In this document: positions 1 through 64,000 of the stretch, piece by piece
How the letters are laid out: each line of letters starts with the position of its first letter
How positions within the stretch are numbered: position 1 is the first letter of the stretch
Assembly (NCBI GenBank): GCA_963924555.1
Contig: OZ004590.1
Span: forward strand, 3,876,501-3,940,500
DNA length: 64,000 nucleotides
Origin: Crambe crambe
Lineage: Eukaryota; Porifera; Demospongiae; Poecilosclerida; Crambeidae
Reading direction: 5' to 3'
Notes under the pieces: model-generated
The model's input: only the letters and a program-made list of their open reading frames with translations
Told to the model about the DNA's origin: nothing
The model's database searches: none
Program-made: the position numbers and the translations under genes

Positions 1-452
1 TCTAATCCGTATACCTTGATCTGGAGGAATGTACTAGAGCTGTCTCCTCTAAATATCAAGTTGCAGCCATAGCTGCATTCTCCCTGGTTCTATAAGAGAG
101 AAGTGTTTGGGCTACTACTGACTACTGCTTGCAATATTGAGCTGCAACTCTGTTTCTTCTCCTCTGAGGAGACATCTCTTCCATAGCTGCAACAATTCAT
201 ATAGTCAAATAAAAAATTTATGCTCATACTTTTTTAATGGTAGTAGAACAAGGTTGTTTGTAGTCTCGCGTGCGCAGCCCCCTAGCTACTGTAATCCATA
301 TATGTTTATTTGACAAGGCACAATCAAAGGCTGGTTTTGTTTACAACACATCTTTTTAAAAATATCGTTTTTATCAATGGTAATAACTATGTGATGTTAT
401 GGGGTAATGATTTCCCAAAATAGTTGGAGACACCCCCCTTCCTCTTACTTAC

Positions 453-492
453 ATTCGACTTCTAGGAGTGTTCTTAGCTCTCCACGAGACAT
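453..492 (-). CDS. first exon of a second ACOT8-like gene (partial, runs off left edge)
   Basis: A 40-nt candidate exon encodes MSRGELRTLLEVE followed by a GTAAGT donor. An in-frame stop lies just before the ATG. The end of the exon (LEVE plus one base of the next codon) and its phase match the first exon of the neighbouring ACOT8-like gene at 2280-2337, which ends MEVE at the same phase. I infer a tandem paralogue transcribed leftwards with its remaining exons outside the window; positions 1-452 would then be intron 1. I see no second exon in 1-452. It could also be an isolated exon left by duplication. Confidence 0.45.
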
Positions 493-1069
493 TTATGCCT
501 TCTATACAACCCCTTAATCCGCAATTGCCTTTAGGGGGCGGGCTATGAAGTCCCACCGGACCGGGGCCCGCCCCCCCCAAAGGTCGACGCCGTGCGCGCC
601 CAGACTAGCTACATTATTAAAAGCATGCTGAAAGTGAAAACTCATAAGAGAAGTGATATAAAAATTAATGAATAGTACTATAATTTTGGTCTCAATAATG
701 ACTCTTGCTTGCATGTTGCTACAACGACTCCATCCTCACTATAAATCCTGCAGGGGGAGGGAGAACAAAAAATTTTTTTTCCTGTTTTTAGGTATAATTA
801 TTATAGGGGCTGGTTGTAATCATAATCATGCAGTGTAGGAAAAAAAATTAAACTTTAAGAGGGAGAGATATGGCACCTATGCACACACTTTGTTAGGTCA
901 GTATGGCAAAGAGTGTAAACAATACAATACCTTGGGGGGATATCCCAGGGCTCCCCCCTCTCCCCAGATCCATATGGATCCCGGCATAAGAGGCTATTTT
1001 GGAACACATTACTTTTGCCATAAGCACTTAGCTATGATCGAATTCATTCCCTTAAAATGCATAACTATT
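493..1069. other. intergenic spacer
   Basis: No supportable gene. The stretch holds a GC-rich patch with C and G runs near 525-600, simple A/T runs and short unconvincing ORFs. The missing last exon of the ACOT8-like gene would be expected here but I could not find it. Confidence 0.5.
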
Positions 1070-1247
1070 ACAGAGGAACCTCCAAATAATGGACACTCCA
1101 AATAAAGGACACCTCTCTGTAAAGGACACTTGTTGCTGTCCCACCATAGTACTTTGTGTATTAAATGATCTCTGAATAAAGGTCACCTCTCTATAAAGGA
1201 CAATTTCAGTGGCCCCAGATTGTCTGTTATTGAGAGGTCCACTGTAA
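1070..1247. mobile_element. MITE with CAGNGGA-type ends
   Basis: About 180 bp bounded by imperfect inverted ends, left CAGAGGAACCTCC and right complement CAGTGGACCTCTC, each flanked by TA. The inside carries several ACCTCTCTATAAAGG-like repeats. Related copies lie at about 8655-8830 and 21848-21985. TA duplication with CAGTGGAACCTC-type ends is typical of pogo/Tigger/jerky-like Tc1-mariner derivatives; the assignment is an inference. It abuts the 3' end of the ACOT8-like gene. Confidence 0.6.
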
Positions 1248-2337
1248 TATGTACCTGGAAGAGTTGAGTGCCTTTCCATCCATGGAGTGTTCCAATTCAC
1301 AAGCATAGAGATACCACTTGTCTGCCTGCACATTGGAATGAAACCACATGCTATGGTCCAGTGAAGTAATAAGACCAGGCTTGAATCTAGGGTAGAGTTT
1401 CATGACAAGCCTGGCTAGTGACATGTCAGAGGCATAGGCTATAGCTATCCGATGACAGTTCTGGTGATCAGATTCTCCATACGTTCCATTTCCTTTCATC
1501 CACAACGATATCCTACATGAAATCAATTTAACAGCCAACTGGCTAAAGGAGTGTTCCTTCATACAAGATTGATGCTTTAGCTATAGCAAAAATAGCCAAG
1601 CCAACTATTTTGCCTGAACTTACTTAGGTTCAGTTGGTTTTCTTGCAAGTTCCTTTCGAACTGCTTCACCATCTGTGCAGTAGAGTATTTCCAATGGCAG
1701 CATCTTTTCAGCCCAGCGATGTTTAGACAAAAGCAATAGCTTCTTAAAGTCTATGGTGAACTTATCACTATCTGGGAGTTCTGATATAACCTGTGATTTA
1801 TCTGGCTTTGGAACGACAGGCATTGGTTGACCATAAAAGTCCAGATCAGCTTTCACTTCTTCTGGTTTGTGGAAGGATGCTAAACAATGAAAACAAACCT
1901 TGCCATTCTGGATAGCTTGCACAAAAACCGAGCAGAAATTGTTTCCATCTTTCACTCGGTTGACTTTATAAGTCACATCAGGTGTCGTTTGCATTGGACC
2001 AACAAAATAGCAGTGATATGATTGGAGAAGGAATGAGCTATGGAATTCAGAAACGCAGTCAGCTGCAGCCATTAGTGCCTGGCCCATCACTTGGCCACCA
2101 AAAACAGCTCTCATTACTTTAGACATCCAAAGGTTCTTTCCCCTGTATTCCCTAGAGCCTAAAGCTACAATAAAACATAAGACCATTGGCCATGACTAAA
2201 AGGAGATTTGGTTTGCCATTGGCCAAATTATATTTGTTGAAGCTGTAGCTTTTAGTTCACATAGCTATTCTTGACTTACATTCGACCTCCATGAGTGATT
2301 TTAGCTGTGTAGGAGGCTTCTTGAAGTCTTTCTCCAT
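1227..2337 (-). CDS. ACOT8: ACOT8-like acyl-CoA thioesterase (TesB/thioesterase II family)
   Basis: Hydrolyses acyl-CoA to free fatty acid and CoA; the vertebrate orthologue is peroxisomal. Three exons can be joined in phase: 2280-2337 (MEKDFKKPPTQLKSLMEVE), 1624-2164 and 1255-1512. Exon 2 carries the family motif VFGGQVMGQALMAA, then LQSYHCYFV. Exon 3 carries SLDHSMWFH and DKWYLYACE, matching the second hot-dog domain. Phases agree at both junctions (T|CT and AA|G). Reading past the possible donor at 1255 gives a stop at 1227 (294 aa); splicing there would need a final exon I could not find. Human ACOT8 is 319 aa and ends with a longer tail, so the C-terminus is uncertain or truncated by the adjacent MITE. 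No PTS1 is visible in the read-through end. Confidence 0.85.
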
Positions 2338-2650
2338 CTTTCTTACTTACACATAAAGCGCACACCATTAGCATGGTAAAGATCGTTCTACAAAAAGCTA
2401 GCTTGAATTAATTACGTAGAGAAACTTCTATAGAAAACGATCTTTACCTATTTTGATGTTAAATTGCTGCTGTCCCACTTTTCCTTGGCTTTTCCATAAA
2501 TATCAATTTTCCTATCAATTTTGGCAGTTTGATTCAAAGGACTTGGGTGGAATCCTCTTTTTGACAAAAAAAAAATCCCACTTTTTGATTGGGGTGTATG
2601 CGTGTATCAGTACCACCCATGAATAATTATCATTAAGACTTGGAATTCAA
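2338..2650. other. short spacer, probable ACOT8 promoter side
   Basis: The stretch lies between the ACOT8-like ATG (2337) and the stop of the next gene (2651), both on the minus strand. It is AT-rich with an A-run near 2567 and must hold the ACOT8 5' UTR/promoter and the 3' UTR of the aminotransferase gene. No specific motif could be assigned. Confidence 0.5.
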
Positions 2651-5510
2651 CTACAGATGTTTAAGTCTAATCTCATTGACGGCATCAGCAAGACGTTGGT
2701 AGTCACTCAGGCTATTGTACACATGAACAGAAATTCTCACATAGAGTTTCCCATTTATGGCTTTCACTGGAACCTGTAATGGGGAAAAAAAAAAAAAAAA
2801 AAAAAAAGAGAGAGAAAGAGGTGCTCAACATTATCTGGCCAATTTAAATTTCTGTGGCATTAGGTCTTTGTCCGGACAACCACTACTGTTGCATATATAC
2901 TTAAAACTATCTCGGTCACTTACTTCAATCTTGAAGTTATGGTAGAGGAAATTCTGGACCATTGACGAGTGCTTATATTCGTATTTTGGCTTTCCCCCAT
3001 CCACACTTGGAGGAAGAGCATCTTTGGGCACCAACCCTTCTGGCAGTTCAACTACCACCATCATACGAAAAAAACTAGGGTCAGCAAGATATCCAGTCCC
3101 CCAAGATTTGGTAAGCAATTGCCCTGAACAACAACAACAACAACAACGCAAACAAATAAGATACCCAGTCCCCAAGATTTGGTGAGCAATTGCCCTGAAC
3201 AACAACAACAACAACAATGCATATACTCACCAGCTTCCTGTGCAGTTTTATAAATGTAAGACCTTATTTCATCTGGACCATAAAACTCCCAAAAGTCCAG
3301 AACTGCAGTAACCAATGGGTTAATTAATTAATTATAAACCAACGGGTCATTACAAATCTATAGTTACCAGTGCTCATTGAGAGGTATGGAGAATAATCCA
3401 CTGTCCCTGCAGATAATCATATATACAGTCCTGTGTCCATTTCCAATCATTCCTATGTCACAAGTTACCTATCCATGCAAATTCAGCATTGAATCCCAAG
3501 CCCTGTCCCCATGTGACCATGAGAGGTTTAACAATGTCATGGTGGGCCTTGTCCACATATAGAACAGCACAACCCTACATGTACACACATACCAGTGCAC
3601 ACCACAAGTGAAATGAAAATCAAATGCATAATATGATTAATGCTATCAAAAAGAAGAAAAAGTACAGCTACTTAAACGTACCTTAGGGGAGCAGAACCAC
3701 TTGTGTGCACTGGCTACATAGTAGTCAGCACCAATATCCCTATAAGAAAATGAATTAGATACTTTAAATGTCGTTATCACAATTCTGTGATTGTGTGCAA
3801 TAGCTACTAGCTACATGAAATAATCAAAGCACATTATAACCAGCAAAGTTCCCCTTCCTTAAGTTTCTAATAATTATCAGGTCTTTATTTCAGATGGTGG
3901 AGTGACTTCACAAGTCTTTACCTCATACTGATGGGTAGAGATCCCAGACAGTGAGCCCCATCGACCAACACCTGCATACCTCTAGATTTGATAATGGTCG
4001 AGTGAAACTTCCAAATGAAAGGACCAACCATCTTTTCCTTACCTTCTATGACAGACAGCTACCATTTCCTGTCATAATGGTTATAATAGAGTATGAAACT
4101 CTTAGTGGAGGTAATTAGTTACTTTAATGGGTAGGACTAAGCCTTGAACACTGGGGACATGATCCAGTACTGCAAACTTCGTATCAGGTCTGTATTCCAA
4201 AAAAAGAGGATGAAGTTATAACAATGATAATAGAAGTTTATTTTACTTTATTGCGTCTTCAATGAGTTTAACAATCTGTACAGAGTCAATAACAGAATGA
4301 TCACAATAATCCCTTACTTTAGCAATACAGACTTCATCTTTGGATTGGATGGGAAATTTGATAACCACTTCATCCACTCTTACGCTTCTCTCCTTACTTA
4401 TTTGCTTCAACAGTTTCTTCACAGTGCCTATGTTCATGTCAATGGCCTCTCCATAGCTACAAGATACGTCATTATCTCTACCCATTACCATAAGCGACGC
4501 TAGTTGTGAGTATCGAGTCTCCTGGTTTGAAAGTCTTGAGTACTGACTGCACCACTGCATTGTTGCCAACGGTAACGTTCTGAACGAAGACAATATCAGT
4601 CTTGGTTGCATCTGAGACCAAAATAGTTAAGATTTAATTTGTAGTCACATTGAATAAAGAATATTTAACACCACAAATCTAGTGTTGCCTACCATGCATG
4701 TACAAACTAGCGTAAAAATTAATATCTTAAAATTATTACTTGAAAATTAATTATTAATTTGTGGTCATATTGCAAATCTGGTAGTTGCCTACCACATCAA
4801 AATTAATTACCAAGTCTAAAAGGAAATCGTAAGTGCTTTTGAATTATAATATACCACTAAATATACTTCTAACTTAATAATAAATTCCTTCCACTGTTTT
4901 ACTCAGAGAACTTCCAGTATTAATATCTTTTCATGCTTTGTATCAACCATACCTATGAATTTGGATATTCTTGTTACAGAATTGAGCAGCTGGGGAAAAA
5001 ATTCTCGATATAAAAATTTGAGAGGTTGGCGTTCACAGTAAGTTTGCCATGCCTAGTATAACACATGATATTAAAACATGAACAGGTTGCAGATCTGGTG
5101 CACTTTATTACTTTTTCTGCTTGCAAAGCTTCCTTGATTACTGCTCCAAATGCTCCATGGTTTATGAAAGTCCATTCTTTCTATATATATATAAATATGC
5201 CAGGTTTTAATATGAAATAATTCTGCCATTTCCTGACTAGCTTTTTCCATTTGTGACCTTACGTCAAGGAAGAAGTGTTTTTCTTTCATGTCTGCTCCAA
5301 ATTTCACTTTTCCAGTAAACTTGGGGAACGCTGCAGGTGGCAGAGGTGGGGGTTTATACTGGTCCTGTAGTATTTGATATTAAGGCAGCTAATAAGCTAT
5401 TAATGACTGAATCACATGCAGCTACTCACGTCGGGAAGCAGAAGCTGCTTTATCACGCTGGAGGCGTAGAAAGACCCGAATATGCCTAGACCTGAAGATG
5501 CATCAGCCAT
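2651..5510 (-). CDS. PLP-dependent class V aminotransferase-like protein, copy A (isopenicillin-N-epimerase-like)
   Basis: Sixteen exons join in phase to 449 aa: 5430-5510, 5263-5364, 5112-5180, 4953-5052, 4489-4611, 4333-4427, 4247-4275, 4123-4189, 4043-4068, 3922-3981, 3682-3739, 3469-3574, 3368-3406, 3231-3302, 2924-3123 and 2651-2773. The start is MADASSGLGIFGSF. Family motifs in order: FINHGAFGA, QNVTVGNNA, AVLDHVPS, VLVDGAH (the Asp contacts the PLP ring), SAHKWFCSPKG (Lys should bind PLP), DYSPYL and a C-terminal VRISVHVYN segment. Eukaryotic members are annotated as isopenicillin N epimerase-like or L-cysteine desulfhydrase-like; the true substrate is unknown. One 57-nt intron (4276-4332) has a GTCTGT donor, no stop and length divisible by three, so it may be retained. 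Copy B lies 277 bp upstream. Confidence 0.9.
2782..2815. repeat. poly(A)/GA tract in the last intron of copy A
   Basis: An uninterrupted A-run of more than 20 bases followed by GAGAGAGAAAGAG lies in the short intron between exons 15 and 16, close to the 3' splice site used by the final exon on the minus strand. Confidence 0.8.
3095..3215. repeat. duplicated 3' splice region with (CAA)n
   Basis: A segment containing CAAGATTTGGTRAGCAATTGCCCTGAACAACAAC occurs twice (about 3100-3150 and 3160-3215). On the coding strand each copy carries the acceptor (GTT)n-CAG followed by the first bases of exon 15. The inner copy (exon ending at 3123) keeps the frame. Confidence 0.7.
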
Positions 5511-5787
5511 CTTTGACTGCAAATCTTGATTTCCACCTTCCATCTTAGCATGATCTGAGCATGATCTGAGCATGCACTGCTACTGCGATGGGCGTGGCTC
5601 TCCGAGATCTTTTAAGAGATTAGAGCTTCTGGTTTGACTGCAAACCTTGACTTCCACCTTCCTTGAGCGCACTGCTGCTGCGATGGGCGTGGTTGCCGAG
5701 AGTGGCGATCCTTTCCAAATTCTTAGCACTAAAGAAAAGTTTTTATTCCAGATTATTATTCAATCGGCTAAATAGCTAGCTAGCTAG
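5511..5787. promoter_or_regulatory. spacer with the promoter side of copy A
   Basis: The 277 bp between the ATG of copy A (5510) and the stop of copy B (5788) include a tandem duplication: two copies of a roughly 100-bp unit containing TTCCACCTTCC and CGATGGGCGTGG at about 5525-5595 and 5640-5700. The GGGCGTGG boxes resemble GC-box/KLF sites on either strand. Promoter function is inferred from position only. Confidence 0.4.
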
Positions 5788-8700
5788 CTATTTGTTCCTC
5801 TGCCTAATCTCATTGACGGCATCAGCAAGACGTTGGTAGTCACTCAGGCTATTGTACACATGAACAGAAATTCTCACATACAGTTTCCCATTTATGGCTT
5901 TCACTGGAACCTACATAAAATATTAAATAAAATGAACTAGCAACAGATAGTAGAACCTCTCAACACACAGAAGGAAAGAAACTCATAGAGAGTTTAGGAG
6001 CCATAAATAATAGTGTACCAGTAAAAATCAATATCATACACATTAATTTTTGGTCCACTTCTCTCTCTAATCAAGAGATAGACCAATGATTATAGCTAGA
6101 ACACATGACAAAATGTTTGGGGGGATATTCGGTGAGATGGTATTGTCACATTACAATGACACACTCTGAAGTGTTTGCATTCAGTCCACATTGAAGGCAT
6201 ACTGTTACAGCATCTATGCTGTACAGCACAAAAATTTCACAAAATTTTCATGCATTTGCAAGGGAATGGCTCACACTTTAATTTTGCAAAAAAATTTACT
6301 GGATGAAAACTTATCACTTACTTCAACTTTGAAGTCATGATAGAGGAAATTCTGGACCATCACGGTGTGCTTGAATTCGTATTTTGGCTTTCCCCCATCC
6401 ACACTTGGAGGAAGAGCATCTTTGGGCACCAACCCTTCAGGCAGTTCAACCACCACCATCATACGAAAAAAACTAGGGTCAGCAAGATATCCAGTCCCCC
6501 AAGATTTGGTGAGCAATTGCCCTGAACAAACACAAAGAGAAAATCCATGGCTATAAATCACAGGTATAAAATATCACGCCAACCAGCTTGCTTAGCAGTA
6601 TCATACATGTAAGCTCTCATTTCATCTGGACCATAGAACTCCCAGAAGTCCAAAACTGCAAGATTCAAGGGTATTAATGGTGGTGGGTGGCATTAGCTTA
6701 GCACGATAACAGTAATAATACTTCATAGCGAGAGATTTTCATGGGATAACATTTTTCGTGGATGTATTGATACACACAAAAAAAAAAAAGAGTCCACACT
6801 TTTTTTACCCCACAAATATTTTGTGCTATACCTGTGTTCATTGCGAGGTATGGACTGTAGTCCCCAGTACCTACAATAGTGCAAGAAGTATACCATGAGT
6901 GTGATTAATTATTAGGGGTTCCCTCATTACCTGTCCATGCAAACTCCGAGTTGAATCCATGGCCCTGTCCCCATGTGACCATGAGGGGTTTAACGATGTC
7001 ATGGTGGGCCTTGTCCACATACAGAACAGCACAACCCTAACAGATTTAAGGGTCCCAAAGAAAAAACAAACAAACAAAAAACAACAATAAATACACACAC
7101 ACAAAAAAAAAACAAAAAAAAACACTTGGTATATTATTATGTATGTAAATTAAAATATGAAAAGTGAGTGTGGCCAACCTACTGCATTACTAAAATGAAG
7201 GTGTACATTGTATGGAGTCATGAGGTTGGTGGCATCTATAAATCATGCATTACCTTCTTTCTACATAGACACGTACATACATACCTTAGGAGAGCAGAAC
7301 CATTTATGAGCGTTGGCCACATAGTAGTCGGCACCAATCTCCCTATATGATCAGACCTTTCATAAGGCTAATAATAACCAGCTCCCTATGTACCCTAGTA
7401 ATGAGTAGTATGGCTGGTTAATAGCCACTGGACTACATTGCCATGGTACTCCTGGAGAAGACATTACCTCATGCTGAGGGGTAAAGATCCCAAACAGTGA
7501 GCTCCATCAACCAGTACTTGCACACCTCTACAAACAAGGAACATGTACATAGAACTAGCACTTGTTGACAATTAACCAATACCTTTTGTGGCAAACTGCT
7601 ATCATTTCCTATTATAAATATACAACAGTACTCAAGTGAGCAAAGAAAATTTTTATTAGGTTACCTTGATAGGAAGGATCAAACTGTGAGCACTTGGAAC
7701 ATGATCAAGCACTGCAAACTTTGTATCAGGTCTAATAATAAAGTAGTTGATATGAAAGGTTAGTATTAAGTATTATAATTTACCTGATGGAATCTTCAAT
7801 GAGCTTAACAATCTGTGTGAAATTTGGAAGAGCATAATGATTGAACTAACAAAGGACAGATGACATACATCGTCCATGGATTTGATTGGAAATTCAATAT
7901 TGACTTCATCAACTCTTATGTTTCGCTCCTTGTTAATCGTCCTCAATAGTTTCTTCACAGTTCCTGCACATCTCTCTATCAAACATTGGAACTACACATT
8001 AAGTCACTTTTCTAACCATAAGCAATGTTAGTCGTAAGTATCGAGTCTCCTGGTTTGAAAGTCTTAAGTACCGACTGCACCACTGCATTGTTGCCAACAG
8101 TAACGTTCTGAACAAACACTATATCAGTTTTGGCTGCATCTGAAGTGTGTCATTGATCATTGGCCATAGCCATAGCAAGTTATGAGAAACGATTGGCTTA
8201 CCAATGAATTTGGCTATTCTTGTAGCAATGTGTACCAAATGAGGAAAAAACTCTCGATCCAAAAACCTGAGAGGCTGGCGTTCACAGTAAGTTTGCCAGG
8301 CCTGTATAATATACACAAGTGAAATCTCATCTGTTTTAAAACCTGCTCACTGTGCGTGATCACTTATGGGACAGGAATGCATACCGTTTCTGCATCCAAA
8401 GATTCCTTGATCACTGCTCCAAATGCTCCGTTGTTTATGAATGCCCACTCTTTCTGTTATAAACAATATTAATAATATATAAGGTCGTTTCTGTGTGCAT
8501 TTTTAGTATCACCCTGATGAAGGCTATTCTGGTCAAAACGTTGGTGGTTTGTTTCATAAGCTAATTTTATGAGAACTGAATTTTTATCATGTTAGCTGAG
8601 AAAAATAAGCAGAATATTAATAATGCTGACTTCCTATTTAATAGGATTAGTACAGATGGAACCTGGTTATAATGGTCTGTATAAGCAGGTCACCTCTCCA

Positions 8701-9276
8701 TAACAGCCCAGGGGTCCAAGTCAAGAGGGCTTTTTAGTGTACATTTCAACCTGAGTTAACAGGCCACCTCTTTATAACAGCCATTTCTTGCTGGCCCAAG
8801 GGTGACCACTACAACCAGGTTTCACTCTACTCAAAATCTTGACAGCGGATTACTACAGTAATTGTGTACTGCATAATATGGTGTAAATATTAGTACAGGA
8901 AAGTGATATATGCCAGCCTCCATAAGAATGTAAAGGCCAAGCTGAGCAGCTGACACTTTGGGTAATAACAACACTATTATTGGGAGTTGCAGCATGGAAA
9001 AAAAATTGGGCTGCAAGCTATTCTCACATCAAGAAAGAAATGCTTTTCTTTCATATCTGCTCCAAACTTCACTTTTTCAGTGAACTTAGGGAACTGAATA
9101 GGAAGTGGGGGTGGAGGTTCATACTGGTCCTGCAGTGTTTTAATAGATGAAGAAAAATTATTTTTAATTAATGCTCACACTGAAAAGGTAGAGGGACTCA
9201 CATCTGGGATCAAAAGCTGCTCCTTCACGTTGGAAGAGGAGAAAGACCCGAATGCACCAGATACATCATCCATCAT
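5788..9276 (-). CDS. PLP-dependent class V aminotransferase-like protein, copy B
   Basis: Tandem paralogue of copy A with the same 16-exon, same-phase structure: 9202-9276, 9028-9129, 8385-8453, 8202-8301, 8017-8139, 7869-7963, 7784-7812, 7665-7731, 7583-7608, 7468-7527, 7285-7342, 6931-7036, 6832-6870, 6594 region (6584-6655), 6322-6521 and 5788-5910, total 447 aa. It starts MMDDVSGAFGSF. Motifs: FINNGAFGA, QNVTVGNNA, VLVDGAHCLGSLPLSMR, NAHKWFCSPKG with the PLP lysine, GTGDYSPYL. The 56-nt intron at 7813-7868 has a normal GTATGT donor, unlike its counterpart in copy A. The exon at 6584-6655 uses a GTTGGC donor. The large second intron (8454-9027) holds a MITE. Its first exon faces the CAP-Gly kinase gene head to head. 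Confidence 0.9.
8655..8830. mobile_element. MITE of the CAGNGGAACC family
   Basis: About 175 bp with imperfect inverted ends: left CAGATGGAACCTGGTTATAA, right complement GAGTGAAACCTGGTTGTAG. The inside has ACCTCTCCATAACAGCC and ACCTCTTTATAACAGCC repeats, as in the related copies at 1070 and 21848. It lies in an intron of copy B. Confidence 0.6.
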
Positions 9277-9374
9277 ACCAGTTTAGTCCGAATATGGAGC
9301 TAGAGAGCTGCTGTGTTCTAATTAAGCGTTTTAGCAACATGATTAAAATTTGAAATTGCACAAATGGAAAGAAA
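9277..9374. promoter_or_regulatory. putative bidirectional promoter
   Basis: Only 98 bp separate the ATG of aminotransferase copy B (minus strand) from the ATG of the CAP-Gly kinase gene (plus strand), so both promoters must overlap here or in the first exons. The stretch is AT-rich in its right half and contains no obvious TATA box. Divergent promoters of this size are common in compact animal genomes. Confidence 0.5.
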
Positions 9375-10709
9375 ATGGCTCATTCTTGCATACTTTTGAA
9401 AGATGGAGATCGATTACGTCGTGGAACGCTGTTGCAGTTGCTGCATGACGATTCTTACTGCTGCCACACTCACACCTCAAATGCTGCGTTAAGTACAATA
9501 CGGTGCAGTACTAATGATGTGGCAGCATTGAGTAAGGAAGAGTGTGTGGTTCTGGATGGCATTGGCTCTGCTGCTAACCGCTACACCTTCTACAGCACTC
9601 CTGGGAAGCTGAAGTGGGGGAGTGGTCTCAAAGTGGGTGACACTGTGTTGGTACGAGTTTCGGTTATGAATAAACAGTGCTCTTCCACTGCCACACAGTA
9701 TAAGCTTGCAGTGGCCATCATAAGGTGGTGTGGTCAGACCGATATTTTCGGCCATAGATTTGGGGTGGAGATCACGGTTAGTTCTTTAAGTATTGATATA
9801 TGGATAACGCAGCTTGTCTGCTAAATACCACACAAACTATGGACCAGCTAATTAATTTTGATTGTGCAAACTTTTTGCCTTATTAGAGTGCATTAGAGTA
9901 GTAGCTATGTACATCACTGGAACTATAACAACAGTTTAATACAAGGCTACCAGTCAGATTGCCTGATAAGATACCTATTCGATGTTGATTGAAAATTAAA
10001 ATTGAGGATAGGATAATAGCCCGCCATTGATCAATTTCCTGTCAATTAGTACTACTGACTGTTCATTTTGTGGTTTGCTCTATAAACATGACAGGTCATG
10101 CATGCTGATCTGCACATGTTTACAGTTAGTCAATAATTGAGCCAGCCTACATCAATGATCACATGATATTCTCCTTGCTACATCCATAAATATATTCATC
10201 TGAAAATTCATAAAATTGATATTAAAAGGCTTTTTTACTGGTGGGCCAAAATGGGAGTGTAACAGGTCAAATGAAATTTGGTCTGACAAATTGGTTGGGC
10301 AAAAGAAAATCCTTGAAATGAATCATTATCTGACAAAAATTTATGGTACACTAGCAACTTTATGAATTGGGGGGGGGGGGGGGGGGGGGGGCACCACCAG
10401 TGATCACTAATACACCTTTAGATATAGATGAAGAAGACAAGAGTTTCTCTCTCCTTGATTGTGTTGAATTAATTTTAGACAATTATGTGCCTTATAGAAA
10501 AGGAGCAATAATAATATCTCGATATAGTTGCTGGTAGTTATCAAATTGATGTAGTACTCTCTAATGCACTTCACATTTTCGTATCAACTTGACAAATTTA
10601 ATTAGCTTTTGGATACTAACTATTGATGCTGACTATATTATCATTATCATCATCATTATTATTATTATTATCATTATTATTATTATTATTATCATTATTA
10701 TTATTATTA

Positions 10710-10779
<70 letters not shown>

Positions 10780-12228
10780 TATTTATTTATTTATTTATAA
10801 TTATTTATTTTTCGCTAGGAAAAGAAATTTCGTGGACTTGGAAACAGTGACGGACAATTTGGACATAAGAGATACTTCTCATGTGCAGACAATTGTGGTA
10901 TGTTTCTGGCACTCGATAAAATGGAACAACCTCCTGCTCTGGGCACGGGAACAACTGCTAATTCACAAGACCGCACCTTGCAGCTGGAGAGCGAGCTGAG
11001 AGAGAAGAATCAAGAAATTCACCAACTCAAGCTCCAGTTGACAAAAACAGAGAGAGAGGTGATTGGACTGCAAGGGGAAATTGATTCAGAGAGGGATACA
11101 GTGGCCAGACTGCAGAAGGAGGCAAAAGAGGAGAAGGAGAAAATGACCATACTGCTTGAGGCATTGGATAAGGAGAAGAGGAAAGTGATTGAGCTCTCTG
11201 GGGAAGTGGATGAAGAGAAAGAGACAGTCACTCGACTGAGGGAAGAGATGAGGATGAAGGTCCAAGAGTCGAATCGCCATACAGCGGAATTGCAGCAAAT
11301 GAGAGAAGAACACCGACACCAGCTCAGTGAGGAACGAGCTCTGAAACAGCGGCTTGAAGCTCGCATCGATAGAGCAATGGCAAATTTGAGAGGAGATGCT
11401 ATTAAAACAGACTTGCAAGGAGATGTAACAGCTTCTGAACCACTTGCTCTGTGGGAACTTCCTCGTGAAGATGTTCACATCTCACAGAAATTAATAGGGA
11501 CAGGTGGATGGGGCTATGTGGCCGAAGGTACCTTCCATGGCAAAACAGTTGCTGTGAAGTGTCTCCATCGAGCGATCCTCTCCCCGAAAAACGAGGGGAG
11601 GGTGAGACGTGAGATCAGTATCATGGCTCAAATCCGCCATCCCAACCTCCTTCTCCTCATTGGAGCAGTCTTAACCACAGAAAGAACAGGACCTTTGATT
11701 GTTACCGAACTCTTAGACAAGTCTTTACGTTCTGCCTATGAAGAGGGTTTGTTAGAGGAGAGATGTAAAGTTCCCATCTTGAAGGATGTGGCAACTGCTC
11801 TTGCCTACCTCCACTCTCACCGCACTCCCATCATCCACAGAGATGTCAGCAGTGCCAACGTCCTCTTGGAAGAAACAAAGCCAGCTCTTCAGTGGAAGGC
11901 TAAGCTTTCTGACTTTGGATCAGCCAATTTGAGTCATATTGCTTCTACCCCCTTTGAGGGGGCAGCTGTGTACTCTGCTCCTGAGGTGAACACAGAAGAC
12001 CGGAGCCGACAGACGCCCAGGATAGATGTATACAGCTATGGTGTACTGGTGTGTGAGGTGACTTTGTGTCGCTTCCCTCCTGATGCAAGCCAGTTCTCCT
12101 CCATGCTGAGAGACGTGCACCAGACAACTCCAAACATGTTCCCTCTAGCAAGAGACTGCACTAGCAAAGCCCACAAAGACAGGCCTTCAATGAAAGAAGT
12201 CTTGGAAAGACTCAATCTTGCAAGCTAG
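9375..12228 (+). CDS. CAP-Gly domain - coiled coil - protein kinase fusion (603 aa)
   Basis: Two exons, 9375-9776 and 10819-12228, join in phase 0 (ACG|GTTAGT donor, TTTTTCGCTAG acceptor). The join matters because it completes a CAP-Gly fold at about residues 86-165: VGDTVLV and AIIRWCG before the intron, GNSDG, KRYFSC and GMFLAL after it. The IRW-x-G pattern resembles the second and third CAP-Gly domains of CYLD. Residues about 188-320 form a Glu/Lys-rich coiled coil. The kinase domain follows (about 355-600): glycine loop GTGGWGYV, lysine AVKCL, catalytic HRDVSSANVLL, DFG, SAPEV. All core catalytic residues are present; the group is TKL-like, exact family unknown. An AATAAA at 12298-12303 may be the polyadenylation signal. 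Residues 1-80 are unrecognised. Pairing the domains is read directly; the CYLD link is by family resemblance. Confidence 0.85.
10367..10391. repeat. G homopolymer in the CAP-Gly kinase intron
   Basis: More than 20 consecutive G on the plus strand inside the only intron of the CAP-Gly kinase gene. Similar G tracts occur at 12521-12553 and 29397-29413. Confidence 0.9.
10636..10805. repeat. (ATT/ATC)n microsatellite just before exon 2
   Basis: About 170 bp of ATT units with interspersed ATC, ending about 15 bp before the 3' splice site of exon 2 of the CAP-Gly kinase gene. The T-rich end merges into the polypyrimidine tract. Long ORFs through it encode only isoleucine or leucine runs and are not genes. 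Confidence 0.95.
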
Positions 12229-12517
12229 AATTATGGCCAAACCAATTTTTTTTTCTTTTTTGTTTCTTTTTTTCAATGTGCTGTGTGTGAAAACCCAAAT
12301 AAAAACAGAGCTTTCTACTATCAGGGTTTCATCTAGGAATTTCACCTTGGAGGGGAAGTTCATGGAACATGTGGCTGTAAGGCCAAGGTGAGGGGGAGGG
12401 TGTGGGAGGGGGATATGCCCCCTCCTGCACAGAGCGTGAAGCCCAAAATGCTTAATCCTAAAATAATACTTAAAAGTATTTTTTGTCCTGAAATAGCTAC
12501 TTTCTTTTGGCAATATC

Positions 12518-12554
<37 letters not shown>

Positions 12555-12854
12555 AGTTGAACTGTTTGGAGGGGAAGCTTTCCCCTGCGTCCCCCTCCTT
12601 GCCTTAGATGAAACCCTGACTATAAACTTGGTCTGCTAAGCATAACTTGATTTGCATAGTGTATGCATCGTGAAATGCAGGGGAAGCTTTCCCCTGCGTC
12701 CCCCTCCTTGCCTTAGATGAAACCCTGACTATAAACTTGGTCTGCTAAGCATAACTTGATTTGCATAATGTATGCATCGTGAAATGCACATTTTAACTGG
12801 CACAGCAATTTTGATGAGGATTATAATTTGAGCCCCTCCCCTGGCGATATCTCG
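12229..12854. repeat. intergenic stretch with G tract and a 108-bp tandem duplication
   Basis: After the CAP-Gly kinase stop there is a likely poly(A) signal (12298), a G homopolymer of over 30 bases (12521-12553) and two consecutive near-identical copies of a ~108-bp unit (about 12571-12678 and 12679-12786) beginning GGGGAAGCTTTCCCCTGCG. No gene is seen. Confidence 0.8.
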
Positions 12855-13446
12855 CGCGCCCGCGATTTTTAAATTTGGGCTCAGTTTGGGGGTCAAAGGT
12901 CAACCAATTGTATGCGCATGCGCTAAGAACTTAGAAAAATTACCTGCCTGAAAAATAAAGTCTTGTCTCTGAGTCCATAGGCTACAGAATCGACTCTTCG
13001 CCACCTCCTTTCTCTGTTGCCAGTCTCAAAAAGCTTTAGATCCGAAGCAGAAGCTTGAAACTTGCAGTCAGCACTGGGGGGTAAAGGTCACTTTAACAAG
13101 TATCTCTGCTGACAACTGAGAGCTTCTACATCTGTTGATCATATGTAACGCTACTTTCTTTGCTTGTTTCTTGTTTTGCAAGCCTTCGGTTTGCAGTGTA
13201 CAACCATTCGTGACCTTTGACCCCAGTATGTGCTGACAGCGTTTGAAGTTTCTGCTTCGGATCTAAAATTTTCTGAGACTGGCAACAGAGAAAGAAGGTG
13301 GCGAAGAGTCAATCCTGTAGCTTATGGACTCAGAGACAAGAATTTATTTTCAGGCAGGAAATCTTTCCAAGTTCTTAGCGCATGCGCATACAATTGGTTG
13401 ACCTTTGACTCCCAGGCCAAACTGAGCCCAAATTAAAAAATCGCGC
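12855..13446. mobile_element. large foldback with ~200-bp inverted arms upstream of kinase-UBAN copy 1
   Basis: The left arm (about 12855-13065) reads GCGATTTTTAAATTTGGGCT..., TGCGCATGCGCTAAG, CTGCTTCGGATC complement. The right arm (about 13236-13446) is its inverted copy, ending 5 bp before the ATG at 13452. The copy-2 gene has no such arms: sequence matching the flanks TTTGAGCCCCTCCC and CTGAGAATGGCGAG is separated there by only about 70 bp of unrelated DNA. I infer insertion of a foldback/MITE that now supplies the 5' flank of copy 1. Confidence 0.7.
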
Positions 13447-13451
13447 TGAGA

Positions 13452-16400
13452 ATGGCGAGTGACGAGCTCGAGCCGTACATAATCGAGGGTCCTGTAGTAA
13501 TTTTTGCCGAGGAAGGTAGGGGATCTTATGGTATTCTGCATCGCATTTCACTGGATGGTGTAGAACGGATAGCTAAGCGTCCTCACCTGGCTTTCAGGGG
13601 TGACCAATGTGGTGGAGAAAAAGCTATTCGAGAAAAGTTCCATGCCGAATGCGTGACTCTGAGCAAGTTGAAGCATGCTAATCTTGTTCGCTTCATTGGT
13701 GTCTATTACGAACAGGAGAGCAATGATCTCGTTCTGGTCATGGAAAAATTGGATGCAGATCTAGCATCCTTTCTCGGGGAGCACAGTAATGTTTGTCTCT
13801 CTGTGAAGGTATCCATTTTGTACGATGTAGCTTGTGGATTGCTTTATCTTCATAGCAGAGACCCAGCTATCATCCATCGTGATCTTACTGCACCAAATAT
13901 TCTACTGACGTCAGATTTGCAGGCCAAAATAGCTGATTTTGGTGTCTCTCGATTGTGTAACTTGAGTGCTACTGTAAATCTTACTCGAGTTCCAGGAACC
14001 TTCTACTACATGCCACCAGAAGCACGTATGGAAGATCCTAAATATGACACCAGTCTTGATATTTTTTCCTTTGGTCATTTGACCTTGCATACTATAATTC
14101 AGCATTACCCAGAAGTTTTCGATACTCAACCAAACATTGAAGTCCAGCGTCGTAAAAGAAGTCTACAGTTGGTGAAGAATTCACATCCTTCATACTCAAT
14201 AATGATCAAATGTTTGCAAGACGAACCTTCAAGTAGACCTTCAACAGAAGAACTTTATCAGGAACTCATTACAGTCAGGAGCGAGCACCCTCGAACATTA
14301 TCCCACATCTTACAATCTTTAAGCAAGGTGAGTAGTATTATCATTGCAAGTAGTTGAGCTGTATAACTTCATGGAGTAAATTCCTGACTATTTTCATTAT
14401 ACTTGATAGGTTGAAATTGAAGATTTTGAGAAGCTGAAAACAGATTTGGAAATGGCAAGAGCTGATATGATACCTCAATGAGGAATCTGTTATTGCTAAC
14501 TTTAACACGGTAGCTATTCCAATAATCTATTCTAGACAAAAAGCAAGAGCTTGAAATGTTAAGGGGCGATTTACAAGCAGCCATGATTGCAGTAAGTATT
14601 CAGTATTTTGAAAACTAGAAAATTATATTATGACCTATTATGACCATTGTACATTGTACTATAGGATCAGGTCCATGTTAAAGACTTTCAAACTGAAAGA
14701 AGTGACAGAGAAAAAATCCATTCCAAGTACTTTGATTTGAAGGAGCGCAGCTGCCAATTGGAGGCAAATTTGGCATTTGAAATTAAAAATAAGAAAAGAA
14801 TAGAGGGTGAAAATATGTCATTACATCGGAGGTTGGCAAAGTCGAGAGATACCATTAATTCCCAACAGAAGATTTCCCAAGGGTATAGAGAGAGAGTTGA
14901 TAAATTGGAGCAGGAACTGAAAGAGGAAACTGTGAGGTGTATGAATCTTGAGAAAGAAAATAAGCAACTAAGAATTCGGGTAAGGAATTGCCTAATCGTA
15001 TTTATTGTGCACAGGCCAAGTAAAATATATTTGGCATCCCCGAGCCTGGTATTTGCATCCCCTGTCGCACCCCCTCAGGGAATAATTTATTATGGAATCC
15101 CCAATTCTTTGTACTTTGTAATAGCATGATGAGAGCACTATACTTAGGCGGAAGGTGGGAACTTGTTATTATCCAGACAGTCACTAAGTTTAAAATCAGA
15201 AGGTATGCAGCAGAGAATGGCAATGTTAATAGCTACTGAACTAAGTTCAGTAGGCTGTAGTATGCCTGGGAGTACTGGCAATTTCAAGCAAGCTCTGTCA
15301 GGCATGTGCTTTCCTAATGCAGTTATTCAAATGGCAAGAATACAATGGTGAAGTAGCTACAGAAAATATAAAGCAAGGTAGTGTCCTTAAGGCTAATGAC
15401 TGACATTGACTGTAAATGTTGTGTTTCTGGCCAATATACATTGAAGATAAAAGATAGTCTCGCATGGGCTAGACTCTCAGAGCATGACCCAAGGCACTGA
15501 GCATTGATGCAACTCCTAATCAAGTATAATTATCAAGTAGCTACATGCATGACATCAGTAAAGGCCTTAAAAATTGTACAAAATTATGGTCAATGACAAT
15601 CTTCACAAACGATGGTTATCTCTCATCTAAGCATGTTTTAAAGGTGTTATCATGTAATGAGATGGTGAAGGAGGATGACGGCACATACTAAGTGGCTTGC
15701 ACTGGTGTGAGACTGCAGTATTGCAGTACCACCAATGCAGTATATAAGGTGGATTGGAGAGAGCTGGTTCCTGGGTGCCTGGTGGCTCATTCGGTTGGGT
15801 CCTGTGGCTATGACGGCTAAAGTCAGATGCTGCGGGTTCAAACTCAGCTGGTGGGTTGCGGGGTCACTTGGGTTGCCAGTTTTTCTTCAATCCTCCTTCA
15901 CCATCTCATTACATGATAACACCTTTTAAAAAATGACAATCTTATTACTATAGATACGAACTCCATCAGCATTTATTCTTCCAGATCAGACTCATAAAAT
16001 ATGATGAAACCTCTGATGAACTGCATAGCTACAATACATGTTTGGGATGAACTTTAACTTGGATAGGAGGATCACAGCATCTACAATAGTTACATATCTC
16101 TGAGACTATTCTAGTTACATGCACCATGTTTTCATTTTATTAAATCTGCATTACATCAAAAAAGGTGATGAACAAGTACGCAAATAGGGATGGTATTGCA
16201 GGGCCTACCCCTCCTAATTTCAATAACCATACCCATAATATCCAACTACTACTTCACTTCCCATAAGAGCACTCATGGAGAGCGAAGTAGGGATAGAGTA
16301 GTTGGGTAATATGGGTGTGGTTATTGAAATTACGTAGGAAGGGTAGGCCCTCTAGGCTCTTGTTCATGAACTTTTTGAGTTTACACACAGCAATCCCTAC

Positions 16401-18489
16401 TTGCCTATTTTAATCAATATCTTTTCCTTTACTATTCTAGCTATTAATCATGATCAATATGACTGCATGTGATCATGATTGCGATAGCCACCTGAATATT
16501 CACTATAAAAGTGAAAGTGTTTACTGCACACCATTTTGTCCCAAATGGAAGTGTTTACTGCACACCATTTTGTTCCAAATGGAAGTGTTTAGTGCACACA
16601 ATTTTGTCCCAATACACACAGTTTTGTTTTTAGTGTGTGCGTGTGTATTGAGTGTGGAGCAAGTAGATACACTTTCATCTTTACAGTGCTTGTGGCTTAA
16701 CTTTTCTTTTAAAGATGGGGTTGCTTCAATGTCAGCTATCAAACTTTGTACATGTACATGAATGTGAGACTTCATGTTCAGATGTACGGGGGTTCCAAAA
16801 ACCCTGAGCTGTACCCTAGGGCCAGGGGGTGCCAAATCCACTAGAGTATTTTACTCAGGGATTCCATATTTCTAGGGATGCCAGATTCCCTGTGACACTG
16901 GTATATAAGTTTCCTTGCCAGTAAGTTTGCTTTTAGCCTCTGTTTACGATAATAAACAGTGGTTTTAGAATGGGTGAGATAACTTTCATTACCACAGTTA
17001 TGTAAACCAAATTGTATCTTTGTACATTGTGTTTTGCCATGAATTTCACCTATTGATCCCTCGGGAGTATGGGCAAGGTATGAGCTACAACAGTAAAAAA
17101 TATCAGTTTTGAAGCTTTGAATTCTTTTGGCAGCAAAATCAAGGGTATATAGGTGAAGCATAAAGAAGTTATGGGCTGGCACTCTGGCCAGCTTGGGTAA
17201 AGGTCAGCTCATGTTGCTGGCACTCTGGCTGGCTTGGATAAGGGTCATATCACACTACATCAATGGTTGAATTCTTTGGCTGGTGGTACTGAAGAATAGA
17301 GTGCCTCTTGTAAAAGCAGACAAGTATTATTGCTACTGCAGTAATGTTGTTGTTTTTTTCATTTTGCTACAGGAATTCAAGGAGAGAACGACTTTGATAA
17401 AAATTACCGAAGAACGGAATAAACTGAAGGAGAAAGACCTCGGTACTATGTTCAACAGGAGAAAACGACATTCCACTGATGATGATGATGATGATGGCAA
17501 GGAAAAAGTAAGTGTTAATAGCCAGGAGGAAATCATTTTATTGTGTGCTTTAATAGCTACACACATAAAATTATACAGCAAGCCTTTAGACCTTAGTAGA
17601 GAGAGTGACCCTATCAATCCATCCCCTATACTCAATATAGGGTGAATTGATGGAAGGAAAATACACTGTCTCTGATTTTTTTTTGCTCTTTTTTTGCTTT
17701 ATGTTCGTTCAGCCATTAATTTTGAGTCAGAGTCTTTTAGCTGGTTGTTCAGAGTAGTGTAGAGAGATCTCCACTACACGTTATCGGTGTTGCTATTATT
17801 TTTTTCTTATGCAGTTAATTGAGGGCTTGCAACGTGAAATCGAGCAGCTTAGGGAAATCATAATGAAGAAAAATGAGATAAAATTTGAAGCTGTTGAAAA
17901 GGTAACCCCTACACCACTGGTGTACTGTGTTAGACATGGTTACTACATTCCACACAAGTCAATTAGTTAGCAGCTTCTTGTTCACTATCCAGCAGCCCAG
18001 AAATATTTTAGTCAAAGATAAATTTATGCTGCCAGACACTAATACCAGTAGCTATACTGTGACCAATTGTAAGGGGTGGTAGGAGAGGACTGGAGATTGA
18101 GGAAGCTCTTTATATGACTTGAATTATTTGAGTGTAATAGCATCTAAGGGAAATGGCTAAGTATGACCAATTTCTGTTGACTGGACCAACTTTTGTTATA
18201 GAGTGCTGATGATGAGTCATCTCCCCGTCCAAGATCATACACAGTCTGCACACCTTTTCAATCCAGCTCTGGTGACAAAGGGTCCCACAGCAGAGAGAGG
18301 GTCACAGTACATGCTGCACCCTCTGGTGCCTCCATCCTACCACATGCTCAATTAAGTCATGACACTCAGCTCACTGAAACATTTCCTGGTACGACAAGGA
18401 GAGTGTGGAAAGCAGTGGACTCAGAATATAAGGATTCATGTAGTCTTGACTCACCCATTCATGACCACGTTGACACAAAAAAATTATAG
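13452..18489 (+). CDS. protein kinase - UBAN coiled-coil gene, copy 1 (tail disabled)
   Basis: Exon 1 (13452-14327) encodes an intact 292-aa kinase: glycine loop GRGSYG, lysine in IAKRPH, HRDLTAPNILL, IADFGVSRL, MPPEAR in place of APE. Further exons match copy 2: 14410 onward, 14536-14591, 14665-14979, 17373-17507, 17815-17901 and 18202-18489. The fourth holds the UBAN-like core VKDFQTERSDREK, then heptad-rich helix; the fifth has a run of six Asp. Two lesions separate kinase from tail. Exon 2 has lost its donor and runs into TGA at 14479-14481 (predicted 315 aa). Exon 3 is 56 instead of 57 nt (five instead of six A), so skipping exon 2 would still shift the frame. The tail could persist only by unusual splicing. 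Kinase and coiled-coil exons are otherwise open, so the lesions look recent. Confidence 0.8.
15638..15932 (+). mobile_element. MITE with ~42-bp inverted ends enclosing a tRNA-like Pol III promoter
   Basis: The ends are inverted copies: left TTTAAAGGTGTTATCATGTA..., right ...TACATGATAACACCTTTTAA, continuing through a GAGATGGTGAAGGAGGAT segment. Inside, TGGCTCATTCGG (about 15783) fits tRNA box A and GGGTTCAAACTC (about 15834) fits box B, about 50 bp apart as in tRNA-derived SINEs. The combination suggests a SINE carried in, or giving rise to, an inverted-repeat element. Confidence 0.6.
16140..16400. mobile_element. foldback element
   Basis: Inverted arms of at least 75 bp around about 16272: AGGGCCTACCC...CAATAACCATACCCA on the left and its complement ending GGGTAGGCCCT on the right. 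Shorter complementary pieces continue outward (TGAACAAG / CTTGTTCA). Confidence 0.7.
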
Positions 18490-18770
18490 ACCTGGAAAAA
18501 GGTCGTCTATACCATAAATGAGTTAGTAACACGTGACCGCACTAAGAGTCGTTCGTTTCATTTACGGCGATCCCTTACTAAACCTTAGATGATGTCAAGA
18601 ATTAAGGTATTAGATACTTAATATCGCTCTGTACCGAACTTCTGCCATGCCTACTACAGTAGAAACAGGTCAGCACCGAAAAAAGTAAGTTGATACAAAA
18701 GAGAACAGGGGTTTAACAATTGATTCTAAATATCGCACACCCAACTAGATTGGAGTGCAATTTTAGACAG
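18490..18770 (+). pseudogene. orphan duplicate of PAF1 promoter and first exon
   Basis: The sequence after the copy-1 stop is nearly identical to the 24577-24850 segment upstream of PAF1. It includes an E-box CACGTG (18530-18535), the ATG at 18647, a 38-nt exon (18647-18684) and a GTAAGT donor. Identity stops at about CACACCCAACTAG, exactly where PAF1 exon 2 begins in the other copy. No PAF1 exon 2 follows, so this is a promoter plus first exon without a gene. Confidence 0.8.
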
Positions 18771-19588
18771 TTTCAAATGCAATTACCCAAATTGCACAAA
18801 AAAGCCTATTAATCATATGTATCAGCGCCAGCTGCATGTAGGAAGCTGTTTGTTTACCACATGCACAACGGACTTACAGTGGCAGAGCGACTGGTCAGGT
18901 TAGTCAGGTTTCAACCTGACCACTTTTTTCACTCCAAACGTAATTGAATCTTCTAAAGCCAAAACTTTTCTGGGTGGTATGACCCAGACCCACCTGGCGT
19001 GCTATGCAGTCACAATAAATACCTGACCATTTCATTTTTTGTCACTCCGCCCCTGTGACAAAACATTTACTTCAGTCTTGTTGTGGCCTACTAGACCAGC
19101 AATCCACTTAGATGAGCCTAGTGCCTACAATTCACCCTGAAAAAAATGCTGTAGAAATCAATCAAGCTTGCCTACAATCTTCAGAAATGTCGTTACTAGG
19201 TTAGTCTGCACATGTGCAATTGGTAGGAGTGAAATGTACTAGATACTTAATATCGCTGCTAGATATTATGTGTTTTCTGAGCAATGGCTGAGAAGTAGCT
19301 AGTAAGGAAATTTATTTTTTTTTGGCTACAGGAATTCAGATGAGGAGTAATATCTTGCAGCAGGGGGACAATGATCTTAGCCATTATTTGGAGTAGAGAG
19401 GCTGTTGCTTCATGTCAATAATTATTAGGAATAACATTCCGTTCCATTTAATTTAATTGCTGTAGAGAGTCTGGCCACATTTCAGAGTCTTCAGGTTTCA
19501 CTACATGTTCCAGTACTGTAGCTAACAATCATAATTGTTTCTCCCTTGTTATTTCCATCATTGACTAGACTGACTTTTATTATACATA
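18771..19588. other. intergenic spacer
   Basis: No gene is recognised. A short fragment around 19236-19260 (AGATACTTAATATCGCT) repeats a piece of the PAF1 upstream region, so part of the spacer is duplicated debris. Confidence 0.5.
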
Positions 19589-19917
19589 TAGAGTACTGAT
19601 GATGATGAAAAGGAGTCTTCATCTCTCTGTTTAAGAGCATGCACAGCATTACGGCGCCTTTATTAAGGTTGAATTAATCCAGTTCTGGGTCCCACTGCAG
19701 AGAGAGGGTCACAGTACATGCTACACCCTCTGGTGCCTCCACCCTACCACGTGCTCAATTAAGTCATGACACTCAGTTCACTGGACAAGAAATACCTGGT
19801 ATGACAAGGAGAGTGTGGAAAGCAGTGGACTCAGAATATAAGGATTCATGTCTATATAGTCCTGACTCACCCATTCATGACCACAATAATCATTGATGCA
19901 CACACAAAATTATAGAA
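19589..19917 (+). pseudogene. relic of the last kinase-UBAN exon (third copy)
   Basis: A 3' splice site (ATATAG) is followed by AGTACTGATGATG..., then a close match to the final exon of copies 1 and 2 through GGGTCCCACTGCAGAGAGAGG, CACCCTCTGGTGCCTCC and GTGTGGAAAGCAGTGGACTC. Insertions and deletions, such as the Thr-Ala-Leu-Arg region after 19640, break the frame. No kinase or UBAN exons of this copy remain. Confidence 0.75.
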
Positions 19918-20283
19918 GCCTTTCCATTGGTGACGATGAACTTGCCACACTGGATTTTTGTCATTGTCATTTTGTTATTGTACAGTGTAAGCTTACCTTG
20001 TGGTTTAACACTTCAGGGCTATTTACCACAGAGAAGGAGGCTAGCTGGAGGTCCAGTCCCAAGTGTTTATTACATGTTATTACAGTCCGTGGCCCATCTG
20101 GCATGCTTAATAATGGGAAATAAGAGATGTGTAGGTCAGGAAGACCTCTTAATGAGATCCATTGAGCAACCTGATTGGTCAATTATTAAAAAAGAAAGCA
20201 TGCTTACCTACTTTGGTGATCAATAACATAGACCCACGTTCGCCCACTGGAATGGAGTAGTGATGAAAGGGCATTACAACAGT

Positions 20284-20446
20284 ATGAAAGACCATAAATA
20301 AGTTATGTGACCGCACCAGAGCTAACAGACACCCAAGATAGATGCACACAGCTAGTGTGTGCTGGCGTGCTATTCTCCTCCATGCTGAGAGATGTGCACC
20401 AGACAACTCTAAACATGTTACGAGACTGTACTAGCCAAGCCCACCA
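20284..20446 (+). pseudogene. relic of PAF1 promoter fragment and CAP-Gly kinase C-terminus
   Basis: First a piece like the PAF1 upstream region (ACCATAAATAAGTTATGTGACCGCAC), then segments matching the CAP-Gly kinase 3' end at about 12008-12170 (CAGACACCCAAGATAGATG, CTCCTCCATGCTGAGAGA, CACCAGACAACTCTAAACATG). Internal deletions remove the frame. It sits directly upstream of kinase-UBAN copy 2, the same order as the intact CAP-Gly gene upstream of copy 1. Confidence 0.75.
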
Positions 20447-20547
20447 AGCATGCAATGAGTTTGAGCCCCTCCCCCTGCCTGTGTCGTAGCCAGACCCTTT
20501 ACCAACTCAAGGAGGTCGTAGGGGTCAAAAGTGAGTGCCAGCTGAGA

Positions 20548-23500
20548 ATGGCGAGTGATAATGAGCTTGAGCCGTACATAATCGAGGGTCCTGTAGAAGT
20601 TTTTGCCGAGGAAGGTAGGGGATCTTATGGTATTCTGCACCGCATTTCACTGGATGGTGTAGAACGGATAGCTAAGCGTCCTCACCGGGTCTTCAGGGGT
20701 GACCAATGCGGTGGAGAAAAAGCTATTCGAGAAAAGTTTCGAGCTGAATGTGTGACTCTGAGCAAGTTGAAGCATGCTAATCTTGTTTGCTTCATTGGTG
20801 TCTATTACGAACAGGAGAGAAGTGATCTCGTTCTGGTCATGGAAAAATTGGATGCAGATCTAGCATCCTTTCTCGGGGAGCACAGTAATGTTTGTCTCTC
20901 TGTGAAGGTATCCATTTTGCACGATGTAGCTTGTGGATTACTCTATCTTCATAGCAGAGAGCCAGCTATCATCCATCGTGATCTTACTGCGCCAAATATT
21001 CTACTGACGTCAGATTTGCAGGCCAAAATAGCTGATTTCGGTGTCTCTCGATTGTGTAATTTGAGTGCTACCATAAATCTTACTCGAGTTCCAGGAACCT
21101 TCTACTACATGCCACCAGAAGCACGTATGGAAGATCCTAAATATGACACCAGTCTTGATATTTTTTCCTTTGGTCATTTGACCTTGCATACTATAATTCA
21201 ATGTTACCCGGAAGTTTTCGATACTCAACCAAACATTGAAGTCCAGCGTCGTAAAAGAAGTCTACAGTTGGTGAAGAATTCACATCCTTTATACCCAATA
21301 ATGATCAAATGTTTGCAAGACGAACCTTCAAGTAGACCTTCAACGGAAGAACTTTATCAGGAACTCATTAAAGTCAGGAGTGAGCATCCTCGAACATTAT
21401 CCCACATTTTACAATCTTTAAGCAGGGTGGGTGAATATTATATCATTGCAAATATCTAGTTGGGCTGAAATGGACCCCTAGCTCACTCTCATAGTCTATA
21501 GTTATAGCTAACCCTTCCCAGTGTGAACTCCTGACCTTCACTCCTCTCCCTATTAAGACACTTAATTTTGCAGCCCAGAGGTGGTTACTGTAGGCTTATT
21601 TTTACTGTATCTAAAAGTGTGTTTTTATATAGGTTGAAGATGCTATTTTGAAGAAAGATTTTGAGAAACTGCAAACAGATTTGGAAATGGCAAGAGCTGA
21701 TATTGAGGTAGGCATCATGAGGCGGAATCGTTATTGCTAACTTTAACAACATGATTCCAATAGACAAAAAAGCAAGAGCTGGAAATGCTAAGGGGTGATT
21801 TACGAGCAGCAAAGATTGCAGTAAGTATTCAGTGTTTATTTAGCTATAATAGCTTAAGCAGGTCACCTCTCTGTGACACAGCCAGGGGTCCCAGTTCCAA
21901 GAGGGCTTTCAGTGTAGCAGGCCACCTCTTTATAATTGTTGGCTTGAGGGTGACCACTATAACCAGGTTCCACTGTAATACTATAGGATCAAATCCATGT
22001 TAAGGACTTTCAAAGTGAAAGAAGCGACAGAGAAGAAATCCATTCCAAGTATGCTGATTTGAAAGAGCGCAACTACCGATTAGAGGCAAATTTGGCATTT
22101 GAAATTGAAGATAAGAAAAGAGTGGAGGATAAAAATATGGCATTACATCAAAGTTTGACGGAGTCGAGAGATGCCATTAACACCCAACAGAAGATTGCCC
22201 AAGAGTATAGCGAGAGAGTCGATAAATTGGAACAGGAACTGAAAGAGGAAACTGTGAGGTGTAAGAATCTTGAGAAAGAAAATAAGCAACTAAGAATTCG
22301 GGTAAGGAATTGCCTATTATATTAATAAAGTATGACACAGGACATTTTCTGGCCATTTTATCTGGTGCCTTTGTGTGATCAAATTTGTATTAGTAGCTAT
22401 GGGATTAGGGTTAGCATCAGGCACTATGTCCGCACAATATATTTTGAATAAGAGTGCACATTAACAATTTGAAATCTGAAATAATACCTAATATAGAAGC
22501 CCTGCTTTTTTCCACCTGTGAAAAAAATTGGGATGCTCTATGATGACGACTATGTTTTTGCAGACCTCTAAGCTGGCCTCTGTTTATGATATTAAGATAA
22601 AGGATACCATAGAGTGGGTGAAGTGTCATCCTGCAGCATAGTTGTGTAAACCAGTCAAAACCTCAAACCACAATCTGTACAGCTAGACTGCCTAGCTAAC
22701 TTGGTCTTAGCCTCATCCCGCTGCGCAAGAGCCTGGGGACAAGGCTAACTTGGTCTACATAAAGCTAGTGTGTGTGCCATTAAAAAGAGCAAATTTTTTG
22801 GTTGCCTAACTTAAGCAGCCATCACAAATTACTCACAATGAGTCTCTCTATTATCTATGATTAGACTGGCACAGCAAAGAAAAAGAAAATTATTTGTTTG
22901 TGTTTTTCAATTTTGGCAAAAGGAACCTTGCAGTAATCTTGCAACATGAAATTCAATTCAGAACGCCAAACCAAAATTTACATATGTATCTTCCTTTAAT
23001 TAAGTAGCCCAACTCCAAAGTCATGCGGTTAGTCCATTGTTATGTAGGTTAGGTGTTCTGAATTTGATGTTGCAAGACTGCCATGAATTTCTTCATGTAG
23101 CTATTCATCCCTAACCATCAGGAGTTTTGGGCAAGGTAGCTATGAGAAAAAGCTTTGAATTCCTTTGGCAGGGGTAGTGGTGACTCGAATATTATGAATA
23201 TCAGCAGCATTATGGCAGACAACTCACTTGCAATGGACAGTTATATCTATAGCCAAAGACCTTTGGTAGTCGGGGGAATGTTTGGAGAGATAGGTGGATA
23301 CACAATAGCTGTTATTAATTATGACAACCAACCTGCAGTGGAGTGGATTCAGTGGAGCTAGTAAATAGAGATTAAATTCAGCTAGGACACATGTGGTTCA
23401 TGCTTCAGAAAAAAATGTCTCTAAAGATGACTGATCAAGTGGTTCTATTTTGTAATTGCTGATTGTGACTCTTTTTAATTAATGCCCAATCAAGTATTTT

Positions 23501-24576
23501 TTATTTTTTTTTCACTGTTGCTGGCACTCTGGCCAGCTTGGGTAAGGGTTATATCATACTATGTCGATGGCTGGCTGGTAGTAGTAAGAATAGAGTGCCT
23601 CATATAAAAACAGATGAGCATTATATTGCTACTACAGTAATGCATTTTTTAAAATAGGAATTGAAGGAGAGAACGAGTTTGATAAAAATCACTGAAGAAC
23701 GGAATAAACTGAAGGAGAAAGACCTTGGTACTAAGTTCTACAGGAGAAAACGACATTACACTGATGATGATGATGATGATGATGGCAAAGAAAAAGTAAG
23801 TGTTAATAGCCAGGAGGAAATTGTATTTTAGTTGACACAAAAATAGGCTCAAAATTTTATAATAAAGTATTCCCCATAAAATTATACAGCAAGCCTTTGG
23901 ACCTTAGTGCAGAGGTCAGTGTTGTTATTAATTTATTCTTATGCAGTTGATTGAGGGCTTGCAACGTGAAATCGAGCAGCTTAGGAAAACCAATAAGAAT
24001 TTTCTGGCTATAATGAAGAAAAATGAGATAAAATTTGAAGCTGTTGAAAAGGTAACCTGGTGTAGACATGATCTTGACATTACTACATTTCACACAAGTC
24101 GATTAGTTCAGCAGCCCAGAAATATTTTGGCCAAAGATACTTGTATATAAATTTATGCTGCCAGACACTAATACCAGTAGCTATATTGTGTCCAATTCAC
24201 TTGATTGTAAGGGGTGGTAGGAGAGGACTGGAGATGGAGGAAGCTCTTTACACGACTTGAATTATTGAGTATAATAGCTTGTTATTATCTAAGGGAAATG
24301 GCCAATTTCTGGTAACATCTTTGACTGGACTAACTTTTATTATAGAGTGCTGATGATGAGTCATCTCCCCGTCCAAGATCATACACAGTCATTACACCTA
24401 TTCGATCCAGCTCTGGTGACAAAGGGTCCCACAGCAGAGAGGCCGCACCCTCTGGTGCCTCCACCCTACCACGTGCTCAATCAAGTCATGACACTCAGCT
24501 AACTGGACAAGAAACACCTCCTGGTATGACAAGGAGAGTGTGGAAAGCAGTGGACTCGGATTCATATAGTCAATGA
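20548..24576 (+). CDS. protein kinase - UBAN coiled-coil protein, copy 2 (intact, 599 aa)
   Basis: Seven exons join in phase: 20548-21426 (kinase, 293 aa), 21633-21707, 21764-21820, 21987-22301, 23658-23795, 23947-24051 and 24346-24576. The kinase has GRGSYG, IAKRPH, HRDLTAPNILL, IADFGVSRL and MPPEAR, so it should be active; HRDLT without the usual lysine is TKL/LISK-like. Exon 4 starts with IHVKDFQSERSDREE, matching the D-F-x-x-E-R-x-x-R-E core of the UBAN/CC2-LZ motif in NEMO, ABIN and optineurin, which binds Met1-linked ubiquitin. Long heptads follow (KLEQELKEETVRCKNLEKEN), then a seven-Asp acidic patch and a Ser-rich tail ending SDSYSQ. MASDNELEPYI is preferred as the start because it aligns with copy 1. 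Ubiquitin binding is an inference from the motif. Confidence 0.85.
21848..21985. mobile_element. MITE fragment in intron 3 of copy 2
   Basis: It contains the family repeats GGTCACCTCTCTGTGACA and GGCCACCTCTTTATAA and ends ACCAGGTTCCACTGTA, about 10 bp before exon 4. The element is absent from the matching intron of copy 1, so it inserted after the duplication or was lost there. Confidence 0.6.
22302..23657. other. large intron 4 of copy 2
   Basis: No exon recognised. It shares pieces with intron 4 of copy 1, for example the TCCTTTGGCAG/GCTGGCACTCTGGCCAGCTTGGGTAAGGG stretch near 23510-23560 just before exon 5, but the SINE-like element and foldback of copy 1 are missing. Confidence 0.5.
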
Positions 24577-24749
24577 ATGCACAAAAAAATTATAGACCTG
24601 GAAAAAGGTCGTCTATACCATAAATGAGTTAGTAACACGTGATCGCATTAAGAGCCGTTGGTTTCATTTACGGCGATCCCTTACTAAACCTTAGAATGAA
24701 GGTATTAGATACTTAATTACTTAATATCGCTCTGTACCGAACTTCTGCC
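24577..24749 (+). promoter_or_regulatory. PAF1 upstream region
   Basis: The 173 bp between the kinase-UBAN copy 2 stop and the PAF1 ATG must contain the PAF1 promoter. It has an E-box CACGTG (24636-24641) and a TACCATAAATGAGTTAGTAAC element. The stretch is conserved in the duplicate at 18490-18646, E-box included, and a shorter piece recurs at 20284. Confidence 0.5.
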
Positions 24750-25740
24750 ATGCCTACTACGGTAGAAACAGGTCAGCACCGAAAAAAGTAAGTTGATACA
24801 AAAGAGAACAGAGGTTTAATAATTGATTCTAAATGTCGCACACCCAACTAGGTCGGACAAACCGCCAATTCCGAAGTGAGAGAATAGCTAGCAGTAAGCT
24901 GTGTATAGTATTGAGATCCTATGAATTTATAGGAACTTGGATCTGCTCTGTTCAGTGAAGTACAAGAATAATCTTCCAGACATTCCGTTTGACCCAAAGT
25001 TTCTCCCCTATCCATTTGACTCACAGAGGTATGCCATGCTGATACTACTAGTACTAATACTGGGTGGAGTTTCCTATGGTTCAGTGAATGAGAGAGGAGC
25101 ATGTTTTAGAACAGACATGCCAATTCTTGGGGTATCTGTCTTCTGAAACAGGGGGAGAGTCAATTATTCGAATCGTGGCCCCTCCCCCTTTCTTCCCTTC
25201 CTCTCTGTGTTCCAATTACGGTAGGTTATCACATGAGAGGGAGAGAAAGAAAGCTAGGGATCTATGTCCTTATACCATGCCCAGTAACTATTGTGATTTA
25301 CTCACTCGATCACATGATAAACCATGTGCAGATTCATTCAATACAATCCGACTAGCTTAGAGCGTAACCACAAGCATGACCTTCAGACTGAAGTGGATTT
25401 AGGAGTCCCCATTGACCTCATCTTACCTGAGACATACACTAACTCCGATCATAATGGTAAGTAAGCTCACTGAAAATAATAAGCCTCAAAAGAACTGCCT
25501 GACAGATGCCTCATTCATTTGGTCAATTTATTTCTTAGCTGTTGCATTAGGATTGTCTATGTCCAGGCAATATTGCTGCCTTATTCTAGAAGACTCTATT
25601 TTGTTTGTTGCTGTTGCTTGATATCTCAGTCCCATTTAATGTGTGATTTCTTGTGTTTGATTGCAGCTGCTTTAGATCCTGCTGATGAGGAGCTTTTAGA
25701 AGAGGAAATTGTCCAGCAACCAGAGTCTAAAAGGTGATTG

Positions 25741-25784
<44 letters not shown>

Positions 25785-28700
25785 TGCTTTACATAACTTT
25801 TGACTGGCCTTGCTAAATCTCAGAGCTCAGCAGCATGCCAAGATAGTGTCGTTTATGAGAAGAACCGAGTACATCTCTACGGAGTATGCCAGGTCACATG
25901 GCCATGGTGATGGAGCTGAAACAAAGTAAGCTATTCTTAGTCAGCCATGTTTATATGCATGTCATGTGGTCATGTGATAGAAATTGACCCATTTTTCAAA
26001 CATATCTATGGTGGCTGGACTATCTACACTTTACATTTCAGCCCCAAGACTAGTAGTAACCAAAACCGAATGTGTGGTTTTGCCTGGAAATTACTCCAAT
26101 CCCTAGATTTTAATTTTGTTAATTGTTGTTGCTGCATTAGATTTGGTTACAATGTAAAGAAGAAACTGCAAGGCATGGATGTCTACAAGGTATAGTTCCT
26201 TGCTCTGTGAAATGATCCTTTATATTTGTTTGTGTTGTTGTGTTTATTTATTTGAAGGATCGTGCAAGTCAGATAGCAGCAATAGAAGCTACATTCGATG
26301 CCGCTAAGAAACCAGTAAGTAAAACTCCGTAATGTGCAGCAATACCAGGGTTCTCCCCAGTGAAACTGATCAGAGTGGTGCTTGAATACCACATTAAAGG
26401 ATTTTGATATTCTTGTGGCTATTAAAATACATTATTTTAACCACATGAAAGAAAAATGGGCCCATCAGAGTGGTGTTGCACCCTTTGGGGATAACCCTGC
26501 AATATTGTATGTAACAATGCATAGAGCAATGAAGCAACTTTAACACTTATACATTAACACTTACATATTAAAGGCCTCCTTCCCTAAAATCATGTATCGA
26601 ACATCTTCCAGTCATATCATGTGAAGTGTATGATACTTTTATATGTAGATTACCAAGCACCACAGCAAGAATGGTGTTTATGCCAATGAAGTCTTACCTG
26701 TCTTCCCTGACTTCGATGTAAGTCTCTTTTTAATTTTTTTTGTTTTGAACACCTTCACTGTTTTGTTTTAATGATCAATACTGCAGCTATGGAAACTGCC
26801 CTTTGCTCAAGTGCTGTTTGACTCTGACCCTGCAACCATTGGTAGGGCCGAGAAGAGAAAAGTCGATGAGATGGCACAGGCAATGATCAGGTACATACAT
26901 ACATGAATACATGCATAAAGGTCATAAAGGACGATGAGATGCACAAGCAATGATCAGGTACATACAATACATGAAGGTCATAAAGGTCATACATAAAGGT
27001 CAATGAGATATTTCTTGGAAATGACCCACCAAATTTTATTAACTGAATGTCCGACGTACCAAATCTTTATAATGACCAATCAAATTGAGTGTCTTATACA
27101 TGAATGCATACATGCATACATACATACATACATACATATCCAGAAAAATTGGTCAGATATTCAGGGGGCAATTGACATAGGATAAACCAAGTTTTTAGTT
27201 GGCAATTTTCCTGTATATAATATTGCAATGGTGTGTACTTGTTTAGAGGAATGATGGATGAAAACAACGAGCAGTTTGTGGCTTACTTTCTCCCGACTCC
27301 AGAAACCATGACCAAGAGGAAAGAGGACATCAAGGCAGGCATTGAGTACCGAGAGGATGACGAGTTAGTTGCCCCCCCCCCTCCTGAAAGTCTAATGAGG
27401 TCATGTTATATGATCATGTGTATGTGTTTTTTTAGGTATGAGTACAAACTGACTCGCGAGTACAATTGGAATGTAAAGAATAAAGCCAGCAAAGGATATG
27501 AGGTAAGTTGAAATAGACCAGATGATAATTTTAAGCCGAAGTTACAGTCATCATTGGTAAGAGGTTCAGAGGAGATATAGAATTATTTTGAGTTTACAAG
27601 GTATTTCTTTAAAATCAAATCTTTTAGCTTCAAAGTTACTTCACTTTATAGAGTTTTTATTAGTAAACATCATTTGTCTTCACAATTATAAAACTTAATT
27701 GAATATGATTATTGTAGGAGACCTATTTCTTTGTAGTTCGTCCAGGGGAAGGCATCTTCTACAATGAGATAGAAACGAGGTAAAATGTAAATCAGCACCA
27801 TAAATTATCAGGAGGGATGGTTGAAAAGAGATGTACGTAGGTCTCTATGCCACACACGAGCCTGAGGCTCTGTAAATTCCATAAAAAATAACACAGCACT
27901 TTACTTGTACCATAACCACATGCACACACGCACAAAACTACTTCATATTGATCCAGCATAAATTTACATATCAACCTCTCTAGAAGGTTGATAAGTGACT
28001 TATGTACCTAAAATATAGCAATCCTTTCGACTGGGTCTCCTACAAACCACATCTTCCCCTTACAATTGCCTCCACCACACTCTGAGGTGGTGTATAAATT
28101 GGAAATTGAAAACTGTTTAGGTTTTCCTGTACTTGCATAGATCTGTTGGAGTTCTCCAAGCAGACACTGAAGATATAAAATCCCACAGGGGATTGTTTTC
28201 TTGCACAGTTTGGTCCTGATTTTAAAAGCTTAGTACAATGAAGGAGCATTACATGATAATGTGACTATGCTGAAAGATGATTAAGGTTTCAAGGGCCTTT
28301 GTGAATACAAAGCTGTTTGCATTCTCATGTTATCATAATTGCTGTGTGTGTATGTATTTCCATTTCAGGGTTCGTCTGAGTAAGCGTAGGGGAAAAACAG
28401 CCAAGTCAGCGATGAACTCTAAACTGGTAGTACGGCATAGGGAGATGACAGAGGATGAGGTGTATGCTCAGGTAATAACCATATGCACTCTAATCGATGC
28501 ACACCATGATATGTGGGCAAGTTGTATTAAGTACGGGACTGTAATATGCACACCATTTCAAACAGGGTGCTTGTAGCATGTGCTGTGCTCAGTTCCCTAA
28601 AGGATATAGTGGCCAATCCCCTTACAGATCTATTACACGTGCGTACCTGGTGTTCTAGGGTGGACACCAGCCTTTTGTCCTTTGTAGAGAGGTTGTCTTC

Positions 28701-29062
28701 TTTCAGAGGTTATTTTGAATAGGGTGTACATGTATTCGTTGAAAGATTTGTAATGTCCTTTTCAGAGGTTCAAATTCCACTGTATTATAATGAAATGCTC
28801 CCATAATGAACTGCAGGAGGCACGACTGACTCAATTGGAACCCATCCTCCCTGAGGAGGAGGAGGAGGAAGGTGATTGGATGCAGGGAGCTGGCGGAGAG
28901 AGAGCTGCCACACCCACTGGCGAAGAGGAAGAAGGGGGGACTGAAGGGAGCGAAGAAGGGGAGGGGGAGGAAGAGGAAGGGGGTGAAGACGAAGAGAGTG
29001 AACGTGATGATGAGTTTGAGCAAGCATTTGGACTGGGGGAAGAGGAGGAAGAGGATGACTAA
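24750..29062 (+). CDS. PAF1: PAF1, RNA polymerase II-associated factor 1 (441 aa)
   Basis: PAF1 is the core subunit of the nuclear Paf1 complex, which controls Pol II elongation and co-transcriptional histone marks. Fifteen exons join in phase to 441 aa: 24750-24787, 24852-24875, 24933-25028, 25332-25456, 25667-25733, 25824-25925, 26141-26189, 26258-26314, 26649-26717, 26787-26890, 27247-27363, 27436-27502, 27718-27779, 28369-28471 and 28817-29062. Diagnostic segments: [73 protein letters not shown] and RVRLSKRR. The C-terminus is a Glu/Gly/Asp-rich acidic tail, as in animal PAF1 but shorter and nearly free of the Ser-rich part. Exon 2 is a 24-nt microexon; the start [12 protein letters not shown] was chosen because phase 2 of exon 1 fits exon 2. 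Confidence 0.95.
25741..25783. repeat. (ATA)n microsatellite in PAF1 intron 5
   Basis: Fourteen or so ATA units lie directly after the exon-5 donor, which reads GTGATTG. Confidence 0.9.
26891..27145. repeat. (ACAT)n-related repeats in PAF1 intron 10
   Basis: The intron begins with a duplicated GATGAGAT...GCAATGATCAGGTACATACA segment that copies the end of exon 10 and its splice donor (26870-26900 versus 26930-26965). Short ACAT/CATA runs follow, up to 27145. The second donor-like copy could act as a decoy splice site. Confidence 0.7.
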
Positions 29063-31140
29063 TTAGCTAGAGCTACACAACATAATACAATTCACAACAA
29101 TACTACATATCACTAAATGAAATGTTCTATCTACTGGAGCAGCTCTTAAACTAACTCCTCTATCTCTCTCCCTCTCACTAAATGTATTGCAGCCTATCTA
29201 ATTTTTATGGATGTTATGATCTTATGTGCTATTGAGCAAGATGAAGTTGCTCATTAACAGAAGTCACTACATGCAATTGATGTTATGATTTGGATGTTGG
29301 TCTTCCATCATTCATGCCATGTTTGTATCATCGACATGATACTCAGACTATGATTTTAAAATTGTGTGTGGCATGCATCACGGTGAAGTAGGAATGGGGG
29401 GGGGGGGGGGGGGCTGCCCCCCCCAATACTGTAGATGGAGGGGCACTGCCCCCCCTCCCACCCCCAATAATATGAACAGCTAACTTGAGTATATTGAAAA
29501 TAAAGATCAAACACCAAGCAATTATATGCATAAATGCTGTCATTGCAGTGTGATGTCAGCAATTTCACTGCTGCTTAATGGCAGAAGGATTGATTACTTT
29601 GGAAATTTTTGTGTGACTAACTTATTATTGTTCCTGCCCCCCTAATAAATTTCTTTACTGCATCAAAATAAGGATCATGCAATGGCTAAAGAGGTTCTCA
29701 GGAAACTGGAAGATCACCTCAACTGTACTGTCTTGTACCTACACTGACCCTAAACTTCTCAAATGCTTCCACGTAGGGCCATGACAGGCCAAGATGAGAT
29801 ATAAAGGGAGTGAAGTAGGAATAGTTGGCTTGTAGTTTGGTAATATTGGTGATTTACTTGACTGAAGCTCACTAACTTTTTTGAACCACACATGGCCAAG
29901 TTATTTAGATTTCCCTTTACTTGTTTTTTTGATATAATCCTCTATTTTTTTATTATAGGCAACTGGATGCCGTGATCCTGCTATCCAAGTTAATTATTGT
30001 AGCTATGTAGTTCATTGGAGGTTTCATCATATTAATATTGTATGAGCCGAAATGAATCTGATCTGATGGACCGGACACTTTTTCATTACAAAAATTAGTG
30101 AAGTTGTCAGAAAACAGTAAGTTATAGCTGCTATGACTGCTTACCCTATAATTATTTTATACACATTCTTGTCACGTAGAAGAATTTTGGAGGCTCAACG
30201 CATGCACGTTGTTTACGCATGCGCGTTATGTTGTATAGTCTACTGCACTGAGACAGTGGCTTTTTTCTGAGTGAACTAGAGCCACCAGTGGGACATGGAC
30301 CTGGTCCAAGTAAAATGGAACAGATTCATATATAGAACATGGCCCAAACGCGGCCCAATTTTTCCAGATTGTGCCATTTATATGCAAGAAAAAGCAATTT
30401 CTTCCGAGGTCAGAACAAAAATAAGCTCCAAGATAAGCGCTTAAACATTGAATTGAGGTGTGCATTATTTAGAAACGAAAGCTAGAGCAGCTCAGCTATG
30501 TATCTATTTGGAACTGAAGACTAGTCTCACTAATGTTTATCAGGCTTGATTGTGATCCAACATTGCAAAACAAGAGCTATGAATTTCATGAAGCAAGGAT
30601 AATTGAACTTCAGCTTGCCTACCACTCATATTTACACTTTATGTATAACTGGTATGTGTATTTAAGAAAAAAAGAAGAAGCTATAGATGTACAGCACTAG
30701 CTAACCACCTCCTGCAAAAAGAAATCACAAATGGGCCTGGCATAAGTAGCTATAGACCACTTGCCTGTGTCCAAAATGGAGTAAAACTGACAGATCTTGG
30801 AAATGAAAGGTATGGAGGCTCTGGTTGGGAGTTATAAAGCTTCAATAATAAATTTTGTACTGTGTAGGGCCCTCCATAGTGTAAAGTCTATGCATGGAGA
30901 TAGTAGCTTTGTAACTACCATACAAAGCAAGTAGCTAATTAGCTTCAAATTTTTAGAGCTTTTTAAATAATTATTATTATGCTTAGAGATTGTAGCTATC
31001 AGTGAAAATTCAAAACAGTCACTAGGTGTGACGTACCCACATATTATACATTTGACTTCATCCTTGCATAATCTCATCTATTCAGCTCTTGTTTCAACTC
31101 TTTTTTTGACCAGTTAACTATAGTCATCCCTACATCACCT
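29063..31140. other. repeat-rich intergenic region
   Basis: No convincing gene. It includes a G17 tract followed by C-rich inverted pieces (about 29395-29465) that could fold. A dispersed repeat at about 29800-30000 (GAAGTAGGAATAGTTGGCTTGTAG..., GGCAACTGGATGCCGTGATCC) has a second copy at about 49820-50420. The palindrome-like ACGCATGCACGTTGTTTACGCATGCGCGT lies near 30200. Small ORFs here have no recognisable domain. Confidence 0.5.
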
Positions 31141-31249
31141 TCATTTATTTGAATAAATGTTTTTCTTTACTTGTAAAATATAATAGTACACTAGGTACCC
31201 TAGGACACAAGGTCCCTAACAAGCTATGTCTGAAGGTCTTGGCAAAGGT

Positions 31250-32045
31250 CTGTCGTGCCAAAAGTGGACCGGGAAAAAAATGGACCCCCGGTCCAATTTT
31301 GGCAGGGAAAAAATGGACCAGGGGGTCCACTTTTTTAAGTGGACCTTCCTTGCCAAAACTGGACCTGGTCAAGAAAAAATGGGACCTGGTCCAGTTTCAC
31401 TGCCATGAGCTCAACAGGTCCACTTTTGGTAAGGGGAAAAAGTGGACCCAGTCTAGAGTTTCAACGTCTCGGCAGGTCTATTTTTAGCAAGGGAAAAGTT
31501 GACCTGGTCTAGAGAATCAAGGCTGCATGGATTACCCCGCCCTCCTCCCAATAGTAATAATGTAAGTGAATCTATCTGAAGTGGACCTGGTCCAGTTTTA
31601 CTGCCATGAGCTCGACAGGTCCACTTTTGGCAAAGGAAAAAAGTGGACCCAGTCCATGCAGTTTCATTGCCAAAATCTCAGCAGGTCAGGGAAAAAAGTG
31701 GACCTGATTTTGAAAATCTCAGCAGGAAAAGTGCATGCATGGATTCCCATCCATGAAAAGTGTGTTAATATTTCAAATAACATAGCTATCTGAAAAAGAG
31801 TGGTCTTGTCCTAGCAAGCTACATACGTTTTCAATTTATAGCCAAAAATCTGGCATCTGGTAGTAAGGCAATACTGAGGTTTGTACAAGAAAGCTGCGTC
31901 AACCAGGTCCATTTTCTTGTAGCTACTGTACTTAAGCTTACAGAGCACTCGATTCGCTATGCGTGCATGCCCGGATCATTTTATGTCAAGGGAGTCCATT
32001 ATCCCCGGTCCAATTTTTTTCCCGATCCAAATTTTTCATGACAGG
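31250..32045. repeat. GGACC/GGTCC-rich degenerate minisatellite
   Basis: At least ten short units of the type AAAAGTGGACC, GGTCCACTTTT, TGGCAAGGGAAAAA and CTGCCATGAGCTCAACAGG alternate in both orientations. Two longer related units (about 31370-31450 and 31580-31660) share CCTGGTCCAGTTT and CATGAGCTCRACAGGTCCACTTTTGG. Open frames through it encode repetitive Lys/Trp/Thr peptides and are not accepted as genes. Confidence 0.75.
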
Positions 32046-32673
32046 TCAAAAGAGAATAAAGTGAGATAAAATAAATAAATAAATAAATAATGCTAAAAGT
32101 GATAAAAATGATAAAAAGTAATGAGCAATGAATAAGTGATGGTGAACACCATAACTGTTCTTTTCTGGCCATAAAAATATGATGAGATGTTGAGATTGCA
32201 ATTTTCCCTGCATTGTCCCCAGTAGTGTCAGGGGTGGGGCATAAAAATGTCTGCCACGTTGTATGACAATCATGCTATTTATCGAGAGGTAAAGGATTAG
32301 CTATAGCTAGCACAGTCAATTTTGAGTAATGTGGTATAAAAATTATAGCATTTGAATGAACCATTTCTGAAATAAGTTGTTTGATTGTAAAATTCTCAGC
32401 TATTTATTGTTTTTGCTTTATGGCCACCCAACTTTACCAGATGGTCAACCAAACTTAAATGCTAACTAAAACAGATGTGTCATGTATACATAGACTGTTT
32501 TGATACGCGTTAGCTAGATGGTATTAGCTAGAATGCATCGTTAAAGCTACAAGCCTAGCTTGTGAACAAAAGCACAGGGTTGCAAACAACCCCTGGATCC
32601 AGCCTTTCATATAAAAAGGAGAAACAAATCCAGTTACCCTACAGAAGAAGAACTGCAATAGCTGCAATAAGAT
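32046..32673. other. spacer upstream of the receptor-like gene
   Basis: It contains an (AAAT)n run near 32070. About 32440-32640 recurs in inverted orientation at about 42280-42470, so it was duplicated with the receptor gene and may carry its 5' region or upstream exons; no exon was defined. Confidence 0.4.
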
Positions 32674-34385
32674 ATGTATATCATTCTACTGTACCTTATC
32701 AGTATGAGCTTCTTTCAAGTAAGCAAATCTGCAACAGATCGTAAGATATGGTCTACTCGTGATATTAATGGATCATACTCCTGTGGAAAAGATCTGATGG
32801 GAGAAGTAGTGTGTCATAATGATTCAAACTTCCTTTTAATAAAAATTGTTACTGCATTTATTATGAGAAAGATGAAAATAAAATAGTAGTTGGGACTTGC
32901 TGGATCACGTGCTTTCGATATAGATATTTGATATTTCGCTACTCCATGGAAAATGCAACAAAGGTAAATGATGATGTCTGCACCTCGGTCATACACACAC
33001 ACCGTGAGGGACGTTTCTGTGGGAGGTGCAAACAAGGATATGGACTGGCTGCATACTCCTATCATTACACAAGCTGCATACCATGCAAAGACTATGGATA
33101 CAAGAACTGGTTGATATACTTCACGGTTGCTTTGCTTCCACTAACTCTCTTCTACATCTTCATGGTGGTATTCAAAGTGAGTTTCACATCTAGTTACATC
33201 AATGGTTTTGTGTTCAGCATTCAATGTGCACTGTCACCGATTGCACGACGAATACTTGATGCCTGGCTGACAGAGGTATATGGAATGAATGACAGAAAAT
33301 CTATTGTTACTTTAGAAAAAATATGTACTTCTCTGTATGGAATTCTGAATTTGGATTTTTTTCGAGACATCTATTCATATTTTTGCCTCCACCCACAAGC
33401 AAATATGCTTCATATTATATCTTTGGATTTTATCGTGGCTGTGTACCCCTTTCTCTTAATCTCCATTACATATTTGGTAGTAAAAATCTATGACAGGAGT
33501 TATTGTGTCAAGTCAGCATGGAAACCATTCAAATGGTGTTTAGGACGATTTCAGAGGCAGTGGGACATTCAATCATCCCTGATACAGACTATTGCTACCT
33601 TTATCTTACTATCCAATGTCAAGATACTTGGGGTTTGTTTTGACCTTTTAGCATTCACTCGTGCTTATGACAGCACTGGTGCACAAGAGAGCAAATTGTA
33701 TTTTTACTACGATGCAAACATAGAGTATTTTGGTCGTGAACATCTTCCATTTGCTTTGCTTGCCCTATTCATGGCTTTCATATTTGCTTTCCTTCCTTTT
33801 CTGCTCCTTGCCCTCTATCCCTGTAGATCCTTCCAAAAACTTCTCAACTTCTTGGGATGGAGATGCCAGACACTACACATATTTATGGACGCCTTTCAAG
33901 GAAGCTACAAGATAGAACCATATGACTTGCGTTCTTTCTCTGCATTCTATTTCTTGATACGTTTCGTGATTCTACTAACAATGGGAAACATGTTATCTTT
34001 ATTCATATCCGCAGTGTTATGTGTCATAATGGTAGCATGCTTTTTCATTCTTGCCATATTTCAGCCCTACAAAAACAACATTCACAACAAACTAGACATG
34101 GTTTCCATGTTTTTGATAAGTTTCTTCAGCATTGTACTCACTGCTATTGCCCTTGCTAAATATACAGACTCAAAATGGGTACACACAGCCATCATTTTAC
34201 TCTTCATTTCTCTTGGACTGATAGTCATACACACCATTAATTTAACTCTTTACTTGTTTCGCAAGCAGCTACGAAATCTAGCATCAAAATGTTTCATCTG
34301 CAAGAGAAAAGAAGAGTCACTGCAAGCCATTTTCTTAGAGACTGACAGAGGTCCAAGAAGTGAACACTCTTACCTATTGCAGTAA
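32674..34385 (+). CDS. multi-pass membrane receptor-like protein with Cys-rich ectodomain (frameshifted)
   Basis: The main open frame runs to 34385. It encodes a Cys-rich juxtamembrane module (REGRFCGRCKQGYG, CIPC) followed by about eight or nine hydrophobic segments, for example WLIYFTVALLPLTLFYIF, LPFALLALFMAFIFAFLPF and VHTAIILLFISLGLIVI, and a charged cytosolic tail. Upstream, a second frame (to about 32840) encodes SYSCGKDLMGEVVC and FLLIK. The two frames continue each other if one A is missing from the A5 run at 32841-32845. So there is a 1-nt deletion or a sequencing error in a homopolymer. I know this as a recurrent, largely uncharacterised family of sponge and other invertebrate surface proteins; function unknown. 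The N-terminal ectodomain and signal peptide were not found. A broken copy lies at 41173-42480. Confidence 0.7.
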
Positions 34386-34585
34386 CTATTAGCGAATTTT
34401 GTCAGTACAATATTTTAAGAATTGAATAGGTTACACTAGCTAAATTTACTAAAATTAGCTAATGGCTAGTTTGTAATTATTTTCTGTATGTATTATTTTT
34501 GACTAACTGCTTATTTGATTTTTTCCAACAAAATTGTAGTCTTTTAGCTACAGTGAAACCTCCAAGGACACTGTGCTCCTACCAA

Positions 34586-34813
34586 TATCAGAGAGTACGA
34601 TAGTACTCTCTAAATTGGGATGGCACGGATTATCCCATTGGATTTACTAGCTAGTACTTAGTATTTTCTTTCATAATACTTCCCTCCCTACAGCCAGCAA
34701 TTCCTAACTTGAAGACAGAACACCTTCAATGTGCTAGGACTCAAGTATGAAGAGCAGAAGACAAAGCAGTATCATTTTACAGCGACTTCTAAAATCGCCG
34801 TTTTCATCTGGTC

Positions 34814-34847
<34 letters not shown>

Positions 34848-34860
34848 GAAATTAAGCATT
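34586..34860 (+). repeat. hairpin-headed dispersed repeat ending in (ATC)n
   Basis: The start is TATC followed by the hairpin AGAGAGTAC-GATA-GTACTCTCT, then GGGATGGCACGGAT, CTTGAAGACAGAACACCTTC, ATGCTAGGACTCAAGTATG and a CATCATCATC tail. Near-complete copies occur at 52391-52640 (same strand) and about 51235-51475 (opposite strand). Confidence 0.75.
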
Positions 34861-35571
34861 GCTACACCCAAATTCCAATACTCATGCAATTAATTTTAGC
34901 GATGTAGTTTTACCACTTCTAAGCTACACTCTGAAAGTGGATGTGTGTGCTGTATGCAGTAAGATATAAAGTACACACTCTTGTATTGACAGTAAAAGCG
35001 GTGGTCAGGAACCAGCAGGGACAATTCTCCCTCACCTGCCCATCCTGTCGTCAGGCCACACCCATTCCAGCCAATGGAGTGGGAAGTCTCCCAGTCAGCA
35101 TTTTCAGAGGAGTAGCTACCATTGAGGCAACTGAGGCACTCGCCTCACTGAAAAATTTAGGAAATTAGTACATGATCAACAGAGAGATTTGCAGTGCCAG
35201 AGCATTGCTGACCCTTCCTGACATCTTTAGCACTTAAGAATTGGTTACATACATCATTATAATTTATAGCTTAACTATCAATATTTGAATCATGATACTG
35301 CATGAGCTTATCAGTAAAATAATTGATTCTAGGTCTCCAATTTTTATTTTAAAAATTGCTTTGCGCTCCGCGCGGGAGGGGGCACATCCCCTCGCCGCCG
35401 TGGCCTTATGGCCACGCGATCCACTGTACCCCCAATTTTTCCTCAGTGAAATAAAAAAACCTGGCTACTCCCCTGATTTTGTATCAATCACCTCCTAGAG
35501 ATCACAAAAGAGTTAAAGATAAAGCAGCTGCCAGTCAGGAGGAGGCCAAAGTGACATGGTACACCCTATTC

Positions 35572-35576
35572 ATGTC
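35572..35576. repeat. target-site duplication ATGTC, left copy
   Basis: ATGTC directly precedes the 5' LTR and is repeated directly after the 3' LTR at 40753-40757, as expected for the 5-bp duplication of Ty3/Gypsy integration. Confidence 0.9.
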
Positions 35577-35907
35577 TGTAATGGATTGATGGGTTAGTTT
35601 GTGCAATCATTTTCATTAATTAATTACTTTTGTGCTGTGTGTGCTTTTTGTTGAGACAGGCTTTTTCTTGTTTCTAGATTTGTCATTTGTGCATTATGTA
35701 ATGGGATAGTGGTTATTGGTTTTGTGCATATCTTTTCCTGTTTTACTTGGTTGTGCGTGTTTTTTCTTGTTTTAGTCCTTTTTGTATAAATAGGAGCTTA
35801 GTTGAACTGGATAGTTAGTTGAGAATTTGTGCTCTAGTCAGTGTCGTTTGTTATTCTATCAATTAAAATTTAATATACTTGCAAACTCCCGCTCCGGGTC
35901 CTCTACA
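35577..35907 (+). repeat. 5' LTR
   Basis: It runs from TGTAATGGATTG to GGGTCCTCTACA. A TATAAATA box at about 35785-35792 should drive the element's transcript. It appears identical to the 3' LTR. Confidence 0.95.
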
Positions 35908-35909
35908 TT

Positions 35910-35927
35910 TGGTGGCAGCGGTGGGAT
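35910..35927 (+). promoter_or_regulatory. primer-binding site, complementary to tRNA-Leu
   Basis: TGGTGGCAGCGGTGGGAT starts 2 bp after the 5' LTR. It is complementary to the 3' end (…ATCCCACCGCTGCCACCA) known for metazoan tRNA-Leu of the AAG/TAG type, from memory of those tRNAs. Confidence 0.8.
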
Positions 35928-35942
35928 CCAACTGTCTCTTGT

Positions 35943-36863
35943 TTGAAGATAGGACACACGTACATGACTACAAGATCTGGACGAACGTACAGGAGAGCAA
36001 GTCCCGAGAATATCAGTATGACGGAATCGGAATCGGTGGATACAGCTAGTTCAGCAGGAGATATGGTTAAGGTACTCATGGCCGATCGAGAACGACGGGA
36101 AGAACAGATGCAACGATTGATGGACCTACTGGAAGCCTCCGTCGGGCGAGACCGAACTGCACCTCTTGCTGCCGCACCGACGACCGTTACAGTGACGGAA
36201 AAAGTGAAAGTCGCTAAGCTGACTGATCAGGATGACATTGAAGCCTATTTAACCACTTTTGAAAGGCTGATGGAAGCGTATAGCGTAGAAAGGAGAAAAT
36301 GGGCATGCCAACTTGCTCCTCAGCTGTCAGGTCGAGCACAGAAAGCTTATGCTGCCCTACCCTCCGCCGAAGCCAATGACTACGAACAATTGAAGAAGGC
36401 TATACTCAAACGGTACGACATAAATGAGGAGACATATCGTCAGCGTTTTAGAAGCACCAGAAAGAAGAGTGACGAGTCACACCGAGAACTGGTGGTGAGG
36501 CTACAAGACCTACAGCAAAAATGGATGCAAAAGTACTCTACAGTGGAGCAGATTGGAGATGTCATCGTCATGGAGCAGTTTCTCAACTCACTGACCCCGG
36601 ATCTTCGAGTGTGGATCCGAGAAAGGAAACCAGAGACAACATCGGAAGCTGGAGAGCTGGCAGATCAGTACGAACAAGCCAGGAAGTCAACACTGGGAGT
36701 AGGCTCAGGCAACTCCAAGGAGGGAGTTCAGAGGAGGGATCACAAGAAGGACGCTACCAGGAGTGAGACAAGAGGTGTCACGCCTGTGGACGAGAAGGCC
36801 ATCTGGCTCGCAATTGCAGCATCAGGAGAGATGGGGAGAGCCAACCAAAGGAAAACCGTCTAA
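35943..36863 (+). CDS. gag: Gag with SCAN-like capsid domain
   Basis: A 306-aa open frame. Residues about 95-245 have the SCAN/retroviral CA-CTD-like pattern: DIEAYLTTFERLMEAY, WACQLAPQLSGRAQKAY, QRFRSTRKKSDESHRELV, FLNSLTPDLRVWIRERKP. SCAN domains of vertebrate zinc-finger proteins are thought to come from Gmr1-like Gag, which fits the gene order of this element. The CCHC knuckle is not in this frame but in the -1 frame just after the stop, so a -1 frameshift is needed to join it. I see no canonical slippery heptamer in the overlap. Confidence 0.85.
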   Translation: MKIGHTYMTTRSGRTYRRASPENISMTESESVDTASSAGDMVKVLMADRERREEQMQRLMDLLEASVGRDRTAPLAAAPTTVTVTEKVKVAKLTDQDDIEAYLTTFERLMEAYSVERRKWACQLAPQLSGRAQKAYAALPSAEANDYEQLKKAILKRYDINEETYRQRFRSTRKKSDESHRELVVRLQDLQQKWMQKYSTVEQIGDVIVMEQFLNSLTPDLRVWIRERKPETTSEAGELADQYEQARKSTLGVGSGNSKEGVQRRDHKKDATRSETRGVTPVDEKAIWLAIAASGEMGRANQRKTV

Positions 36864-37702
36864 AGGAACCAGTTATTCCAAAGAAGGAGAAGGGAGACAG
36901 AGTTGTCAAGTGTTACAACTGTGGCAAGACTGGTCATATTGCTACAAATTGCCTTAGTAATGCTCTTTTTTGCAGTAACAGTGCTGAAGACTGGTCTACA
37001 CAGAGCGGAGTGATTGAGGGGACAGCAGTACCTGACATTGTACTGGACACTGGATGCTCTAGGACAATGGTGAGGCAGGATCTAGTTGCAGAGGAGAAGC
37101 TACTGGAGGGAGAAGCTGTCACAATCAGATGCGCTCATGGAGATATGGACCTCTACCCGTTAGCTAAGGTGGAGATGGAGCTAAATGGAACGAGGATTGA
37201 GACTATAGCCGCAGTTTCAGATCACCTACATGTATCAGCTTTGTTGGGGACTGATGTTCCAGAGTTGATCCAGTTGCTGGGTACGGCTGCTAAAAATAGT
37301 AACATTGGGAAAATTGAAGAAGCCATGGTGATAACCAGAGCACAAGCCAGGAGGAAGGAGGATGAAGAGGCCACTCAGAGATCCAAGGAAGAGGAGTCTG
37401 GAGTGCAAGCTAATCCCCTTATAGAGCAGACAAGAGAAGAGATAACAGACTGTCCAGATCAACCAAGTGTTGGGTCAGAAGGGGAGATGCTGGGCAGTAA
37501 TTTATCTGATGATTTATTCCATCCAGGTCGATCCAGAGAGAAGAAGACCAGGAGAGAGAAAAGACAGGAAAGACACAAGCATGGACTGGTGAGGGCCAAA
37601 GACCAGCCAAGGCGACAAGCCTCCTTCAACAATCCCGATAAGGTGACCAAAGATGACCTTCAACGAATGCAGAAGGAGGATCCAACCCTAGCTGTGGTAT
37701 GA
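36842..37702 (+). CDS. CCHC zinc knuckle and aspartic protease, -1 frame
   Basis: Open in frame -1 relative to Gag. CYNCGKTGHIATNC (36911-36952) is a CX2CX4HX4C knuckle. The protease active site DTGCSRTMV lies at about 37047-37073, with a distal hydrophobic LLGTDVPEL in place of the usual LLG/ILG motif. The C-terminal third is a charged linker that ends at TGA 37700-37702. The frame continues without shift into the integrase ORF after the TGA. Confidence 0.85.
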   Translation, partial: QPKENRLKEPVIPKKEKGDRVVKCYNCGKTGHIATNCLSNALFCSNSAEDWSTQSGVIEGTAVPDIVLDTGCSRTMVRQDLVAEEKLLEGEAVTIRCAHGDMDLYPLAKVEMELNGTRIETIAAVSDHLHVSALLGTDVPELIQLLGTAAKNSNIGKIEEAMVITRAQARRKEDEEATQRSKEEESGVQANPLIEQTREEITDCPDQPSVGSEGEMLGSNLSDDLFHPGRSREKKTRREKRQERHKHGLVRAKDQPRRQASFNNPDKVTKDDLQRMQKEDPTLAVV

Positions 37703-37705
37703 GAG

Positions 37706-40381
37706 ATGGCTAACGAGACCACCACCCCCCAGGTCAATTCCTTTTATTGGGAAGATGGACTGATGTATCGAAAATGGCAGCCCAGGGGACAAGAGAAAGA
37801 AGAAGTGGATCAGATTATTCTTCCAAAGGAATGCCGACAGAAAGTGTTGGAGCTGGCTCATGCAATACCACTGGCAGGACATTTAGGCAAGAAGAAAACT
37901 ACAGAACGGATCACTCGTAGGTTTTATTGGCCAACTTTACACCGAGACATAGCTGACTACTGCCGAAGCTGTGAGACTTGCCAGAAATTCAGACGTCAAC
38001 AACCGCCACAAGCCCCCATGATTCCACTACCGATAGTGGATGAGCCGTTCGCACGAATTGCTATGGACATTGTGGGACCGCTCCCAAGGAGCCGAGCTGG
38101 CAATCGATATGTGCTAGTCATCTGTGACTATGCCACAAGATACCCCGAAGCAGTTGCCCTGAAGTCGATTGATGCCGAAAACGTGGCCGAGGAACTGGTT
38201 AAATTATTCTCCAGAGTGGGAATACCCCGTGAAATACTTACAGATCAAGGAAGTAATTTTACTTCCAAGATGCTTGCAGAGATGTACCGTCTCCTCCACA
38301 TCAAGGCACTAAGAACCAGTCCTTATCATCCGCAGTGTGATGGCCTCGTCGAACGATTCAACAAAACCCTGAAGGAGATGCTCCGGAAGACTGCTAAGGA
38401 AGAGGGCAAGGATTGGGATAAACTCTTACCATATATTTTATTTGCCTACAGGGAAGTGCCACAGGAGTCTACAGGATTTTCCCCCTTCGAATTGCTGTAC
38501 GGGAGAGAGGTCAGAGGCCCCCTCGATGTTCTTAAGGAGACCTGGGAGACACCAGAAAAGAGTGATGAGAATGTCCTCTCCTACATTACGATGATGAGGG
38601 AGAAACTACAGTCAATGATGGATCATGTCCAGGATAACCTGAGAGTAGCCAACCACAATCAAAAGACCTGGTACGATAAGAACTCTCGTCAACGGACATT
38701 CCAACAAGGTGACCAGGTACTAGTTTTATTACCCACATCTTCTTCCAAGTTGTTAGCTCAGTGGCAAGGCCCATATGAAATAATAAAGCCAGTTGGGAAG
38801 GTGAATTATCAGGTGCAGATGCATGACCGCAGAAAGAAGACAAGAATTCTTCACGTTAATATGCTGCGACGATGGCATACCCCGTCAAGTCCAAATTACC
38901 TCACCAAAGAGATTCACCATGGAAATTCAGAGGAGATGGCAGATGACATCCCATCATGGAATGATGACAAGGAGGAAGGCAGGCCAAAACTAGGAGAGCA
39001 GCTGCAAGAGTCTCAGAAAGAGGAACTGAGTGAGCTACTGTTGAAATTCAAACTGGGGTTCGGAGTGCAGCCAGGATATACAGACTTGGCTGAGCATAAA
39101 ATTGAAACAGGTGATGCTAAACCAGTACGTTTACCTCCTTACAGGCTCCCACAGGCTTATCAGGAAATGGTGAGAAAGGAACTCACTGAAATGCTGGAGT
39201 GTGGTATAATTGAACCATCCACAAGCAGCTGGGCATCACCAATAGTTCCTGTGAAAAAGAAGGACAACACCATCCGACTGTGTGTTGATTATCGCCGTTT
39301 AAACAGTGTTTCTACAATGGACGCCTATCCAATGCCTCGTGTAGATGACATGATCGATCAGATGGGTGGAGCTAAGTTTATTAGTACACTAGATCTTACT
39401 AAGGGTTATTGGCAGGTACCTGTAGCCGAGAAAGATCGGGAGAAAACTGCATTTTCCACTCCCTTCGGACTCTTCCAATTCACACGGATGCCGTTTGGTC
39501 TCCAAGGTGCTCCCGCCACCTTCCAGAGAATGGTGGACCGGCTTTTAAACGGACTTGGTGATTTTGCTAATGCTTACATTGATGATGTTATTATCTATAG
39601 TAAAACATGGAAAGATCACTTGAATCACTTGGAGATTGTTTTGGACCGTCTGGTACAGGCTGGACTAAAAGCAAAACCAACGAAATGTCAACTAGGGATG
39701 GCCGAGTGTGTCTACCTGGGACATGTGATTGGAGGTGGGAAAGTGCAACCAGAACGTGCAAAGATACAGGCTATCAGTGACTTCACTCCTCCAACAACAA
39801 GGAAAGGAGTTCGTTCATTCCTGGGTATTACAGGGTATTATAGGAAATTTATTCCGCATTATGCTACCATAGCCACCCCTCTAACTGATCTCACCCGAAA
39901 AAGCCAACCAAACAAAGTCGTCTGGACACCAGATTGTGCCAAATCCTTCCAGAAGTTGAAGAATGCTCTATGTTCAGTTCCCATCCTACAAAGCCCGAAT
40001 TTTGATGAGAAATTTATTCTGCAGACTGATGCCTCAGATAGGGGGATAGGTGCTGTCCTCAGTCAATTGGATGAAGATGGTATGGACCATCCCGTATCTT
40101 ACTTTAGCCGAAAATTGTTGCCAAGAGAAGAAAAATATGCAACTATCGAGAAGGAGTGCTTGGCTATCAAATTGGGAATTCACGCTTTCCGAACATATCT
40201 TACTGGCCGGTATTTTTTAATCCAAACTGACCATCGAGCTCTCGAATGGCTAGACCGAATCAAAGATAGCAATGCTAGACTAACCAGGTGGAGTCTGTTC
40301 CTCCAGAGTTATAACTTTCATATCGAATATCGTCCAGGAAAGAGAAATGCTAATGCTGATGCCCTCTCACGATCACCATAG
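37706..40381 (+). CDS. pol: integrase - reverse transcriptase - RNase H polyprotein
   Basis: An 891-aa frame. Integrase comes first: HHCC zinc module (HAIPLAGHLG, CRSCETC), catalytic Asp in AMDIVGPL, Asp in LTDQGSNF and Glu in DGLVERFN, then a GPY/F-like module (QWQGPYEI). Reverse transcriptase follows (about residues 470-690): VDYRRLN, LDLTKGYWQ, FGLQGAPATFQR and catalytic YIDDVIIYS. RNase H ends the protein (LQTDASDRGIGAVL, QTDHRALEWL, NADALSRSP). All catalytic residues appear present. It lies in the same frame as the upstream protease, separated by one TGA, so expression needs readthrough or internal initiation, or the stop is a recent lesion. Confidence 0.95.
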   Translation: MANETTTPQVNSFYWEDGLMYRKWQPRGQEKEEVDQIILPKECRQKVLELAHAIPLAGHLGKKKTTERITRRFYWPTLHRDIADYCRSCETCQKFRRQQPPQAPMIPLPIVDEPFARIAMDIVGPLPRSRAGNRYVLVICDYATRYPEAVALKSIDAENVAEELVKLFSRVGIPREILTDQGSNFTSKMLAEMYRLLHIKALRTSPYHPQCDGLVERFNKTLKEMLRKTAKEEGKDWDKLLPYILFAYREVPQESTGFSPFELLYGREVRGPLDVLKETWETPEKSDENVLSYITMMREKLQSMMDHVQDNLRVANHNQKTWYDKNSRQRTFQQGDQVLVLLPTSSSKLLAQWQGPYEIIKPVGKVNYQVQMHDRRKKTRILHVNMLRRWHTPSSPNYLTKEIHHGNSEEMADDIPSWNDDKEEGRPKLGEQLQESQKEELSELLLKFKLGFGVQPGYTDLAEHKIETGDAKPVRLPPYRLPQAYQEMVRKELTEMLECGIIEPSTSSWASPIVPVKKKDNTIRLCVDYRRLNSVSTMDAYPMPRVDDMIDQMGGAKFISTLDLTKGYWQVPVAEKDREKTAFSTPFGLFQFTRMPFGLQGAPATFQRMVDRLLNGLGDFANAYIDDVIIYSKTWKDHLNHLEIVLDRLVQAGLKAKPTKCQLGMAECVYLGHVIGGGKVQPERAKIQAISDFTPPTTRKGVRSFLGITGYYRKFIPHYATIATPLTDLTRKSQPNKVVWTPDCAKSFQKLKNALCSVPILQSPNFDEKFILQTDASDRGIGAVLSQLDEDGMDHPVSYFSRKLLPREEKYATIEKECLAIKLGIHAFRTYLTGRYFLIQTDHRALEWLDRIKDSNARLTRWSLFLQSYNFHIEYRPGKRNANADALSRSP

Positions 40382-40406
40382 GCGCATCAAACAAGTTTGA
40401 TGCTGG

Positions 40407-40421
40407 AAAAGGAGGGGGAAA
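40407..40421 (+). promoter_or_regulatory. polypurine tract
   Basis: AAAAGGAGGGGGAAA directly precedes the 3' LTR and would prime plus-strand synthesis. Confidence 0.9.
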
Positions 40422-40752
40422 TGTAATGGATTGATGGGTTAGTTTGTGCAATCATTTTCATTAATTAATTACTTTTGTGCTGTGTGTGCTTTTTGTTGAG
40501 ACAGGCTTTTTCTTGTTTCTAGATTTGTCATTTGTGCATTATGTAATGGGATAGTGGTTATTGGTTTTGTGCATATCTTTTCCTGTTTTACTTGGTTGTG
40601 CGTGTTTTTTCTTGTTTTAGTCCTTTTTGTATAAATAGGAGCTTAGTTGAACTGGATAGTTAGTTGAGAATTTGTGCTCTAGTCAGTGTCGTTTGTTATT
40701 CTATCAATTAAAATTTAATATACTTGCAAACTCCCGCTCCGGGTCCTCTACA
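40422..40752 (+). repeat. 3' LTR
   Basis: 331 bp, TGTAATGG to CTCTACA, apparently identical to the 5' LTR; followed by the ATGTC target duplication (40753-40757). Confidence 0.95.
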
Positions 40753-40757
40753 ATGTC

Positions 40758-41172
40758 ATTATTAGCTACTGCTTTGAACATAGCTAATGTAGCTACAGAC
40801 AAAGAGCGAGAGCTTTTTAGTGAGACGTGATCTGTATTAAAGGGGGCAAGCATCATGGTGATCATGATGATATTATTGTGTGATCTTGAAGTAAAACCAG
40901 TCAACCACATACTGATAGCAAATAGAAAAAAGCTTGGCAATTTCTAGCAAAGTACTTGAACTAGCTCCACTGGAACCATATACAAAACTATTCTGTCAAA
41001 TTTTGTCATAGAGGTGAATTGTAGGCGCTTGGTGTTTGTGGTAAGTATTTACAGCTTTTGATGCATGGAGCTTCCTGGTTGGAACCACCACTTGCATGAC
41101 TCTTGTCTCTGACGCAATGGAGCCTATCATGCTCACTTGCTCACTGTCTAAAGCTAAAGTAGTAGTTGTAGC
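40758..41172. other. original flank of the LTR insertion
   Basis: The stretch continues the sequence left of the LTR element (compare about 42905-43080, which repeats GCTACTGCTTTGAACATA, ACAAAGAGCGAGAGCTTT and GGGGGCAAGCATCATG). No gene was recognised. Confidence 0.5.
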
Positions 41173-42480
41173 TTATCTAATACGATAGAGGGCAAGGAGC
41201 AGAAAAGGAAGGAAAGCTAATATGAAAGCCATGAATAGGGCAAGCAAAGCAAATGGAAGATGTTCACAACTAAAATACTCTATGTTTGCATCATAGTGAA
41301 AATACAATTTGCTCTCTTGTGCACCAGTGCTGTCATAAGCACGAGTGAATGCTAATAGGTCAAAATAAACCCCAAGTATCTTGACGTTGGATAATAAGAT
41401 AAAGGTAGCAATAGTCTGGGTCATTGACACACACCGTGAGGAACGTTTCTGTGGGAGGTGCAAACAAGGATATGGACTGGCTGCATATTCCTATCACTAT
41501 ACACAAGCTGCATACCATGCAAAGACTATGGATACAAGAACTGGTTGATATACTTCATGATTGCTGCTTTGCTTCCGCTAACTCTCTTCCACATCTTCAT
41601 GGTGATATTCAAAGTGAGTTTCATATCTAGTTACATCAATGGTGGTATGTTCAGCATTCAATGTGCACTGTCACCAATTGCACAATGAATAATTGATGAC
41701 AGAAGTATATGGAATGAATGACAGAAAACCTGTAGAAAAAATATGTACTTCTGTGTATGGAATTATGGATTTGGATTTTTTTCGAGACATCTATTCATAT
41801 TTTTGCCTCCACCCACAAGCAAATATGCTTCATATTATTTCGTTGGATTTTATCATGGCTGTGTACCCCTTTCTCTTAATCTTCATTACATATTTGGTAG
41901 TAAAAATCTACGACAGGAGTTATCTTGTCTAGTTAGCATGTAAGCCAATCTAATGTTTAGGACGATTTCAGAGGCAGTGGGATATTCAATCAAAGCTTGT
42001 CCACTGCAGACATCATCATGTTGCATTTTCCATGGAGTAGCGAAATATCGAATAACTATATCGAAAGCACGTGATCCAGCAAGTACCAACTACTATCTTG
42101 TCTTCATCTTTCTCGTAGTAAATGCACACCACTTCTCCCATCAGATCTTTTCCACAGGTGTATATGATCCATTAATATCACGAGTATACCTTGTGATCTG
42201 TTGCAGATTTGCTTACTTGAAAGAAGTTCATACTGATAAGGTACAGTAGAATAATAGCTATTGCAGCTCTTCTTCTGTAGGGTACGTAACTGGATGTTTC
42301 TTCTTTTTGTATGAAAGGTTGGATCCAGGGGTTGTTTGCAACCAACCCCGCTTTTGTTCACAAGCTAGGCCTGTAGCTTTAACGATGCATTCTAATACAT
42401 GTATACATGACACATCTGTTTTAGTTAGCATTTAAGTTTGGTTGGCCATCTGGTAAAGTGTGGTGGCCATCAATAAATAG
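41173..42480. pseudogene. scrambled, partly inverted copy of the receptor-like gene
   Basis: Three blocks match the gene at 32674-34385 in different orientations. 41173-41430 is inverted (LPFALLALFMAFI, ILLSNVKILGVYFDLLAF read on the minus strand). 41425-41990 is direct (ERFCGRCKQGYG, NWLIYF, FFRDIYSYFCLHPQ) but has frame breaks and internal deletions. About 41990-42480 is inverted and matches the 32440-32980 upstream part. The copy cannot encode the protein; it needs at least two inversions after duplication. Confidence 0.85.
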
Positions 42481-44808
42481 CTGAAAATCAGAAATTAGGC
42501 ATTGCTGCCCATATTAAATATGCTGTAAATTCCAATACTAGCATTTCCACTTCTAAGCTACACTCTGAAAGTAGATGTGTGTGCTGTAGCTATACAGTTT
42601 TAAAGATATAAAGTACACACTCTTGTTTTGACGTGGTCAGGGACCAGCAGGAACAATTCTCCCTTACCTGCCCATCCTGTCATCATTCCAGCCAATGGAG
42701 TGAGAGGTCTCCAGTCAGCATTAATATTGTATCAATCACCTCCAGAGATCACAAAAAGCTGAAAGATACAGCAGCTGCCAGTCAGGAGGAGGCCAAAGTG
42801 ACGAGATACACCTTATTTGGTCTCCAGTCAGCATTTTGTATCAATCACCTCCTAGAGATCACAAAAAGGCTAAAGATACTAACAGCAGCTGTGCTGTCAG
42901 TCAGCCATACACCCTATTCCTCCATTGCTACTGCTTTGAACATAATGTAACTATTAGCTACAGACAAAGAGCGAGAGCTTTATATAGTGAGATATTGAGG
43001 ATGTGATCTGTATTAAAGGGGGCAAGCATCATGATCACCATCATTGTACTGGACAGTATTGTGTGATCTTGAAGTACAACCTTAGTCAACCAGTCAACCA
43101 TGTACGAGATAGAATATTTTTGATCATCCAACACTTAAGCATCTTGAGAAATCCAGCTTTGTCAGGAAAGCATATTGACACTGGACTGTTTCTGCAACAT
43201 ACATATACAAAATATCACTGTCCAACAAATTGAAACTGGTGGGACTTCTCTATACGAGCTCTGTAAAACAACTCTGCCATATTTCATATCGCTCTCAACT
43301 GTGTTTCAGTCATTTGTGTGGAAACAAATCAAGTCAGTCAAGCTGGTTGCAAAATATGATTCACTCCATGAGGATAGCTAATGTATTAATAGAAGCGGAG
43401 AAAGAAAGAATGCATATAAGCTAGCTACTGTAAAAAAAACTGACCTCCAAGGAGAAAACGTTTGCTCCCTTCCTCTTTCACAGACTACTGCATGGCCTTC
43501 CTGTCCATGTGAGCTGTAACTTATATTCAGTGATGGTCCTCTCTATGAGGTTAAGCTGAGATCTGTAAGAAGATGGCAAATTTACTACAATGTACACGTA
43601 GGAAGGAAGAACCAATGTAGCTACAACTTTCAGCATAAAAGATATTTGATTCAAGGAATTTACTTTCCTGAGCAGTCAACCATTCCTCAGATGCCAAGAT
43701 ATCATAAGGAGAAAAGCAGGTTTCGATGTGCTAGCTATACAGTCAGAGAGTGCTACCTTATTATTATAACTTTCTTATCATTATAGTTTAAATTATCTGC
43801 TGCAAGTTGGTATTTGTTACCACAAGAACATTTGAATGAACCGTAGGTGTTAGTGCATGTCTGGTTACATCCTCCATTGTTGGTTTGACACTCAACTACA
43901 TTGGAAATTTAATTCTTATCATCACAGTGGACCATCAAACAGAGATGAAGAGCCTTAGAAGACAATTTTTTTTCAGTTAAGGAAGCATTGATGATATAAG
44001 GTAGCATCAATTATCTTATGAAGGGAAGATAACATTCACACTCACATAACATCCCCCCAAAAACAACAACAACAACAACAACAACAAAAACAAAACAAAC
44101 AAAAAACAAATGTATATCAGCCTAGCTATTCCTAACTTCTCCCCCAAAACTAAAATACTAGATAAAAATCTGTCATGTATTTATAGACAAAAGGTCAACA
44201 GCATCAAGGCTCCTCAATTCATGATTTTCATGGAGGACCTGTGATATGATCGGGGTTTATCCACAGAATTTTGAGTGGTCCAGTGCTTGTGCAAGGAAAT
44301 CAATTGTTGTTTTGTATATCCAGCCAACAATAATGGTAGGGATTGTTGGCTGGATATACAGAACAAAGATTGATCCAATTCCATCCTTCATACCCTTATT
44401 TCCTTACTTTTTTGAGCAATGATCATCCCTACATTTTTTATCTCACTTTTCCCCCTCACAATAATAGCATTCTTTCCAAAATAAAGCACCGAATTATCTT
44501 CACCACCAGTAGCTATACTCTTGGGGAAGTAGATATGCACCACTAAAAATTGTGGTTGTGGAAGCTGCAGGAAAGAACATTAGCTATGCTACACCAATGC
44601 AGTTAGCTAGTATAACTATAGGATTTTCAGTCTACCATGGATGCAGGTCCACAATTATAACTAGCTAGCTACCATGTTTAATCTGATGATGGTTGAGCAA
44701 TAGTTTAACTATCACATGAGAGGGTCAAAGTTCATATTGACCTATTATAGCGAGTTCTATAAAGCAATCCTTGTGAGATACAGTTTTTTTATAGCTATCA
44801 GTTCTAGG
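42481..44808. other. duplicated 3' flank and intergenic spacer
   Basis: About 42500-42960 copies the receptor gene's 3' flank, with an internal duplication of ATCAATCACCTCC...GATCACAAAAAG. The remainder has (CAA)n near 44062 and one arm of a foldback family (TTGTTGGCTGGATATACAGA) near 44330-44420 facing an inverted short copy at about 44310-44335. A fragment at 43795-43900 (TGYTRCAAGTTGGTATTTGTTACCACAAGAACATTTG; minus-strand Cys-rich reading) vaguely resembles an EGF module but is too short to call. Confidence 0.45.
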
Positions 44809-47800
44809 ATGCAGAAACTGATCATGTTGGTAATGCTGATATTACTGATCCTTCTAGTTCCTATACAAAGTCAACCATGTGAGTCTCTATGAAGTTCTAT
44901 CTATAGTTATAGAGTGATACTTATCTTGATAGCTAACATGCATAATAAAACATATGCCAAATCTATGGGGTGATATTATTATAGTGAGATATAGTTACAG
45001 TATTTTGAGGGAATAAAGAATGATGATAGTAGTAACTAATAAAAGATTAGATTATACTGCATTTTGATTAATTAATGCACCAAAAACACCAAGCTATATA
45101 TACAATATAGCTACAGGAATTGAGATGATCTTATGCAGATCTTTCCTAAAACCTATAGCTACAAGTGAAGGGGAAAAATTTATGCTAAATAAAAAGGCCA
45201 CGTACGTAGGGTTAGTCTGTACTTTTACCATCAAAATTATGCTGCCTTCAATAATAAATCACTGCCTCCCACCTGCTTTAATTGTTCATATCAGTGTAAA
45301 AGTGCTCTGCTTGGTTTAGGCAGTGATGTATAATTGAAGGCAGCATAACTTTGATGTTTATACACAGAAACTGCTACAGGTAAAAGTACAGACTAACCCT
45401 ACATACATGGCCTTTTTATTTAGCATAGTTTTTCCCCCTTCACTTGTTTGTTTATTTTTTATATGACCTTCACTTACTGTATCAACTTATGTTTTAGTTA
45501 ATAATGACCTTTTGTTTACTTACTGTATCGTTTTAACTAATAGCTCACTGGGTACATACAGCTACAGATGATAATAATTATTGGCTTGCATGTATACGTG
45601 CATGATTTTGACAGATGTGCGTGCAAATAATATTATGCTATTTAAAAAATGGCTGAGATATGTCATTTATAATGATGATATGAGTGATTAATTTGGAGGA
45701 AAACTGTGTGGATAACAATGGTAAAAGCACAATATGTGTACAAGTTGATATGAGTTTGTGAAAGGATCATGAAGTTACAGCCTGCTAAGAAGATGAATCT
45801 GATGATGATGATAAACGAATCATTAGATTTAGACGGCGGCTGGTGCCGATTGTTGATGCTGTTCTGGAAGAGTTTGAGCAGACATATCCATCATCTTCTG
45901 CATTGTTTTCCAGATTATAAGCAGTTTAGTTGAGGCTGTAGCAAGAATAAAAGAGATACAGACAGTCTTGCATGTGATGAAATGCATGGAATTCAAAATA
46001 AACAGTTAGTTATTGCATGATAAGAGCATCAGCAGCTGTAGATGGATGCATAACAATCATTGAACTGTGTACTACATGAGGCATGATAAGGGGTTTTTTA
46101 CTTTATGAGAGTATTATATAGCTATAGCCATGATGTTGAACAGACTTGCATAGTTCATTTAGAGCAGTTATCTCAGCAGCAGCTGTAGATGGATGCATGA
46201 ATGATTTAAGTAAAGTATAGCTGACTCTGTTACTGATCCTCCCCCCTCCTCCCCGACCACACCCACACTACCATCCCTACTTTACTCCTTTATGAGTTCT
46301 GTGACTGCTCTTGTTGTTTGGGTGATCAGTAGTAACTAATTAATACCTATTTTGATGTATGTCCAATTTTACCCCTGTATTGTGGCCTGCATTAAAAGTG
46401 TGATCACCAAAGGTAGCATATTTCAGTGAATAGCTAATCAGTTTTCAACTTCATCAGCTTTGTAACTAGTGTAGAAAATGGGGTTAAACCAATTTCTGTG
46501 AAATTTTTATTACATGGCCATCCTACTAGAATTCTATGGCATGGTACTCTAATGTTATGGCTGGTCCATGCTATGATTGTTTGTTCTTGTAAGTTAATCT
46601 ATGGGGTGAGTGAAGCATGCACACCCACATTAAAGATAGACTGAGAAGATTTTTGTACATACATTTTTTTGCATGACCACCTAGGCTGAGCATGCGTTTG
46701 TCCCATAATGCTTGCATAAATTTCACTAGTAACCATAGCCAAAATTCTCTATATGCAGTGACTGTTACTTGGAGAGGAAATAACATCACAGGCATTCCAA
46801 CACTGATATATCATGATGAGGTTGGAACTGTTATGTATTCACCTCCACCAACACTCAGTGATCCTTATGGTCCTGGTGGTCTACTCTGTAACTCTACAGT
46901 TAGTCCTATTGCTTGGTATCCAGGAGATGGCTCAAGAACAATCTTTGATGTTAATAAACGTGGTAGGCAAATCTACCAGATAGTACCAAGTGGAAACCTC
47001 ACAGCCCAAATTGTCCATGATGGGAGAAATGGGAGTTTTTATTATGAGTTCGATCTTTCGATATTTTCTTATCATAGTGGATTGTTTACTTGTCGACGGA
47101 ATGGTGATATTTCAACAGCAATTCCTGTGGGATTTTATTATAGAGGTGGTACAACAGGTGAGTAAAAATTTTCAAACATCTAAACCATGACCTGAACAAC
47201 TGGGATGACTATGTTGGTGTAATGTAGTATGTATAGGTAGCTACGTATGACAGATTTAACAGTATTTCCCATTTACCAGACATTCATATTATAATATTAT
47301 TTCTATTGTTTTCTCCAGTTCGTGGTGTTATAACAAGACCTGTAGTGAGTATCATGTCATCTTCATTTATGACTGCCTCCCCATCCTTCACTCTGGCTGG
47401 TGATACTGAAGGAGGTCCTCCTGAAAATTACACTTGGACAAGAAATAGTGCACCCATCACTGATAATGACTCATTCAGCATTTCCATTGGAGTAAATGGT
47501 GTGACTGACCCGAGTGCATATAGCTATAGTCGCTATCAGAGCACACTGACTGTGACTGGGATACTACCTGGGATGTACCAATACTCTGTCTCCAATAGAG
47601 CCACATCCAACACTCTCACCTCCACTATCACTATCGAAGGTCAGTGTTGATGTTACAAGCATTAAAGTGGCTATTATCTTAGGGTTCTGGTAATAAGTAA
47701 TTTTATTGGGCGAGCGAAGTGAGCCCACTAACTCTCAATCTGTACATAGGTATGTGTACGTGTACATCGAGGTCAAAGTTCTAATCAAAAATTTGATTCA

Positions 47801-50800
47801 ATATGCATGCTCAAAGAATCTCCATAGACTTAGCGCTATTGCACAGGACATAAGAAAGTCCAGGCATAGCAATGGAGCCACAAGTTACAGAAGAAAGTCC
47901 ACCACTTCATGTATCCCGACAGCAAAATGCCAGTAATCTTAGCCTAAGAAGTGCTTCGCTCGCCAATAGAATATGAACACTCACACTTTTTATGTATTCA
48001 TCTTAGGTACATTAACTCCGACTAATCTTATGGTCAGACAGAATGGGATTGGTACTATATTAGTCTCCTGGACTGCACCATCTCCTCCACCTAGTATGGG
48101 GTACCAGATAACAACTGATACGATAGATTTCAGTGTTGGTATTGATGTTGCTTCCTTGGCAACTTCAGGCACCATATCACTACAGCCAGGTGTGCACAGT
48201 ATTCGTATGAGGTCCCTTTCCCAGCACTATCCTAGTGAGATAGTGGGACCAGTGGAGGTCACTGTGAAAGGTAATTTGTCTGTATACTTTTGCATATTCA
48301 GTACTCTTCATTCTTCATTGTGATTATTATACAGAGTTCCTAGCACCAACTATCACATCATCATCAATAACTGCCACATCAACCACCATTACCTGGTCCC
48401 AGCCTGAGGGGAGTCTAGCAGCAGATGACTACACCATTTCCCTGCAGCGACTGACTGGCAACAACCGACAATTGTGTCCAACAATTACAGATAGCAGACA
48501 AATGACCATCACCACTACCTCAATGAGTTTCACTAACCTCCAGGAATTCAGTATCTACACTGTCACAGTCACTGCCAGAGTGTTTGGTGTGTCTAGGATG
48601 TCAACTCATGAATTCACCACAACCTCAGCAGGTACACCAGTAGCTACATGCTTTATTATTATTTTTTTGTTAACAATTTAGTGTACAACACCAGGACCAT
48701 CAACTAGCATACCTAATGTTAAGATGGCCCTACACAAGAAATACAAAAAACAAGAGAGGGGGGGAACAACAACAAAAATGAAAAACAACAACAAAACCAA
48801 AAACAACAACAAATTTACACTACAAAAAACTTTTTGATAGCTATTTTAAACGCACTATTTGAAGATAGGGAGATGATACTATCTGGTACAGAGTTCCATA
48901 AACGTACTACACTCATGAAGAATGACACTTTGTGATAGTTTGTTCGAACCAATGGAATAAATAGTTGGCAGGAGTTGACTTGTCGGAGGTTTGAATTGCT
49001 TGCAGGGGAAAATACCATGGGTGGTATAAGAGAATAGCCAGTCAAAATACTTTGGCACAGACACAGCTTCTGACAACTCCTCCTTCTGGAGAGAGTATAG
49101 CCCAACCCAACTCCTCACAGTGTTGCGCAATCTGGAGCATTCCACTTCCCTGTGAGATGTGCTGAGACCAGTAGAGATCACTAGTGATTGTTAGACCAAG
49201 ATATCTTATGCTGCTTACTTGTTCAACGTCAACACCATTGATCTTGATGAAGAAGGGTGGCTGATGATGCTTTCTGGCAATCAGCATGCTCATCATCCAG
49301 GACCACACTCTGCTTACGTCCACTCAGATAGTCCACTAACCAAAGATAGAGGGGTCCTGCTATGCCAACACGAATGAGTGACTCTAATATCAGTGAATGT
49401 GGGAGAGTATCAAAGGCCTTTGATAGATTGAAGATAATAACATTGTGTTATGTTAAAGTGTAAGATGAAACTATGCTATTTTGGTTACAATTTAAGATTT
49501 ATAAAAGCAGCTGCCTTATAACCACAACAGTACATGACCATACATCCTGACTAGACAAGTGTAGGTTCCTAGGTATCTTTTTTGTCAGCAAACAGAGTGT
49601 TAAAAGTACAGTAGCTATATCTACATCACAATTAATATGAATTGACATGTACCATTGTGATAGGCATATCTGGAATATTGTGATAGAGCCACAGATTCAA
49701 TCTAATGGTACATATACAGTGGACTAGATTAGAGATGACTGTACGTCACACAGAAAGTTCTAGAACACACAGAGCATGTACATCTAGCTAAGTACATTAT
49801 TCTAAATAAAAAGGAGAAGTAGGGATGGCTGTAGTACGTAGGAATAGTTAGCTCGTAGTTTGGTAATATTGGTGATGAGTAAGGGGTTACTTGACTGAAG
49901 TTCACTCCCTTGTAGCTGAACTTTTTTGAACTGCACACAGCCTCTCCTTTTAATTTTATTTTTACTTGCAGGGGCTGATCCAGAGAGGGTGAAATGGGTG
50001 ACTTATCACCCCCCTCAATTTTAATGATATTCATGATTAATAAGAAAAAGCAACAAAATTAATACTGACATTATTCATTAACAGAAATTAAACTACTGCT
50101 AGTCATTTTTCTTGGGTATTTCTGCTTAAAATTGTCACATAATGATTCCAAAATGCCCAGCCTTTCTTCTGTCATTGTTAACCAATATGGTCAATCAAAA
50201 GTGGGTGTGGCCATTAAAATTACGCGAATTTTGCGCGCGAAATTTAGTTGTCACCCCTCTTTCTCAAATCCTGGATCAGCCCCTGACTTGTTCATCACCT
50301 TTTTTGATGTAATGCATGCAGATAGCCATAATGAAAATATGGTGTATGTATTATAGTCTCAGAGATACTCATTACTTCGTAACTATTTCATTATAGGCAA
50401 CTGGATGTTGTGATCCTCCTATCCACTCCAAACATGTACTTTAGTAGCGATTCCGGAAGCCATACATTTCCTGAAACTTTGGCCGGCCAGCGCAGCCTGA
50501 CGGTTATAGAAGCGCTTGATGTTTAGGTATCGCTAGCTAGCTTATAACAAGGCCTACCTGCTGGTGTGGGTTAACCAAAGAACAGGTGAAGTATGTAGAT
50601 GTTATACAGATTTACCGTTTTCCCCATATAAATCTCCATAGAACTAAAAATCAACGGTGCTAACTGTGAACATAACACACTGGTTCATTTGGTGTTTGAG
50701 TAGTTAGTACATTTATTAAGCTGCTGCTGGATATGAGTTAAGCGTTCATGTGTTGATTGATCTTTGAGATAGAGCTAGCTTCCAGAATCACTAACTTTAG

Positions 50801-52162
50801 CTATGCAGGCAGCCCAAAGGAAGGATGGAGCTCATACAGATTATTATCATTGCAGGGGTGTATCCACAGAATTTTGAGTGGTCCGGTGCATGTGCCATGC
50901 CCACTTTTTTGATCAGTAAAGTAAAAATGGGTGTATGGTGTTTCGTATAAAAGTGGTTGAGTGAAAACCGGACCAATCGGAGTGGTGGCTACACCCCTGC
51001 ATTGACCAAGGCCTTTTTACTTGTGTTGTACCTTCCGCCCACACATGGTTGCTAGGGGAGTATAACTCCAGAGCTGTTTAGAGCAGCAATAAGCAAAATA
51101 TCCTAGTTATGTCACTAGATAAGACTATAAAATTATCTGACTAGCTGCAGTATAAGTGCAGGACAACCTTTTCAAACTCTAGAAATAGAAGCATGGGCGT
51201 TGCTATTGCAAGCACCCTTAAGTAGTGTGGTATAAACATTTGAATGAACCATTTCTGAAATAATGATGATGAACGACCAGATGAAAACAGCGATTTTAGA
51301 AATTGCTATAAAATGACACTGCTTTATCTTCTGCTCTTCATACCTGAGTCCTAGCACATTGAAAGTGTTCTGTCTTCAAGATAGGAGTTGTTGATAGTAG
51401 AAGAGAAGTATTCCTGCAGAATGATATTAGTGCAATGGGGCGATCCGTGCCATCCCTACTTAGAGAGTACTATTGTCTGATTATAATCATGTTAATGTAC
51501 GGATATTTCTATTTTCAACATTATTTCAGCCCCTACTGGATCTCCACAAGTTATCACTCCCTCAGTGACTGCTAGAAGTATCAATGTGTCCTTGAATGAG
51601 ATTGAATGCATTGAACGTAATGGGATAATCACTTATTACATTGTGGAATTCTCATCATTGGGAGGAAGTGTAATTCCTGGTGTACTGATGATGAATGAAA
51701 GGCGATTCACTGCCAGTGGACTCACTCCTTTCACTAACTACACCTTCCGAGTAGCTGGAGTCAATAACAATGGTACAGGACCTTTCTCTAATGTGGCTAT
51801 TATTCAGACAATTGAAGATAGTACGTATGTTTGATTTTCCATGCATTATGGCAATAGAGTGATATATTATTTTCCTTGTATAGCCCCTGGTGCAGTTTCT
51901 GGCCTCGGGAGCAACCCAAGGTTCACTTCTATAGATATCACTTGGGCTCCCCCTGAAAGTCCTAATGGAATCATTTTATGTTATGTGGTCACCTACACCA
52001 TCAACAATAGTTCTCCTATCACAAACAGTACAGAATTGAATACAGCATTTACTATCACAAGACTGACTCCAGGGACTAGAGTGTCTGTTTCAGTCAGTGC
52101 CTACACTAGTGCAGGACAAGGAAAAGTTGCTAAGTTGACTGATCTGATGACATCTGCTATTC
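44809..52162 (+). CDS. Ig/fibronectin-III cell-surface or secreted protein (3' end not found)
   Basis: The probable first exon (44809-44878) encodes a signal peptide, MQKLIMLVMLILLILLVPIQ, before a GTGAGT donor. Later exons: 46685-47157, 47319-47639 (Ig-like; W, C and Tyr-rich strands, FTCRR; SNRATSNTLTSTITIEG), 48007-48270, 48335-48631, 51530-51820 and 51884-52162 (each about one FN3 domain with phase-1 borders: ILVSWTAPSPPP, ITWSQPEGS, YTFRVAGVNNNGTGPF, ITWAPPESPNG). The five 3' exons are multiples of three and interchangeable. Exon 1 ends in phase 1 while 46685 needs phase 2, so an exon may be missing or the join is wrong. After 52162 (a good donor) no transmembrane segment or stop exon was seen, so the end is unknown. 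Role in adhesion or recognition is inferred from domains. Confidence 0.7.
45162..45446. mobile_element. foldback element in the Ig/FN3 gene intron
   Basis: About 105-bp inverted arms: CAAGTGAAGGGGAAAAA..., GCTAAATAAAAAGGCC, GGGTTAGTCTGTACTTTTACC, GCTGCCTTCAAT on the left and the inverted copy on the right. The centre of about 75 bp contains a second partial inverted repeat (CACTGCCT). Confidence 0.8.
45447..46684. other. rest of the first large intron
   Basis: Apart from two related CAGCTGTAGATGGATGCAT segments (about 46030 and 46175) and simple AT-rich DNA, no exon could be supported; an exon with phase 1-to-2 would be expected somewhere here. Confidence 0.4.
47705..47968. mobile_element. 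MITE with GGCGAGCGAAG ends
   Basis: About 260 bp in the intron between the Ig-like and first FN3 exon. The left end is ATTGGGCGAGCGAAGTGAG; the right end is the inverted CTTCGCTCGCCAAT. A further GGGCGAGCGAGCGAG end-like sequence occurs at 53094. Confidence 0.6.
48760..49445 (-). mobile_element. 5'-truncated, frameshifted non-LTR retrotransposon fragment
   Basis: On the minus strand, pieces of a jockey/CR1-like reverse transcriptase are readable. NLSKAFDTLPHSLILESL comes first, then KINGVDVEQVSSIRYLGLTI, then the C-terminal FFMSVVRLWNSVPDSII tail. They lie in different frames with a deletion between the first two, which removes the catalytic YADD region. The 3' end carries a (TTG)n-type tail (about 48765-48830). 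It is a dead LINE copy inside an intron of the Ig/FN3 gene. Confidence 0.8.
49446..51234. other. intron sequence with dispersed repeats
   Basis: It holds a second copy of the 29800-30060 repeat (about 49816-50430) and, inside it, an unrelated insertion with GAGGGGTGACAA and ACCCCTCTTTC ends. A fragment at about 50865-50905 (GGGGTGTATCCACAGAATTTTGAGTGGTCC) matches about 44250-44285. No exon was recognised. Confidence 0.5.
51235..51475 (-). repeat. hairpin-headed repeat, opposite strand
   Basis: Inverted copy of the repeat at 34586-34860: GTGCCATCCCTACTTAGAGAGTAC at its head (about 51448-51472) and GATGATGAACGACCAGATGAAAAC at its tail (about 51260). It sits about 50 bp before an FN3 exon. Confidence 0.7.
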
Positions 52163-54475
52163 GTGAGTTCATTCTGAATATGGCAGACTATAGACTCACT
52201 CATTGCTAGGCATACCTTGAATATTAGCTCTTACCATATTTTTTGCTATCCTTTTTTAGAATCCTTGAAAATTAAAACACTACATCTTGATGCTCATGCA
52301 TGCATGATGTTTTCACATCTTTGGTACTTGGGGGCAATTATAATGTAGCTAGCAATGGCTCTTTAAGTACTTCAAATTTTGTGTTACTTATCAGAGAGTA
52401 CGATAGTACTCTCTAAGTAGGGATGGCACGGATGCTCCATTGGAGTAGTACTTGATATTTTCTTTCATAACTCCATACCTCCTGCAGTCAGCAACTCCTA
52501 ACTTGAAGACAGAACACCTTCAACATGCTAGGACTCAAGTATGAAAAGCAGAGAACAAAGCAGTATCATTTTACAGCGATTTCCAAAATCGCCGTTTTCA
52601 TCTGCATGGTCATTCATCATCATCATCATCATTAAATAACTTATTTCAGAAATGGTTCATTAAAATGCTATAATTCTTATACTAATCTACTCAGAAATGA
52701 CTGCGCTATAATCCTTTCGATATGTTCAAATATTTTCCAACTTGTTACCTTTCAACCTACAACGAGTCATGCGCATAAATGCACGCGCAGGGCGCTACTA
52801 TTACACGACACATACGTACGTACGTACGTACGTACGTACGTATGCCTGGGGCATTTTGGAGTGTAGACCTGGCAAAATTTCAATGAGTCATGACCTGAGA
52901 GTCAGCTCGCTCGCTGCGCTCGCTCGCTGCAATTATGTTAGCTACAACAATGTCTTCACATTCTACAGTATAGCTTTGTAGACATGATACCATAGCCATC
53001 ATACTTAATTGCTATATACAAAAATTGAGTCCTAAAAAGGGGACAGAAATTTTTAGTTGTAGTATAACTAGTAAATGCTCGTGTAGCATTGTTGGGCGAG
53101 CGAGCGAGTGTATTCAGCAATTGAATTCCTTTTCTATTTTTTTTTCTATTTGTCCTTTTTATCCTTCTAGCTAATTGTTCAATTCTTTTTCCAGCTCATT
53201 TATAATTACTTTTGCAATGTTAATGTCATTGTATAAATGCACAGAAAGTTAGCTAACTCCTATCATGTAGCTGTCCTGGCTATAATATTGGATTTAGCTA
53301 GCTCAGTTAAATCTAATTGCTTACTTTAATACTATGGTTTCCTCAGCAGTCATTTGTACTTTGACTTATTGGGCTAAGATATTGCAGTGGTTGTGGCAGC
53401 TGCATACACAGGAGGCTGTATAATGCTTACCACAAGCACTTAGAAAGCCAAGCGCCTGCAATCCACCTAGCGCCTCTATGACAAAATGCTGTAGAAAGCA
53501 ATAAGTTCTAGCTGTTTGTTCTAACCATAGATATAAGAGGTTTTACGGGATTGGAAACGCCCAATGAACTGTACAACCGTGGCGCGTTGACAGATGCGCA
53601 CGCGCATGCAGCATTAATTATATTAATCGTTGTGAAAAGAGATCAATATTCACTCCTTTCAAGGCAGTTAAAGTGATATTCTGCCCCTACAGCTCACAGA
53701 ATAGTACAAGTAAGCTAAGGGGAAGGTATTGAAGAAGTGAAGAGTCAGAGAGTTGAAGTTGGAGAGTCTGAGGAAAGAAGTTATTATTCATAACTTTTTT
53801 CCTTGTAATTATAACTATGAGTACCTATCATTGCTCATTATACATTAATTGATTTGAAAGAAAGGCCAGAATGACTTTTGGTATTAAAATTAGACATACG
53901 TAAATTCATTATTATTTATTATTATAGCTAGATAATTTTGCCCCAAAGTTATCCGCCAGTTTCTGCTCAGTTCTCCCTCATCAACATTATTGCAATACTT
54001 CCAGCTTTTGGCTGTTGGGTTTTGACACCATCCACCTCAAGAATTCGGCTCAGTCAGCTGTCCTGTGGACCCTATGGATATTAGGGGGGAAATATAGTAA
54101 GCTTGCCATCTCCATAGGATGACTATTGTATAGAAAACGAATGCACCAATTCCATTTACTGTTCTATCCTTTCCCTGAAATAACTAATACAGTTTCAATA
54201 TTGTTAATCTATTTCTTGGGAGAGGGATTACAGTTTTAACACCACTTGCAAATGCTAGAGACAATATATGTCAGCTAATACAAAAACCAACATTACTATT
54301 CCATGTAGCTAAAGTTTACATGCCTTTTGATCAGAAAATGGGCAACAGCAATTGATTCCATCAAGCGTGAGAGGGATTACAGTCCCATTAACCACTACAG
54401 TAGTACTTGTAGGAATAAACTTGAAAATCTGAGCTGAAACTTATTTCATACGGTAAATCTATGCCCTAGTGTATC
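52163..54475. other. repeat-bearing region after the last recognised FN3 exon
   Basis: It contains the hairpin-headed repeat at 52391-52640, a (TACG)n run at 52813-52843, CGCTCGCT runs at 52906-52930, and a CGCGTTGACAGATGCGCACGCGCATGC stretch near 53580. No exon with a transmembrane segment was found, though one is expected downstream of the FN3 exons. Confidence 0.5.
52391..52640 (+). repeat. hairpin-headed repeat
   Basis: Direct copy of the 34586-34860 repeat: hairpin AGAGAGTAC-GATA-GTACTCTCT at 52393-52414, then AAGTAGGGATGGCACGGAT, ending in (CAT)n at about 52616-52634. Confidence 0.8.
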
Positions 54476-54735
54476 AGAGAGTGCGGTAGCACTCTCTATG
54501 TAGGGATGACTCGGACGGCCGCGCGCGCCGCCTATAGACTAATACAAAAGTGAAATTCCAGTTCCCCCACTTAGACCTAACAAAAGCTACTGTGAATGAT
54601 TATCCAGCCTACTAGAGCCTACTACAATGTGCAGACCAAGTTTCAGGACCAGGGAGCTTACCGTTTCAGAAATACGGCAAGCAGGTAAATCGCTATATTC
54701 TTCTTCTTCTCTATATATCAGAGAGTGCGGTAGCA
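54476..54735 (+). repeat. GC-rich hairpin repeat block interrupted by nested transposons
   Basis: It starts with hairpin AGAGAGTGC-GGTA-GCACTCTCT, then GACGGCCGCGCGCGCCGCC, GATTATCCAGCCTACTAG, and a second hairpin left half at 54720-54735. Its continuation resumes at 58414 after the two inserted transposons. A full copy is at 62072-62340. Confidence 0.8.
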
Positions 54736-56850
54736 CCATAGATGCTATAACCTCCGGACACGGGATTGGAAACGGGTGGTTCGCGCGAGATTTTAGAATA
54801 CAATCCGCGTTGTTTGCTGAGTCAGCAAAGACGTTGCCAAACAGTAGTGAAGGCAACAAATAATGGCTGAAGCTATAGGAGAAACGTCCAACTACAAGTA
54901 AGCATAGTAAGTTAAAGATTGTAACCGTAAATCCAGCTATGTAATTCACTTTTTAGGCCCCTCTCGGTGAGTCTGAGATATTAATTCAGGCAGTAAAAGA
55001 AGGTAGCTAATGGGTTTAAAATTCCTTCATCAGATGCTTCTGCATCTCTGCAATGGATTAAAGCAAAACTTGAAAGCTGACATTCATTCCTGCAGTCCAG
55101 GCACCATGCATATAACTCTCTCGCAGCTAGCGAACTTGAAACAGCTCTGACTATTTAAAGTCAGCTGTAAACAAAGGTGGGAGTTTACAATTATAGCATT
55201 TGTTCATTGGATGAATTCATCTTAATGTGGAAGAAATGTGATGAATTTCCCATCTTCCAGAATATCATCTGATTTTTTTTTAGGTGAACATATGATGGGG
55301 GATCTACTGTTACAGCAGCATGTCCTTTCTCTTATCAAGAGCCACTTTGAGGTATGCTGCTGGATACATATATAGAACTGTGAAGGACAGAATCCATGGT
55401 ATACTATTGTAGGAGCAATTAAGAAATGTCATGTAGAAAAAAGATAAATCATGGGAGAAGTAATGAATTGGTCTATATATTAGGATGAATGTCGAAATTG
55501 GGAAGGAGTTGCTGAAAATGATCATTGAAGGGTGGATCAAGATGAGGGAGTTCTCATTTGGTGATGCGTGGTTGAAACTTTAAGCAGAAGTCCCTCCAAC
55601 ATTCTAAAGGTCCTCATCACCAATAAATCAAGAATTCATGCAGCATGCATATTTTTTCTGAATATATTATAATAATGATTCATTCATGTTTGGAAATCAT
55701 TCTCCGCTTTGCATTTTCTTTTTCTAAATCAGGCTTGGAACTGTGAGCCCTGCAATTGCCTCTAACTGGACCTCTGCAAAATGTATTAATTACCCATAGT
55801 GCTTGAGTGTTGTTGATAAATTCCTTGACACTAGGATTATCATGAGTTCCACCTCTTTGTCGCTGGCACCCACAAAACTTTTCAGTGGATCCTGGCAAAG
55901 GTGCTCACTCAATTTTTTTTTTCCACTCCATCAATGGAAAACAGAATATTCCATTAATGATAATAGAATATTAGCAAGCTGACAAGAAGCTCTAGCTAGT
56001 TAGCTACCTACCTGTCATTTTCAAACCCAGCAAGGTCTCAGGGCTAAGGAGCATTTTCTTTTTCTCAACTTTGGAAAACCCTTTCATTGCTTTTATACTC
56101 CATCCAAATAGACAAGAAACTCTTCTTTTAGCCACTATATATAAAATAAAATGTAATAATAAAAATCATCACAGGTAGGAGTTCGAGTAGCTATAACCAT
56201 GCATTCAGTTCAGAGTTGACCCAATTGGGTTTTTAAAGTTTATGGTTATAGCATATTTATGATGTGTAACTTAAGGCTTACACTAAAAGTCAACTCCTCT
56301 AACTATGCACATGCAAAAGTACTTTTATTTTGCTACAACATCAACTAATTATTTTTCATAGTAAACTTCTCCCAGACTGGTAAATTGAGCACACAATTAC
56401 AAATATTAATGGCCTCCTGAACTTACAAAACCCAGATTTTTTCCCAGTAATGTTCAAGTCTTAGGGGAAAAAAGCATTCTATAACAAACTTTATCTCTAT
56501 GTATACCATTTGGTGGAAAAATTAATGCAAAGTAGTTTAATTCAACACAGAAAACCTTTCACACAGTTTTCTTCTCCAGGAATTGACCAACCACGGCAAA
56601 ACTAGCCATATTAATGAACTAGGGTTTAAATTTTTGTTTTAAGTATCAAAATGAGTAGTATAAAGTATTAGATAAATTATTTTCTTACCGGCTTGCTCTA
56701 TTCATCCGCTTCAGAGCGCTGTCTTTATTCTCCTTTTATGTGCGGTCAACAAAAATTACAACGCGGAGTGCACGCAAGCAATTCAATGGTTGTCATAGGC
56801 GCACGTGAGCCCGTTTCCAATCCCGTGTCCGGAGGTTATAGTATCTATGG
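54736..56850. mobile_element. 2.1-kb DNA transposon with ~42-bp inverted ends
   Basis: The left end starts CCATAGATGCTATAACC and the right end is the inverted CCATAGATACTATAACC; both continue through CTCCGGACACGGGATTGG and AAACGGG. The target duplication is TAGCA (extendable to GGTAGCA): left 54731-54735, right 58414-58418 once the second insertion is removed. A minus-strand frame at 55680-55898 encodes GTHDNPSVKEFINNTQAL and FCRGPVRGNCR, a pattern I associate with C-terminal parts of P-element/THAP9-like transposases; low confidence. No full transposase is visible, so it is probably non-autonomous. Confidence 0.75.
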
Positions 56851-56852
56851 TA

Positions 56853-58411
56853 CACGGATGTTTTTTGATTACAACTTAGTCGTTTAATTTAACATATACG
56901 GTAGGGGCGTGTCAACCATAGCAACCACAATGCTTGTACATAGCAACTCATGCACAACTTCCTGGAGTTGTGGAATGGAAACTATTCCTGCTGGAGCCTA
57001 GAGCTTTGGTTCCAATATAAATCCATTCCAGATAATACCATAGAGATGCACTGCGCAATAACAATAATATAAAATAGAGTACTGAGCATGTATAAAAGCG
57101 GAAGGTACAGCTGGCTAATTGAAGAAGACGAGAAAGCGGTTTGAATGAAATTCATATAACCACGAACAGGAAGTTTTCACGGTTATCAGATCTAGTCCAG
57201 ACAGAAGCATGATCATTCCACTACATAGTTTCACAGGAAAGGTACACTGTCTATTTTCTCTCTCTGAATAAATGAGCATTAAATGTAGCATAAATTCTAA
57301 CAACAGTTCAACAAAATTTGAATTATAACAATACATGTAGCTAGATAATACAAGTGAGTATACAAATAAGATCACAGAGTTATCCTGGAGAAGCTGTGCA
57401 GGGTTTGTGGCAAGCTTATAGCCACAAAATCAGGGCATCTTTGCAGCAATCATCTGGATGACCTACTCAACGTCTTTGGGGTGTCGGCAGAATCTGATAA
57501 CCCAAACATGAACTTTTTGCCATGCTTGCAAACTTGTCACAGAGCTATCACTACCTGCCAACATAGAACAGTGATTATTGAGGGGTGGTGTAGGCATGAT
57601 GACAGTTCTTGTACTGTTTGTGAGCACTACACAGTGATTCAGCGTGGAGGCAGACTACCGAGAGACCTTCCCCAAAGCAACTGTGCTCCCAAAAATGCAC
57701 ATGTTAGAAGAGCATGTCGTGGCATGGCTCCACAGATGGCATGCAGGGTTCAGGTTACGGAGAACAAGGAGCCGAGAGTATCCATGCGTACTTTAACTCG
57801 CTTGGAAGGATCTATAGGGGGATTTCTGATCCAGTTGATCGACTAAAGTACACCATGAAGGAGCACTTGCTTCATATTGCACCCTCTAACATTGATGCCA
57901 GGCCTAAAATTAAGAAAAGGAAAAAATCTACATCATAAACTTCATATCATCATACTTACAGGTCCTAAATATTATGCCTACTAGGTACCCATATAACAGA
58001 AAGAAAAAAAATAGACAGTAGATAGCTGTAACAGAACCAGATACACCATTCCTTGATCTACTTAACCAGTAAGTCTCACCTCTTCAAAAACTCTAGCCTC
58101 TCCTCCAGACATCCTTTTCTCTCACCCCTTTGCGTGCCTTGTTATGAAGTACCTCAGTTAAAACTCCTGTATCTTCACTCCAGAGTACAATGAAGAACCA
58201 GGACAAACGCTAACCTGTTGTTCTAGACCTTATCTACTGTAGCACGTGGTAAAGGTGACTCCAGCATTGTTTATATTAGCACAAAGGTCAGTTGATATAG
58301 CGCTATTTCAGTACCAATCTTGTCATGTTAGACAGGATACAATTACAATTTTTTTTACACTACATCCGGTCTGACTTAATTGCCGCTAGCACATTGAATA
58401 AAACATCCGTG
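56853..58411 (+). mobile_element. 1.56-kb CAC-ended DNA transposon with RAG1-like N-terminal zinc module
   Basis: The ends are inverted CACGGATGTTTT repeats (left continues TTGATTAC, right complement ATTCAATG), flanked by GGTA on both sides (56849-56852 and 58412-58415). It is inserted across the right border of the element at 54736. CAC ends with a 4-bp duplication fit Chapaev/N-RAG-TP-like transposons. Inside is a decayed coding region (57370-57938). Length suggests an internally deleted, non-autonomous copy. Confidence 0.75.
57370..57938 (+). pseudogene. internally deleted transposase with RAG1-like zinc motifs
   Basis: The first frame (57370-57713) reads EKLCRVCGKLI, then FLPCLQTCH, then GWCRHDDSSCTVC. 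This is the spacing pattern C-x2-C ... C-x2-C ... H-x5-C-x2-C of the RAG1 N-terminal zinc module. The second frame (57714-57938) reads GYGEQGAESIHAYFN, then MKEHLLHIAPS, resembling the C-terminal region of RAG1/Transib/Chapaev-type transposases that carries the catalytic Glu. The frame changes at about 57713, and the DDE core between the two pieces is absent. Family recognition is from memory of motif patterns. Confidence 0.55.
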
Positions 58412-58638
58412 GGTAGCACTCTCTATGTAGGGATGACTCGGACGGCCGCGCGCGCCGCCTATAGACTAATACTAAAGTGAAATTCTAGTTCTCCCACTTA
58501 GACCTAACAAAAGCTACTGTGAATGATTATCCAGCCTACTAGAGCCTACTACAATGTGCAGACCAAGTTTCAGGACCAGGGAGCTTACCGTTTCAGAAAT
58601 ACGGCAAGCAGGTAAATCGCTATATTCTTCTTCTTCTC

Positions 58639-58676
<38 letters not shown>

Positions 58677-58830
58677 TTAGACAACCATATCGATCGAACC
58701 ACTCAAGCTACAGCCATGATTTCTGGACAAATCCACTCCAAATTCTACCAACTACGATCTTTTCTACTCGTTGATCCTCGAAAGAGTCGATGAAAAAGGA
58801 GACACTATGGAGCACAGCACTCGACTAATC
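58412..58830 (+). repeat. continuation of GC-rich hairpin repeat plus (TTA)n block
   Basis: It resumes the block cut at 54735 (GTAGCACTCTCTATGTAGGG). (TTA)n follows at 58638-58675, then a unit starting ACAACCATATCGATCGAACC and ending GAAAGAGTCGATGAAAAAGG. The same unit ends the tandem array units at 62347 and 63165. Confidence 0.8.
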
Positions 58831-59290
58831 AGAGAGTGCACTAGCACTCTCTAAGTAGGGATGGCGGGTCAAAGGTCATAAGACTGTATAAACTAAAAAC
58901 TCTTCTTTCTCTTCTACCCTTACTCTACAGGTTCTCAGAAGGCTACAGTGAATTATTACATCTACAAAGAAGAGAGGAGAATGTTCAAAGACCAAAAATT
59001 CATTCGCTAACATGAGAAAAAAACGATGTCTAAAATTGACTTTTGCTCTTTTTCTTTATCAGAGAGTGCGGTAGCACTCTCTAAGTAGGGATGGCAGGTC
59101 AAAGTCCATAGGACAGTATAAACTAAAAACTCTTCTTTCTCTTCTACCCTTACTCTACAGGTTCTCAGAAGGCTACAGTGAATTATTATATCTACAAAGA
59201 AGAGAGGAGAATGTTCAAAAGCCAAAAATTCATTCGCCAACATAAGAAAAAAACGAGTTCTAAAATTGACTTTTCGTTCTTTTTCTTTAT
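58831..59290 (+). repeat. two tandem ~230-bp hairpin-headed units
   Basis: Units at 58831-59060 and 59061-59290 both start with an AGAGAGTGC hairpin, then AAGTAGGGATGGC, then TATAAACTAAAAACTCTTC, and end TTTTTCTTTAT. The loops differ (ACTA versus GGTA) while the stem is kept. Confidence 0.85.
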
Positions 59291-60328
59291 AATAATAATA
59301 ATAAGATCGACGTACCGACTTACTGGCTATAGTCATCAAAATTCTGCTTTGGCCATCTGTTAGAGCGGCACCTAGAGGCTGATCTTTTGCTATTAGTTTT
59401 GACTAAGGCTCTACTTCACTATTCGATAGCACTCGGAACACAGCTGCTAATCTTTCTACGCCATTTTGAAGGGGGCGGGGCTTATGGGCGGAGCCACGTA
59501 AGCTTAAGTTTAGCTATAGCCAAGGTCTTCATTCATTATCTGATGATGTTCCAGTCACTCCTTGCTGAATTACAGTACAGATGCTCATCCTATAGTAGCA
59601 TTATAGCCAGTACTTGGCTGTAGTGTAGTCAGCTCACTTCACCATGCCGTGTACATGTCATTTACATTGCTGTTGCTGTAAAGTTTTATATCAACAAAAC
59701 TTAAATAGCTAAACAAATTCTTCAACCAGAGACACTGTATGTACCTACAAAAGAGGTTTATGTAGAGCTGGCTTCGTATAGTACTGTACTGTAGCCTCCC
59801 TCATTCAACTTCAAGCACTAAGAAAAAGGATAGAAACAAGTGAGCGTAAAAAATTTCTTCAAATAAAAAGGTTAAGTAGGGATAGCCTAAAATCTAGCTG
59901 GGCTATCTATAATGTGCTGCAGCCTCGTATGAAAAAAATCTTCGCGATATTACCTCATAAAAGGGGTGGGGCAATTAATAGCAGTTCTCCTCATATAACA
60001 CCTGCACAGGATGTGGCCATTTGATGGCATCCACTATTATGATCACTACACCAAATGCATAAACTCCCCATACTCCTCCCTCAAGCAAGACATACGTACC
60101 ATCTCAATAATTATTTCAGTGATCACATATGTAACAATTAGCTAATGCTGTTCACTTTTTAAAATGTTCACTCCTTTCAGTACTCCATTACACTGCAGAT
60201 GATCATCCTTCAAACTCTCCTCCCTGAACAGAATGAAATACTGATCATTAAATAAATTTAGTTCAATCAAGGAAGCCTTTAGTGTCTATCAATTTTCATA
60301 ATCACAAAGAAAAAGAATGCAAACAAGT
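59291..60328. other. dispersed repeat and AT-rich spacer
   Basis: A unit starting GATCGACGTACCGACTTACTGG (59304-59515) is repeated at 60789-61000. An AAATAAAAAGGTTAAGTAGGGATAGCC arm at about 59863 matches one arm of the foldback at 61148. No gene was accepted. Confidence 0.55.
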
Positions 60329-60766
60329 GAATGCAAAAAACTTCTTCGAAATAAAAATGTGAAGTAGGGATGCTATTATAACTGCAGCTTCATTATGAAA
60401 ACCAAGTACTGCAGCATCGAAGCAGTATGGCCCAAAAATCGAGCTGGAATATGTATCATAACTGCATGCAAGAGAGTGAACTTAGTGAAGTGACCCTTAC
60501 CCATCATCAAGTACAAGATACTATTCCTACTTCACTCCCATGATCAAGGGCCAAGGGAGTGAAGTAGGAATAGTATCTCGTACTTGATGATGGGTAAGGG
60601 TCACTTCACTAAGTTCACTCTCTTGCATGCAGTTATGATACATATTCCAGCTCGATTTTTGGGCCATACTGCTTCGATGCTGCAGTACTTGGTTTTCATA
60701 ATGAAGCTGCAGTTATAATAGCATCCCTACTTCACATTTTTATTTCGAAGAAATTTTTTGCATTCA
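60329..60766. mobile_element. long foldback element, ~205-bp arms
   Basis: Near-perfect inverted arms around about 60547 with a loop of under 20 bp. The outer ends read GAATGCAAAAAA / TTTTTTGCATTC, and each arm contains AAGTAGGGATGC and ATAGTATCTYGTACTTGATG. Confidence 0.9.
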
Positions 60767-61147
60767 TAATAATAATAATAATAATAATAAGATCGACGTA
60801 CCGGCTTACTGGCTATAGTCATCAAAATTCTGCTTTGGCCATCTGTTAGAGCGGCACCTAGAGGCTGATCTTTTGCTATTAGTTTTGACTAAGGCTCTAC
60901 TTCACTATTCGAGCACTCTGAACACTAGCTAAATCTTTCGACGCCATTTTGAAGCGCATGTCGGTAGGGGGCGGGGTATGGGCGGAGCCACGTAAGCTTC
61001 TTTAGCTAAGCTTAGCTAGGTCTTCAGTTTAATCGTTTAGCTAGCTATTTATTCTTATCTGATGATGTTCCAGTCACTCCTTGCTGAATTACAGTCCACA
61101 CCCTCAATTCTTTTATACATGCACAAACTTCAAGAAAAAAGGATAGA

Positions 61148-61409
61148 AACAAGTGAGTGCAAAAAATTTCTTCTAAATAAAAAGGTTAAGTAGGGATAGC
61201 CTAAAATCTAGCTGGGCTATATAATGTACTGCAGCCTCGTATGAATACAATCCCTACTTTTACAACTGCTATAGCTAGCTATAGGTAGTGGATGTAAATG
61301 TAGGGATTGTATTCATACGAGGCTGCAGTACATTATATAGCCCAGCTAGATTTTAGGCTATCCCTACTTAACCTTTTTATTTAGAAGAAATTTTTTGCAC
61401 TCACTTGTT
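61148..61409. mobile_element. long foldback element, ~110-bp arms
   Basis: Inverted arms around about 61278 run from AACAAGTGAGTGCAAAAAA to TTTTTTGCACTCACTTGTT. The outer ends are similar to the 60329 element, with different inner arms. Confidence 0.9.
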
Positions 61410-62307
61410 CAATTAGGAAGCCATCTTTTCTATAATACGCATGCGCATGTATTTGAATATCCAATTATTCGAAATCATAATATTACTCAGCTGTCTCTAG
61501 CTAGCTAGCTAGCTGGCTAGCTCTAGCTGATGATAGACTACTGTATCGATTCGGGGATTTAGATTCACCACGGTAGACTCTATTTCAGCATCTTCGACCT
61601 CCAAGTATGGCTCAACAACACAACACCTTGACTCGATAAATGATTGGGCTGGTATGCTATTGGAGAACTTCTTTCATCTGTCCCTGCATACACATAGAAG
61701 AATGAACTCTAATCATAGCTAAAACCATAAAAGAGAGGAAAAAAGACCAGGAACAAGTAAGGGAAAAAGCATTTCGTGAAATGAAAAAAAGATGTAGGGA
61801 TGACCACTGCTCAAAAAAGTAAGGAAACAAGAAGGATGGAAATGGGATCAATCTTTGTTCTGTATATCCAGCCAACAATCCCTACATATACGTCAGGTAA
61901 CTTCAGATTATAGTGTAGTAATGTGTGTATATGTAGGGATTGTTGGCTGGATATACAGAACAAAGATTGATCCCATTTCCATCCTTCTTGTTTCCTTACT
62001 TTTTTGAGCAGTGGTCATCCCTACATCTTTTTTTTATTTCACGAAATGCTTTTTCCCTTATTATTATTATCAGAGAGTGCGGTAGCACTCTCTATGTAGG
62101 GATGACTCGGACGGCCGCGCGCGCCGCCTATAGACTAATACTAAAGTGAAATTCTAGTTCTCCCACTTAGACCTAACAAAAGCTACTGTGAATGATTATC
62201 CAGCCTACTAGAGCCTACTACAATGTGCAGACCAAGTTTCAGGACCAGGGAGCTTACCGTTTCAGAAATACGGCAAGCAGGTAAATCGCTATATTCTTCT
62301 TCTTCTC

Positions 62308-62345
<38 letters not shown>

Positions 62346-64000
62346 TTAGACAACCATATCGATCGAACCACTCAAGCTACAGCCATGATTTCTGGACAAA
62401 TCCACTCCAAATTCTACCAACTACGATCTTTTCTACTCGTTGATACTCGAAAGAGTCGATGAAAAAGGAGACACTATGGAGCACAGCACTCGACTAATTC
62501 AATTAGGAAGCCATCTTTTCTATAATACGCATGCGCATGTATTTGAATATCCAATTATTCGAAATCATAATATTACTCAGCTGTAGCTAGCTAGCTAGCT
62601 CTAGCTGATGATAGACTACTGTATCGATTCGGGGATTTAGATTCACCACTATTTCAGCATCTTCGACCTCCAAGTATGGCTCAACAACACAACACCTTGA
62701 CTCGATAAATGATTGGGCTGGTATGCTATTGGAGAACTTCTTTCATCTGTCCCTGCATACACATAGAAGAATGAACTCTAATCATAACTAAAACCATAAA
62801 AGAGAGGAAAAAAGACCAGGAACAAGTAAGGGAAAAAGCATTTCGTGAAATGAAAAAAAGATGTAGGGATGACCACTGCTCAAAAAAGTAAGGAAACAAG
62901 AAGGATGGAAATGGGATCAATCTTTGTTCTGTATATCCAGCCAACAATCCCTACATATACGTCAGGTAACTTCAGATTATAGTGTAGTAATGTGTGTATA
63001 TGTAGGGATTGTTGGCTGGATATACAGAACAAAGATTGATCCCATTTCCATCCTTCTTGTTTCCTTACTTTTTTGAGCAGTGGTCATCCCTACATCTTTT
63101 TTTCATTTCACGAAATGCTTTTTCCCTTACTTGTTATTATTATTCTTATTATTATTCTTCTTAGACAACCATATCTCTCGAACCACTCAAGCTACAGCTA
63201 TGATTTCTGGACAAATCCACTCCAAATTCTACGAACTACAATCTTTTCTACTCGTTGATCCTCGAAAGAGTCGATGAAAAAGGAGACACTAAGGAGCACA
63301 GCACTCGACTAATTCAATTAGGAAGCCATCTTTTCTATAATACGCATGCGCATGTATTTGATATCCAATTATTCGAAATTATAATATTATTCAGCTGCCT
63401 CTAGCTAGCTAGCTAGGTATAGGTATATGTGGCTAGAATAGTGATGATGATGATAGACTACTGTATCGACTCGGGGATTTAGATTCAACAAGGTAGACTC
63501 TATTTCAGCTTCTTCTACCTCCACCTTGACTCGTTGATAGTGATTGGGCTGGTATGCTATTGGAGAACTATTCTTCTTTCATCTGTCCCTGCATACACAT
63601 AGAAGAATGAACTCTATACATAGCTAAAACCATAAAAGAGAGGAAAAAAAGACCAGGAACAAGTAAGGGAAAAAGCATTTCGTGAAATGAAAAAAGATGT
63701 AGGGATGACCACTGCACAAAAAAGTAAGGAAACAAGAAGGATGGAATCTTTGTTCTGTATATCCAGCCAACAATCCCTACATGTACGTACATTACTACAC
63801 TATAATCTGAAGCTACCCGACGTATATGTAGGGATTGTTGGCTGGATATACAGAACAAAGATTCCATCCTTCTTGTTTCCTTACTTTTTTGTGCAGTGGT
63901 CATCCCTACATCTTTTTTCATTTCACGAAATGCTTTTTCCCTTACTTGTACATATATATATATCGCAAATCTCGATTGACATTACAAGTGTGTGTCTCGC
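61408..64000. repeat. tandem array of 0.8-1.1 kb composite units
   Basis: Three units begin with TTCAATTAGGAAGCCATC at 61408, 62498 and 63313; the last runs off the window. Each holds a TACGCATGCGCATGTATTTG segment, (CTAG)n, a ~330-bp left core and a foldback of about 300 bp (61758-62060, 62821-63134, 63659-63949). The first two also hold an ACAACCATATC...GAGTCGATG end block. Unit 1 additionally carries the GC-rich hairpin repeat at 62072-62340, absent from the others. The ORFs within are repeat artefacts. Confidence 0.85.

Follow-up and report, generated by a model that had tools for sequence, protein, structure and literature searches.

Predicted TKL kinases joined to a CYLD-type N-terminus and to UBAN-like coiled coils in a gene cluster of the sponge Crambe crambe

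CYLD parts and NEMO-type coiled coils belong to separate proteins of an immune-signalling pathway in other animals. Does a kinase gene cluster of the sponge Crambe crambe carry such modules in cis, and what would they do there? The cluster lies on the plus strand of a 64,000-nucleotide stretch (contig OZ004590.1, assembly GCA_963924555.1, positions 3,876,501 to 3,940,500; hereafter the window) and comprises gene A (9375-12228), gene B (13452-18489) and gene C (20548-24576), B being a tandem copy of C. Gene models, together with domain and profile searches, confirmed the fusions as a whole. The kinases are TKL-like: the domains of A, B and C each contain P-loop, Lys, HRD and DFG, their nearest relatives are TKL kinases, and the closest structure in the PDB is CTR1.

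Gene A consists of two exons:

9375..9776, plus strand: exon 1, CYLD-type N-terminal region and first half of the CAP-Gly domain; GT donor, phase 0
10819..12228, plus strand: exon 2, second half of the CAP-Gly (PF01302), coiled coil, TKL kinase (PF00069) and stop, in one open frame of 469 aa

An in-frame GT-AG junction joins them into a predicted protein of 603 aa. From the second half of the CAP-Gly onward the fusion lies within a single open exon, coil and kinase included, and so needs no splicing there. The kinase domain is intact (E 3.3e-35), its P-loop and DFG located by script and its Lys and HRD by eye. Against PF01302, the CAP-Gly scored 44.2 bits (E 1.8e-11), above the 26.5-bit cut-off, and its best PDB match was CAP-Gly1 of CYLD (1whl, E 4.4e-8), at the top of 20 matches at E ≤ 10. 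Over residues 16-169 the protein matches the N-terminus of a CYLD gene lying elsewhere in the genome (E 2e-22, 31% identity over 157 positions), and a phase-0 intron falls at the same place of CAP-Gly1 in gene A and in the CYLD gene at C21. A CLIP/dynactin-type CAP-Gly was considered and rejected, since 1whl scored 9 bits above CLIP-115 and the N-terminus matches CYLD. Exon 1 has 15 matching places in the genome, and of the 120 gene A relatives listed, 32 have part of a CAP-Gly in the same frame as the kinase (phmmer at E ≤ 0.01 across 240 proteins). The model holds one CAP-Gly, with CAP-Gly2, CAP-Gly3 and the USP domain absent; with a single CAP-Gly and no USP, A is not a CYLD. The first-pass annotation, which had described one gene joining CAP-Gly, coiled coil and kinase, is borne out by this in-frame model, and gene A is, as predicted from its sequence, a TKL kinase with a shortened CYLD N-terminus consisting of the N-terminal region and CAP-Gly1.

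The same annotation had described the next two genes as joining a kinase to a coil with the UBAN core. Gene C is modelled as follows:

20548..21426, plus strand: exon 1, TKL kinase of 293 aa with P-loop, Lys, HRD and DFG (PF07714, E 1.2e-35 for 20551-21420)
21633..21707, plus strand: exon 2, coiled coil; GT-AG, phase 0
21764..21820, plus strand: exon 3, coiled coil, 57 nt; GT-AG, phase 0
21987..22301, plus strand: exon 4, coiled coil of 105 aa with UBAN core DFQSERSDRE (PF16516 and UBAN profile)
23658..23795, plus strand: exon 5
23947..24051, plus strand: exon 6
24346..24576, plus strand: exon 7, with stop and without zinc finger

The corresponding parts of gene B are:

13452..14327, plus strand: exon 1, TKL kinase of 292 aa (PF07714, E 2.3e-36)
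14410..14481, plus strand: exon 2 remnant, without donor and with an in-frame stop, by comparison with exon 2 of C
14536..14591, plus strand: exon 3 remnant of 56 nt, its frame lost by comparison with the 57 nt of C
14665..14979, plus strand: exon 4, coiled coil with UBAN core DFQTERSDRE (PF16516 and UBAN profile)
17373..17507, plus strand: exon 5
17815..17901, plus strand: exon 6
18202..18489, plus strand: exon 7, with stop

In both kinases P-loop, Lys and DFG were located by script and HRD by eye, for C in the translation. The kinase exon could be a short gene of its own, with the coiled-coil exons in another transcript. The frame of exon 1 continues into the intron for 9 codons in B and 10 in C before reaching a stop, so a kinase-only product is possible, and copy B, in which exons 1, 4, 5, 6 and 7 are intact and the small exons 2 and 3 damaged, cannot splice through the latter two in frame. 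However, the seven exons of C are all GT-AG, all phase 0 and each a multiple of three, and join without internal stop into a predicted protein of 599 aa; both copies have the kinase ahead of the UBAN coil; and the nearest kinase relatives, at C1, also have coil-rich frames, taken unspliced, directly downstream on the same strand. We therefore regard separate genes as unlikely. Skipping exons 2 and 3 of B gives an in-frame product of 566 aa. The description thus holds for C and extends to B only if these exons are skipped: with that proviso, the gene models predict a TKL kinase followed by a NEMO/ABIN-type UBAN coiled coil.

Is the coil of exon 4 a UBAN? Its best Pfam family was CC2-LZ (PF16516; 20.7 bits in C, 20.9 bits in B, E 5-6e-4), though below the curated cut-off of 35.3 bits, followed by Rootletin, a coiled coil (E 0.003). 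Two other UBAN exons of the genome (21.2 and 21.9 bits) are likewise under this cut-off, and we therefore describe B and C as UBAN-like and not as filed members of the family. A genome-wide PF16516 scan at E ≤ 0.001 listed two further places, and the exons of the window were not among them. With a UBAN profile built without the window sequences, from four sequences of which two are this genome's own UBAN exons, exon 4 scored 29.7 and 28.3 bits in the two copies, as against 9.2 bits for the next non-UBAN among 8411 targets and 12.9 bits for the best of 5000 shuffles (0/5000 reached the exon-4 scores). The comparison with UBAN profiles, on which the first-pass annotation had staked its proposal, gave a mixed answer on Pfam, where the hit stayed under the cut-off, and was clearly positive with the profile of UBANs.

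These scores bear on whether the likeness could be a coincidence between coiled coils, the coil of B and C serving only to dimerise the kinase. Besides the Pfam score under the cut-off and other coiled-coil families close behind it, such a coincidence would account for the whole 105-aa exon 4 retrieving four PDB matches at E ≤ 1, none of them a UBAN protein. A 44-aa core query (four residues of exon 3 and 40 of exon 4), cut after the motif had been seen and matching over about 35-40 residues, retrieved eight PDB matches at E ≤ 10, all eight UBAN proteins, with ABIN1 the best (E 0.0046). Yet the separation from targets and shuffles, the retention in both C and B of all six fixed residues of the core D-F-x-x-E-R-x-x-R-E (D, F, E, R, R and E being invariant in 6/6 aligned sequences), and the exon start six codons before DF shared by C, B, L034 and L035 all speak against it, as does the presence of the core even in the damaged copy B. 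The sequence comparisons place the UBAN likeness of exon 4 above chance, and coincidence appears to us quite improbable, slightly more so than separate genes. The optineurin residues D474 and E478, which have the same spacing as their counterparts in the exon-4 core, are reported to take part in recognizing linear ubiquitin and to be needed for function (PMC4999505).

Homology could be real and function nonetheless lost, B being a pseudogene, C on the way to becoming one, and both relics of a large kinase expansion in this genome. Exons 2 and 3 of B are broken, exon 7 shows no sign of constraint between B and C (Ka/Ks 1.16), exon 4 (78% aa identity) is only moderately constrained at 0.47, and the gene C kinase has 134 matches at E ≤ 1e-12 (every one of the 134 that were scored, out of 445 candidates), indicating a family that is large and changes fast; named relatives among the matches come from Halichondria panicea, Ephydatia muelleri and Geodia barretti. 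Against this, C is intact with its catalytic motifs, and the kinase exon (95% aa identity between B and C) has a Ka/Ks of 0.25. We give loss of function little credence, about as much as separate genes.

The combination itself seems narrowly distributed. No kinase with UBAN was found among 240 listed relatives, 120 taken from a set of 884 and 120 from one of 1823; the highest score that any of them reached with the UBAN profile was 5.8 bits. No C2HC finger was found in the same 240 either (0/240), and a homolog search with the coil of C yielded 0/824 candidates scored at E ≤ 10. As no kinase-UBAN relative appeared among those searched, the fusion may be confined to the two copies here, one of them damaged. 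In agreement with the first-pass annotation, which knew of no described kinase carrying a UBAN in cis, the matches listed in our literature searches included none, and those in the open-access literature no sponge UBAN or CYLD kinase.

Taken together, the reading we favor, with moderate confidence, is that the cluster holds members of two TKL kinase families with ubiquitin-pathway modules in cis, and that the UBAN coil gathers its kinases on ubiquitin chains. Being joined in one gene to CYLD parts or to a NEMO-type ubiquitin-binding coil, the kinases may sense ubiquitin chains directly. As a UBAN-type coil, that of exon 4 would be expected to form a parallel coiled-coil dimer able to bind Met1-linked diubiquitin; it would dimerise and bind Met1-linked (or Lys63) chains, and the chain-bound coils would bring kinase domains together for trans-phosphorylation and action on nearby targets. 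A single polypeptide would then do the work that is divided between the subunits IKK and NEMO, or TBK1 and optineurin. For gene A, ubiquitin binding by the CYLD-type N-terminus and coil seems less likely than a role in dimerising the kinase and in tethering it to the cytoskeleton or a CYLD partner.

It had also been proposed that the non-kinase halves of A and B/C interact as CYLD and NEMO do. This part found no support, as A is CAP-Gly1-like and B and C lack a zinc finger. In human CYLD, NEMO binding is reported for CAP-Gly3 and was demonstrated on the zinc finger of NEMO, and ubiquitin binding by CAP-Gly1 was not detectable (PMC8511506). Neither the B nor the C model has a zinc finger of NEMO/optineurin type at its C-terminus. 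On that published account, binding of A to NEMO or a UBAN through its CAP-Gly was rejected, involving the wrong CAP-Gly and the wrong NEMO region. Zinc fingers are present in L035 and in the kinase locus L049 at C1; if a CYLD-NEMO-like pair exists here, this finger-bearing locus and the CAP-Gly3-bearing CYLD kinases at C21 would be better candidates.

The CYLD-kinase gene at C21 is modelled with 12 exons encoding 1266 aa from Met to stop in frame, with the order CAP-Gly1, CAP-Gly2, CAP-Gly3, USP; its USP matches 2vhf at E 1.1e-49. It carries its kinase in the linker that IKK phosphorylates in human CYLD. At the catalytic-cysteine position, all three kinase-bearing CYLD copies have Ser and both copies without kinase have Cys (3/3 and 2/2). 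The C21 kinase is 36% identical to that of gene C and 28% to that of A, and in the tree A-type kinases, C21-type kinases and those of B/C belong to different well-supported groups. Since the A and C21 types share one side of a weakly supported fork (89/63) at which long branches meet, their joins to CYLD may have a single origin. Such modules would have become attached to kinases on at least two occasions in this genome, once with a CYLD part and once with a UBAN coil. More tentatively, and as a possibility that we hold below the cluster reading, readers and erasers of Met1/Lys63 ubiquitin might have been wired onto kinases more than once: in the UBAN kinase of the window, in kinases beside C2HC ubiquitin-binding-type fingers (C1), in short CYLD-N-terminus kinases (window and C6), and in CYLD with a linker kinase, which, its catalytic cysteine lost, might be a ubiquitin-reading scaffold for its own kinase. 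If so, kinases would be turned on by the ubiquitin chains themselves, no separate IKK-NEMO complex being needed, and the CYLD copies with kinase and substituted cysteine would be a rare visible switch between enzyme activities.

Where such parts are encoded as one chain, the genes serve as natural "Rosetta stone" evidence of a functional link; these fusions suggest that an early-branching animal lineage rewired an immune pathway by domain fusion, and they offer single-chain proteins in which to study how a UBAN might activate a kinase. Among known systems, sponge TKL kinases are relatives of the window kinases, with no described member carrying a UBAN or CYLD module among the matches listed. 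CYLD shares its N-terminal region and CAP-Gly1 with gene A, which, unlike CYLD, lacks CAP-Gly2, CAP-Gly3 and USP, whereas C21 keeps the full CYLD order. NEMO, ABIN1, ABIN2 and optineurin are adaptors without a kinase domain; like B and C, they carry the UBAN core with its six invariant residues in a coiled coil, ABIN1 being closest by the core query, but B and C differ in having a kinase N-terminal to the coil in the same chain and in lacking the zinc finger. The nearest functional likeness would be to IKK with NEMO and TBK1 with optineurin, in which a UBAN coil recruits the kinase to linear or Lys63 chains; in known animals these are two separate polypeptides, whereas the window genes would unite both roles in one chain with a TKL-like kinase.

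The first-pass annotation read the gene at 9375-12228 (gene A) as a fusion of a CAP-Gly domain, a coiled coil and a kinase. The spliced product of 603 residues bears this out: the CAP-Gly domain scores 44.2 bits, above the Pfam cut-off of 26.5, the kinase is matched at E 3.3e-35, and most of the protein is encoded by one open exon.

Exons of gene A
9375-9776: exon 1, with a GT-AG phase-0 junction to exon 2
10819-12228: exon 2, one open exon holding half of the CAP-Gly domain, the coiled coil and the kinase

Poly-G tracts and a long run of trinucleotides (10369-10391, about 10640-10790 and 12520-12553) lie in the intron and beyond the gene, and are possible weak points of the assembly.

Among PDB chains, the CAP-Gly domain of gene A is closest to CYLD 1whl (36.5 bits), with CLIP-115 next (27.3 bits); 1whl is CYLD CAP-Gly1 according to a passage of PMC8511506. 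A CYLD gene elsewhere in this genome aligns, through its N-terminus and CAP-Gly1, with residues 16-169 of gene A (E 2e-22, 31% identity across 157 positions), and the two genes share a phase-0 intron at the identical CAP-Gly position. Exon 1 finds 15 matches in the genome at E<=0.001: the window itself, nine at 8.12-8.23 Mb of sequence C6, two fragments at C6:6.47 Mb and, on sequence C21, three that are weak. A-type kinases are also present in the fetched C6 loci (L019-L024). Among the matches listed (120 of 884), 32 of the 120 protein relatives of A carry a CAP-Gly part in the kinase frame at E<=0.01, two of them only at 0.009, and the retained part is mostly the last 25 residues. Two relatives among the matches listed carry the source name "ubiquitin thioesterase CYLD", and no CAP-Gly domain was found in their frames. 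Some of the listed relatives may be genes of the same species from other assemblies, since in the kinase tree the relative P0002 groups with the C6 genes. Judged at the sequence level by the CYLD match, the common intron, the C6 loci and the relatives, gene A is a member of a family and its CAP-Gly domain is CYLD-derived.

The next two genes had both been described as joining a kinase to a coiled coil. This holds for gene C (20548-24576), whose seven in-phase exons have GT-AG ends and lengths divisible by three and encode 599 residues, including a TKL-like kinase with CTR1 as its best PDB match. Gene B (13452-18489), a tandem copy with 95% protein identity in the kinase and 78% in exon 4, is damaged: exon 2 has no donor and runs into a stop, and exon 3 is one base short, while exon 1 still leads into exon 4 in phase. 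Between B and C, Ka/Ks is 0.25 for exon 1, 0.47 for exon 4 and 1.16 for exon 7, and, from small counts, 0.28 for exon 5 and 0.42 for exon 6. Directly upstream of gene B lies a large inverted repeat (12887-13414), with arms of 110 and 68 nt that are 91 and 94% complementary. Elsewhere, the window encodes an acyl-CoA thioesterase N-terminal domain (1623-2195, minus strand), a fibronectin type III domain (48268-48678, plus strand) and retrotransposon-like open frames (35874-40378), comprising a gag-like frame with a SCAN domain and a pol-like frame with the integrase ahead of the reverse transcriptase, the order of Gmr1-type elements.

For exon 4 of B and C, the proposed UBAN-type coil was partly upheld by Pfam: CC2-LZ (PF16516) is the best family (E 5-6e-4) but falls below the cut-off, and other coiled-coil families score not far behind. 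A PF16516 scan of the whole 143-Mb genome did not list the window exons but two other places, the coil-rich loci L034 and L035; with 21.2 and 21.9 bits, the UBAN exons there score about as the window exons do. Downstream of its UBAN exon, L035 codes for a C2HC finger as well, and another copy of its motif is found at 342 kb of sequence C1. A 44-residue core query, cut with the motif already known, matched only UBAN proteins in the PDB at E<=10 (8/8; ABIN1 best, 0.0046); the full exon 4 matched none at E<=1. With a UBAN profile built from L034, L035, ABIN1 and ABIN2, the two window exons score 29.7 and 28.3 bits, outscored only by the sequences that make up the profile and by the copy of L035 at locus L005; the next of 8411 targets, all from DNA fetched as related to these genes rather than sampled at random, reaches 9.2 bits, and the best of 5000 shuffled controls 12.9. 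C, B, L034 and L035, the last two compared at the level of exons rather than full gene models, all start the exon after AG, exactly six codons ahead of Asp-Phe. Asp and Glu stand in the window core at the same spacing as D474 and E478 of optineurin, residues that, according to a passage of PMC4999505, are involved in recognising linear ubiquitin and required for NF-kB suppression.

Three tandem CYLD-kinase copies lie at C21:5.014-5.054 Mb, in the order CYLD N-terminus, CAP-Gly1, CAP-Gly2, TKL kinase, CAP-Gly3 and USP pieces. The third, the only one spliced, has 12 GT-AG exons and 1266 residues from Met to stop, with the kinase at E 4.1e-38 and the USP at E 1.1e-49 to 2vhf. In Pfam, this copy gives two CAP-Gly stretches but no UCH domain at E<=0.01, so the USP is called from the match to the CYLD structure. 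In the first copy, an extra CAP-Gly3-like domain stands ahead of the kinase (E 6e-15 to CYLD CAP-Gly3 structures), with its second half inside the kinase exon. In an alignment with 2vhf, the Cys box is NSSCLD here, against NSCYLD in human CYLD, whose Cys is the catalytic residue. All three kinase-bearing copies (L031, L028 and L029) have this Ser at the catalytic-Cys position, whereas both CYLD genes without an internal kinase match (L025 and L026) read NSCYLD; a kinase match lies just beyond L026, at C21:3737582. Ka/Ks between the kinase-bearing copies is 0.20-0.22 for the kinase, 0.90-1.41 for the N-terminus, 0.27-0.90 for the first half of CAP-Gly3 and 0.33-0.45 for USP exon 6, and, with few changes in either, 0.25-0.34 for exon 11 and 0.60-0.91 for exon 12. 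These ratios suggest constraint on the kinase and on part of the USP, and fast evolution of the N-terminus.

The kinases closest to the window kinase are at C1:385807 (48%) and C1:407382 (46%). Where relatives of the window's kinases carry organism names, these are Halichondria panicea, Ephydatia muelleri and Geodia barretti, which makes a sponge the likely source of the window. The kinase tree, whose deeper forks are weak, puts the kinases of A type, of C21 type and of B/C into different groups, and the C1 kinases share a 24-row group with B/C. At loci L049 and L042, coil-rich open frames (unspliced) lie downstream of the kinase on its strand. Same-strand C2HC fingers occur downstream of the L049 kinase (two) and at C1:405182-405286 in the second C1 kinase locus. 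The only PDB matches of the C1 finger at E<=10, both weak, are DNA polymerase kappa (0.0057) and TAX1BP1 (0.046), proteins known for ubiquitin-binding fingers. All six places matching this finger at E<=1 fall within C1:365-405 kb, one of them inside L035. The C1:365-408 kb region (L035, L042 and L049) brings together a gene for a UBAN coiled coil, kinase loci that have coil-rich frames downstream, and the six finger places.

The earlier proposal that gene A pairs with B/C as CYLD does with NEMO is unsupported, because that contact is made by CAP-Gly3 with the NEMO zinc finger, and CYLD CAP-Gly1 showed no ubiquitin binding, as far as the cited passages of PMC8511506 go. For a CYLD-NEMO-like pair, the proteins encoded on C21 and C1 are stronger candidates than A with B/C. 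Among the matches listed from the open-access literature, we found no description of a kinase with a UBAN or of a CYLD with a kinase. For the window genes, the architecture of the gene models, the homologies and the kinase motifs are established from sequence. If the UBAN coil dimerises on a Met1 or Lys63 chain, kinase domains would be brought together, and kinases gathered on ubiquitin in this way could be turned on. One UBAN-kinase chain would then do the job of IKK-NEMO, in which the task is split over two chains.
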